Shown here piece by piece: positions 1 to 64,000 of a DNA stretch of 64,000 nucleotides. The position numbers and the translations under genes are program-made. The notes beneath the pieces are model-generated. The model did no database searches. It was not told the DNA's origin and saw only the letters and a list, made by a program, of their open reading frames with translations. How positions within the stretch are numbered: the first letter of the stretch is position 1; each line of letters begins with the position of its first letter. This DNA is from Panorpa germanica (lineage: Eukaryota > Arthropoda > Insecta > Mecoptera > Panorpidae): positions 33,150 through 97,149 of the forward strand of contig CAVMBN010000128.1 in the NCBI GenBank assembly GCA_963678705.1, given 5' to 3'.

Positions 1-1
1 T

Positions 2-1135
2 AAAGCGGTTGTGCGCGAAAACAATATTGTATTGACTGGAATCGGAGGATTTAAAATCAAAGTTTTGGGTGAATTTAGTGCTCAAGTGAAAGTAGACAAT
101 GAACAGTACTGTACTAACTTTTTAATAGTTCCATCAAGTACAACTAGACATAGTGTTGTAATTGGTAAACCTCTGCTAGACCAAGTAGAAACCACAATAA
201 GTGTAGACGGTATTACCATGCGAAAAAAGTACGTGGAAAGTGAACAGTATAAAAAATTATGTGTAGCCGACGACGAAATCGTCATGGGTAATAACAATAG
301 TCCAGGTGCCAGGGCTAAAGTTGAGGAACTAGTTAAAACTTATGAACCAAAAGTAACAAGGGTTACTGAAGCAGCAGAAATATACATGACCGATGAGGTT
401 CCTGTTTTTCAAAATTCGCGACGTATGGCTTACTGCGAACAAGAAGAAGTTGAGAAACATGTAGAAACCTGGTTGAACGACGGCAAGGCCGAAGAGCAAG
501 CATTAAACAAAACTTATCAGCGTAGCATAAATACTACACCGTTCAAGTTGTTAACAGGTGCGACAATGAAAACAGATGAGGAGACGCATATCTCTCAGCT
601 GTTAGAAAAAGGTAATCGAGAAGTGCGTGAGGACGACTTCCACGAGTTACGTGTTAACGCCCAGAAACAAATATTGAAAACACAGGAAGAGAATCCCAGG
701 AATTTCAATAGAAATAGGAAACCAGCTAGGACATACAAAGTCGGAGACATTGATGCCGTAAAAAGAACCCAGTTTGGTACTGGATTTAAATTACATAAGA
801 AATATTTAGGACCGTATGAGGTTACAGGAGATGACCCAAATGAGCGGTATAGGGTAAGACGTATCGGTGCAGGGGAAGGTACTTCTAATACACATTCAAA
901 TGCCGATCATGTGAAGCTATGGGGCGTGTTCTCAGACGACAGCGATTCTGAAACTGTTGTGTCAGGTGCCGAACAGCAAACAGATGACCGCAGTGACGTA
1001 TCGTCTTTGGAGGCCAAAGAGGAGTCATATGGCCGTGTGAAACGAAAAAATATATCGAGCATACAAAATAGGCGTAACTATAATACCCGGTCTAAGAAAG
1101 TCATAAAGAATGTGATTAATGACGGTATGTTTTAA
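2..1135 (+). pseudogene. Ty3/gypsy pol, internally deleted (protease end + RT start fused to integrase end)
   Basis: The frame is open from the window edge, so the 5' part lies outside. Residues up to about 75 match the C-terminal half of a retropepsin, with the family's ...IGKPLLD-like element near the end. Next comes the RT N-terminal leader (AYCEQEEVEKHVETWLNDG), where catalytic RT should follow. Instead the frame jumps near 485-495 into an integrase C-terminal segment (NKTYQRSINTTPFKLLTG) and a chromodomain-like GPYEV...DHVKLW tail. RT, RNase H and the integrase DDE core are missing. The deletion kept the frame, leaving a 374-codon open frame from a GTG at 11. It cannot transpose on its own. 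Family assignment rests on motif resemblance. Confidence 0.8.
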
Positions 1136-1545
1136 ATAGAAACCAAGTGACAGGTTAAAAGCAATTATAATGTGTGGAACTTTAAACCACTGAGTGAATA
1201 CATGAGGGGATGTGTTTATTGAAACAAACCAGGCTTATTCTGGGAAGTAATAAAAACAAACCTTTTTAAGTCAAGCTAAAAACTAATGTATAGGACTGAG
1301 TATATATTAACTAGAACTTAAGGTTGTTTATGCATTCATTGTTCTGTATTTGTAAAGTAAACATCAACGTTTATATTGTAACCTTATTGTATTAGCATTA
1401 TTATTATCATCGTTATTATTTTATTCAATAAATGTATTAAACCAATTATGTGATTCTTTATCATCCTGACAAACTAACTAAGATATTACATAGTTGAATA
1501 TTAATTGAATTGACATTTGCCCTAAATTAAATAAGAGTACCTTGA
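1136..1545 (+). other. Non-coding tail of the gypsy element, probable 3' LTR from 1211
   Basis: A purine run GAGGGGA (1204-1210) sits just before TGTGTTTATTG at 1211, the expected polypurine tract/LTR start layout. An AATAAA at 1427-1432 could be the LTR polyadenylation signal. The LTR end is not clear and no second LTR lies in the window, so the boundary is tentative. No gene is seen here. Confidence 0.45.
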
Positions 1546-1641
1546 TTCCACATCAGATTAGCGGATTGGTTATTGTTTTCCACATAAGAAGTTGGATAGT
1601 TCTCGTTTTCCACATCAGAGGTGGCATTGTACTCTCGTTTC

Positions 1642-1645
<4 letters not shown>
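1546..1645. repeat. Short tandem repeat, ~31-bp unit starting TTCCACAT
   Basis: TTCCACAT recurs at 1546, 1578, 1608 and 1639, with spacings of 32, 30 and 31 bp. The units are diverged after the shared first 10-12 bases (TTCCACATCAGA in two of them). The array runs straight into the AT microsatellite. Confidence 0.6.

Positions 1646-1685
<40 letters not shown>
1646..1685. repeat. AT microsatellite, 5' flank of Helitron copy 1
   Basis: An (AT)n run with a few interruptions. It provides the A that precedes the Helitron TC terminus at 1686. Confidence 0.85.
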
Positions 1686-1686
<1 letters not shown>

Positions 1687-1700
1687 CTTAATATATAATA

Positions 1701-2085
1701 GAAAGACATGTTTGTTACAACACTTATAACTCGAGATCTGCTTAACTAATATTCATGGTTATTGATTCGTTTGATTTGCCTCCGCCCCGAATAGCATATT
1801 ACATCTTAAAAACAATAAAAATTTATAAAACAAAGACGGGTTTGTTACAACACTTATAACTCGAGATCTGCTGAACCAATATGCATGGTTATTGATTCGT
1901 TGGATTTGTCTCCGCCGCGAATAGCATAATACATCTTAAAAACAATGAAAATATATAAAACAGAGACGGGTTTGTTACAACACTTATAACTCGAGATCTG
2001 CTGAACCAATATTTATGGTTATTGATTCGTTGGATTTGTCTCCGCCCCGAATAGCATAATACATCTTAAAAACAATGAAAACTCG
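1701..2085. repeat. Three 130-bp tandem units at the Helitron 5' end
   Basis: Units start at 1701, 1831 and 1961, each beginning near AAAGAC(A/G)(T/G)G TTTGTTACAA. Each includes the segment ATAACTCGAGATCTGCT and ends with ACATCTTAAAAACAAT. The same triplication is present in copy 2 at about 14009-14393, so it predates the duplication. It may hold the promoter or strand-transfer sequences, which is inference. Confidence 0.85.
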
Positions 2086-2490
2086 ATATGTGTAATGAAT
2101 ACTTAATCATTTCAATAAATGCTGATTTAATGTCAAACATTTGTTGTTCAATCCTGTCAAATACTGTAACAACTATTCATGTGAGCGTTCAGAAATTTAT
2201 TTTTTGTAAAATGTCTCAAAAGTTTAGGTACTGTTATATTTGTTTGTTTTAGACATTAAGTTGTGTAAATTATTTAATAATTATTTAATTTTTAATTTTA
2301 GAAAATAATACCTAAGATTTATTGTACAGGTTAACAAAAGTGTAAATGTCTTTTTATAGGTTATCTATAATTTTTCTTGATAAGCTATTCATATGTAGTG
2401 GTTAAATACTCTTTGAGCTATTGTCTATGTCTCGAAAGTGGTTTTTTGTGGTTTTATGCGAGTGCACATACAGTATTAATATTAATAACA

Positions 2491-4140
2491 ATGCCGCGTC
2501 CTAGAAGATCTAATCTTTCCCAGCGGAGCCGTAATGCAATTAGGCAACGGAATATCGCGAGTCAATTATCTGATGAAAAACGAGAAATTGCACGAGAAGA
2601 GCGCCGCGTTAGTATGGAGCAAAGATGGGCTCTAATTCGTGCTTCTCAAACACAAGAGCAAAGAGAGGTAGCCCGTGAAACGGCTAAGTTAGAAACGAGA
2701 AATCGTCGAGCTTATTGTATAGATGAACAGAGGAATAATCTTCGAAGTGCAAGAAGATATGGTTTAAGTATTGATTTGAATCGAGCAGCGTTTCTATATG
2801 ATTGCACCATCGACTACAGCTTGCATCGTTTAGTTTGCATTGGTCCAATGGACGTTGTTTGCCAGCATTGTGGAGCATTGAGGTTTGCTGGTGAAACGCC
2901 TGGTTTGTGCTGCCTTAGTGGTAAAGTGAAATTGCCATCATTGGTCCCACCACCAGAGCCATTGTGCTCCCTGCTTTATGGCGAAGCACTAGAATCGCTA
3001 CATTTTCTAGCGAACACTCAAAAATACAATGTCTGTTTCCAAATGACTTCATTTGGGGCGGAAATTATCGAAGAACACAAATATAATCCGACATTTAAGG
3101 TAATTTACGTTAAAAACTATATTTTCTATGATTGTAAAATAAATCTGAAATGTAGTTTGTTAGATTTCTGTATTTGGCATGTTATTATTTGAAAAAAAAA
3201 AGTGTTTGTAAAAAAAGTGTTTGTAAATCTAACTATAACTATGGCTTTGACTTTACAGATTCAAGGCCAGATTTGCCATCGCATTGGATCATTGCAACCT
3301 ATAGAAGATGCACAGCATAAATTCTTGCAAATTTACTTTATGGGCAATATTGAAGAACAACTTGACCGGCGTCAAGGGATCAACACAGCTACGAAAAGAG
3401 CAATTCTACAAGATCTGCAGCAAATGCTTCATGAACATCATGCATTGGTCAGGCTGTTCAAGACTGCTTTAGAGCGCATGCCAAGTGATGACAATAAAGT
3501 TGTGATAAGAGCAGATAAAAACCAGATGGAACACATGAACGCACATTTAATGCTCCAACAATCGATGAAGTGGCAATCCTGATTGTTGGTGAAAACTTGG
3601 AAACACGTGATATTGTACTTACACGACGCAATACTGGGCAACTACAAAGAATATATGAAACACACCGGTTATATGACGCGTTACAATACCCGCTGATGTT
3701 TTGGCAAGGAGACGATGGATATCACTTTAATATCAAAATGATTAATCCATTAAATGGTAAGATCAATATTGTTGTTTTCATTTAAACTTGATATACATTT
3801 TTTTCTGTTTGCTTTTAGTACCCAAAAAAAGTTGTAATTTCTAATTTAGTAGAGAGTAGCTGTAAGAGTCGTTAACCTATTTGGGGTTCTAAAATACAAT
3901 TTTTACTGCATTTGTTTCAGGTGAGGAAAGTACCAAGAAGGTTTGTTCAATGAATTATTACGCATATCGTTTGATGATTCGTGAAAATTCTGACAATTAT
4001 TTGTTGCGATTTCGTCGACTGCTTCATTAATATTGCGTTGACATGTACGTTAAAATCGAAACGGAGCGCCTGACTTTCATTCGGTTGAATCAAGCTAAAT
4101 TGCGTTTGGAAGAGTATATTCATTTACGCGATGCAATTAC
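2491..4140 (+). pseudogene. Helitron Rep/helicase, 5' portion (copy 1), exons 1-3
   Basis: This is the N-terminal part of the replication initiator/helicase that nicks and rolls out the Helitron. I chose ATG 2491 (MPRPRRSN) because both copies share it and the frame stays open. Exon 1 (2491-3099) is intact here and has a C2-C-type zinc-binding stretch (CQHCGALRF...CC). Intron 1 is 3100-3258 (GTAATT...TTTACAG) and exon 2 is 3259-3756. Intron 2 is 3757-3920 (GTAAGA...GTTTCAG). A one-base deletion near 3517 shifts exon 2 compared with copy 2, and exon 3 has a TAA at 4028-4030. The coding region is then cut by the copia insertion at 4140/4141 and resumes at 8626. Splice sites are inferred from GT/AG and reading-frame continuity. 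Confidence 0.75.
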
Positions 4141-4312
4141 TATTGAATTTTGTCATATTCAGTAGGCTTTGTTATTAATAAGCTTTTGTTTTTGTGTAAT
4201 TATTGAAATTATTAAATTGCCTTCAGCACATGGTTTTGTTACTCTTATTATTTTATATATTGATATAAAATATTTAATGGTTAATTTGTTGTCAGTTATT
4301 AAAACTACAAAA
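4141..4312 (+). repeat. copia 5' LTR (172 bp)
   Basis: Matches 8449-8620 with two substitutions (T/A in the TTTTGTxTTTG stretch, G/A in TTTAATGxTTAA). It begins TATTGAAT rather than the usual TG and ends ACTACAAAA, so the terminal dinucleotides are atypical. Confidence 0.93.
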
Positions 4313-4330
4313 GGTTATGGTACCCAGATG
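4313..4330 (+). promoter_or_regulatory. Primer-binding site, tRNA-iMet internal type
   Basis: GGTTATGGTACCCAGATG directly follows the 5' LTR. It resembles the site that copia-type elements use to prime from an internal fragment of initiator methionine tRNA. The family comparison is from general knowledge and not from an alignment. Confidence 0.65.
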
Positions 4331-4415
4331 TTTAAAAAAGATTAAATATTGGTTCTGCGTTTCTGTCGTATTATAATTTTTGGCTACCTAAAACTACATA
4401 ATCACATGGTGAACA

Positions 4416-7400
4416 ATGGATTCCCTAAGAATACAAATTGGATTACTTCAAGGTAAAAATAACTGGACTACGTGGTAATACAAAGCAATTATTCTATTAC
4501 GTAGTATAAAGGGAGCATTAGATGTTGTGGAAGGAAAAATAAAAGCTCCTCAGCTGCCTGAGCTAGGTGCTACGACAACTGAGAAATCGGAATTTGACAA
4601 GAAACTTGAAGAATTTCTTAAAATTGATAGCTGTGCACTGTTAGTGCTGACAACTAATATGACTGAGGACATTCTGAAGCTTGTAATGAGATTTACAAGT
4701 GTTGCTGAAGTATGGAGTGAACTGAATCGGCTTTTTGATGGGTCTGCTGAGGATCGAGCCTTTGATTTGTGTTTACAATTTTTTAGTTATAAGAGGAATG
4801 AATTAGATGACATTGCAAGTCATACCTCTAAATTGAAAAACATATGGAATGACTTAAATGTTGAACTTACAAAGGATGGAAGTTCAAAATTGCCAGATTT
4901 ATTATTAACTTGTAAAATATTGGATTCTTTGCCTAAAAATTATTTTTCATTTAGATCTAGTTGGATGCTTGTGTCTAAAAAAGAAAGGACCTTAGATAAC
5001 CTCACTACACAACTCTGTATGTATGAGAGGACGTTAAATGGGAAAGAGAACATTAGTCATGAAGCACTTCTCACTCATAAACCCTCTGGCAGTGGTAAGA
5101 ATGAAAAATATAGAGGATATAAATCTAACAAAAAGCAATATATTTGCAATTATTGTAAAGGTCCACATAAAATAATTTTTTGTAATAAATGGAAGGCAGA
5201 TGGAAGACCTAAACCTGAGATAAGTAATAAACCAAATGATAAGGCATGTAGGACAAATGAGTCAAATATACTTTTTGCGTCGTCAAGTCTTGTTCTGAAT
5301 ACTGAAAAAACTGATGATTTTTTCTATGTTGACAGTGGAGCGACGAGTCACATAGTAATTAGTAGTGATGTGTTCTCTGAGTACACACCATTTGATGAAA
5401 ATATTACTTGTAATGTGATGACTGCAAATGGTGATTGTGTTAAAGCTGTAGGTAAAGGGACTGTTCAGGTTCAAGCAATGACTAATAACCAATGGAACAA
5501 CCTAACTTTAACAGATGTGTGGTACGTCCCTGATATTAAGAAAAATCTGTTTTCTACTCTAGCTGCTCATGACAAACAAATAAATAGTGAATTTGTTTCC
5601 AATGTTACTGGTTGCCAACTTAAAATAAATGGGAAACTTATGCTGTTTGGGAGTAGAAATCACTCTGGTGGTCTATATTAACTAGACATGAGAATTGTTT
5701 TTCCCTCAAGTGTCTGTAAATACTGTGAATAGTAATGATATTTTGCAACTGTACCATGAAAGGATGGGACATCAAAATAAACGGCATGTGAAAGCCACAA
5801 TTAAAAGAGTACTTGGGATTGAGGTAAAACTGGACACTGAGCTGTGTGAAGGCTGTGTTTACGGTAAAACTCATAGAAGAAAATTTGGAACCAGAGATAA
5901 ACCTGATAAACCAGGTATGCTAATATGAAGTGACGTATGTGGTCCTTTTGAATCATGTAAATCTGGATTTAAATATTATGTGATATTTAAAGATGAATTC
6001 TCTAGATTTAGATTTATATACTTTATGAGTGAGAAATCTGAAGTACCTGAAAAATTAAAATTAATGCTTGCTGCATCGGAAAATGCTGGTCACCGTGTAA
6101 GAGTTATTTTGAGTGACAATGGAGGGGAATATGATAGTAATGTGGTAAGAAAAATATTACAAGAGAAGGGGATTACCCAAAGATTGACTATGCCATATAC
6201 ACCACAGCAAAATCCTTGTGAAAGGGAGAATCGCACTGTCGTAGAGACTGCCCGAGCCATAATGCATTCAAGAAATGATTTACCACAGTTCTTATGGGCA
6301 GAATTTGTAAATGCTGCCACATATGTATTAAATAGAACTGGACCTACTAGTATTTTAGAAAAAACTCCATACGAGTTATGGCATGGGAAACGGCCATATA
6401 TAAAGCATCTGAGAATAATAGGTTCAGATTGCTATGCTCATGTTCCAAAACAGAAGAGAAAGAAAATGGACAAAAAGGCCCTGAAGGGTATACTTGTTGG
6501 CTATGACACTGATGGTTATAGAATTTGGTGCAAAAGTGGTACTTTCATTCGAAGTCGTGATGTTGTATTTAATGAAAGACCTCTTTCTTCAAGTGTTGGT
6601 GAAGTCACTGTTATACCAAATAAATTGTTAGAAAATGCAAATATTGTACCTCCTCAGAAGGAAATTTGTGAAAATCCTCCTGATGCTGATGAGGATTTGT
6701 CTTCTAAAAGTTCACAAAAAGAAATATCGGGTGAGGATGAATTGGAAGAATTGGAGAATCTTGGAAGATCTACCGTTCCTAGACTTCGTGACAGAAGTAC
6801 TTTAAAACCACCTCAAAGATATACCGATTTTGTAATGTCTTGTGATACCATAATGAATGACTATAATGAACCAACAACATATGAAGAGGCTATGCAGAGC
6901 CAGTACTATTCTGAATGGAAACTTGCTATGGATCAGGAAATGAAATCCTCATTTGACAACCGTACATGGGTATTAGATAAATTGCCTGATGGTATAAAAC
7001 CCATACCTTGTAAATGGGTATACAAAGTAAAGAAAAATCCAGATGGATCTATAGAGCGTTTTAAAGCCCGATTGGTTATAAAAGGGTATATGCAGAAGAA
7101 GGATGTTGATTACAATCAAACCTTCAGCCCAGTGGCTAGAATGAGTACAGTTAGAGCTCTGATAAGTGTTGCTGCAGATGAAAAGTTGCAATTGACTCAA
7201 TTTAATATATCTACTGCATTTCTATATGGAAATATTGATAATGAAGGGAGTCATATTTATATGAAGCAACCTAATGGCTACAAAGATGGTAGTGCACTTG
7301 TTTGTAGACTGCAGAAGAGTTTGTATGGATTGAAACAAGCACCTCGATGCTGGAATCAGCGCTTTAATGAATTTTTGTATAAACTTGGGTTTAAGCAAAG

Positions 7401-8454
7401 TGATGCTGATCCATGTTTATTTGTAATGAAAAATGGAAATGAAAAACTTATGTTGACTATATTTGTTGATGATGGACTTTTGGCTTCAAATAGTCAAGAA
7501 ATGTTAAACCAGTTTCTAATTAATCTGAAAAATGAATTTAAAATAACATATAAACCTGCAGATTTTTATTTGGGATTAGAAATTGAAAATGTTGAAAATG
7601 GAATAAAATTAAGTCAATCTTCTTATGCTAAAAGGATTTAAGAAAATCTTAAAATGGAAGAATGCAAACCTGTATCAACTCCACTAGAGACATCAACTAC
7701 TACTGAAGCAGGGAAAGAAATGAATGACATTGCTGGTTATTCATATAGACAGGTTGTAGGTGCACTAATGTACCTCATGATTGGATCAAGACCTGATTTA
7801 GCTTTTGCAGTAGGAGTATTGTCCAGGTCACTAGAAAATCCAACCTATCAAGACTGGTTGAAGGTTAAAAGGATTTTAAGATATATAAAAGGAACCTTGG
7901 ATCGTGGAATCATTTATAAAATTAATTGTGAAAAAGTATTGTTATGCTATAGTGATGCTGATCATGCAGGGGATATTACAACTGGTAGGTCCACTTCTGG
8001 AGTATTAAGCATGTATGCAGGTGGCTGCATTTCTTGGATTAGTAAGCGGCAGTCATCAGTGGCCATCTCAACCACAGAAGCTGAGATTGTAGCAGCTAGT
8101 GAAGCAGCGAAGGAGGCTGTGTGGCTGAAAAGGCTGATGGCAGATATAGTGGAGCTACAAAGTAATCCTGACCTCTACATTGATAATGAAGCAGCTTTGA
8201 AACTTTCACAAAACCCGGAGTTCCATAAAAGAACTAAACACATACGTGTAAGACACTTCTTTGTTCGGGAACTTGTAACCGAGGATGAAATCAGCGTGAA
8301 GAGAATTTCATCTGAAAATCAATTAGCTGACTTATTTACAAAACCCTTGCCTAGACCGAGACACATAGTGTTATGTAATAAACTTAGACTTAGTGCTATC
8401 AAAAATAACTTATATAAAGAAATACCTAACTGTAAAATAAAGGGAAAGTATTGA
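4416..8454 (+). pseudogene. copia gag-pol polyprotein, multiply broken
   Basis: Gag starts at ATG 4416 (MDSLR), with an in-frame TAA at 4476-4478 and a good continuation from 4527. Domains in order: a UBN2-like gag; a C-X2-C-X3-H-X4-C knuckle near 5150, one residue shorter than the usual X4; an aspartic protease (VDSGATSH) near 5330; and the integrase HHCC region near 5750-5860. Then come the DDE core (SDNGGEYDS, TPQQNPCERENR), RT (FVDDGLLAS) and RNase H (DADHAGD...STTEAE). Further lesions are TAA 5679-5681, a frameshift between there and 5695, TGA 5926-5928 and TAA 7639-7641. In RT the usual D of the D-V-K-T-A-F-L motif is N (codon 7204-7206). The terminal TGA (8452-8454) lies inside the 3' LTR. 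Confidence 0.9.
8437..8448 (+). promoter_or_regulatory. copia polypurine tract
   Basis: AATAAAGGGAAAG immediately precedes the 3' LTR at 8449. This purine run is the expected primer for plus-strand DNA synthesis. Confidence 0.75.
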
Positions 8455-8620
8455 ATTTTGTCATATTCAGTAGGCTTTGTTATTAATAAGCTTTTGTATT
8501 TGTGTAATTATTGAAATTATTAAATTGCCTTCAGCACATGGTTTTGTTACTCTTATTATTTTATATATTGATATAAAATATTTAATGATTAATTTGTTGT
8601 CAGTTATTAAAACTACAAAA
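8449..8620 (+). repeat. copia 3' LTR (172 bp)
   Basis: Same length as the 5' LTR with two mismatches. It is followed by ATTAC, the second copy of the target duplication, and then by Helitron sequence that continues in register with copy 2. Confidence 0.93.
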
Positions 8621-11246
8621 ATTACCACAGAAGGAGATTCAGAAAATGTTGGTCGATTGACTATTTTACCGGCGACATACACATGTAGCCCGCGTCATTT
8701 GCATGAATATGCGCAAGATGCAATGACATATGTTCGTCATTATGGTCGGCCATATCTATTCATTACATTTACATGTAATCCAAAATAAATAGAAATTATT
8801 CAATTGCTGCTTCCCGGACAAACATCAAGTGATCGACACGACATCACCGCACGTGTTTTCAGGCAAAAAATTCGGTCACTAATGAATTACATTGTTAAGA
8901 AACACGTCTTTGGGAATACTCGATGCTGGATGTATTCAATCCAATGGCAAAAACGAGGCCTACCGCATGCTCACATTCTAATTTGGTTAGTCGAAAGAAT
9001 TCGGCCAGATCAAATAGATGACATCATATGTGCGGAGATTCCTGCTCCTAAGACCGATCCAGACCTACATGATGTTGTAATCACGAATATGATTCATGGA
9101 CCGTGTGGCACTATCAACCACCAATCACCGTGCATGGCAAGTGTTCCAAACGGTATCCACGAAAATTGACGGCAGAGACCATTACAGGCAACGATGGTTA
9201 TCCATTGTATCGGCGTCGATCGCCCGATGATAATGGTAGAACTATCACAACTAATGTGAAAGCAAACGATTTCGTAGTTTACAACAATTGGATTGTTCCA
9301 TATTCGCCACTTCTTTCCAAAACATTCAAGGCACATTGTAATGTTGAGTATTGCAATTCGGTCAAGTCAATTAAATACATTTGCAAATATGTCACGAAAG
9401 GGAGCTACATGGTGGTTTTTGGTATCCAAACATCCAATATCAACGATGAAATCACGCGCTATCAATTCGGTAGATATGTGAACTGCAATGAAGCAATTTT
9501 ACGTATATTTTCATTCCCTATTCACGAACGTCATCCCACTGTTGTACAATTGGGGGTGCATCTAGAGAACGGTCAGAGAGTATATTTCACAGCGTCGAAT
9601 GCTGCTCAATGTGCCGAAGCACCTCCAACGACAACACTGACAAGTTTCTTTGCGATTTGTCAAAGCAATCCGTTCGCACGAACTTTGCTTTACTCAGAAA
9701 TGCCACGTTATTACACTTGGAACGCTACATCGAAAAAATTTCAACGTCGGAAGCAAGGCAATGCAGTTCTTGGTTATCCAGATATGCGTTCTACTGATGC
9801 TCTTGGTCGTATATACACAGTTCATCCGAAGAATGATGAATGTTTTTATTTGCGGTTGTTGCTGGTACATGTTCGAGGGCCAACATCATTTGAATCACTA
9901 CGAACTATTATTGTTATAGTGTGCCTTACATTTCGTGCAGCATGTCAAGAGCTGAATTTGCTTGAAAACGATACTCATTGGGACACGACAATCGCTGAAG
10001 CAATTATTTCTGCATCTCCAAGTCAGATACGCACATTATTTGCTATCATCATTTCGACATGCTTTCCACCGAACCCACGTGACCTATAGAACAAATTCAA
10101 AGATAACATGTCTGAAGATATTTTACATCGAATTCGCGTCAGCTCAAGAAATTCCGATTTTGAGGTGAATGAGGAAATGCATAACCAGACTTTTCACAGA
10201 CTTTGGACGAATGCACAATGGCGCACAAACGCGCATTGGAAGCACTAGACCGAACATTAAAAGATCTGCGCAATGACTCGAGATGTTTTGGTGGTGCAAT
10301 GATTTTATTATCTGGCGATTTCCGACAAACACTACCAGTCATTTTAAGATCTACTGCTGCCGACGAAATAAACGCTTGCCTCAAAGCATCAAATCTAAGG
10401 CGATATGTAAAGAAACTTCATCTGTCTGTAAATATGAGAGTTGCATTGTTGAACGATCTATCTGCTGATGATTTCTCGAAGCACTTGCTGACTATCGGTA
10501 ATAGCCGTGTTCCTGTTGACAAATCGAGCGGTTTGATTTCATTTCCTCCAAATGTTTGCAATTTTGAATCATCAAAAGACGAGCTTATCAACAAAGTATT
10601 CCCGGATATCATTGCTAACCACAAAAATACTAAATTGTTAAGTGAGCGAGCAATTTTGGCCGCTAAAAATAAAGATGTAGATTACCTTAATTTTATAATT
10701 CAAAATCAAATCGTAGGTGCTCTGTATTCATTCAAATCTATCGACTGTGTAACAAACGAAGAAGAAACCACTAATTATCCAAGTAAATTTTTAAACTCCT
10801 TGGATGTGCCTGGTTTACCACCGCACAATTTAAAACTTAAGGTTGGCTCGGTAGTCATCATGCTTAGAAATTTAAACCAACCAAAACTGTGCAATGGAAC
10901 GCCTTTGGTAAAAAAAAAACTGATGAGCAATGTGATTTACGCGTCGATACTTAAAGGAAAATTTAAAGATGAGAAAGTTCTTTTTACAAGAATTCCGATG
11001 ATCCCAACGGATATGCCATTTGAGTTTAAACGAATTCAATTCCCGATTCGTCTTGCCTTCGCCATGACGATCAACAAATCACAGGGCCAATCCTTGACTA
11101 TTTGTGGCCTTAATTTTAAAAATGCATGTTTTCCTCATGGTCAATTGTACGTGGCATGCTCACGTGTCGGCAAACCATCCGCTTTATTTGTTCTTGCGCC
11201 TGACCAAAAAACAAAGAATGTCGTTTATTACAAGAAGCTTGAATGA
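8621..11246 (+). pseudogene. Helitron Rep/helicase, 3' portion (copy 1)
   Basis: The Rep gene continues after the copia insert. The HUH nuclease motif P-H-A-H is at 8962-8973, and the tyrosine-bearing KY-x2-KYVTKG region is near 9375-9410. Lesions relative to copy 2 are TAA at 8786-8788 (for W), a 7-bp deletion near 9137 that shifts the frame, and TAG at 10087-10089 (for W). A deletion of about 490 bp at about 10194-10204 removes the Walker A region and leaves an ~11-bp filler copied from next to the junction. The remaining SF1/Pif1-type helicase frame (10203-11246) is open and includes SGDFRQTLPV and the late motif TINKSQGQSL. Its end is intact, with a TGA at 11244-11246. Confidence 0.85.
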
Positions 11247-11530
11247 AAATCCCATTAATGAATTAATCCGAGTGTATTCCAATCTGCACAACATAGTTTT
11301 CAATCATTTTTTTCTGACATGAATTTGAATTACTTAATTCTTATTATTTTTTAAATTTTTATTCTCATTCTGTATGTTTTCATCATCATTCATCATAATA
11401 AAATACTTTTATGCTTCTATCTATATTAATAATGATCTATATTAATAAATATTATTTTGTATCATTGTATTACGTTCATCAAAGCCTAAATTAGTTTAGC
11501 TAAAAGGTAACACGACATTCATTGACTGCT

Positions 11531-11560
11531 AGGCGGTACGAAGTTCGCCGGGTCAGCTAG
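11531..11560 (+). other. Helitron copy 1 3' terminus (hairpin + CTAG)
   Basis: GGCGGTACGAAGTTCGCC can fold with a GGCG/CGCC stem. It lies 9 bp before the terminal CTAG, next to a T-starting AT-rich target. The stem is only four strict pairs plus wobble. The same end occurs at 19815-19844. Confidence 0.85.
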
Positions 11561-13912
11561 TATATATTATATAAATACATTTTGATAAATAAATAAATAA
11601 ATATAATTTATAAACTAATTATCCATGTTTTTTTTATTAAACTAATTAAAATTATTCTTCTTCTTTTTATAATTAAATAGTGCTAAGTGTCTTGCATACC
11701 TACAAGGTAGGTGCAAGCTGTGATCCCCTGCAACTCTCATTGTATTTTATTTTACCAACAGAATACTAGGGTGTGAGTAAACTTTGTTCTAAGCTAAATG
11801 CATTTTTTTTTTGTGTACGTTGTGCCGGTAGTCTTAAATATAAATGAAATGTACACAACTTAGAATCAGCGTTGTTGAATTTTATTATAGGATGCGTTTA
11901 AATTTTTCAAATAAAATACCATACATTTTTCTGCATATTAATAATAATTTACCGAAAATATCACGAAAGTATCAGTGTAACATACACGGGTATGTTTAAA
12001 CGAAGATTTACAACGACCGCCTGCGTCTGTTGTCATTTGAACTAACTAAAGTGCAACAAACAATAACTACTACAATAAAATATCATGTTATTGTATCAGG
12101 GTAACATACAAGAGTATATTAATCAATTAAAAATGCTGTAGTGTTTTCTCATAAACTATAATAGATAAAATATTTAAATTAAAAAAGTAGGTATTAAAAT
12201 ATATTTTCTATAAAATCCAGTAAATTATTTTTGTTAAAAGGTCATTGGACAAGAGGTAGCAACGGTAAATTCATTAAATAAAAAATTCTCTCCGTTTAAA
12301 AGAAACGGTTTGTTTTCTGTTTAGTTGACGTGTTGACAGGTGAAAGATAGAAAATTGAAATTTTTTTTAGTGTATAAAACAGACTGTCCTTTATATAATC
12401 CAGTGGTTCATTTTTGTTTAAAGGTCATTGGGGTAGAGAGGTAGAACAATTCTATGGAACCTTTAAATAAGAGAGGTTAGAAGAAATGTTGTATACATAT
12501 TATTGCAACATCCTAAATAATAGAAGTACTTTAAATAAATAGAGGTTACAACATATAGTATCTTAAAGGCACCTCTATATAATAGAGGTTTCGTCTTATA
12601 ATTTATAAATTTATTTGTAACCTCTATATTGTTAGCCTCTATATAATCCACTCATTTATTTTTAGTAAAACGTCATTGGACATAAGGTAGCAACGTTGAA
12701 TTAATTGAATATAAAAATCTCTCTGTTTAAAAGAAAATGTTTGTTTTCTGTTTAATCGACGTGTTGACAGGTGAGACATAGAACGTTGAAATTTTATTAG
12801 TGTATAATGGAGACTGTCCTTTATATAATCCAGTGGTTTAATTTTATTTAAAATTCATTGAGGTTGAGAGGTAGAGCAGTTTTATGAAACTTTTAAATAA
12901 AAGAGGTTAGAAGAAATGTTGTATACATATTATTGCAACATCCTAAATAATAGAAGTACTCTTAATAAATAAAGGTTACAACATGTAGTATCTTAAAGGC
13001 ACCTCTAGAGGCACATGATAGAGGTTTCGTCTTATAATTTATAAATTTATTTGTAACCTCTTTAAGTAGAGGTTAAAAAAAATGTAATAACTAAATTTTT
13101 GGAACTTAAAAATAGTGGAGGTTAACAATAAAAAAATGTATATATATATTAAATATATTATTACAACCTATAAATAATAGAGATAGTACTAACAATTAGT
13201 TAATAAAAAATTTATTTGGAAACTATAAATTAAAAAAAAAAAAAAATGTTTACGACCTTACGGTCTTAATTGTCAACAATGTTTCTTTAAAGTATTTATA
13301 GAATAAATACAAATTGTGAAGAAGAAGACTGGGTAGGATGTGTAAGCAGTATGAAAAACCAAATCAAGTAGGGCGAATTATATTGTACTACAAAAATTTG
13401 TCAATGTCATTTCAAAAAGGATTTCGTATATTGTGCCTTAAATATAAAAGTGTCTGCCAATAAATTAATTCAAGTATGCCAAGATCAAATGGCATAATTT
13501 GTGGACGAAAATGTCTTTGTTTTGTTGAAATTTGTTTGCCAATGCCTAAACACGTTTTCGTAAAAATTGTCCAGTTAAAATACACAAACTTATTGTAGAA
13601 AGGTAATTATATGGGCAACAAAATTTGAAATATCACAATAATACAAGATATTGTAATTGAAATGCTACCAAAATCATCAACACCTTGCAGATATTTTCTC
13701 ATTTGTGTTTTTAGAGTTTATAGCAGTAAATTGAAAAAAAAATGTATAACCTTTGTTATAAATCCAGGAACACTACCACAATTAGTGCAGGAATTTGTGA
13801 AACTTGCTGCTACACAAAAACCAAAATAATATGCAGTCATCTAAAACTCTTCGATATACTCTTTAGTTAAAGAAGATGAGTAACCTACAATTGCCGTTTA
13901 TATAGTACCTCT
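11561..13912. repeat. Non-coding half of the tandem duplication, copy 1 (~2.35 kb)
   Basis: Very AT-rich DNA with no supported gene. It aligns end to end with 19845-22186, with scattered substitutions and small indels. Together with the preceding Helitron it forms the duplicated unit. It contains a diverged direct dimer of about 430 bp (separate entry). The rest shows no motif I can name. Confidence 0.8.
12212..13075. repeat. Direct dimer of ~430 bp rich in AGAGGTT/AACCTCT
   Basis: Unit 1 starts near 12212 (ATCCAGTAAATTATTTTTGT) and unit 2 near 12645 (ATCCACTCATTTATTTTTAG). Both contain the same ordered landmarks: GTCATTGGACA, TGTTTTCTGTTTA, GACGTGTTGACAGG, a TATATAATCCAGTGGTT block, GAGAGGTTAGAAG and a CACCTCTA...TAGAGGT inverted repeat. 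The TATAATCCA/AACCTCT ends recall terminal inverted repeats of small DNA transposons, but no transposase is present and no family is assigned. Confidence 0.65.
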
Positions 13913-13929
13913 AAATATATATATATATA

Positions 13930-13993
<64 letters not shown>
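13913..13993. repeat. AT microsatellite between the two duplicated units
   Basis: About 80 bp of (AT)n with one TCTAT interruption. It is both the right end of unit 1 and the left flank of Helitron copy 2, as expected if the duplication arose by exchange between AT tracts. Confidence 0.9.
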
Positions 13994-13996
<3 letters not shown>

Positions 13997-14008
13997 TAAT
14001 ATATAAAA

Positions 14009-14393
14009 GAAAGACATGTTTGTTACAACACTTATTACTCGAGATCTGCTGAACCAATATTCATGGTTATTGATTCGTTTGATTTGCCTCCGCCCCAAAT
14101 AGCATATTACATATTAAAAACCATAAAAATATATAAAACAAAGACGGGTTTGTTACAACACTTATAACTCGAGATCTGCTGAACCAATATTCATGGTTAT
14201 TGATTCGTTGGATTTGTCTCCGCCGCGAATAGCATAATACATCTTAAAAACAATGAAAATATATAAAACAAAGACGGGTTTGTTACAACACTTATAACTC
14301 GAGATCTGCTGAACCAATATTCATGGTTATTGATTCGTTGGATTTGTCTCCGCCCCGAATAGCATAATACATCTTAAAAACAATGAAAACTCG
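14009..14393. repeat. Three 130-bp tandem units at the Helitron 5' end (copy 2)
   Basis: Counterpart of 1701-2085, with units starting at about 14009, 14139 and 14269 and the same ACTCGAGATCTGCTGAACC landmark. The first unit of each copy is the most diverged (GACATG instead of GACGGG). Confidence 0.85.
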
Positions 14394-14798
14394 ATATGTG
14401 TAATGAATAGTTAATCATTTCAATAAATGCTGATTTCATGTCAAACATTTGTTGTCTAATCCTGTCAAATACTGTAACAACTATTCATGTGAGCGTTCAG
14501 AAATTTATTCTTTGTAAAATGTCTCGAAAGTTTAGGTACTGTTATATTTGTTTGTTTTAGACATTTATTTGTGTAAATTATTTATTAATTATTTAATTTT
14601 TAATTTCAGAAAATAATACCTAAGATTTATTGTACAGGTTAACAAAAGTGTAAATGTCTTTTTATAGGTTATCTATAATTTTTCTTGATAAGCTATTCAT
14701 ATGTAGTGGTTAATTACTCTTTCAGCTATTGTCTATGTCTCGAAAGTGGTTTTTTGTGGTTTTATGCGAGTGCACATTCAGTATTAATATTAATAACA

Positions 14799-17700
14799 AT
14801 GCCGCTTCCTAGAAGATCTAATCTTTCCCAGCGGAGCCGTAATGCAATTAGGAAACAAATATCGCGAGTCAATTATCTGATGAAGAACGAGAAATTGCAC
14901 GAGAAGAGCGCCGCGTTAGTATGGAGCAAAGAAGGGCTCTAATTCGTGCTTCTCAAACACAAGAGCAAAGAGAGGTAGCCCGTGAAACGGCTAGGTTAGA
15001 AACGAGAAATCGTCGAGCTTATCGTATAGATGAACAGAGGAATAATCTTCGAAGTGCAAGAAGAAATGGTTTAAGTATTGATTTGAATCGAGCAGCGTTT
15101 CTATATGATTGCACCATCGACTACACCTTGCATCGTTTAGTTTGCATTGGTCCAATGGACGTTGTTTGCCAGCATTGTGGAGCATTGAGGTTTGCTGGTG
15201 AAACGCCTGGTTTGTGCTGCCTTAGTGGTAAAGTGAAATTGCCATCATTGGTCCCACCACCAGAGCCATTGTGCTCCCTGCTTTATGGCGAAACACTAGA
15301 ATCACGACATTTTCTAGCGAACACTTAAAAATACAATGTCTGTTTCCAAATGACTTCATTTGGGGCGAAAATTATCGAAGAACACAAATATAATCCGACA
15401 TTTAAGGTAATTTACGTTAAAAACTATATTTTCTATGATTGTAAAAAAAATCTGGAATGTAGTTTGTTAGATTTCTGTATTTGGCATGTTATTATTTGAA
15501 AAAAAAAAGTGTTTGTAAATCTAACTATAACTATGGCTTTGACTTTACAGATTCAAGGCCAGATTTGCCATCGCATTGGATCATTGCAACCTATAGAAGA
15601 TGCACAGCATAAATTCTTGCAAATTTACTTTATGGGCAATATTGAAGAACAACTTGACCGGCGTCAAGGGATCAACACAGCTACGAAAAGAGCAATTCTA
15701 CAAGATCTGCAGCAAATGCTTCATGAACATCATGCATTGGTCAGGCTGTTCAAGACTGCTTTAGAGCGCATGCCAAGTGATGACTATAAAGTTGTGATCA
15801 GAGCAGATAAAAGACCAGCTGGAACACATGAACGCACATTTAATGCTTCAACAATCGATGAAGTGGCAATCCTGATTGTTGGTGAAAACTTGGAAACACA
15901 TGATATTGTACTTACACGACGCAATACTGGGCAACTACAAAGAATATATGAAACACACCGGTTATATGACGCGTTACAATACCCGCTGATGTTTTGGCAA
16001 GGAGACGATGGATATCATTTAAATATCAAAATGATTAATCCATTGAAAATCAATATTGTTGTTTTCATTTAAACTTGATATACATTTTTTTCTGTTTGCT
16101 TTTAGTACCCAAAAAAAGTTGTAATTTCTAATTTAGTAGAGAGTAGCTGTAAGATTCGTTAACCTATTTGGGGTTTTAAAATACAATTTTTACTGCATTT
16201 GTTTCAGGTGAGGAAACTACCAAGAAGGTTTGTTCAATGACTTTTTACACATATCGTCTAATGATTCGTGAAAATTCTGACAATTATTTGTTGCGATTTT
16301 GTCGACTGCTTCAACAATGACATGTACGTTAAAATCGAAACGGAGCGCCTGACTTTCATTCGGTTGAATCAAGCTAAATTGCGTTCGGAAGAGTATATTC
16401 ATTTACGCGATGCAATTACCACAGAAGGAGATTCAGAAAATGTTGGTCGATTGACTATTTTACCGGCGACATACACAGGTAGCCCGCGTCATTTGCATGA
16501 ATATGCGCAAGATGCAATGACATATGTTCGTCATTATGGTCGGCCATATCTATTCATTACATTTACATGTAATCCGAAATGGATAGAAATTATTCAATTG
16601 CTGCTTCCCGGAAAAATATCAAGTGATCGACACGACATCACCGCACGTGTTTTCAGGCAAAAAATTCGGTCACTAATGAATTACATTGTTAAGAAACACG
16701 TCTTTGGTAATACTCGATGCTGGATGTATTCAATCCAATGGCAAAAACGAGGCCTACCGCATGCTCACATTCTAATTTGGTTAGTCGAAAGAATTCGGCC
16801 AGATCAAATAGATGACATCATATGTGCGGAGATTCCTGCTCCTGAAACCGATCCAGACCTACATGATGTTGTAATCACGAATATGATTCATGGACCGTGT
16901 GGCACTATCAACCGACAATCACCGTGCATGGTCGACGGCAAGTGTTCCAAACGGTATCCACGAAAATTGACGGCAGAGACCATTACAGGCAACGATGCTT
17001 ATCCATTGTATCGGCGTCGATCGCCCGATGATAATGGTAGAACTATCACAACTAAAGTGAAAGGAAACGATTTCGTAGTTGACAACAGTTGGATTGTTCC
17101 ATATTCGCCACTTCTTTCCAAAACATTCAAGGCACATTGTAATGTTGAGTATTGCAATTCGGTCAAGTCAATTAAATACATTTACAAATATGTCACGAAA
17201 GGGAGTGACATGGCGGTTTTTGGTATCCAAACATCCAATATCAACGATGAAATCACGCGGTATCAAGTCGGTAGATATGTGAACTGCAATAAAGCAATTT
17301 GGCGTATATTTTCATTCCCTATTCACGAACGTCATCCCACTGTTGTACAATTGGGGGTGCATCTAGAGAACGGTCAGAGAGTATATTTTACAGCGTCGAA
17401 TGCTGCTCAATGTGCCGAAACACCTCCAGCGACAACACTGACCAGTTTCTTTGCGAGTTGTCAAAGCGATCCGTACGCACGAACTTTGCTTTACTCAGAA
17501 ATGCCACGTTATTACATTTGGAACGCTACATCGAAGAAATTTCAACGTCGGAAGCAAGGCGATGCTGTTCCTGGTTATCCAGATATGCGTCCTACTGATG
17601 CTCTTGGTCGTATTTACAATGTTCATCCGAAGAATGATGAATGGTTCTATTTGCGGTTGTTGCTGGTACATGTTCGAGGGCCAACATCATTTGAAACACT

Positions 17701-19530
17701 ACGAACTGTTAATGGTATAGTATGCCCCACATTTCGTGCAGCATGTCAAGAGCTGAATTTGCTTGAAAACGATACTCATTGGGACACGACAATCGCTGAA
17801 GCAATTATTTCTGCATCTCCAAGTCAGATACGCACATTATTTGCTATCATCATTTCGACATGCTTCCCACCGAACCCACGTGACCCATGGAACAAATACA
17901 AAGATAATATGTCTGAAGATATTTTACATCGAATTCGCGTCAGCTCAAGAAATTCCGATCTTGAGGTGAATGAGGAAATGCATAACCAGACTTTGCTCTT
18001 GATCGAAGATATGTGTTACCTCATGTGTGGCAGTTTGTTAGTTAGGTTAGGAATGCCAGCGCCAGATCGCGAAATGAATGACGCATTTAATAGAGAATTG
18101 GAACGTGAACGTGAATATGATCCACATGAACTAATCCAATCAGTCCAAACGAATGTACCTCTGTTGAATCCTAAGCAGAGGGAAGTCTATGATACACTGA
18201 TTAATGCAATTGTTGATAGAAATGGCGGCTTATTTTTTTTGGATGCCCCTGGTGGAACTGGGAAGATATTCCTCATGTCATTGATTTTGGCCACTGTTCG
18301 TGCGAGATCCGAAATTGCGGTAGCAATTGCTTCTTCTGGAATAGCGGCCACATTGTTAGACGGATGCCGTACGGTCACTCAGCGTTAAAATTGTCATTAA
18401 ACCTTCAAACTACTGAACAACTGACATGTAACATTTCGAAACATTCCGCAATGGCCAAAGTTTTAGTAGCATCAAAAATCATCATATGAGACGAATGCAC
18501 AATGGCGCACAAACGCGCATTGGAAGCACTAGACCGAACATTAAAAGATCTGCGCAATGACTCGAGATGTTTTGGTGGTGCAATGATTTTATTATCTGGC
18601 GATTTCCGACAAACACTACCAGTCATTCCAAGATATACTGCTGCCGACGAAATAAACGCTTGCCTCAAAGCATCAAATCTATGGCGATATGTAAAGAAAC
18701 TTCAACTGTCTGTAAATATGAGAGTTGCATTGTTGAACGATCTATCTGCTGATGATTTCTCGAAGCACTTGCTGACTATCGGTAATGGCCGTGTTCCTGT
18801 TGACAAATCGAGCGGTTTGATTTCATTTCCTCCAAATGTTTGCAATTTTGAATCATCAAAAGACGAGCTTATCAACAAAGTATTCCTGGATATCATTGCT
18901 AACCACAAAAATACTAAATTGTTAAGTGAGCGAGCAATTTTAGTAGCTAAAAATAAAGATGTAGATTACCTTAATTTTATAATTCAAAATCAAATCGTAG
19001 GTGCTCTGTATTCATTCAAATCTATCGACTGTGTAACAAACGAAGAAGAAACCACTAATTATCCAAGTGAATTTTTAAACTCCTTGGATGTGCCTGGTTT
19101 ACCACCGCACAATTTAAAACTTAAGGTTGGCTCGGTAGTCATCATGCTTAGAAATTTAAACCAACCAAAACTGTGCAATGGAACGCCTTTGGTGATGAAA
19201 AAACTGATGAGCAATGTGATTTACGCGTCGATACTTAAAGGAAAATTTAAAGATGAGAAAGTTCTTATTCCAAGAAATCCGATGATCCCAACGGATATGC
19301 CATTTGAGTTTAAACGAATTCAATTCTCGATTCGTCTTGCCTTCGCCATGACGATCAACAAATCACAGGGCCAATCCTTGACAATTTGTGGCCTCAATTT
19401 TGAAAATGCATGTTTTCCTCATGGTCAATTGTACGTGGCATGCTCACGTGTCGGCAAACCATCTGCTTTATTTGTTCTTGCGCCTGACCAAAAAACAAAG
19501 AATGTCGTTTAGCACAAGAAGCTTGAATGA
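14799..19530 (+). pseudogene. Helitron Rep/helicase pseudogene (copy 2)
   Basis: Start ATG 14799 corresponds to 2491 in copy 1. Exon 1 has a one-base loss near 14853 and a TAA at 15326-15328. Intron 1 is 15407-15550. The exon 2 donor GT is deleted near 16045, though the acceptor at 16206-16207 remains. An 8-bp loss near 16313 shifts exon 3. From about 16322 a long open stretch (to 18388) carries the HUH motif P-H-A-H (16757-16768), the KYIYKYVTKG tyrosine region (~17175-17205) and the helicase Walker A at 18251-18268. Walker A reads GGTGKI, with I where T/S is expected. A one-base loss near 18374, a TGA at 18487-18489 just before the DE of Walker B, and a TAG at 19510-19512 complete the damage. 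Helicase motifs SGDFRQTLPV and TINKSQGQSL are retained (18502-19512). Confidence 0.88.
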
Positions 19531-19814
19531 AAATCCCATTAATGAATTAATCCGAGTGTATTCCAATCTGCACAAGATAGTTTTTAATCATTTTTTTCTG
19601 ACATGAATTTGAATTACTTAATTATTATTATTTTTTTAATTTTTATTCTCATTCTGTATGTTTTCATCATCATTCATAATAATAAAATACTTTTATGCTT
19701 CTATCTATATTAATAAATATCTATATTAATAAATATTATTTTGTATCATTGTATTACGTTCATCAAAGCCTAAATTAGTTCAGCTAAAAGGTAACACGAC
19801 ATTCATTGACTGCT

Positions 19815-19844
19815 AGGCGGTACGAAGTTCGCCGGGTCAGCTAG
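19815..19844 (+). other. Helitron copy 2 3' terminus (hairpin + CTAG)
   Basis: Same sequence as 11531-11560. The next base is T, followed by an AT-rich run, giving the expected A/T insertion context. Confidence 0.85.
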
Positions 19845-22186
19845 TATATATATAAATATAAATATATTTTGATAAATAAATATAATTTATAAACTAATTA
19901 TCCATGTTTTTTTTATTAAACTAATTAAAATTATTCTTCTTGTTTTTGTAATTAAATAGTGCTAAGTGTCTTGCATACCTACAAAGTAGGTGCAAGCAGT
20001 GATCCCCTGCAACTCTCGTTGTATTTTATTTTACCAACAGAATACTAGGGTGTGAGTAAATTTTGTTTTAAATTAAATGCATTTTTTTTTTGTGTACGTT
20101 GTGCCGGTAGTCTTAAATATAAATGAAATGTACACAACTTAGAATCAGCGTTGTTGAATTTTATTATAGGATGCGTTTAAATTTTTCAAATAAAATACCA
20201 TAGATTTTTCTGCAAATTAATAATAATTTACCTGAAATATCACGAAAGTATCAGTGTAACATACACGGGTATGTTTAAACGAAGATTTACTACGACCGCC
20301 TGCGTCTGTTGTCATTTAAACTAACTAAAGTGCAACAAACAATAACTACTACAATAAAATATCATGTTATTGTATCAGGGTAACATACAAGGGTATATTA
20401 ATCAATTAAAAATGCTGTAGTGTTTTCTCATTAACTATAATAGATAAAATATTTAAATTAAAAAAGTAGGTATTAAAATATATTTTCTATAAAATCCAGT
20501 AAATTATTTTTGTTAAAAGGTCATTGGACAAGAGGTAGCAACGTTAAATTCATTAAATAAAAATTTCTCTCCGTTTAAAAAAAACCGTTTGTTTTCTGTA
20601 TAGTTGACGTGTTGACAGGTAAAAGATAGAAAATTGGAATTTTTTTTAGTGTATAAGACAGACTGTCCTTTATATAATCCAGTGGTTCATTTTTGTTTAA
20701 AGTCATTGGGGTTGAGAGGTAGAGCAATTCTATAGAACCTTTAAATAAGAGAGGTTAGAAAAAATAGTGTTTACATTTTATTGCAACATCCTAATTAATA
20801 GAAGTACTTTAAATAAATAGAGGTTACAACATATAGTATCTTAAAGGCACCTCTACATAATAGAGGTTTCGTCTTATAATTTATAAATTTATTTGTAACC
20901 TCTATATTGTTAGCCTTTATATAATCCACTCATTTATTTTTAGTAAAACGTCATTAGACATAAGGTAGCAACGTTGAATTAATTGAATATAAAAAACTCT
21001 CTGTTCAAAAGAAAATGTTTGTTTTCTGTTTATTTGACGTGTTGACAGGTGAGACATAGAACGTTGAAATTTTATTAGCGTATAATAGAGACTGTCCTTT
21101 ATATAATCCAGTGGTTTAAATTTATTTAAAAGTCATTAAGGTAGAGAGGTAGAGCAATTTTATGGACCTTTAAATAAAAGAGGTTAGAAGAAATGGTGTA
21201 TACATTTTATTGCAACATCCTAATTATTAGAAGTACTTTAAATAAATAGAGGTTACAACATATAGTATCTTAAAGGCATCTCTACATAATAGAGGTTTCG
21301 TCTTATAATTTATAAATTTATTTTAACCTCTTTTAGTAGAGGTTAAAAAAATGTAATATCTAAATTTTTGGAACTCATAAATAGTAAAGGTTAACAATAA
21401 AAAAATGTATGTATATATATTAAACATATTATTACAACCTAAAAATAATAGAGGTAGTACTAACAATTAGTTAATAAAAAATATATTTGGAAACTATAAA
21501 TTTAGAAAAAAAAAAAATGTTTACGACCTTACTGTCTTAATTGTCAACAATGTTTCTTTAAAGTATTTATAGAATAAATACAAATTGTGAAGAAGAAGAC
21601 TGCGTAGGTTTTGTTAGCAGTATAAAAAACCAAATCAAGTAGGGCGAATTATATTGTTCTACAGGAATTTGTCAATGTCATTTCGAAAAGGATTTCGTAT
21701 ATTTTGCCTTAAATATTAAAGTGTCTGCCATTAAATTAATTCAAGTATGCCAAGTTCAAATGACATAATTTGTGGACAAAAATGTCTTTGTTTTGTTGAA
21801 ATTTGTTTGCCATTGCCTAAACACATTTTCGTGAAAATTGTCCAGTTGAAATACACAAACTTATTGTAGAAAGGTAATTATATGGGCAACAAAATTTGAA
21901 ATATCCCAATAATACAAGATATTGTAATTGAAATGCTACCAAAATCATCAACACTTTGCAAATATTTTCTCATTTGTGTTTTTAGAGTTTATTGCAGAAA
22001 ATTAAAAGAAAAATGTATAAACTTTGTTATAAATCCAGGAACACTACCACAATCAGTGCAGGAATTTGTAAAACTTGCTGCTACACAAAAACCAAAATAA
22101 TATGCAGTCATCCAAAACTCTTCGATATACTCTTTAGTTTAATAAGATGAGTAACCTACAATTGCCGTTTATATAATACCTCTAAA
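19845..22186. repeat. Non-coding half of the tandem duplication, copy 2
   Basis: Colinear with 11561-13912. It contains its own ~430-bp dimer at about 20491-21345 (GACGTGTTGACAGG near 20605 and 21035). No coding frame or RNA gene is seen. Many single-base differences from copy 1 show that the duplication is not recent. Confidence 0.8.
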
Positions 22187-22215
22187 TATATATATAGATA
22201 TATATATATATATAA

Positions 22216-22248
<33 letters not shown>

Positions 22249-22249
22249 T
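22187..22249. repeat. AT microsatellite at the left edge of the palindrome
   Basis: Imperfect (AT)n ending TATATATAT directly before the AGTAGAGGG terminus at 22250. It is the right boundary of the second duplicated unit. Confidence 0.85.
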
Positions 22250-22520
22250 AGTAGAGGGTTTGTGAGAGTTCTGGAACCTCCCATGGGAGGGAATTTAAGT
22301 ATAGGTAAGCGACGTACGTCCCATGTTATTAGTATAGGAGAATAAATACAAGGTGTCTAAAAAGGGTTGCCAGTATATGAAACATATGAAAATATTGAAA
22401 TAATTGAAGTTTTATGCTTGGAATAGGGTGTTCCAGAATAATATTTATAGGTATATAATTATATGTAATGTTATAATGATGGAATTATAATACACCTACG
22501 TTTCATGTTTTATTTTTTTT
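22250..22520. other. Left terminal segment of the palindrome
   Basis: Unique sequence between the terminus and the 153-bp array, mirrored at about 36436-36706. It contains perfect short palindromes CCTCCCATGGGAGG (22277-22290) and GACGTACGTC (22311-22320). No coding frame is supported. A role in end recognition is only a guess. Confidence 0.7.
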
Positions 22521-24730
22521 TTAGAAATTAAATCCGCCATTTTAACTAAAATTTTTTTACTTTCGTCTTCTAAACGTGTTCTCCTGTTAGGGTGTTGGTA
22601 CTGATGGGGGATAAATTTTTTATCAAAAATGCAATATCTTCAATCGTTTACGAGATATTTAAAGTTTTATTTTTTAGAAATTAAATCCGCCATTTTGACT
22701 AAAATTTTTTTACTTTCGTCTTCTAAACGTGTTCTCCTGTTAGGGTATTGGTACTGATGGGGGATAAATTTTTTATCAAAAATGCAATATCTTCAACCGT
22801 TTACGAGATATTTAAAGTTTTATTTTTTAGAAATTAAATCCGCCATTTTGACTAAAATTTTTTTACTTTCGTCTTCTAATCGTGTTCTCCTGTTAGGGTA
22901 TTGGTACTGATGGGGGATAAATTTTTTATCAAAAATGCAATATCTTCAATCGTTTACGAGATATTTAAAGTTTTATTTTTTAGAAATTAAATCCGCCATT
23001 TTGACTAAAATTTTTTTACTTTCGTCTTCTAATCGTGTTCTCCTGTTAGGGTATTGGTGCTGATGGGGGATAAATTTTTTATCAAAAATGCAATATCTTC
23101 AATCGTTTACGAGATATTTAAAGTTTTATTTTTTAGAAATTAAATCCGCCATTTTGACTAAAATTTTTTTACTTTCGTCTTCTAAACGTGTTCTCCTGTT
23201 AGGGTATTGGTACTGATGGGGGATAAATTTTTTATCAAAAATGCAATATTTTCAATCGTTTACGAGATATTTAAAGTTTTATTTTTTAGAAATTAAATCC
23301 GCCATTTTGACTAAAATTTTTTTACTTTCGTCTTCTAATCGTGTTCTCCTGTTAGGGTATTGGTACTGATGGGGGATAAATTTTTTATCAAAAATGCAAT
23401 ATCTTCAACCGTTTACGAGATATTTAAAGTTTTATTTTTTAGAAATTAAATCCGCCATTTTGACTAAAATTTTTTTACTTTCGTCTTCTAAACGTGTTCT
23501 CCTGTTAGGGTATTGGTACTGATGGGGGATAAATTTTTTATCAAAAATGCAATATCTTCAATCGTTTACGAGATATTTAAAGTTTTATTTTTTAGAAATT
23601 AAATCCGCCATTTTGACTAAAATTTTTTTACTTTCGTCTTCTAATCGTGTTCTCCTGTTAGGGTATTGGTACTGATGGGGGATAAATTTTTTATCAAAAA
23701 TGCAATATCTTCAACCGTTTACGAGATATTTAAAGTTTTATTTTTTAGAAATTAAATCCGCCATTTTGACTAAAATTTTTTTACTTTCGTCTTCTAAACG
23801 TGTTCTCCTGTTAGGGTATTGGTACTGATGGGGGATAAATTTTTTATCAAAAATGCAATATCTTCAATCGTTTACGAGATATTTAAAGTTTTATTTTTTA
23901 GAAATTAAATCCGCCATTTTGACTAAAATTTTTTTACTTTCGTCTTCTAATCGTGTTCTCCTGTTAGGGTATTGGTACTGATGGGGGATAAATTTTTTAT
24001 CAAAAATGCAATATCTTCAACCGTTTACGAGATATTTAAAGTTTTATTTTTTAGAAATTAAATCCGCCATTTTGACTAAAATTTTTTTACTTTCGTCTTC
24101 TAAACGTGTTCTCCTGTTAGGGTATTGGTACTGATGGGGGATAAATTTTTTATCAAAAATGCAATATCTTCAATCGTTTACGAGATATTTAAAGTTTTAT
24201 TTTTTAGAAATTAAATCCGCCATTTTGACTAAAATTTTTTTACTTTCGTCTTCTAAACGTGTTCTCCTGTTAGGGTATTGGTACTGATGGGGGATAAATT
24301 TTTTATCAAAAATGCAATATCTTCAACCGTTTACGAGATATTTAAAGTTTTATTTTTTAGAAATTAAATCCGCCATTTTGACTAAAATTTTTTTACTTTC
24401 GTCTTCTAATCGTGTTCTCCTGTTAGGGTATTGGTACTGATGGGGGATAAATTTTTTATCAAAAATGCAATATCTTCAATCGTTTACGAGATATTTAAAG
24501 TTTTATTTTTTTAGAAATTAAATCCGCCATTTTGACTAAAATTTTTTTACTTTCGTCTTCTAATCGTGTTCTCCTGTTAGGGTATTGGTACTGATGGGGG
24601 ATAAATTTTTTATCAAAAATGCAATATCTTCAATCGTTTACGAGATATTTAAATTTTTTTTATTTTAAAATTGAATCCGCCATTTTGGCTAAATTTTTTT
24701 ACTTATGTCTTGTAAATGTGTTCTTTAAAT
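22521..24730. repeat. 153-bp tandem repeat, 14 units plus a decayed partial (left arm)
   Basis: Units start at TTAGAAATTAAATCCGCC (22521, 22674, ... 24511), with a 153-bp period and one extra T before the last unit. A degenerate partial unit follows at 24656-24730. Each unit contains the inverted motif TCGTTTACGA. Units are nearly identical. They differ at two diagnostic sites (AAACGTG/AATCGTG and CAATCG/CAACCG) that alternate as a 306-bp dimer over units 6-11. Positioned like iterons or a subterminal array, but no function is demonstrated. Confidence 0.92.
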
Positions 24731-24750
24731 ATCATATGGTATTTACAGAA

Positions 24751-24790
24751 ATATACGATGATAGCCGAAGATAGCCGATGATATCCGAAG
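24751..24790. repeat. 10-bp direct repeat, four units
   Basis: ATATACGATG, ATAGCCGAAG, ATAGCCGATG and ATATCCGAAG lie in tandem about 160 bp before the polymerase start codon. The mirror copy is at about 34166-34205. It could be a promoter-proximal element. Confidence 0.6.
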
Positions 24791-24952
24791 ATGCACAAAG
24801 ATTATGGCTTAAATAGATATATTTAACATTTTTTTATTTAATATTGTTGAATGCAGTTGAATGAGAACATCTGTTGAAAAAAGAACTGCAAGTATATAAT
24901 ATTTTTTTTATAATAAGAAGAAAATAATAAGTGTTAAAAAAAGATTTATGAG

Positions 24953-27900
24953 ATGTATACCTGCAAAGAGTGTAATACATTATTTTCAAGATTAGATAAT
25001 CTGAAACGTCATGAAAATGTATCTTGTAATTCAAATAAATTATTGTGTGAATATTGTGGTTTAATATATACAAATATAAGAAATTATACTCATCATTTAT
25101 TGAAAATACATCAAATTGAATTTGAGTGCAATAATAAACGCAAATTGGATGCTGAACCTGAAATATTAAGTAAACGATCCAAAACGGAGTTAATTGAGAG
25201 TTCATTAACTAAAAAGAAAATTACGGATTGGTGTAATGTATGCAAAAGTAATGTGTTAAATAAAAATCTATATAATCATTATAGAAGTAATGAGCATAAA
25301 AGACTAGCAAGTGTAGATGTAGAATGCGATAATGATATACAAAAAATTACTTCAGCATTTAAAAATCGTATTGCGGCATATAGATTACATACTAAGGAAA
25401 TGTTTAACAGTATTAAAGAATACATGATATTTTTTCAAAATAAAGTATTCGTATTATTGGAAAAGTATTTAAAAGAATTTATTACAATTAAAATAAATAT
25501 TGAATTATTTGGTTTATATGTAAAATATAATAAAGATGCGGAGTTATTAATTGATATAAAATCTTTTAACACTAAAAATAAAGTGATTAATAAATCCATG
25601 GATCTAAAGGAAATATATAATAATTTTAGAAATGTTATTGAAATAAAAAGTGAAGAATTTCAAGAACGTGATTCAGGATGGAGTCTTAAGGAAATAATGC
25701 ATTTGGAAATAAATATTAACAGATATAATCCTTTGCGGGGATCATCTTATATTGATTTACCAAAGAAAGTTAAAGATAAAAAGGCTATAGTAAATGTAGT
25801 AAATAATGATCAAGCTTGCTTTATGTGGGCTATAACTTCAGCATTGTATCCAGCATCAAAAGGTATGACTAGAGTTACATCATATCCACATTATTCAAAA
25901 GTACTTAATTCAAATGGTATAGAATTACCGATGAAATTAAAAGATATTAGAACATTTGAGCATAATAATGATATAAGTGTGAATGTATATGGACTTGAAA
26001 ATAATTCCATTGTGGGACCGTTGTATTATACATCTAAGAAGAAGAAACAACATGTTAATTTATTGTATATTGAAGATTTGAGTAATGGACATTATTGTTG
26101 GATTAAAAATATGTCAAGATTAATAAGAAGTCAATTTACTAAGCATAATGGTAAACAATTTTTGTGTGATGGATGCTTTTCATTTTTTAACACAGAAGAT
26201 CAGTTAAATAGACATTTAGAATATGATTGCAATAAGATATATACAATCCTTCCTTCTAAGTATAAGGCTAAAGATAAATTAGGTAATATGAGACCTCAAA
26301 ACATTTTAAAATTTGATAATTATAAGAATAAATTACGCGTTCCATTTGTGATATATGGAGATTTTGAAACATTATTAAAACCCATTAGTACTTGTTATCC
26401 TGATACTAATACATCATTTTCAAATAATATTCAAATTCATGAACCATATTCTTTTGCTTATTATATTAAATGTTCCTTTAATGATTCCTTAAGTAAGTTT
26501 GTTACGTACAGAGGTATTAATTGCGTTAAAGTATTTATTGAAACAATAACTGAAGACGCTAAACAAATTTATAAAATCTTAAATAAAGTGAAACCTTTAA
26601 ATAAATTATCTGATTGGCAACAACAGGAATATGATGAAGCTTCTATTTGCCATATTTGTGAAGGTATCCTCAAAGGTGATAAAGTGTTAGATCATTGTCA
26701 TTTAACTGGTAATTACCGAGGAGCTGCTCATAATCATTGCAATTTAAAATTTACAATTCCAAAGTTTATACCTGTCATATTCCATAACTTAAGTAATTAC
26801 GATAGCCATATAATTGTAAAAGAATTAGGTAATGATAGTGAAAAAATTGAAGTTATTCCAGAAAATAAGGAAAAGTATATATCTTTTACGAAACATATTT
26901 TGGTGGAATCAAAAGTCGATAAAAATGATAAAGTTCATAACTGCTATATTAAACTTAGATTTATTGATTCTTTACGATTTATGCATTCTAGTTTAGAAAC
27001 ACTTGCAAAAAATTTATTATCAGAACAATTTTTCGAATTAAAAAAATTCTATCCGAATGAAAATCATTTCAATTTATTAAAACGTAAAGGTGTATTTCCT
27101 TATGAATATGTAAATAGTAGGGATATGCTTAATGAATCTGAGTTGCCATCTCAAAATAATTTTTATAGCTCACTTAATGGCTGTAATATATCTGATGATG
27201 ATTACAATCATGCCAAAATGGTTTGGTATGCATTTGAAATGAAAACATTGGGGGAATATTCAGACTTATATTTAAAGATCGATGTTCTGTTGTTAACAGA
27301 TATTTTTGAAAATTTTCGAGATGTGTGCTATAAAACATATAATTTAGATCCCTGTCAATATTATACAGCACCAGGACTTTCTTGGGATGCTATGTTAAAG
27401 TATACAAGTATTGAATTAGAACTTTTAACAGATATTGATATGTTACATTTTATTAAAAAAGGTATAAGAGGTGGAATATCACAATGCTCTCACAGACATG
27501 GAATTGCAAATAATAAATATATGTCCAATTATGATTCAAATAAGGATTCTCAATATTTAATGTATTGGGATGCAAATAACTTATATGGTTGGGCTATGAG
27601 TCAATATTTACCACATGAGGGATTTAAATGGTTAGATACATATAAATTACAAACATTTAATGTAGAAGCTATTGAAGATAACTCAGACGTTGGTTATATA
27701 TTAGAAGTCGATTTAAGATATCCTAATTATTTGCACGATGAACACAATGATCTACCTTTCTGTGCCGAAAATATTAAACCACCTAGCATTAAAACAAATG
27801 ACGTTAAATTAATACCAAATCTAAATAACAAGTATAATTATGTGCTTCACTATAGATCGTTAAAGCAATGTCTTAAAAATAATCTGAAAATAGATAAAAT

Positions 27901-28792
27901 TCATAGAATTTTGGAATTTAAACAGTCTGATTGGTTAAAAAGTTATATTGATCTAAATACATTAAAAAGAAAGAACTCTGCAAATGCATTTGAGAAAGAC
28001 TTTTTTAAATTAATGAATAATTCAGTTTATGGTAAAACAATGGAAAATGTAGATAAACGTGTCGATGTAAAGTTAATAACTCATTGGGATAATATAGGAA
28101 AAAAAATGGGTGCTAATACACTTATAAGTAAACCAAACTATCATAGTTGTTCTATATTTCATGAAAACTTAGTTGCTATTCAAATGCAAAAACTTAAGGT
28201 TTTTTATAATAAACCATTGTATTTAGGATTAAGTGTACTTGATATATCAAAAACTTTAATATACGATTTTCATTATGATTTCATCAAAAAAATCTATAAA
28301 GGTAATGCTAAATTGTTGTATACAGATACAGATTCATTAATATATCAAATTAAAACAGATGATATATATGACGATATTAAGTGTAATCTAGATAAATTTG
28401 ATACATCTAATTATCCATTTAATAATGAATTTTCATTACCTTTAATGAACAAAGCTAAATTAGGCTTAATGAAAGATGAATGCGCGGGTAGTATAATTTG
28501 GGAGTTTGTTGGGTTAAGATCAAAAATGTATGCAATTGATATTGAGGGTTCATGCACAGCTAAAGCAAAAGGAATTAAGAAAAATATTGTAAACAAATTC
28601 AATATTAAAGATTATGTAAATTGTTTATCTCAGGATAACATATTATTGATCACAATGAATACCTTTAAATCGATTAAGCATACAATTTATACTCAAATGA
28701 TAAGTAAAGTAGGTCTTAGTGGAAATGATAATAAAAGATATGTATTAACTGATGGTATAAGTACTTTAGCACATGGACATTATAAAATTTAG
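24953..28792 (+). CDS. Family-B DNA polymerase (DNA_pol_B_2, protein-primed type), intact
   Basis: 1279 aa with no introns, start ATG 24953 (MYTCKEC). Visible modules: zinc fingers at residues 4-25 (C2HC) and 32-53 (C2H2); a third finger at ~91-116; a region with DQACFMWAITSALYP...HVNLL...HYCWIKNM (~285-382) that looks like a cysteine-protease fold; and another C2H2 at ~402-425. Exonuclease I DFETL is at ~467, followed by an HNH/endonuclease VII-like insert (CHIC...DHCHLTG...RG...HNHCN, ~566-600). ExoII NLSNYDSH is at ~612 and ExoIII YLKIDVLLLTD at ~772. The linker motif IRGGIS, motif A DANNLYG (~873), motif B KLMNNSVYGK (~1020) and motif C YTDTDS (1123-1128) follow. All polymerase catalytic carboxylates are present. 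Probable role: replication of this element. It is mirrored by a broken copy in the right arm. Confidence 0.88.
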   Translation: MYTCKECNTLFSRLDNLKRHENVSCNSNKLLCEYCGLIYTNIRNYTHHLLKIHQIEFECNNKRKLDAEPEILSKRSKTELIESSLTKKKITDWCNVCKSNVLNKNLYNHYRSNEHKRLASVDVECDNDIQKITSAFKNRIAAYRLHTKEMFNSIKEYMIFFQNKVFVLLEKYLKEFITIKINIELFGLYVKYNKDAELLIDIKSFNTKNKVINKSMDLKEIYNNFRNVIEIKSEEFQERDSGWSLKEIMHLEININRYNPLRGSSYIDLPKKVKDKKAIVNVVNNDQACFMWAITSALYPASKGMTRVTSYPHYSKVLNSNGIELPMKLKDIRTFEHNNDISVNVYGLENNSIVGPLYYTSKKKKQHVNLLYIEDLSNGHYCWIKNMSRLIRSQFTKHNGKQFLCDGCFSFFNTEDQLNRHLEYDCNKIYTILPSKYKAKDKLGNMRPQNILKFDNYKNKLRVPFVIYGDFETLLKPISTCYPDTNTSFSNNIQIHEPYSFAYYIKCSFNDSLSKFVTYRGINCVKVFIETITEDAKQIYKILNKVKPLNKLSDWQQQEYDEASICHICEGILKGDKVLDHCHLTGNYRGAAHNHCNLKFTIPKFIPVIFHNLSNYDSHIIVKELGNDSEKIEVIPENKEKYISFTKHILVESKVDKNDKVHNCYIKLRFIDSLRFMHSSLETLAKNLLSEQFFELKKFYPNENHFNLLKRKGVFPYEYVNSRDMLNESELPSQNNFYSSLNGCNISDDDYNHAKMVWYAFEMKTLGEYSDLYLKIDVLLLTDIFENFRDVCYKTYNLDPCQYYTAPGLSWDAMLKYTSIELELLTDIDMLHFIKKGIRGGISQCSHRHGIANNKYMSNYDSNKDSQYLMYWDANNLYGWAMSQYLPHEGFKWLDTYKLQTFNVEAIEDNSDVGYILEVDLRYPNYLHDEHNDLPFCAENIKPPSIKTNDVKLIPNLNNKYNYVLHYRSLKQCLKNNLKIDKIHRILEFKQSDWLKSYIDLNTLKRKNSANAFEKDFFKLMNNSVYGKTMENVDKRVDVKLITHWDNIGKKMGANTLISKPNYHSCSIFHENLVAIQMQKLKVFYNKPLYLGLSVLDISKTLIYDFHYDFIKKIYKGNAKLLYTDTDSLIYQIKTDDIYDDIKCNLDKFDTSNYPFNNEFSLPLMNKAKLGLMKDECAGSIIWEFVGLRSKMYAIDIEGSCTAKAKGIKKNIVNKFNIKDYVNCLSQDNILLITMNTFKSIKHTIYTQMISKVGLSGNDNKRYVLTDGISTLAHGHYKI

Positions 28793-29244
28793 TACTAATT
28801 TTAAGTTATGTTTAAGTTTTGTATAAATTTATATCTGTTTTAGTTAAGATAATTAAAATGTATATTTATATAACAATTGAAAAATAGCATATTTGTAAAT
28901 AAATAATAATATATAAACACAAACCATTGAGTTTTATTATTATAAGATTTAATGTTTTAATACATCCATATAAAATAAGATACACATATTTTATTAGTAA
29001 TGTTTTGTTATATATAATTCTTATATGATTAACACTGGTCATAAGAGCTCTAATATATATGCATAAACATATTAATGTATGAGTATGCGTACATAAACTG
29101 GATGACAATTGTATACGTTATATGCAGGAGCAGTACCCAAATCAATTCATTAGTGAATGCAGGCATGTCAAAAAAACCAATATTTCATTTCTTATTATCA
29201 TACCAACGTAATGGGAATGTAACTTGGAATATTGGAATAGTGGT
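28793..29244. other. AT-rich 3' region of the left-arm polymerase gene
   Basis: Non-coding AT-rich DNA between the polymerase stop and the GC-rich patch. A candidate polyadenylation signal AATAAA lies near 28899-28904. A minus-strand open frame of 80 codons (28866-29108) looks like chance, as it is hydrophobic, AT-driven and has no family features. Confidence 0.55.
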
Positions 29245-29370
29245 GTAGGTTAGGTTACACACCCGCGGAGCGAGATTTAGTTTAGAGCCCAAACCCAGGC
29301 CCAGACCCCTACCCGGGCCACCCCACCCGGGTCCGCACCAGGACCCCCCGCCCCAATCTGTACCCCGTAA
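29245..29370. other. GC-rich patch near the palindrome centre (left)
   Basis: An abrupt switch to C-rich sequence (CCCAGGCCCAGACCCCTACC, ACCCCACCCGGG, GGACCCCCCGCCCC) in otherwise AT-rich DNA. It is preceded by GTAGGTTAGGTTAC, which holds two TTAGG-like steps. The mirror copy is at 29597-29722. Confidence 0.75.
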
Positions 29371-29377
29371 ATAGTTC

Positions 29378-29589
29378 GAACGTAACTTGAACGTAATGGG
29401 AACGTAACTTGAACGTAACTTGAACGTAACTTGAACGTAACTTGAACGGAATTCTAAAATAAATACTCTACGTTCAAGTTACGTTCAACTTGAACGTAGA
29501 GTATTTATTTTAGAATTCCGTTCAAGTTACGTTCAAGTTACGTTCAAGTTACGTTCCCATTACGTTCCCATTACGTTCAAGTTACGTTC
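29378..29589. repeat. Palindrome centre: 11-bp repeats and hairpin loop
   Basis: The left array 29378-29448 has six and a half units of GAACGTAACTT, the second being GAACGTAATGG. The right array 29519-29589 is its mirror, except that one further unit carries the ATGG variant (three substitutions). Between them is a perfect inverted repeat: AATTCTAAAATAAATACTC then TACGTTCAAGTT on the left, loop ACGTTC (29481-29486), and the mirror on the right. Single strands would fold back with a 6-nt loop. Confidence 0.9.
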
Positions 29590-30174
29590 GAACTATTTAC
29601 GGGGTACAGATTGGGGCGGGGGGTCCTGGTGCGGACCCGGGTGGGGTGGCCCGGGTAGGGGTCTGGGCCTGGGTTTGGGCTCTAAACTAAATCTCGCTCC
29701 GCGGGTGTGTAACCTAACCTACACCACTATTCCAATATTCCAAGTTACATTCCCATTACGTTGGTATGATAATAAGAAATGAAATATTGGTTTTTTTGAC
29801 ATGCCTGCATTCACTAATGAATTGATTTGGGTACTGCTCCTGCATATAACGTATACAATTGTCATCCAGTTTATGTACGCATACTCATACATTAATATGT
29901 TTATGCATATATATTAGAGCTCTTATGACCAGTGTTAATCATATAAGAATTATATATAACAAAACATTACTAATAAAATATGTGTATCTTATTTTATATG
30001 GATGTATTAAAACATTAAATCTTATAATAATAAAACTCAATGGTTTGTGTTTATATATTATTATTTATTTACAAATATGCTATTTTTCAATTGTTATATA
30101 AATATACATTTTAATTATCTTAACTAAAACAGATATAAATTTATACAAAACTTAAACATAACTTAAAATTAGTA
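29590..30174. other. Right-arm mirror of the GC patch and polymerase 3' region
   Basis: Reverse complement of 28793-29377, with no differences noticed by eye. It contains the mirror GC-rich patch (29597-29722) and the AT-rich tail. No supported gene; the 80-codon frame 29859-30101 is the mirror of the chance frame in the left arm. Confidence 0.7.
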
Positions 30175-33100
30175 CTAAATTTTATAATGTCCATGTGCTA
30201 AAGTACTTATACCATCAGTTAATACATATCTTTTATTATCATTTCCACTAAGACCTACTTTACTTATCATTTGAGTATAAATTGTATGCTTAATCGATTT
30301 AAAGGTATTCATTGTGATCAATAATATGTTATCCTGAGATAAACAATTTACATAATCTTTAATATTGAATTTGTTTACAATATTTTTCTTAATTCCTTTT
30401 GCTTTAGCTGTGCATGAACCCTCAATATCAATTGCATACATTTTTGATCTTAACCCAACAAACTCCCAAATTATACTACCCGCGCATTCATCTTTCATTA
30501 AGCCTAATTTAGCTTTGTTCATTAAAGGTAATGAAAATTCATTATTAAATGGATAATTAGATGTATCAAATTTATCTAGATTACACTTAATATCGTCATA
30601 TATATCATCTGTTTTAATTTGATATATTAATGAATCTGTATCTGTATACAACAATTTAGCATTACCTTTATAGATTTTTTTGATGAAATCATAATGAAAA
30701 TCGTATATTAAAGTTTTTGATATATCAAGTACACTTAATCCTAAATACAATGGTTTATTATAAAAAACCTTAAGTTTTTGCATTTGAATAGCAACTAAGT
30801 TTTCATGAAATATAGAACAACTATGATAGTTTGGTTTACTTATAAGTGTATTAGCACCCATTTTTTTTCCTATATTATCCCAATGAGTTATTAACTTTAC
30901 ATCGACACGTTTATCTACATTTTCCATTGTTTTACCATAAACTGAATTATTCATTAATTTAAAAAAGTCTTTCTCAAATGCATTTGCAGAGTTCTTTCTT
31001 TTTAATGTATTTAGATCAATATAACTTTTTAACCAATCAGACTGTTTAAATTCCAAAATTCTATGAATTTTATCTATTTTCAGATTATTTTTAAGACATT
31101 GCTTTAACGATCTATAGTGAAGCACATAATTATACTTGTTATTTAGATTTGGTATTAATTTAACGTCATTTGTTTTAATGCTAGGTGGTTTAATATTTTC
31201 GGCACAGAAAGGTAGATCATTGTGTTCATCGTGCAAATAATTAGGATATCTTAAATCGACTTCTAATATATAACCAACGTCTGAGTTATCTTCAATAGCT
31301 TCTACATTAAATGTTTGTAATTTATATGTATCTAACCATTTAAATCCCTCATGTGGTAAATATTGACTCATAGCCCAACCATATAAGTTATTTGCATCCC
31401 AATACATTAAATATTGAGAATCCTTATTTGAATCATAATTGGACATATATTTATTATTTGCAATTCCATGTCTGTGAGAGCATTGTGATATTCCACCTCT
31501 TATACCTTTTTTAATAAAATGTAACATATCAATATCTGTTAAAAGTTCTAATTCAATACTTGTATACTTTAACATAGCATCCCAAGAAAGTCCTGGTGCT
31601 GTATAATATTGACAGGGATCTAAATTATATGTTTTATAGCACACATCTCGAAAATTTTCAAAAATATCTGTTAACAACAGAACATCGATCTTTAAATATA
31701 AGTCTGAATATTCCCCCAATGTTTTCATTTCAAATGCATACCAAACCATTTTGGCATGATTGTAATCATCATCAGATATATTACAGCCATTAAGTGAGCT
31801 ATAAAAATTATTTTGAGATGGCAACTCAGATTCATTAAGCATATCCCTACTATTTACATATTCATAAGGAAATACACCTTTACGTTTTAATAAATTGAAA
31901 TGATTTTCATTCGGATAGAATTTTTTTAATTCGAAAAATTGTTCTGATAATAAATTTTTTGCAAGTGTTTCTAAACTAGAATGCATAAATCGTAAAGAAT
32001 CAATAAATCTAAGTTTAATATAGCAGTTATGAACTTTATCATTTTTATCGACTTTTGATTCCACCAAAATATGTTTCGTAAAAGATATATACTTTTCCTT
32101 ATTTTCTGGAATAACTTCAATTTTTTCACTATCATTACCTAATTCTTTTACAATTATATGGCTATCGTAATTACTTAAGTTATGGAATATGACAGGTATA
32201 AACTTTGGAATTGTAAATTTTAAATTGCAATGATTATGAGCAGCTCCTCGGTAATTACCAGTTAAATGACAATGATCTAACACTTTATCACCTTTGAGGA
32301 TACCTTCACAAATATGGCAAATAGAAGCTTCATCATATTCCTGTTGTTGCCAATCAGATAATTTATTTAAAGGTTTCACTTTATTTAAGATTTTATAAAT
32401 TTGTTTAGCGTCTTCAGTTATTGTTTCAATAAATACTTTAACGCAATTAATACCTCTGTACGTAACAAACTTACTTAAGGAATCATTAAAGGAACATTTA
32501 ATATAATAAGCAAAAGAATATGGTTCATGAATTTGAATATTATTTGAAAATGATGTATTAGTATCAGGATAACAAGTACTAATGGGTTTTAATAATGTTT
32601 CAAAATCTCCATATATCACAAATGGAACGCGTAATTTATTCTTATAATTATCAAATTTTAAAATGTTTTGAGGTCTCATATTACCTAATTTATCTTTAGC
32701 CTTATACTTAGAAGGAAGGATTGTATATATCTTATTGCAATCATATTCTAAATGTCTATTTAACTGATCTTCTGTGTTAAAAAATGAAAAGCATCCATCA
32801 CACAAAAATTGTTTACCATTATGCTTAGTAAATTGACTTCTACATATTTTTAATCCAACAATAATGTCCATTACTCAAATCTTCAATATACAATAAATTA
32901 ACATGTTGTTTCTTCTTCTTAGATGTATAATACAACGGTCCCACAATGGAATTATTTTCAAGTCCATATACATTCACACTTATATCATTATTATGCTCAA
33001 ATGTTCTAATATCTTTTAATTTCATCGGTAATTCTATACCATTTGAATTAAGTACTTTTGAATAATGTGGATATGATGTAACTCTAGTCATACCTTTTGA

Positions 33101-34003
33101 TGCTGGATACAATGCTGAAGTTATAGCCCACATAAAGCAAGCTTGATCATTATTTACTACATTTACTATAGCCTTTTTATCTTTAACTTTCTTTGGTAAA
33201 TCAATATAAGATGATCCCCGCAAAGGATTATATCTGTTAATATTTATTTCCAAATGCATTATTTCCTTAAGACTCCATCCTGAATCACGTTCTTGAAATT
33301 CTTCACTTTTTATTTCAATAACATTTCTAAAATTATTATATATTTCCTTTAGATCCATGGATTTATTAATCACTTTATTTTTAGTGTTAAAAGATTTTAT
33401 ATCAATTAATAACTCCGCATCTTTATTATATTTTACATATAAACCAAATAATTCAATATTTATTTTAATTGTAATAAATTCTTTTAAATACTTTTCCAAT
33501 AATACGAATACTTTATTTTGAAAAAATATCATGTATTCTTTAATACTGTTAAACATTTCCTTAGTATGTAATCTATATGCCGCAATACGATTTTTAAATG
33601 CTGAAGTAATTTTTTGTATATCATTATCGCATTCTACATCTACACTTGCTAGTCTTTTATGCTCATTACTTCTATAATGATTATATAGATTTTTATTTAA
33701 CACATTACTTTTGCATACATTACACCAATCCGTAATTTTCTTTTTAGTTAATGAACTCTCAATTAACTCCGTTTTGGATCGTTTACTTAATATTTCAGGT
33801 TCAGCATCCAATTTGCGTTTATTATTGCACTCAAATTCAATTTGATGTATTTTCAATAAATGATGAGTATAATTTCTTATATTTGTATATATTAAACCAC
33901 AATATTCACACAATAATTTATTTGAATTACAAGATACATTTTCATGACGTTTCAGATTATCTAATCTTGAAAATAATGTATTACACTCTTTGCAGGTATA
34001 CAT
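30175..34003 (-). pseudogene. Family-B DNA polymerase, right-arm copy, frameshifted
   Basis: Mirror of the intact left-arm gene. An 11-bp deletion at 32840/32841 (left-arm bases 26115-26125 are missing) shifts the frame just after HYCWIKNM. This leaves an N-terminal frame of 387 codons (34003 down to 32840) holding the zinc fingers and the protease-like region. A second frame of 898 codons (32871 down to 30175) holds the ExoI-ExoIII, HNH-like insert and polymerase motifs A-C. The second frame has its own ATG at 32871, so a polymerase lacking the N-terminal domains could in principle be made. No other lesion was seen. Confidence 0.88.
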
Positions 34004-34225
34004 CTCATAAATCTTTTTTTAACACTTATTATTTTCTTCTTATTATAAAAAAAATATTATATACTTGCAGTTCTTTTTTCAACAGATGTTCTCATTCAAC
34101 TGCATTCAACAATATTAAATAAAAAAATGTTAAATATATCTATTTAAGCCATAATCTTTGTGCATCTTCGGATATCATCGGCTATCTTCGGCTATCATCG
34201 TATATTTCTGTAAATACCATATGAT

Positions 34226-36435
34226 ATTTAAAGAACACATTTACAAGACATAAGTAAAAAAATTTAGCCAAAATGGCGGATTCAATTTTAAAATAAAAAA
34301 AATTTAAATATCTCGTAAACGATTGAAGATATTGCATTTTTGATAAAAAATTTATCCCCCATCAGTACCAATACCCTAACAGGAGAACACGATTAGAAGA
34401 CGAAAGTAAAAAAATTTTAGTCAAAATGGCGGATTTAATTTCTAAAAAAATAAAACTTTAAATATCTCGTAAACGATTGAAGATATTGCATTTTTGATAA
34501 AAAATTTATCCCCCATCAGTACCAATACCCTAACAGGAGAACACGATTAGAAGACGAAAGTAAAAAAATTTTAGTCAAAATGGCGGATTTAATTTCTAAA
34601 AAATAAAACTTTAAATATCTCGTAAACGGTTGAAGATATTGCATTTTTGATAAAAAATTTATCCCCCATCAGTACCAATACCCTAACAGGAGAACACGTT
34701 TAGAAGACGAAAGTAAAAAAATTTTAGTCAAAATGGCGGATTTAATTTCTAAAAAATAAAACTTTAAATATCTCGTAAACGATTGAAGATATTGCATTTT
34801 TGATAAAAAATTTATCCCCCATCAGTACCAATACCCTAACAGGAGAACACGTTTAGAAGACGAAAGTAAAAAAATTTTAGTCAAAATGGCGGATTTAATT
34901 TCTAAAAAATAAAACTTTAAATATCTCGTAAACGGTTGAAGATATTGCATTTTTGATAAAAAATTTATCCCCCATCAGTACCAATACCCTAACAGGAGAA
35001 CACGATTAGAAGACGAAAGTAAAAAAATTTTAGTCAAAATGGCGGATTTAATTTCTAAAAAATAAAACTTTAAATATCTCGTAAACGATTGAAGATATTG
35101 CATTTTTGATAAAAAATTTATCCCCCATCAGTACCAATACCCTAACAGGAGAACACGTTTAGAAGACGAAAGTAAAAAAATTTTAGTCAAAATGGCGGAT
35201 TTAATTTCTAAAAAATAAAACTTTAAATATCTCGTAAACGGTTGAAGATATTGCATTTTTGATAAAAAATTTATCCCCCATCAGTACCAATACCCTAACA
35301 GGAGAACACGATTAGAAGACGAAAGTAAAAAAATTTTAGTCAAAATGGCGGATTTAATTTCTAAAAAATAAAACTTTAAATATCTCGTAAACGATTGAAG
35401 ATATTGCATTTTTGATAAAAAATTTATCCCCCATCAGTACCAATACCCTAACAGGAGAACACGTTTAGAAGACGAAAGTAAAAAAATTTTAGTCAAAATG
35501 GCGGATTTAATTTCTAAAAAATAAAACTTTAAATATCTCGTAAACGGTTGAAGATATTGCATTTTTGATAAAAAATTTATCCCCCATCAGTACCAATACC
35601 CTAACAGGAGAACACGATTAGAAGACGAAAGTAAAAAAATTTTAGTCAAAATGGCGGATTTAATTTCTAAAAAATAAAACTTTAAATATCTCGTAAACGA
35701 TTGAAAATATTGCATTTTTGATAAAAAATTTATCCCCCATCAGTACCAATACCCTAACAGGAGAACACGTTTAGAAGACGAAAGTAAAAAAATTTTAGTC
35801 AAAATGGCGGATTTAATTTCTAAAAAATAAAACTTTAAATATCTCGTAAACGATTGAAGATATTGCATTTTTGATAAAAAATTTATCCCCCATCAGCACC
35901 AATACCCTAACAGGAGAACACGATTAGAAGACGAAAGTAAAAAAATTTTAGTCAAAATGGCGGATTTAATTTCTAAAAAATAAAACTTTAAATATCTCGT
36001 AAACGATTGAAGATATTGCATTTTTGATAAAAAATTTATCCCCCATCAGTACCAATACCCTAACAGGAGAACACGATTAGAAGACGAAAGTAAAAAAATT
36101 TTAGTCAAAATGGCGGATTTAATTTCTAAAAAATAAAACTTTAAATATCTCGTAAACGGTTGAAGATATTGCATTTTTGATAAAAAATTTATCCCCCATC
36201 AGTACCAATACCCTAACAGGAGAACACGTTTAGAAGACGAAAGTAAAAAAATTTTAGTCAAAATGGCGGATTTAATTTCTAAAAAATAAAACTTTAAATA
36301 TCTCGTAAACGATTGAAGATATTGCATTTTTGATAAAAAATTTATCCCCCATCAGTACCAACACCCTAACAGGAGAACACGTTTAGAAGACGAAAGTAAA
36401 AAAATTTTAGTTAAAATGGCGGATTTAATTTCTAA
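34226..36435. repeat. 153-bp tandem repeat, right-arm mirror
   Basis: Reverse-complement copy of 22521-24730 with the same unit order. The single-unit variants match across arms: CAGCACC at ~35894-35900 against GGTGCTG at ~23056, and GAAAATATTGC at ~35703 against GCAATATTTTC at ~23243. The whole array was therefore duplicated as a block rather than expanded twice. Confidence 0.92.
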
Positions 36436-36706
36436 AAAAAAAATAAAACATGAAACGTAGGTGTATTATAATTCCATCATTATAACATTACATATAATTA
36501 TATACCTATAAATATTATTCTGGAACACCCTATTCCAAGCATAAAACTTCAATTATTTCAATATTTTCATATGTTTCATATACTGGCAACCCTTTTTAGA
36601 CACCTTGTATTTATTCTCCTATACTAATAACATGGGACGTACGTCGCTTACCTATACTTAAATTCCCTCCCATGGGAGGTTCCAGAACTCTCACAAACCC
36701 TCTACT
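36436..36706. other. Right terminal segment of the palindrome
   Basis: Mirror of 22250-22520, ending CCCTCTACT at 36706. A reading frame in phase with the zinc-finger array is open back to 36631 (stop TAA at 36628-36630) but has no ATG. Confidence 0.7.
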
Positions 36707-39700
36707 CAAGGTCTTTAAAGGAACATAAAAACACGCATCTAAACGTTAAGCCTTTTTCATGTGACATTTGTAAAAAAACATTTTCAAGTTCAGGCCATTT
36801 CAGTCAACATAAAAAGACGCATTTAGACGTTAATCCTTTTTCATGTGACATTTGTAACAAAATGTTTTCCTGTTCAAGCTCTTTAAAGGAACATAAAAAG
36901 ACGCATTTAGATGTTCATCCTTTTTTATGTGACATTTGTGACAAAACGTTTTCATGTTCAAGGTCTTTAAAGGAACATAAAAACACGCATCTAAACGTTA
37001 AGCCTTTTTCATGTGACATTTGTAAAAAAACATTTTCAAGTTCAGGCCATTTCAGTCAACATAAAAAGACGCATTTAGACGTTAATCCTTTTTCATGTGA
37101 CATTTGTAACAAAATGTTTTCCTGTTCAAGCTCTTTAAAGGAACATAAAAAGACGCATTTAGATGTTCATCCTTTTTTATGTGACATTTGTGACAAAACG
37201 TTTTCATGTTCAAGGTCTTTAAAGGAACATAAAAACACGCATCTAAACGTTAAGCCTTTTTCATGTGACATTTGTAAAAAAACATTTTCAAGTTCAGGCC
37301 ATTTCAGTCAACATAAAAAGACGCATTTAGACGTTAATCCTTTTTCATGTGACATTTGTAACAAAATGTTTTCCTGTTCAAGCTCTTTAAAGGAACATAA
37401 AAAGACGCATTTAGATGTTCATCCTTTTTTATGTGACATTTGTGACAAAACGTTTTCATGTTCAAGGTCTTTAAAGGAACATAAAAACACGCATCTAAAC
37501 GTTAAGCCTTTTTCATGTGACATTTGTAAAAAAACATTTTCAAGTTCAGGCCATTTCAGTCAACATAAAAAGACGCATTTAGACGTTAATCCTTTTTCAT
37601 GTGACATTTGTAACAAAATGTTTTCCTGTTCAAGCTCTTTAAAGGAACATAAAAAGACGCATTTAGATGTTCATCCTTTTTTATGTGACATTTGTGACAA
37701 AACGTTTTCATGTTCAAGGTCTTTAAAGGAACATAAAAACACGCATCTAAACGTTAAGCCTTTTTCATGTGACATTTGTAAAAAAACATTTTCAAGTTCA
37801 GGCCATTTCAGTCAACATAAAAAGACGCATTTAGACGTTAATCCTTTTTCATGTGACATTTGTAACAAAATGTTTTCCTGTTCAAGCTCTTTAAAGGAAC
37901 ATAAAAAGACGCATTTAGACGTTAATCCTTTTTCATGTGACATTTGTAACAAAATGTTTTCCTGTTCAAGCTCTTTAAAGGAACATAAAAAGACGCATTT
38001 AGATGTTCATCCTTTTTTATGTGACATTTGTGACAAAACGTTTTCATGTTCAAGGTCTTTAAAGGAACATAAAAACACGCATCTAAACGTTAAGCCTTTT
38101 TCATGTGACATTTGTAAAAAAACATTTTCAAGTTCAGGCCATTTCAGTCAACATAAAAAGACGCATTTAGACGTTAATCCTTTTTCATGTGACATTTGTA
38201 ACAAAATGTTTTCCTGTTCAAGCTCTTTAAAGGAACATAAAAAGACGCATTTAGATGTTCATCCTTTTTTATGTGACATTTGTGACAAAACGTTTTCATG
38301 TTCAAGGTCTTTAAAGGAACATAAAAACACGCATCTAAACGTTAAGCCTTTTTCATGTGACATTTGTAAAAAAACATTTTCAAGTTCAGGCCATTTCAGT
38401 CAACATAAAAAGACGCATTTAGACGTTAATCCTTTTTCATGTGACATTTGTAACAAAATGTTTTCCTGTTCAAGCTCTTTAAAGGAACATAAAAAGACGC
38501 ATTTAGATGTTCATCCTTTTTTATGTGACATTTGTGACAAAACGTTTTCATGTTCAAGGTCTTTAAAGGAACATAAAAACACGCATCTAAACGTTAAGCC
38601 TTTTTCATGTGACATTTGTAAAAAAACATTTTCAAGTTCAGGCCATTTCAGTCAACATAAAAAGACGCATTTAGACGTTAATCCTTTTTCATGTGACATT
38701 TGTAACAAAATGTTTTCCTGTTCAAGCTCTTTAAAGGAACATAAAAAGACGCATTTAGACGTTAATCCCTTTTTATGTGACATTTGTAACAAAACGTTTT
38801 TAAGTTCAAGGTCTTTAAAGGAACATAAAAAGACGCATTTAGATGTTCATCCTTTTTTATGTGACATTTGTGACAAAACGTTTTCATGTTCAAGGTCTTT
38901 AAAGGAACATAAAAACACGCATCTAAACGTTAAGCCTTTTTCATGTGACATTTGTAAAAAAACATTTTCAAGTTCAGGCCATTTCAGTCAACATAAAAAG
39001 ACGCATTTAGACGTTAATCCTTTTTCATGTGACATTTGTAACAAAATGTTTTCCTGTTCAAGCTCTTTAAAGGAACATAAAAAGACGCATTTAGATGTTC
39101 ATCCTTTTTTATGTGACATTTGTGACAAAACGTTTTCATGTTCAAGGTCTTTAAAGGAACATAAAAACACGCATCTAAACGTTAAGCCTTTTTCATGTGA
39201 CATTTGTAAAAAAACATTTTCAAGTTCAGGCCATTTCAGTCAACATAAAAAGACGCATTTAGACGTTAATCCTTTTTCATGTGACATTTGTAACAAAATG
39301 TTTTCCTGTTCAAGCTCTTTAAAGGAACATAAAAAGACGCATTTAGACGTTAATCCTTTTTCATGTGACATTTGTAACAAAATGTTTTCCTGTTCAAGCT
39401 CTTTAAAGGAACATAAAAAGACGCATTTAGATGTTCATCCTTTTTTATGTGACATTTGTGACAAAACGTTTTCATGTTCAAGGTCTTTAAAGGAACATAA
39501 AAACACGCATCTAAACGTTAAGCCTTTTTCATGTGACATTTGTAAAAAAACATTTTCAAGTTCAGGCCATTTCAGTCAACATAAAAAGACGCATTTAGAC
39601 GTTAATCCTTTTTCATGTGACATTTGTAACAAAATGTTTTCCTGTTCAAGCTCTTTAAAGGAACATAAAAAGACGCATTTAGATGTTCATCCTTTTTTAT

Positions 39701-42700
39701 GTGACATTTGTGACAAAACGTTTTCATGTTCAAGGTCTTTAAAGGAACATAAAAACACGCATCTAAACGTTAAGCCTTTTTCATGTGACATTTGTAAAAA
39801 AACATTTTCAAGTTCAGGCCATTTCAGTCAACATAAAAAGACGCATTTAGACGTTAATCCTTTTTCATGTGACATTTGTAACAAAATGTTTTCCTGTTCA
39901 AGCTCTTTAAAGGAACATAAAAAGACGCATTTAGATGTTCATCCTTTTTTATGTGACATTTGTGACAAAACGTTTTCATGTTCAAGGTCTTTAAAGGAAC
40001 ATAAAAACACGCATCTAAACGTTAAGCCTTTTTCATGTGACATTTGTAAAAAAACATTTTCAAGTTCAGGCCATTTCAGTCAACATAAAAAGACGCATTT
40101 AGACGTTAATCCTTTTTCATGTGACATTTGTAACAAAATGTTTTCCTGTTCAAGCTCTTTAAAGGAACATAAAAAGACGCATTTAGACGTTAATCCCTTT
40201 TTATGTGACATTTGTAACAAAACGTTTTTAAGTTCAAGGTCTTTAAAGGAACATAAAAAGACGCATTTAGATGTTCATCCTTTTTTATGTGACATTTGTG
40301 ACAAAACGTTTTCATGTTCAAGGTCTTTAAAGGAACATAAAAACACGCATCTAAACGTTAAGCCTTTTTCATGTGATATTTGTAAAAAAACATTTTCAAG
40401 TTCAGGCCATTTCAGTCAACATAAAAAGACGCATTTAGACGTTAATCCTTTTTCATGTGACATTTGTAACAAAATGTTTTCCTGTTCAAGCTCTTTAAAG
40501 GAACATAAAAAGACGCATTTAGATGTTCATCCTTTTTTATGTGACATTTGTGACAAAACGTTTTCATGTTCAAGGTCTTTAAAGGAACATAAAAACACGC
40601 ATCTAAACGTTAAGCCTTTTTCATGTGACATTTGTAAAAAAACATTTTCAAGTTCAGGCCATTTCAGTCAACATAAAAAGACGCATTTAGACGTTAATCC
40701 TTTTTCATGTGACATTTGTAACAAAATGTTTTCCTGTTCAAGCTCTTTAAAGGAACATAAAAAGACGCATTTAGACGTTAATCCTTTTTCATGTGACATT
40801 TGTAACAAAATGTTTTCCTGTTCAAGCTCTTTAAAGGAACATAAAAAGACGCATTTAGATGTTCATCCTTTTTTATGTGACATTTGTGACAAAACGTTTT
40901 CATGTTCAAGGTCTTTAAAGGAACATAAAAACACGCATCTAAACGTTAAGCCTTTTTCATGTGACATTTGTAAAAAAACATTTTCAAGTTCAGGCCATTT
41001 CAGTCAACATAAAAAGACGCATTTAGACGTTAATCCTTTTTCATGTGACATTTGTAACAAAATGTTTTCCTGTTCAAGCTCTTTAAAGGAACATAAAAAG
41101 ACGCATTTAGATGTTCATCCTTTTTTATGTGACATTTGTGACAAAACGTTTTCATGTTCAAGGTCTTTAAAGGAACATAAAAACACGCATCTAAACGTTA
41201 AGCCTTTTTCATGTGACATTTGTAAAAAAACATTTTCAAGTTCAGGCCATTTCAGTCAACATAAAAAGACGCATTTAGACGTTAATCCTTTTTCATGTGA
41301 CATTTGTAACAAAATGTTTTCCTGTTCAAGCTCTTTAAAGGAACATAAAAAGACGCATTTAGATGTTCATCCTTTTTTATGTGACATTTGTGACAAAACG
41401 TTTTCATGTTCAAGGTCTTTAAAGGAACATAAAAACACGCATCTAAACGTTAAGCCTTTTTCATGTGACATTTGTAAAAAAACATTTTCAAGTTCAGGCC
41501 ATTTCAGTCAACATAAAAAGACGCATTTAGACGTTAATCCTTTTTCATGTGACATTTGTAACAAAATGTTTTCCTGTTCAAGCTCTTTAAAGGAACATAA
41601 AAAGACGCATTTAGATGTTCATCCTTTTTCATGTGACATTTGTAACAAAACGTTTTCAAGTTCAGGCCATTTCAGTCAACATAAAAAGACGCATTTAGAC
41701 GTTAATCCTTTTTCATGTGACATTTGTAACAAAATGTTTTCCTGTTCAAGCTCTTTAAAGGAACATAAAAAGACGCATTTAGATGTTCATCCTTTTTCAT
41801 GTGACATTTGTAAAAAAACATTTTCAAGTTCAGGCCATTTCAGTCAACATAAAAAGACGCATTTAGACGTTAATCCTTTTTCATGTGACATTTGTAACAA
41901 AATGTTTTCCTGTTCAAGCTCTTTAAAGGAACATAAAAAGACGCATTTAGATGTTCATCCTTTTTTATGTGACATTTGTGACAAAACGTTTTCATGTTCA
42001 AGGTCTTTAAAGGAACATAAAAACACGCATCTAAACGTTAAGCCTTTTTCATGTGACATTTGTAAAAAAACATTTTCAAGTTCAGGCCATTTCAGTCAAC
42101 ATAAAAAGACGCATTTAGACGTTAATCCTTTTTCATGTGACATTTGTAACAAAATGTTTTCCTGTTCAAGCTCTTTAAAGGAACATAAAAAGACGCATTT
42201 AGATGTTCATCCTTTTTTATGTGACATTTGTGACAAAACGTTTTCATGTTCAAGGTCTTTAAAGGAACATAAAAACACGCATCTAAACGTTAAGCCTTTT
42301 TCATGTGACATTTGTAAAAAAACATTTTCAAGTTCAGGCCATTTCAGTCAACATAAAAAGACGCATTTAGACGTTAATCCTTTTTCATGTGACATTTGTA
42401 ACAAAATGTTTTCCTGTTCAAGCTCTTTAAAGGAACATAAAAAGACGCATTTAGACGTTAATCCTTTTTCATGTGACATTTGTAACAAAATGTTTTCCTG
42501 TTCAAGCTCTTTAAAGGAACATAAAAAGACGCATTTAGATGTTCATCCTTTTTTATGTGACATTTGTGACAAAACGTTTTCATGTTCAAGGTCTTTAAAG
42601 GAACATAAAAACACGCATCTAAACGTTAAGCCTTTTTCATGTGACATTTGTAAAAAAACATTTTCAAGTTCAGGCCATTTCAGTCAACATAAAAAGACGC

Positions 42701-45700
42701 ATTTAGACGTTAATCCTTTTTCATGTGACATTTGTAACAAAATGTTTTCCTGTTCAAGCTCTTTAAAGGAACATAAAAAGACGCATTTAGACGTTAATCC
42801 TTTTTCATGTGACATTTGTAACAAAATGTTTTCCTGTTCAAGCTCTTTAAAGGAACATAAAAAGACGCATTTAGATGTTCATCCTTTTTTATGTGACATT
42901 TGTGACAAAACGTTTTCATGTTCAAGGTCTTTAAAGGAACATAAAAACACGCATCTAAACGTTAAGCCTTTTTCATGTGACATTTGTAAAAAAACATTTT
43001 CAAGTTCAGGCCATTTCAGTCAACATAAAAAGACGCATTTAGACGTTAATCCTTTTTCATGTGACATTTGTAACAAAATGTTTTCCTGTTCAAGCTCTTT
43101 AAAGGAACATAAAAAGACGCATTTAGACGTTAATCCTTTTTCATGTGACATTTGTAACAAAATGTTTTCCTGTTCAAGCTCTTTAAAGGAACATAAAAAG
43201 ACGCATTTAGATGTTCATCCTTTTTTATGTGACATTTGTGACAAAACGTTTTCATGTTCAAGGTCTTTAAAGGAACATAAAAACACGCATCTAAACGTTA
43301 AGCCTTTTTCATGTGACATTTGTAAAAAAACATTTTCAAGTTCAGGCCATTTCAGTCAACATAAAAAGACGCATTTAGACGTTAATCCTTTTTCATGTGA
43401 CATTTGTAACAAAATGTTTTCCTGTTCAAGCTCTTTAAAGGAACATAAAAAGACGCATTTAGATGTTCATCCTTTTTTATGTGACATTTGTGACAAAACG
43501 TTTTCATGTTCAAGGTCTTTAAAGGAACATAAAAACACGCATCTAAACGTTAAGCCTTTTTCATGTGACATTTGTAAAAAAACATTTTCAAGTTCAGGCC
43601 ATTTCAGTCAACATAAAAAGACGCATTTAGACGTTAATCCTTTTTCATGTGACATTTGTAACAAAATGTTTTCCTGTTCAAGCTCTTTAAAGGAACATAA
43701 AAAGACGCATTTAGATGTTCATCCTTTTTTATGTGACATTTGTGACAAAACGTTTTCATGTTCAAGGTCTTTAAAGGAACATAAAAACACGCATCTAAAC
43801 GTTAAGCCTTTTTCATGTGACATTTGTAAAAAAACATTTTCAAGTTCAGGCCATTTCAGTCAACATAAAAAGACGCATTTAGACGTTAATCCTTTTTCAT
43901 GTGACATTTGTAACAAAATGTTTTCCTGTTCAAGCTCTTTAAAGGAACATAAAAAGACGCATTTAGATGTTCATCCTTTTTTATGTGACATTTGTGACAA
44001 AACGTTTTCATGTTCAAGGTCTTTAAAGGAACATAAAAACACGCATCTAAACGTTAAGCCTTTTTCATGTGACATTTGTAAAAAAACATTTTCAAGTTCA
44101 GGCCATTTCAGTCAACATAAAAAGACGCATTTAGACGTTAATCCTTTTTCATGTGACATTTGTAACAAAATGTTTTCCTGTTCAAGCTCTTTAAAGGAAC
44201 ATAAAAAGACGCATTTAGATGTTCATCCTTTTTTATGTGACATTTGTGACAAAACGTTTTCATGTTCAAGGTCTTTAAAGGAACATAAAAACACGCATCT
44301 AAACGTTAAGCCTTTTTCATGTGACATTTGTAAAAAAACATTTTCAAGTTCAGGCCATTTCAGTCAACATAAAAAGACGCATTTAGACGTTAATCCTTTT
44401 TCATGTGACATTTGTAACAAAATGTTTTCCTGTTCAAGCTCTTTAAAGGAACATAAAAAGACGCATTTAGATGTTCATCCTTTTTCATGTGACATTTGTA
44501 ACAAAATGTTTTCCTGTTCAAGCTCTTTAAAGGAACATAAAAAGACGCATTTAGATGTTCATCCTTTTTTATGTGACATTTGTGACAAAACGTTTTCATG
44601 TTCAAGGTCTTTAAAGGAACATAAAAACACGCATCTAAACGTTAAGCCTTTTTCATGTGACATTTGTAAAAAAACATTTTCAAGTTCAGGCCATTTCAGT
44701 CAACATAAAAAGACGCATTTAGACGTTAATCCTTTTTCATGTGACATTTGTAACAAAATGTTTTCCTGTTCAAGCTCTTTAAAGGAACATAAAAAGACGC
44801 ATTTAGATGTTCATCCTTTTTTATGTGACATTTGTGACAAAACGTTTTCATGTTCAAGGTCTTTAAAGGAACATAAAAACACGCATCTAAACGTTAAGCC
44901 TTTTTCATGTGACATTTGTAAAAAAACATTTTCAAGTTCAGGCCATTTCAGTCAACATAAAAAGACGCATTTAGACGTTAATCCTTTTTCATGTGACATT
45001 TGTAACAAAATGTTTTCCTGTTCAAGCTCTTTAAAGGAACATAAAAAGACGCATTTAGATGTTCATCCTTTTTTATGTGACATTTGTGACAAAACGTTTT
45101 CATGTTCAAGGTCTTTAAAGGAACATAAAAACACGCATCTAAACGTTAAGCCTTTTTCATGTGACATTTGTAAAAAAACATTTTCAAGTTCAGGCCATTT
45201 CAGTCAACATAAAAAGACGCATTTAGACGTTAATCCTTTTTCATGTGACATTTGTAACAAAATGTTTTCCTGTTCAAGCTCTTTAAAGGAACATAAAAAG
45301 ACGCATTTAGATGTTCATCCTTTTTTATGTGACATTTGTGACAAAACGTTTTCATGTTCAAGGTCTTTAAAGGAACATAAAAACACGCATCTAAACGTTA
45401 AGCCTTTTTCATGTGACATTTGTAAAAAAACATTTTCAAGTTCAGGCCATTTCAGTCAACATAAAAAGACGCATTTAGACGTTAATCCTTTTTCATGTGA
45501 CATTTGTAACAAAATGTTTTCCTGTTCAAGCTCTTTAAAGGAACATAAAAAGACGCATTTAGATGTTCATCCTTTTTTATGTGACATTTGTGACAAAACG
45601 TTTTCATGTTCAAGGTCTTTAAAGGAACATAAAAACACGCATCTAAACGTTAAGCCTTTTTCATGTGACATTTGTAAAAAAACATTTTCAAGTTCAGGCC

Positions 45701-48700
45701 ATTTCAGTCAACATAAAAAGACGCATTTAGACGTTAATCCTTTTTCATGTGACATTTGTAACAAAATGTTTTCCTGTTCAAGCTCTTTAAAGGAACATAA
45801 AAAGACGCATTTAGATGTTCATCCTTTTTTATGTGACATTTGTGACAAAACGTTTTCATGTTCAAGGTCTTTAAAGGAACATAAAAACACGCATCTAAAC
45901 GTTAAGCCTTTTTCATGTGACATTTGTAAAAAAACATTTTCAAGTTCAGGCCATTTCAGTCAACATAAAAAGACGCATTTAGACGTTAATCCTTTTTCAT
46001 GTGACATTTGTAACAAAATGTTTTCCTGTTCAAGCTCTTTAAAGGAACATAAAAAGACGCATTTAGATGTTCATCCTTTTTTATGTGACATTTGTGACAA
46101 AACGTTTTCATGTTCAAGGTCTTTAAAGGAACATAAAAACACGCATCTAAACGTTAAGCCTTTTTCATGTGACATTTGTAAAAAAACATTTTCAAGTTCA
46201 GGCCATTTCAGTCAACATAAAAAGACGCATTTAGACGTTAATCCTTTTTCATGTGACATTTGTAACAAAATGTTTTCCTGTTCAAGCTCTTTAAAGGAAC
46301 ATAAAAAGACGCATTTAGACGTTAATCCCTTTTTATGTGACATTTGTAACAAAACGTTTTTAAGTTCAAGGTCTTTAAAGGAACATAAAAAGACGCATTT
46401 AGATGTTCATCCTTTTTTATGTGACATTTGTGACAAAACGTTTTCATGTTCAAGGTCTTTAAAGGAACATAAAAACACGCATCTAAACGTTAAGCCTTTT
46501 TCATGTGACATTTGTAAAAAAACATTTTCAAGTTCAGGCCATTTCAGTCAACATAAAAAGACGCATTTAGACGTTAATCCTTTTTCATGTGACATTTGTA
46601 ACAAAATGTTTTCCTGTTCAAGCTCTTTAAAGGAACATAAAAAGACGCATTTAGATGTTCATCCTTTTTTATGTGACATTTGTGACAAAACGTTTTCATG
46701 TTCAAGGTCTTTAAAGGAACATAAAAACACGCATCTAAACGTTAAGCCTTTTTCATGTGACATTTGTAAAAAAACATTTTCAAGTTCAGGCCATTTCAGT
46801 CAACATAAAAAGACGCATTTAGACGTTAATCCTTTTTCATGTGACATTTGTAACAAAATGTTTTCCTGTTCAAGCTCTTTAAAGGAACATAAAAAGACGC
46901 ATTTAGACGTTAATCCCTTTTTATGTGACATTTGTAACAAAACGTTTTTAAGTTCAAGGTCTTTAAAGGAACATAAAAAGACGCATTTAGATGTTCATCC
47001 TTTTTTATGTGACATTTGTGACAAAACGTTTTCATGTTCAAGGTCTTTAAAGGAACATAAAAACACGCATCTAAACGTTAAGCCTTTTTCATGTGACATT
47101 TGTAAAAAAACATTTTCAAGTTCAGGCCATTTCAGTCAACATAAAAAGACGCATTTAGACGTTAATCCTTTTTCATGTGACATTTGTAACAAAATGTTTT
47201 CCTGTTCAAGCTCTTTAAAGGAACATAAAAAGACGCATTTAGATGTTCATCCTTTTTTATGTGACATTTGTGACAAAACGTTTTCATGTTCAAGGTCTTT
47301 AAAGGAACATAAAAACACGCATCTAAACGTTAAGCCTTTTTCATGTGACATTTGTAAAAAAACATTTTCAAGTTCAGGCCATTTCAGTCAACATAAAAAG
47401 ACGCATTTAGACGTTAATCCTTTTTCATGTGACATTTGTAACAAAATGTTTTCCTGTTCAAGCTCTTTAAAGGAACATAAAAAGACGCATTTAGATGTTC
47501 ATCCTTTTTTATGTGACATTTGTGACAAAACGTTTTCATGTTCAAGGTCTTTAAAGGAACATAAAAACACGCATCTAAACGTTAAGCCTTTTTCATGTGA
47601 CATTTGTAAAAAAACATTTTCAAGTTCAGGCCATTTCAGTCAACATAAAAAGACGCATTTAGACGTTAATCCTTTTTCATGTGACATTTGTAACAAAATG
47701 TTTTCCTGTTCAAGCTCTTTAAAGGAACATAAAAAGACGCATTTAGATGTTCATCCTTTTTTATGTGACATTTGTGACAAAACGTTTTCATGTTCAAGGT
47801 CTTTAAAGGAACATAAAAACACGCATCTAAACGTTAAGCCTTTTTCATGTGACATTTGTAAAAAAACATTTTCAAGTTCAGGCCATTTCAGTCAACATAA
47901 AAAGACGCATTTAGACGTTAATCCTTTTTCATGTGACATTTGTAACAAAATGTTTTCCTGTTCAAGCTCTTTAAAGGAACATAAAAAGACGCATTTAGAT
48001 GTTCATCCTTTTTTATGTGACATTTGTGACAAAACGTTTTCATGTTCAAGGTCTTTAAAGGAACATAAAAACACGCATCTAAACGTTAAGCCTTTTTCAT
48101 GTGACATTTGTAAAAAAACATTTTCAAGTTCAGGCCATTTCAGTCAACATAAAAAGACGCATTTAGACGTTAATCCTTTTTCATGTGACATTTGTAACAA
48201 AATGTTTTCCTGTTCAAGCTCTTTAAAGGAACATAAAAAGACGCATTTAGATGTTCATCCTTTTTCATGTGACATTTGTAACAAAATGTTTTCCTGTTCA
48301 AGCTCTTTAAAGGAACATAAAAAGACGCATTTAGATGTTCATCCTTTTTTATGTGACATTTGTGACAAAACGTTTTCATGTTCAAGGTCTTTAAAGGAAC
48401 ATAAAAACACGCATCTAAACGTTAAGCCTTTTTCATGTGACATTTGTAAAAAAACATTTTCAAGTTCAGGCCATTTCAGTCAACATAAAAAGACGCATTT
48501 AGACGTTAATCCTTTTTCATGTGACATTTGTAACAAAATGTTTTCCTGTTCAAGCTCTTTAAAGGAACATAAAAAGACGCATTTAGATGTTCATCCTTTT
48601 TTATGTGACATTTGTGACAAAACGTTTTCATGTTCAAGGTCTTTAAAGGAACATAAAAACACGCATCTAAACGTTAAGCCTTTTTCATGTGACATTTGTA

Positions 48701-51700
48701 AAAAAACATTTTCAAGTTCAGGCCATTTCAGTCAACATAAAAAGACGCATTTAGACGTTAATCCTTTTTCATGTGACATTTGTAACAAAATGTTTTCCTG
48801 TTCAAGCTCTTTAAAGGAACATAAAAAGACGCATTTAGATGTTCATCCTTTTTCATGTGACATTTGTAACAAAATGTTTTCCTGTTCAAGCTCTTTAAAG
48901 GAACATAAAAAGACGCATTTAGATGTTCATCCTTTTTTATGTGACATTTGTGACAAAACGTTTTCATGTTCAAGGTCTTTAAAGGAACATAAAAACACGC
49001 ATCTAAACGTTAAGCCTTTTTCATGTGACATTTGTAAAAAAACATTTTCAAGTTCAGGCCATTTCAGTCAACATAAAAAGACGCATTTAGACGTTAATCC
49101 TTTTTCATGTGACATTTGTAACAAAATGTTTTCCTGTTCAAGCTCTTTAAAGGAACATAAAAAGACGCATTTAGATGTTCATCCTTTTTTATGTGACATT
49201 TGTGACAAAACGTTTTCATGTTCAAGGTCTTTAAAGGAACATAAAAACACGCATCTAAACGTTAAGCCTTTTTCATGTGACATTTGTAAAAAAACATTTT
49301 CAAGTTCAGGCCATTTCAGTCAACATAAAAAGACGCATTTAGACGTTAATCCTTTTTCATGTGACATTTGTAACAAAATGTTTTCCTGTTCAAGCTCTTT
49401 AAAGGAACATAAAAAGACGCATTTAGATGTTCATCCTTTTTTATGTGACATTTGTGACAAAACGTTTTCATGTTCAAGGTCTTTAAAGGAACATAAAAAC
49501 ACGCATCTAAACGTTAAGCCTTTTTCATGTGACATTTGTAAAAAAACATTTTCAAGTTCAGGCCATTTCAGTCAACATAAAAAGACGCATTTAGACGTTA
49601 ATCCTTTTTCATGTGACATTTGTAACAAAATGTTTTCCTGTTCAAGCTCTTTAAAGGAACATAAAAAGACGCATTTAGATGTTCATCCTTTTTTATGTGA
49701 CATTTGTGACAAAACGTTTTCATGTTCAAGGTCTTTAAAGGAACATAAAAACACGCATCTAAACGTTAAGCCTTTTTCATGTGACATTTGTAAAAAAACA
49801 TTTTCAAGTTCAGGCCATTTCAGTCAACATAAAAAGACGCATTTAGACGTTAATCCTTTTTCATGTGACATTTGTAACAAAATGTTTTCCTGTTCAAGCT
49901 CTTTAAAGGAACATAAAAAGACGCATTTAGATGTTCATCCTTTTTCATGTGACATTTGTAACAAAATGTTTTCCTGTTCAAGCTCTTTAAAGGAACATAA
50001 AAAGACGCATTTAGATGTTCATCCTTTTTTATGTGACATTTGTGACAAAACGTTTTCATGTTCAAGGTCTTTAAAGGAACATAAAAACACGCATCTAAAC
50101 GTTAAGCCTTTTTCATGTGACATTTGTAAAAAAACATTTTCAAGTTCAGGCCATTTCAGTCAACATAAAAAGACGCATTTAGACGTTAATCCTTTTTCAT
50201 GTGACATTTGTAACAAAATGTTTTCCTGTTCAAGCTCTTTAAAGGAACATAAAAAGACGCATTTAGATGTTCATCCTTTTTTATGTGACATTTGTGACAA
50301 AACGTTTTCATGTTCAAGGTCTTTAAAGGAACATAAAAACACGCATCTAAACGTTAAGCCTTTTTCATGTGACATTTGTAAAAAAACATTTTCAAGTTCA
50401 GGCCATTTCAGTCAACATAAAAAGACGCATTTAGACGTTAATCGTTTTTCATGTGACATTTGTAACAAAATGTTTTCCTGTTCAAGCTCTTTAAAGGAAC
50501 ATAAAAAGACGCATTTAGATGTTCATCCTTTTTCATGTGACATTTGTAACAAAATGTTTTCCTGTTCAAGCTCTTTAAAGGAACATAAAAAGACGCATTT
50601 AGATGTTCATCCTTTTTTATGTGACATTTGTGACAAAACGTTTTCATGTTCAAGGTCTTTAAAGGAACATAAAAACACGCATCTAAACGTTAAGCCTTTT
50701 TCATGTGACATTTGTAAAAAAACATTTTCAAGTTCAGGCCATTTCAGTCAACATAAAAAGACGCATTTAGACGTTAATCCTTTTTCATGTGACATTTGTA
50801 ACAAAATGTTTTCCTGTTCAAGCTCTTTAAAGGAACATAAAAAGACGCATTTAGATGTTCATCCTTTTTCATGTGACATTTGTAACAAAATGTTTTCCTG
50901 TTCAAGCTCTTTAAAGGAACATAAAAAGACGCATTTAGATGTTCATCCTTTTTTATGTGACATTTGTGACAAAACGTTTTCATGTTCAAGGTCTTTAAAG
51001 GAACATAAAAACACGCATCTAAACGTTAAGCCTTTTTCATGTGACATTTGTAAAAAAACATTTTCAAGTTCAGGCCATTTCAGTCAACATAAAAAGACGC
51101 ATTTAGACGTTAATCCTTTTTCATGTGACATTTGTAACAAAATGTTTTCCTGTTCAAGCTCTTTAAAGGAACATAAAAAGACGCATTTAGATGTTCATCC
51201 TTTTTCATGTGACATTTGTAACAAAATGTTTTCCTGTTCAAGCTCTTTAAAGGAACATAAAAAGACGCATTTAGATGTTCATCCTTTTTTATGTGACATT
51301 TGTGACAAAACGTTTTCATGTTCAAGGTCTTTAAAGGAACATAAAAACACGCATCTAAACGTTAAGCCTTTTTCATGTGACATTTGTAAAAAAACATTTT
51401 CAAGTTCAGGCCATTTCAGTCAACATAAAAAGACGCATTTAGACGTTAATCCTTTTTCATGTGACATTTGTAACAAAATGTTTTCCTGTTCAAGCTCTTT
51501 AAAGGAACATAAAAAGACGCATTTAGATGTTCATCCTTTTTTATGTGACATTTGTGACAAAACGTTTTCATGTTCAAGGTCTTTAAAGGAACATAAAAAC
51601 ACGCATCTAAACGTTAAGCCTTTTTCATGTGACATTTGTAAAAAAACATTTTCAAGTTCAGGCCATTTCAGTCAACATAAAAAGACGCATTTAGACGTTA

Positions 51701-53838
51701 ATCCTTTTTCATGTGACATTTGTAACAAAATGTTTTCCTGTTCAAGCTCTTTAAAGGAACATAAAAAGACGCATTTAGATGTTCATCCTTTTTCATGTGA
51801 CATTTGTAACAAAATGTTTTCCTGTTCAAGCTCTTTAAAGGAACATAAAAAGACGCATTTAGATGTTCATCCTTTTTTATGTGACATTTGTGACAAAACG
51901 TTTTCATGTTCAAGGTCTTTAAAGGAACATAAAAACACGCATCTAAACGTTAAGCCTTTTTCATGTGACATTTGTAAAAAAACATTTTCAAGTTCAGGCC
52001 ATTTCAGTCAACATAAAAAGACGCATTTAGACGTTAATCCTTTTTCATGTGACATTTGTAACAAAATGTTTTCCTGTTCAAGCTCTTTAAAGGAACATAA
52101 AAAGACGCATTTAGATGTTCATCCTTTTTTATGTGACATTTGTGACAAAACGTTTTCATGTTCAAGGTCTTTAAAGGAACATAAAAACACGCATCTAAAC
52201 GTTAAGCCTTTTTCATGTGACATTTGTAAAAAAACATTTTCAAGTTCAGGCCATTTCAGTCAACATAAAAAGACGCATTTAGACGTTAATCCTTTTTCAT
52301 GTGACATTTGTAACAAAATGTTTTCCTGTTCAAGCTCTTTAAAGGAACATAAAAAGACGCATTTAGATGTTCATCCTTTTTCATGTGACATTTGTAACAA
52401 AATGTTTTCCTGTTCAAGCTCTTTAAAGGAACATAAAAAGACGCATTTAGATGTTCATCCTTTTTTATGTGACATTTGTGACAAAACGTTTTCATGTTCA
52501 AGGTCTTTAAAGGAACATAAAAACACGCATCTAAACGTTAAGCCTTTTTCATGTGACATTTGTAAAAAAACATTTTCAAGTTCAGGCCATTTCAGTCAAC
52601 ATAAAAAGACGCATTTAGACGTTAATCCTTTTTCATGTGACATTTGTAACAAAATGTTTTCCTGTTCAAGCTCTTTAAAGGAACATAAAAAGACGCATTT
52701 AGATGTTCATCCTTTTTTATGTGACATTTGTGACAAAACGTTTTCATGTTCAAGGTCTTTAAAGGAACATAAAAACACGCATCTAAACGTTAAGCCTTTT
52801 TCATGTGACATTTGTAAAAAAACATTTTCAAGTTCAGGCCATTTCAGTCAACATAAAAAGACGCATTTAGACGTTAATCCTTTTTCATGTGACATTTGTA
52901 ACAAAATGTTTTCCTGTTCAAGCTCTTTAAAGGAACATAAAAAGACGCATTTAGATGTTCATCCTTTTTTATGTGACATTTGTGACAAAACGTTTTCATG
53001 TTCAAGGTCTTTAAAGGAACATAAAAACACGCATCTAAACGTTAAGCCTTTTTCATGTGACATTTGTAAAAAAACATTTTCAAGTTCAGGCCATTTCAGT
53101 CAACATAAAAAGACGCATTTAGACGTTAATCCTTTTTCATGTGACATTTGTAACAAAATGTTTTCCTGTTCAAGCTCTTTAAAGGAACATAAAAAGACGC
53201 ATTTAGATGTTCATCCTTTTTTATGTGACATTTGTGACAAAACGTTTTCATGTTCAAGGTCTTTAAAGGAACATAAAAACACGCATCTAAACGTTAAGCC
53301 TTTTTCATGTGACATTTGTAAAAAAACATTTTCAAGTTCAGGCCATTTCAGTCAACATAAAAAGACGCATTTAGACGTTAATCCTTTTTCATGTGACATT
53401 TGTAACAAAATGTTTTCCTGTTCAAGCTCTTTAAAGGAACATAAAAAGACGCATTTAGATGTTCATCCTTTTTTATGTGACATTTGTGACAAAACGTTTT
53501 CATGTTCAAGGTCTTTAAAGGAACATAAAAACACGCATCTAAACGTTAAGCCTTTTTCATGTGACATTTGTAAAAAAACATTTTCAAGTTCAGGCCATTT
53601 CAGTCAACATAAAAAGACGCATTTAGACGTTAATCCCTTTTTATGTGACATTTGTAACAAAACGTTTTTAAGTTCAAGGTCTTTAAAGGAACATAAAAAG
53701 ACGCATTTAGATGTTCATCCTTTTTTATGTGACATTTGTGACAAAACGTTTTCATGTTCAAGGTCTTTAAAGGAACATAAAAACACGCATCTAAACGTTA
53801 AGCCTTTTTATGTGACATTTGTAACAAAACGTTTTTAA
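36707..53838 (+). CDS. Giant C2H2 zinc-finger open frame (~202 fingers), 5' truncated
   Basis: The frame is open from 36631 in the palindrome edge to TAA 53836-53838. The first ATG, 36862, is only the M inside a type A finger. From there it encodes 5658 residues, all C-X2-C-X12-H-X3-H fingers with 5-residue linkers LDVHP, LNVKP or LDVNP instead of TGEKP. Using the F-X5-L-X2-H register, helix positions -1/2/3/6 are C/S/S/E (A), C/R/S/E (B), S/G/H/Q (C) and S/R/S/E (D). There is no other domain and no start exon. The frame ends because a C is lost near 53810. Cys, His, Phe and Leu core positions are kept in all four unit types, which suggests an ancestral coding finger gene. Translation today is unproven, since satellite-like homogenisation alone keeps an open unit open. 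Confidence 0.55.
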
Positions 53839-54897
53839 GTTCAAGGTCTTTAAAGGAACATAAAAAGACGCATTTAGATGTTCATCCTTTTTTATGTGAC
53901 ATTTGTGACAAAACGTTTTCATGTTCAAGGTCTTTAAAGGAACATAAAAACACGCATCTAAACGTTAAGCCTTTTTCATGTGACATTTGTAAAAAAACAT
54001 TTTCAAGTTCAGGCCATTTCAGTCAACATAAAAAGACGCATTTAGACGTTAATCCCTTTTTATGTGACATTTGTAACAAAACGTTTTTAAGTTCAAGGTC
54101 TTTAAAGGAACATAAAAAGACGCATTTAGATGTTCATCCTTTTTTATGTGACATTTGTGACAAAACGTTTTCATGTTCAAGGTCTTTAAAGGAACATAAA
54201 AACACGCATCTAAACGTTAAGCCTTTTTATGTGACATTTGTAACAAAACGTTTTTAAGTTCAAGGTCTTTAAAGGAACATAAAAAGACGCATTTAGATGT
54301 TCATCCTTTTTTATGTGACATTTGTGACAAAACGTTTTCATGTTCAAGGTCTTTAAAGGAACATAAAAACACGCATCTAAACGTTAAGCCTTTTTATGTG
54401 ACATTTGTAACAAAACGTTTTCATGTTCAAGGTCTTTAAAGGAACATAAAAACACGCATCTAAACGTTAAGCCTTTTTATGTGACATTTGTAACAAAACG
54501 TTTTTAAGTTCAAGGTCTTTAAAGGAACATAAAAAGACGCATTTAGATGTTCATCCTTTTTTATGTGACATTTGTGACAAAACGTTTTCATGTTCAAGGT
54601 CTTTAAAGGAACATAAAAGACGCATCTAAACGTTAAGCCTTTTTCATGTGACATTTGTAACAAAACGTTTTCATGTTCAAGGTCTTTAAAGGAACATAAA
54701 AACACGCATCTAAACGTTAAGCCTTTTTATGTGACATTTGTAACAAAACGTTTTTAAGTTCAAGGTCTTTAAAGGAACATAAAAAGACGCATTTAGATGT
54801 TCATCCTTTTTTATGTGACATTTGTGACAAAACGTTTTCATGTTCAAGGTCTTTAAAGGAACATAAAAACACGCATCTAAACGTTAAGCCTTTTTAT
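53810..54897 (+). pseudogene. Frameshifted zinc-finger units
   Basis: The same one-base loss (GCCTTTTTATGTG for GCCTTTTTCATGTG at a B-unit end) occurs at about 53810, 54230, 54396, 54480, 54730 and 54896. A separate one-base loss lies near 54617 (CATAAAAGACG). That makes seven single-base losses, which together account for the frame change between the upstream and downstream open blocks. No long frame survives here. Confidence 0.85.
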
Positions 54898-57800
54898 GTG
54901 ACATTTGTAACAAAACGTTTTTAAGTTCAAGGTCTTTAAAGGAACATAAAAAGACGCATTTAGATGTTCATCCTTTTTTATGTGACATTTGTGACAAAAC
55001 GTTTTCATGTTCAAGGTCTTTAAAGGAACATAAAAACACGCATCTAAACGTTAAGCCTTTTTCATGTGACATTTGTAAAAAAACATTTTCAAGTTCAGGC
55101 CATTTCAGTCAACATAAAAAGACGCATTTAGACGTTAATCCCTTTTTATGTGACATTTGTAACAAAACGTTTTTAAGTTCAAGGTCTTTAAAGGAACATA
55201 AAAAGACGCATTTAGATGTTCATCCTTTTTTATGTGACATTTGTGACAAAACGTTTTCATGTTCAAGGTCTTTAAAGGAACATAAAAACACGCATCTAAA
55301 CGTTAAGCCTTTTTCATGTGACATTTGTAAAAAAACATTTTCAAGTTCAGGCCATTTCAGTCAACATAAAAAGACGCATTTAGACGTTAATCCTTTTTCA
55401 TGTGACATTTGTAACAAAATGTTTTCCTGTTCAAGCTCTTTAAAGGAACATAAAAAGACGCATTTAGATGTTCATCCTTTTTTATGTGACATTTGTGACA
55501 AAACGTTTTCATGTTCAAGGTCTTTAAAGGAACATAAAAACACGCATCTAAACGTTAAGCCTTTTTCATGTGACATTTGTAAAAAAACATTTTCAAGTTC
55601 AGGCCATTTCAGTCAACATAAAAAGACGCATTTAGACGTTAATCCTTTTTCATGTGACATTTGTAACAAAATGTTTTCCTGTTCAAGCTCTTTAAAGGAA
55701 CATAAAAAGACGCATTTAGATGTTCATCCTTTTTTATGTGACATTTGTAACAAAATGTTTTCATGTTCAAGGTCTTTAAAGGAACATAAAAACACGCATC
55801 TAAACGTTAAGCCTTTTTCATGTGACATTTGTAAAAAAACATTTTCAAGTTCAGGCCATTTCAGTCAACATAAAAAGACGCATTTAGACGTTAATCCTTT
55901 TTCATGTGACATTTGTAACAAAATGTTTTCCTGTTCAAGCTCTTTAAAGGAACATAAAAAGACGCATTTAGATGTTCATCCTTTTTTATGTGACATTTGT
56001 GACAAAACGTTTTCATGTTCAAGGTCTTTAAAGGAACATAAAAACACGCATCTAAACGTTAAGCCTTTTTCATGTGACATTTGTAAAAAAACATTTTCAA
56101 GTTCAGGCCATTTCAGTCAACATAAAAAGACGCATTTAGACGTTAATCCTTTTTCATGTGACATTTGTAACAAAATGTTTTCCTGTTCAAGCTCTTTAAA
56201 GGAACATAAAAAGACGCATTTAGATGTTCATCCTTTTTTATGTGACATTTGTGACAAAACGTTTTCATGTTCAAGGTCTTTAAAGGAACATAAAAACACG
56301 CATCTAAACGTTAAGCCTTTTTCATGTGACATTTGTAAAAAAACATTTTCAAGTTCAGGCCATTTCAGTCAACATAAAAAGACGCATTTAGACGTTAATC
56401 CCTTTTTATGTGACATTTGTAACAAAACGTTTTTAAGTTCAAGGTCTTTAAAGGAACATAAAAAGACGCATTTAGATGTTCATCCTTTTTTATGTGACAT
56501 TTGTGACAAAACGTTTTCATGTTCAAGGTCTTTAAAGGAACATAAAAACACGCATTTAGATGTTCATCCTTTTTTATGTGACATTTGTAACAAAATGTTT
56601 TCCTGTTCAAGCTCTTTAAAGGAACATAAAAAGACGCATTTAGATGTTCATCCTTTTTTATGTGACATTTGTGACAAAACGTTTTCATGTTCAAGGTCTT
56701 TAAAGGAACATAAAAACACGCATCTAAACGTTAAGCCTTTTTCATGTGACATTTGTAAAAAAACATTTTCAAGTTCAGGCCATTTCAGTCAACATAAAAA
56801 GACGCATTTAGACGTTAATCCCTTTTTATGTGACATTTGTAACAAAACGTTTTTAAGTTCAAGGTCTTTAAAGGAACATAAAAAGACGCATTTAGATGTT
56901 CATCCTTTTTTATGTGACATTTGTGACAAAACGTTTTCATGTTCAAGGTCTTTAAAGGAACATAAAAACACGCATCTAAACGTTAAGCCTTTTTCATGTG
57001 ACATTTGTAAAAAAACATTTTCAAGTTCAGGCCATTTCAGTCAACATAAAAAGACGCATTTAGACGTTAATCCTTTTTTATGTGACATTTGTAACAAAAT
57101 GTTTTCCTGTTCAAGCTCTTTAAAGGAACATAAAAAGACGCATTTAGATGTTCATCCTTTTTTATGTGACATTTGTGACAAAACGTTTTCATGTTCAAGG
57201 TCTTTAAAGGAACATAAAAACACGCATCTAAACGTTAAGCCTTTTTCATGTGACATTTGTAAAAAAACATTTTCAAGTTCAGGCCATTTCAGTCAACATA
57301 AAAAGACGCATTTAGACGTTAATCCTTTTTTATGTGACATTTGTAACAAAATGTTTTCCTGTTCAAGCTCTTTAAAGGAACATAAAAAGACGCATTTAGA
57401 TGTTCATCCTTTTTTATGTGACATTTGTGACAAAACGTTTTCTTGTTCAAGGTCTTTAAAGGAACATAAAAACACGCATCTAAACGTTAAGCCTTTTTCA
57501 TGTGACATTTGTAAAAAAACATTTTCAAGTTCAGGCCATTTCAGTCAACATAAAAAGACGCATTTAGACGTTAATCCTTTTTTATGTGACATTTGTAACA
57601 AAATGTTTTCCTGTTCAAGCTCTTTAAAGGAACATAAAAAGACGCATTTAGATGTTCATCCTTTTTTATGTGACATTTGTGACAAAACGTTTTCATGTTC
57701 AAGGTCTTTAAAGGAACATAAAAACACGCATCTAAACGTTAAGCCTTTTTCATGTGACATTTGTAAAAAAACATTTTCAAGTTCAGGCCATTTCAGTCAA

Positions 57801-60800
57801 CATAAAAAGACGCATTTAGACGTTAATCCTTTTTCATGTGACATTTGTAACAAAATGTTTTCCTGTTCAAGCTCTTTAAAGGAACATAAAAAGACGCATT
57901 TAGATGTTCATCCTTTTTTATGTGACATTTGTGACAAAACGTTTTCATGTTCAAGGTCTTTAAAGGAACATAAAAACACGCATCTAAACGTTAAGCCTTT
58001 TTCATGTGACATTTGTAACAAAATGTTTTCCTGTTCAAGCTCTTTAAAGGAACATAAAAAGACGCATTTAGATGTTCATCCTTTTTTATGTGACATTTGT
58101 GACAAAACGTTTTCATGTTCAAGGTCTTTAAAGGAACATAAAAACACGCATCTAAACGTTAAGCCTTTTTCATGTGACATTTGTAACAAAATGTTTTCCT
58201 GTTCAAGCTCTTTAAAGGAACATAAAAAGACGCATTTAGATGTTCATCCTTTTTTATGTGACATTTGTGACAAAACGTTTTCATGTTCAAGGTCTTTAAA
58301 GGAACATAAAAACACGCATCTAAACGTTAAGCCTTTTTCATGTGACATTTGTAAAAAAACATTTTCAAGTTCAGGCCATTTCAGTCAACATAAAAAGACG
58401 CATTTAGACGTTAATCCTTTTTTATGTGACATTTGTAACAAAATGTTTTCCTGTTCAAGCTCTTTAAAGGAACATAAAAAGACGCATTTAGATGTTCATC
58501 CTTTTTTATGTGACATTTGTGACAAAACGTTTTCATGTTCAAGGTCTTTAAAGGAACATAAAAACACGCATCTAAACGTTAAGCCTTTTTCATGTGACAT
58601 TTGTAACAAAATGTTTTCCTGTTCAAGCTCTTTAAAGGAACATAAAAAGACGCATTTAGATGTTCATCCTTTTTTATGTGACATTTGTGACAAAACGTTT
58701 TCATGTTCAAGGTCTTTAAAGGAACATAAAAACACGCATCTAAACGTTAAGCCTTTTTCATGTGACATTTGTAAAAAAACATTTTCAAGTTCAGGCCATT
58801 TCAGTCAACATAAAAAGACGCATTTAGACGTTAATCCTTTTTCATGTGACATTTGTAACAAAATGTTTTCCTGTTCAAGCTCTTTAAAGGAACATAAAAA
58901 GACGCATTTAGATGTTCATCCTTTTTTATGTGACATTTGTGACAAAACGTTTTCATGTTCAAGGTCTTTAAAGGAACATAAAAACACGCATCTAAACGTT
59001 AAGCCTTTTTCATGTGACATTTGTAACAAAATGTTTTCCTGTTCAAGCTCTTTAAAGGAACATAAAAAGACGCATTTAGATGTTCATCCTTTTTTATGTG
59101 ACATTTGTGACAAAACGTTTTCATGTTCAAGGTCTTTAAAGGAACATAAAAACACGCATCTAAACGTTAAGCCTTTTTCATGTGACATTTGTAAAAAAAC
59201 ATTTTCAAGTTCAGGCCATTTCAGTCAACATAAAAAGACGCATTTAGACGTTAATCCTTTTTTATGTGACATTTGTAACAAAATGTTTTCCTGTTCAAGC
59301 TCTTTAAAGGAACATAAAAAGACGCATTTAGATGTTCATCCTTTTTTATGTGACATTTGTGACAAAACGTTTTCATGTTCAAGGTCTTTAAAGGAACATA
59401 AAAACACGCATCTAAACGTTAAGCCTTTTTCATGTGACATTTGTAAAAAAACATTTTCAAGTTCAGGCCATTTCAGTCAACATAAAAAGACGCATTTAGA
59501 CGTTAATCCTTTTTTATGTGACATTTGTAACAAAATGTTTTCCTGTTCAAGCTCTTTAAAGGAACATAAAAAGACGCATTTAGATGTTCATCCTTTTTTA
59601 TGTGACATTTGTGACAAAACGTTTTCATGTTCAAGGTCTTTAAAGGAACATAAAAACACGCATCTAAACGTTAAGCCTTTTTCATGTGACATTTGTAAAA
59701 AAACATTTTCAAGTTCAGGCCATTTCAGTCAACATAAAAAGACGCATTTAGACGTTAATCCTTTTTTATGTGACATTTGTAACAAAATGTTTTCCTGTTC
59801 AAGCTCTTTAAAGGAACATAAAAAGACGCATTTAGATGTTCATCCTTTTTTATGTGACATTTGTGACAAAACGTTTTCATGTTCAAGGTCTTTAAAGGAA
59901 CATAAAAACACGCATCTAAACGTTAAGCCTTTTTCATGTGACATTTGTAAAAAAACATTTTCAAGTTCAGGCCATTTCAGTCAACATAAAAAGACGCATT
60001 TAGACGTTAATCCTTTTTCATGTGACATTTGTAACAAAATGTTTTCCTGTTCAAGCTCTTTAAAGGAACATAAAAAGACGCATTTAGATGTTCATCCTTT
60101 TTTATGTGACATTTGTGACAAAACGTTTTCATGTTCAAGGTCTTTAAAGGAACATAAAAACACGCATCTAAACGTTAAGCCTTTTTCATGTGACATTTGT
60201 AACAAAATGTTTTCCTGTTCAAGCTCTTTAAAGGAACATAAAAAGACGCATTTAGATGTTCATCCTTTTTTATGTGACATTTGTGACAAAACGTTTTCAT
60301 GTTCAAGGTCTTTAAAGGAACATAAAAACACGCATCTAAACGTTAAGCCTTTTTCATGTGACATTTGTAACAAAATGTTTTCCTGTTCAAGCTCTTTAAA
60401 GGAACATAAAAAGACGCATTTAGATGTTCATCCTTTTTTATGTGACATTTGTGACAAAACGTTTTCATGTTCAAGGTCTTTAAAGGAACATAAAAACACG
60501 CATCTAAACGTTAAGCCTTTTTCATGTGACATTTGTAAAAAAACATTTTCAAGTTCAGGCCATTTCAGTCAACATAAAAAGACGCATTTAGACGTTAATC
60601 CTTTTTCATGTGACATTTGTAACAAAATGTTTTCCTGTTCAAGCTCTTTAAAGGAACATAAAAAGACGCATTTAGATGTTCATCCTTTTTTATGTGACAT
60701 TTGTGACAAAACGTTTTCATGTTCAAGGTCTTTAAAGGAACATAAAAACACGCATCTAAACGTTAAGCCTTTTTCATGTGACATTTGTAACAAAATGTTT

Positions 60801-63800
60801 TCCTGTTCAAGCTCTTTAAAGGAACATAAAAAGACGCATTTAGATGTTCATCCTTTTTTATGTGACATTTGTGACAAAACGTTTTCATGTTCAAGGTCTT
60901 TAAAGGAACATAAAAACACGCATCTAAACGTTAAGCCTTTTTCATGTGACATTTGTAACAAAATGTTTTCCTGTTCAAGCTCTTTAAAGGAACATAAAAA
61001 GACGCATTTAGATGTTCATCCTTTTTTATGTGACATTTGTGACAAAACGTTTTCATGTTCAAGGTCTTTAAAGGAACATAAAAACACGCATCTAAACGTT
61101 AAGCCTTTTTCATGTGACATTTGTAAAAAAACATTTTCAAGTTCAGGCCATTTCAGTCAACATAAAAAGACGCATTTAGACGTTAATCCTTTTTTATGTG
61201 ACATTTGTAACAAAATGTTTTCCTGTTCAAGCTCTTTAAAGAAACATAAAAAGACGCATTTAGATGTTCATCCTTTTTTATGTGACATTTGTGACAAAAC
61301 GTTTTTAAGTTCAAGGTCTTTAAAGGAACATAAAAAGACGCATTTAGATGTTCATCCTTTTTTATGTGACATTTGTGACAAAACGTTTTCATGTTCAAGG
61401 TCTTTAAAGGAACATAAAAACACGCATCTAAACGTTAAGCCTTTTTCATGTGACATTTGTAAAAAAACATTTTCAAGTTCAGGCCATTTCAGTCAACATA
61501 AAAAGACGCATTTAGACGTTAATCCTTTTTTATGTGACATTTGTAACAAAACGTTTTTAAGTTCAAGGTCTTTAAAGGAACATAAAAAGACGCATTTAGA
61601 TGTTCATCCTTTTTTATGTGACATTTGTGACAAAACGTTTTCATGTTCAAGGTCTTTAAAGGAACATAAAAACACGCATCTAAACGTTAAGCCTTTTTCA
61701 TGTGACATTTGTAAAAAAACATTTTCAAGTTCAGGCCATTTCAGTCAACATAAAAAGACGCATTTAGACGTTAATCCTTTTTTATGTGACATTTGTAACA
61801 AAATGTTTTCCTGTTCAAGCTCTTTAAAGGAACATAAAAAGACGCATTTAGATGTTCATCCTTTTTTATGTGACATTTGTGACAAAACGTTTTCATGTTC
61901 AAGGTCTTTAAAGGAACATAAAAACACGCATCTAAACGTTAAGCCTTTTTCATGTGACATTTGTAAAAAAACATTTTCAAGTTCAGGCCATTTCAGTCAA
62001 CATAAAAAGACGCATTTAGACGTTAATCCTTTTTTATGTGACATTTGTAACAAAATGTTTTCCTGTTCAAGCTCTTTAAAGGAACATAAAAAGACGCATT
62101 TAGATGTTCATCCTTTTTTATGTGACATTTGTGACAAAACGTTTTCATGTTCAAGGTCTTTAAAGGAACATAAAAACACGCATCTAAACGTTAAGCCTTT
62201 TTCATGTGACATTTGTAAAAAAACATTTTCAAGTTCAGGCCATTTCAGTCAACATAAAAAGACGCATTTAGACGTTAATCCTTTTTTATGTGACATTTGT
62301 AACAAAATGTTTTCCTGTTCAAGCTCTTTAAAGGAACATAAAAAGACGCATTTAGATGTTCATCCTTTTTTATGTGACATTTGTGACAAAACGTTTTCAT
62401 GTTCAAGGTCTTTAAAGGAACATAAAAACACGCATCTAAACGTTAAGCCTTTTTCATGTGACATTTGTAAAAAAACATTTTCAAGTTCAGGCCATTTCAG
62501 TCAACATAAAAAGACGCATTTAGACGTTAATCCTTTTTTATGTGACATTTGTAACAAAATGTTTTCCTGTTCAAGCTCTTTAAAGGAACATAAAAAGACG
62601 CATTTAGATGTTCATCCTTTTTTATGTGACATTTGTGACAAAACGTTTTCATGTTCAAGGTCTTTAAAGGAACATAAAAACACGCATCTAAACGTTAAGC
62701 CTTTTTCATGTGACATTTGTAAAAAAACATTTTCAAGTTCAGGCCATTTCAGTCAACATAAAAAGACGCATTTAGACGTTAATCCTTTTTTATGTGACAT
62801 TTGTAACAAAATGTTTTCCTGTTCAAGCTCTTTAAAGGAACATAAAAAGACGCATTTAGATGTTCATCCTTTTTTATGTGACATTTGTGACAAAACGTTT
62901 TCATGTTCAAGGTCTTTAAAGGAACATAAAAACACGCATCTAAACGTTAAGCCTTTTTCATGTGACATTTGTAAAAAAACATTTTCAAGTTCAGGCCATT
63001 TCAGTCAACATAAAAAGACGCATTTAGACGTTAATCCTTTTTTATGTGACATTTGTAACAAAATGTTTTCCTGTTCAAGCTCTTTAAAGGAACATAAAAA
63101 GACGCATTTAGATGTTCATCCTTTTTTATGTGACATTTGTGACAAAACGTTTTCATGTTCAAGGTCTTTAAAGGAACATAAAAACACGCATCTAAACGTT
63201 AAGCCTTTTTCATGTGACATTTGTAAAAAAACATTTTCAAGTTCAGGCCATTTCAGTCAACATAAAAAGACGCATTTAGACGTTAATCCTTTTTTATGTG
63301 ACATTTGTAACAAAATGTTTTCCTGTTCAAGCTCTTTAAAGGAACATAAAAAGACGCATTTAGATGTTCATCCTTTTTTATGTGACATTTGTGACAAAAC
63401 GTTTTCATGTTCAAGGTCTTTAAAGGAACATAAAAACACGCATCTAAACGTTAAGCCTTTTTCATGTGACATTTGTAAAAAAACATTTTCAAGTTCAGGC
63501 CATTTCAGTCAACATAAAAAGACGCATTTAGACGTTAATCCTTTTTTATGTGACATTTGTAACAAAATGTTTTCCTGTTCAAGCTCTTTAAAGGAACATA
63601 AAAAGACGCATTTAGATGTTCATCCTTTTTTATGTGACATTTGTGACAAAACGTTTTCATGTTCAAGGTCTTTAAAGGAACATAAAAACACGCATCTAAA
63701 CGTTAAGCCTTTTTCATGTGACATTTGTAAAAAAACATTTTCAAGTTCAGGCCATTTCAGTCAACATAAAAAGACGCATTTAGACGTTAATCCTTTTTTA

Positions 63801-64000
63801 TGTGACATTTGTAACAAAATGTTTTCCTGTTCAAGCTCTTTAAAGGAACATAAAAAGACGCATTTAGATGTTCATCCTTTTTTATGTGACATTTGTGACA
63901 AAACGTTTTCATGTTCAAGGTCTTTAAAGGAACATAAAAACACGCATCTAAACGTTAAGCCTTTTTCATGTGACATTTGTAAAAAAACATTTTCAAGTTC
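54888..64000 (+). CDS. Second zinc-finger open frame, continues past the window
   Basis: After the stop TAA at 54885-54887 the frame is open to the last base. Every TGTGAC (finger start) that I checked falls on the 84-bp grid from 54897 to 63969, exactly 108 units. This gives at least 3037 codons. The first in-frame ATG is 55419, inside a type A finger. The block differs from the upstream one: many C units end in TTA (PFL) rather than TCA (PFS), and A-B dimers without C appear between 57.9 and 61.1 kb. No start exon or other domain is visible, so it is a coding-capable array rather than a proven gene. Confidence 0.5.

Follow-up and report, generated by a model that had tools for sequence, protein, structure and literature searches.

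A palindromic PolB-only transposon family, best read as a Maverick derivative, in Panorpa germanica

Closest described systems and the palindrome in the window

Mavericks (Polintons; adintoviruses) are thought to replicate by protein priming and, to our knowledge, none of their replication intermediates has been seen so far. In adenoviruses, fold-back copying of the end of a linear replicon gives inverted dimers known as symmetric recombinants. The snap-back defective genomes of AAV are inverted dimers that arise in the same way, as described in PMC8235507. Foldback elements are transposons whose very long inverted repeats abound in tandem arrays. According to PMC8097293, the Mavericks of vertebrates end in AGT or AG repeats, are flanked by 6-bp duplications and carry inverted repeats of 46-1447 bp. 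PMC8363768 gives Vesanto virus possibly up to 12 segments whose terminal repeats are similar, with PolB homologues on separate segments.

The window, meaning the whole 64,000-nucleotide stretch of P. germanica DNA analysed (source assembly of 464 Mb in 249 contigs), contains a palindrome of 14.5 kb at 22250-36706 which, in self-comparison of the window, is almost its own mirror image. The earlier note had called it its own reverse complement; this holds for the 7.2-kb inverted arms, except for an 11-bp deletion in the right arm and three base differences. The left arm (22250-29480, + strand) and its inverted copy, the right arm (29487-36706, - strand), flank a 6-nt loop at 29481-29486, of the size given in that note. 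Inverted-repeat comparison gives the blocks 22250-26114/32842-36706 and 26126-29480/29487-32841, with 11 bp (26115-26125, + strand) in the left arm only, and the three mismatched bases lie within the central 11-bp repeats (29408-29410 versus 29557-29559). A chance origin of such a near-exact 7.2-kb inverted repeat is far out of reach. From the outer end inward, each arm consists of 263 unrepeated bp, a tandem array of 14.5 units of 153 bp (22513-24724, + strand; 34232-36443, - strand), a PolB gene reading toward the centre, and 11-bp tandem repeats at the axis (29378-29448, + strand; 29519-29589, - strand), which bear out the 11-bp centre of the earlier note. The left terminus AGTAGA (22250-22255, + strand) fits the reported Maverick end motif (AGT)2 at five of six bases and is mirrored by TCTACT at the right terminus (36701-36706, - strand). 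The left flank of this copy is an AT repeat, and on its right lies an array spanning 27 kb, whose 84-bp units read as C2H2 zinc fingers. Neighbouring frames in the window, read by eye, are Copia-like and Helitron-like. A mitochondrial origin, first suggested by ORF lengths, was dropped in view of these neighbours, and no tRNA was found.

The intact PolB gene (24953-28792, + strand) encodes 1279 aa with zinc fingers, terminal-protein-like (TP-like), vOTU-like, exonuclease and polymerase domains and a weak endonuclease VII match. Because the 11 bp of 26115-26125 are missing there, the right-arm copy is frameshifted, and its first part (32840-34003, - strand) is followed by a second part in another frame (30175-32871, - strand). 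The TP-vOTU-PolB layout supports a predicted polymerase of the protein-primed type, in keeping with the hallmarks noted earlier, and named relatives come from insects, e.g. Episyrphus, Cylas, Leptinotarsa and Planococcus. PolB also appears to be the only gene, as had been proposed: the window's arm has no other open stretch of more than 124 residues, and six-frame Pfam scans of it gave no credible family match outside PolB. Neither an rve integrase frame nor capsid proteins, a packaging ATPase or a protease were found in this arm in the ORF list and Pfam scans, nor were parvovirus-type NS1 and VP genes found beside PolB. Eleven unrelated Pfam names in the outer non-coding arm, several above cut-off, were rejected since their scores sum over repeated reading of the 153-bp array and no single stretch passes. 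DUF3634 near the centre (one passing stretch, E 0.005) and a BACK domain in the left flank (E 0.019), both below cut-off, were taken as chance. Among viral contigs, a close search and an exact terminus search gave no match, and of 19 pattern matches none was confirmed by the alignment search.

The palindromic family resembles Mavericks in its PolB, which is of the protein-primed type and includes TP-like and vOTU-like domains, in its mirrored ends of AGT/ACT type and, at the level of the family, in its 6-bp target duplication. It differs in that none of the genes for integrase, ATPase, protease and capsid was found, in having one gene in two inverted copies, and in an inverted repeat that comprises the entire arm, against the 46-1447 bp given for vertebrates in PMC8097293. 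With three defining Maverick features present and three not found (integrase, capsid set, short inverted repeats), the family is filed as a Maverick derivative of new form and not as a Maverick. Bidnaviruses and Vesanto virus likewise carry a PolB of Polinton type on small linear units that have inverted repeats, and separate segments are a further likeness to Vesanto virus. Bidnaviruses, however, carry NS1 and VP, whereas no second gene was found in the palindrome's arm, and the family differs from both in being integrated with a 6-bp duplication and palindromic over its whole length. Foldback elements are alike in their very long, array-rich inverted repeats but differ in end motif and duplication, and we know of no PolB in them. 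The dimers of AAV and adenovirus are by-products of replication, in contrast to the integrated family of inverted dimers described here. Linear plasmids with a terminal protein (invertrons, kalilo type) also combine PolB and inverted ends in a minimal replicon; the palindromic family, by contrast, is nuclear, integrated and present in many copies, with Maverick-type ends and no second gene found. The undescribed class of invertron-like element suggested at first is not upheld as worded: the ends and 6-bp duplications are as reported for Mavericks in PMC8097293, so that descent from Mavericks describes the family better than a class of its own among invertrons. In the titles and abstract openings of the literature searched, a body lying outside most subscription papers, no palindromic PolB-only Maverick appeared.

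Copies of the family, identity of arms and the central axis

Searching the genome with the arm's first 1001 bases gave 155 matches from the best 40 of 102 candidates, many within arrays, and the full-length matches stand mostly as facing pairs. The 251-base terminus aligned over positions 1-251 at 39 of the best 40 scored places (62 candidates) and over 4-251 at one. As these matches start at base 1, and once at base 4, the AGT/ACT ends are the ends of the element, as the earlier note had defined them. Besides the window copy, ten further elements were fetched as outer stretches (elements are numbered with an E below). All ten agree over the 20 bases of the left end and nine of them over the 20 bases of the right end, E11 being one base off; the ends read AGTAGA in the window copy and AGTAGT on contig C111. 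All ten carry PolB sequence inverted in both arms, the stretch fetched covering part of the right-arm PolB in E11, and one arm each of E5 and E11 contains an insertion. Tail-to-tail inverted dimers with these ends thus exist at other loci, a point raised in the earlier note, and none of the ten runs past the ends or lacks the palindrome, the cases named there as refuting. A polymerase search of the genome (best 36 of 3302 candidates) gave at least 14 tail-to-tail pairs among 37 rows, the remaining rows being arms alone in that list (five with stops) or arms whose partner is broken. These observations support the view that the family is usually integrated as a palindromic dimer. The family is young, and the window copy is best read as one of many copies of a transposon that descends from Mavericks (Polintons).

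Arms resemble each other far more within elements than between them. PolB substitutions between arms, counted in the nine elements with two comparable arms (E5 and E11 were dropped, one arm being interrupted), number 0 in E1, E4, E6, E7 and E8, 1 in E2 and E9, 4 in E10 and 28 in E3. The outer half of the E3 right arm is that of another subfamily, and E3 looks like a chimera. Summed arm differences are 34 with E3 and 6 without it, against permutation means of 261 and 241, and none of 100,000 permutations reached so low a sum in either case. Among private bases in eight elements, 35 are common to both arms and 6 occur in one arm. The nearest other element lies at 26 differences from E6 (0 between its own arms), 6 from E7 (0), 10-12 from E10 (4), 3-4 from E2 (1) and 2 from E4 (0), while E1, E8 and E9 add little to this test, as near-identical relatives exist. 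The distance from end to PolB also matches within elements (15 of 100,000 permutations as close; nine elements, E3 and E11 left out), and the number of 153-bp units differs between arms by four in E5 and by one in E7 and E10. Since arms are near-identical within elements while lineages have diverged, one arm was probably rewritten repeatedly from the other, and judging from the sequences this could have occurred either before or after insertion. PolB is open over its full length in both arms of eight of nine elements (two with in-frame length changes), which suggests selection for the protein or a very recent spread.

The centres carry a second kind of trace. A single spacer of about 23 bases lies between inverted 11-bp arrays in eight of 13 centres, and in E12 it is partly doubled in tandem. 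In the other four (E1-E4, the window copy among them), the spacer occurs twice, inverted, with a new axis inside the repeats; in the window copy its left copy lies at 29449-29471 (+ strand) and the inverted second copy around the displaced axis at 29496-29518 (- strand). The doubled spacer would be the footprint of a fold-back in which the growing strand runs beyond the spacer, turns back at the 11-bp repeats and re-copies the first arm, and the displaced axis is the most direct sign of mechanism in this analysis. As E1-E4 are close relatives of one lineage, it speaks for re-copying of an arm at least once and not in every cycle. The fold-back copying proposed in the earlier note is thus backed by a footprint in four of 13 centres, although these may record one single event.

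The explanation that we regard as probable, taken as a whole, is a Maverick-derived PolB-only family that persists as a snap-back dimer, with its arms equalised and its integrase supplied in trans. The best reading is of a non-autonomous Maverick derivative that would copy itself and use a helper for integration. PolB would start copying at the AGT ends by means of its own N-terminal terminal-protein domain, and the displaced 14-kb strand would snap back into a 7-kb hairpin with a restored double-stranded end. The arms could be made alike again through mismatch repair of this hairpin or when copying folds back and switches template within the central 11-bp repeats, and the rve integrase of a resident Maverick would then insert the product in trans.

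Alternatively, the family could be a non-autonomous transposon of ordinary kind whose inverted repeats are very long. The palindrome would then have formed once and would move unchanged, chromosomal gene conversion would equalise the arms, and PolB would have no present role. Gene conversion between arms is known in other large palindromes, and the one architecture common to the copies read fits a single origin. The open PolB in both arms of most elements, pointing to selection or very recent spread, sits poorly with this account, and the doubled spacers require at least one re-copying of an arm, so that it is judged unlikely beside the snap-back reading.

The resident Maverick and a second type of palindrome

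A source for the integrase may be found in the same genome. A distant PolB (46.7% identity over 1086 positions) is present in two copies that stand alone among the matches listed, and within 5 kb beyond one of them lie an rve integrase with a chromodomain match below the Pfam cut-off, a 305-aa protein, a Pox_A32-type ATPase, a phospholipase A2-type protein and a Ulp1-type protease just at its cut-off. A small palindrome of 6.0 kb (C6:21933673), flanked by a 6-bp target duplication, has the arrays of the PolB family and nearly the same ends. Its gene, one per arm and presumably DUF8207, is related to the 305-aa protein (38% over 122 aa, E 5e-19). A search with the first part of this gene drew no relative from 305 candidates, although in direct comparison that part does match the 305-aa Maverick ORF. 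The second part is 95-100% identical at the best 150 of 354 candidate places, its own four arms included, and most of these places have long open frames; in the single such place that was read, two pieces of matching DNA show 97.4% and 98.7% identity, with an rve integrase adjoining. A high-copy Maverick family, with a predicted integrase at least at the place read, is thus present in the genome, and its DNA appears to have recombined with the palindromic family not long ago. Together these make the high-copy Maverick the likely, though inferred, source of the integrase.

At least two palindromic types with shared ends, the PolB type and the small Maverick-gene type, therefore occur among the best-scored candidates. 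Perhaps they belong to a two-part system, in which the palindrome would be a self-copying replicon that gives polymerase in trans, the Maverick would give integrase and capsid, and snap-back would rebuild the dimer in each cycle; this is a speculative extension that we consider doubtful. Still less probable is a multipartite virus segment, i.e. palindromic single-gene segments with common ends that travel with Mavericks in the manner of the bidna-like Vesanto virus. The PolB type and the Maverick-gene type, with their common ends and 153-bp arrays, would suit such an arrangement, and Vesanto virus, with perhaps up to 12 segments and PolB homologues on separate ones (PMC8363768), offers a precedent. 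The small type, however, is present in at least two copies, the two found, with an in-frame stop within the gene in all four arms read, and looks like an accidental capture, and no segment with an integrase or capsid was found among the best-scored candidates.

Integration and significance

The majority of the copies read are complete inverted dimers bracketed by 6-bp target duplications. A perfect 6-bp target duplication flanks eight of the ten fetched elements, with E3 and E4 lacking it, as does the window copy. Eight further end pairs were read, six with a perfect duplication. C233 was scored as none, and by eye the same six bases are present past altered last end bases; a second copy of the small element adjoins the centre of a PolB arm and has no duplication. 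In total, 14 of 18 elements with paired ends have a perfect 6-bp duplication, with the window copy counted, the small type left out and C111 counted by its ends, its interior lying outside the reading. Recombination or false joining of near-identical copies would account for the duplications missing from the window copy, E3 and E4, and the mixed arm of E3 suggests as much; the flanks of the window copy are possibly a join between two real copies. On the other side, the small contigs C59, C111 and C181 keep perfect duplications. An assembly artefact, in which one strand was read twice and joined as a false palindrome, would fit the three copies without duplication, the short contigs of E3 and E4 (105 and 133 kb) and contig C5, which seems to stop inside a copy, but it is very improbable given palindromic copies with perfect duplications on both sides within contigs of 15-31 Mb, the duplications on those small contigs, and private arm differences such as one-arm deletions and insertions.

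A family integrated as complete snap-back dimers, with arms evolving in concert and a trace of fold-back copying at the axis, would amount to a record, kept in the genome, of Maverick replication intermediates. It would suggest that a thriving replicon needs no gene of its own but PolB, given an integrase in trans, and would connect transposons, linear plasmids and segmented PolB viruses by a simple route. If no conversion follows insertion, the divergence of the two arms could date each insertion, as it does for long terminal repeats.

Small palindromes carrying a Maverick gene

The second palindromic type, which carries a Maverick gene (hereafter the small gene) in place of PolB, is found in two copies. 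The first, L029 (C6:21933673-21939667; 6.0 kb), has nearly the same ends as the PolB palindrome as well as the same 153-bp tandem arrays, is flanked by a 6-bp duplication, and contains one small gene in each of its two arms. Frames resembling a LINE reverse transcriptase adjoin this copy. In the second, L037 (C1:14441218-14447768), the right end lies directly against the 11-bp central repeats of a PolB arm, and the two thus form a composite element. The small gene is interrupted by a stop at the identical place in all four arms read from the two elements.

Surroundings of the PolB palindromes

Directly at the right end of the PolB palindrome in the window begins a 27-kb tandem array of about 325 84-bp units (36709-64000), which continues beyond the window edge and includes an open frame of 5658 codons (36862-53838); read by eye, its units resemble C2H2 zinc fingers. 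Two Helitron-like copies (2377-11322 and 14685-19606), likewise recognized by eye, closely resemble one another. A 130-bp triple repeat lies ahead of both copies, and the first copy appears to be split by Copia-like frames (4527-8454). Elsewhere, the 24.8-Mb contig C5 seemingly terminates within a PolB palindrome (24787672-24800094), which suggests that palindromes of this family break assemblies.

An abundant Maverick family

DNA related to the small gene also occurs in a high-copy Maverick family, where, at L060 (C5:19203700-19205700), an integrase frame adjoins the gene. This Maverick family is very abundant and young: 150 places scored among 354 candidates gave matches of 95-100%.
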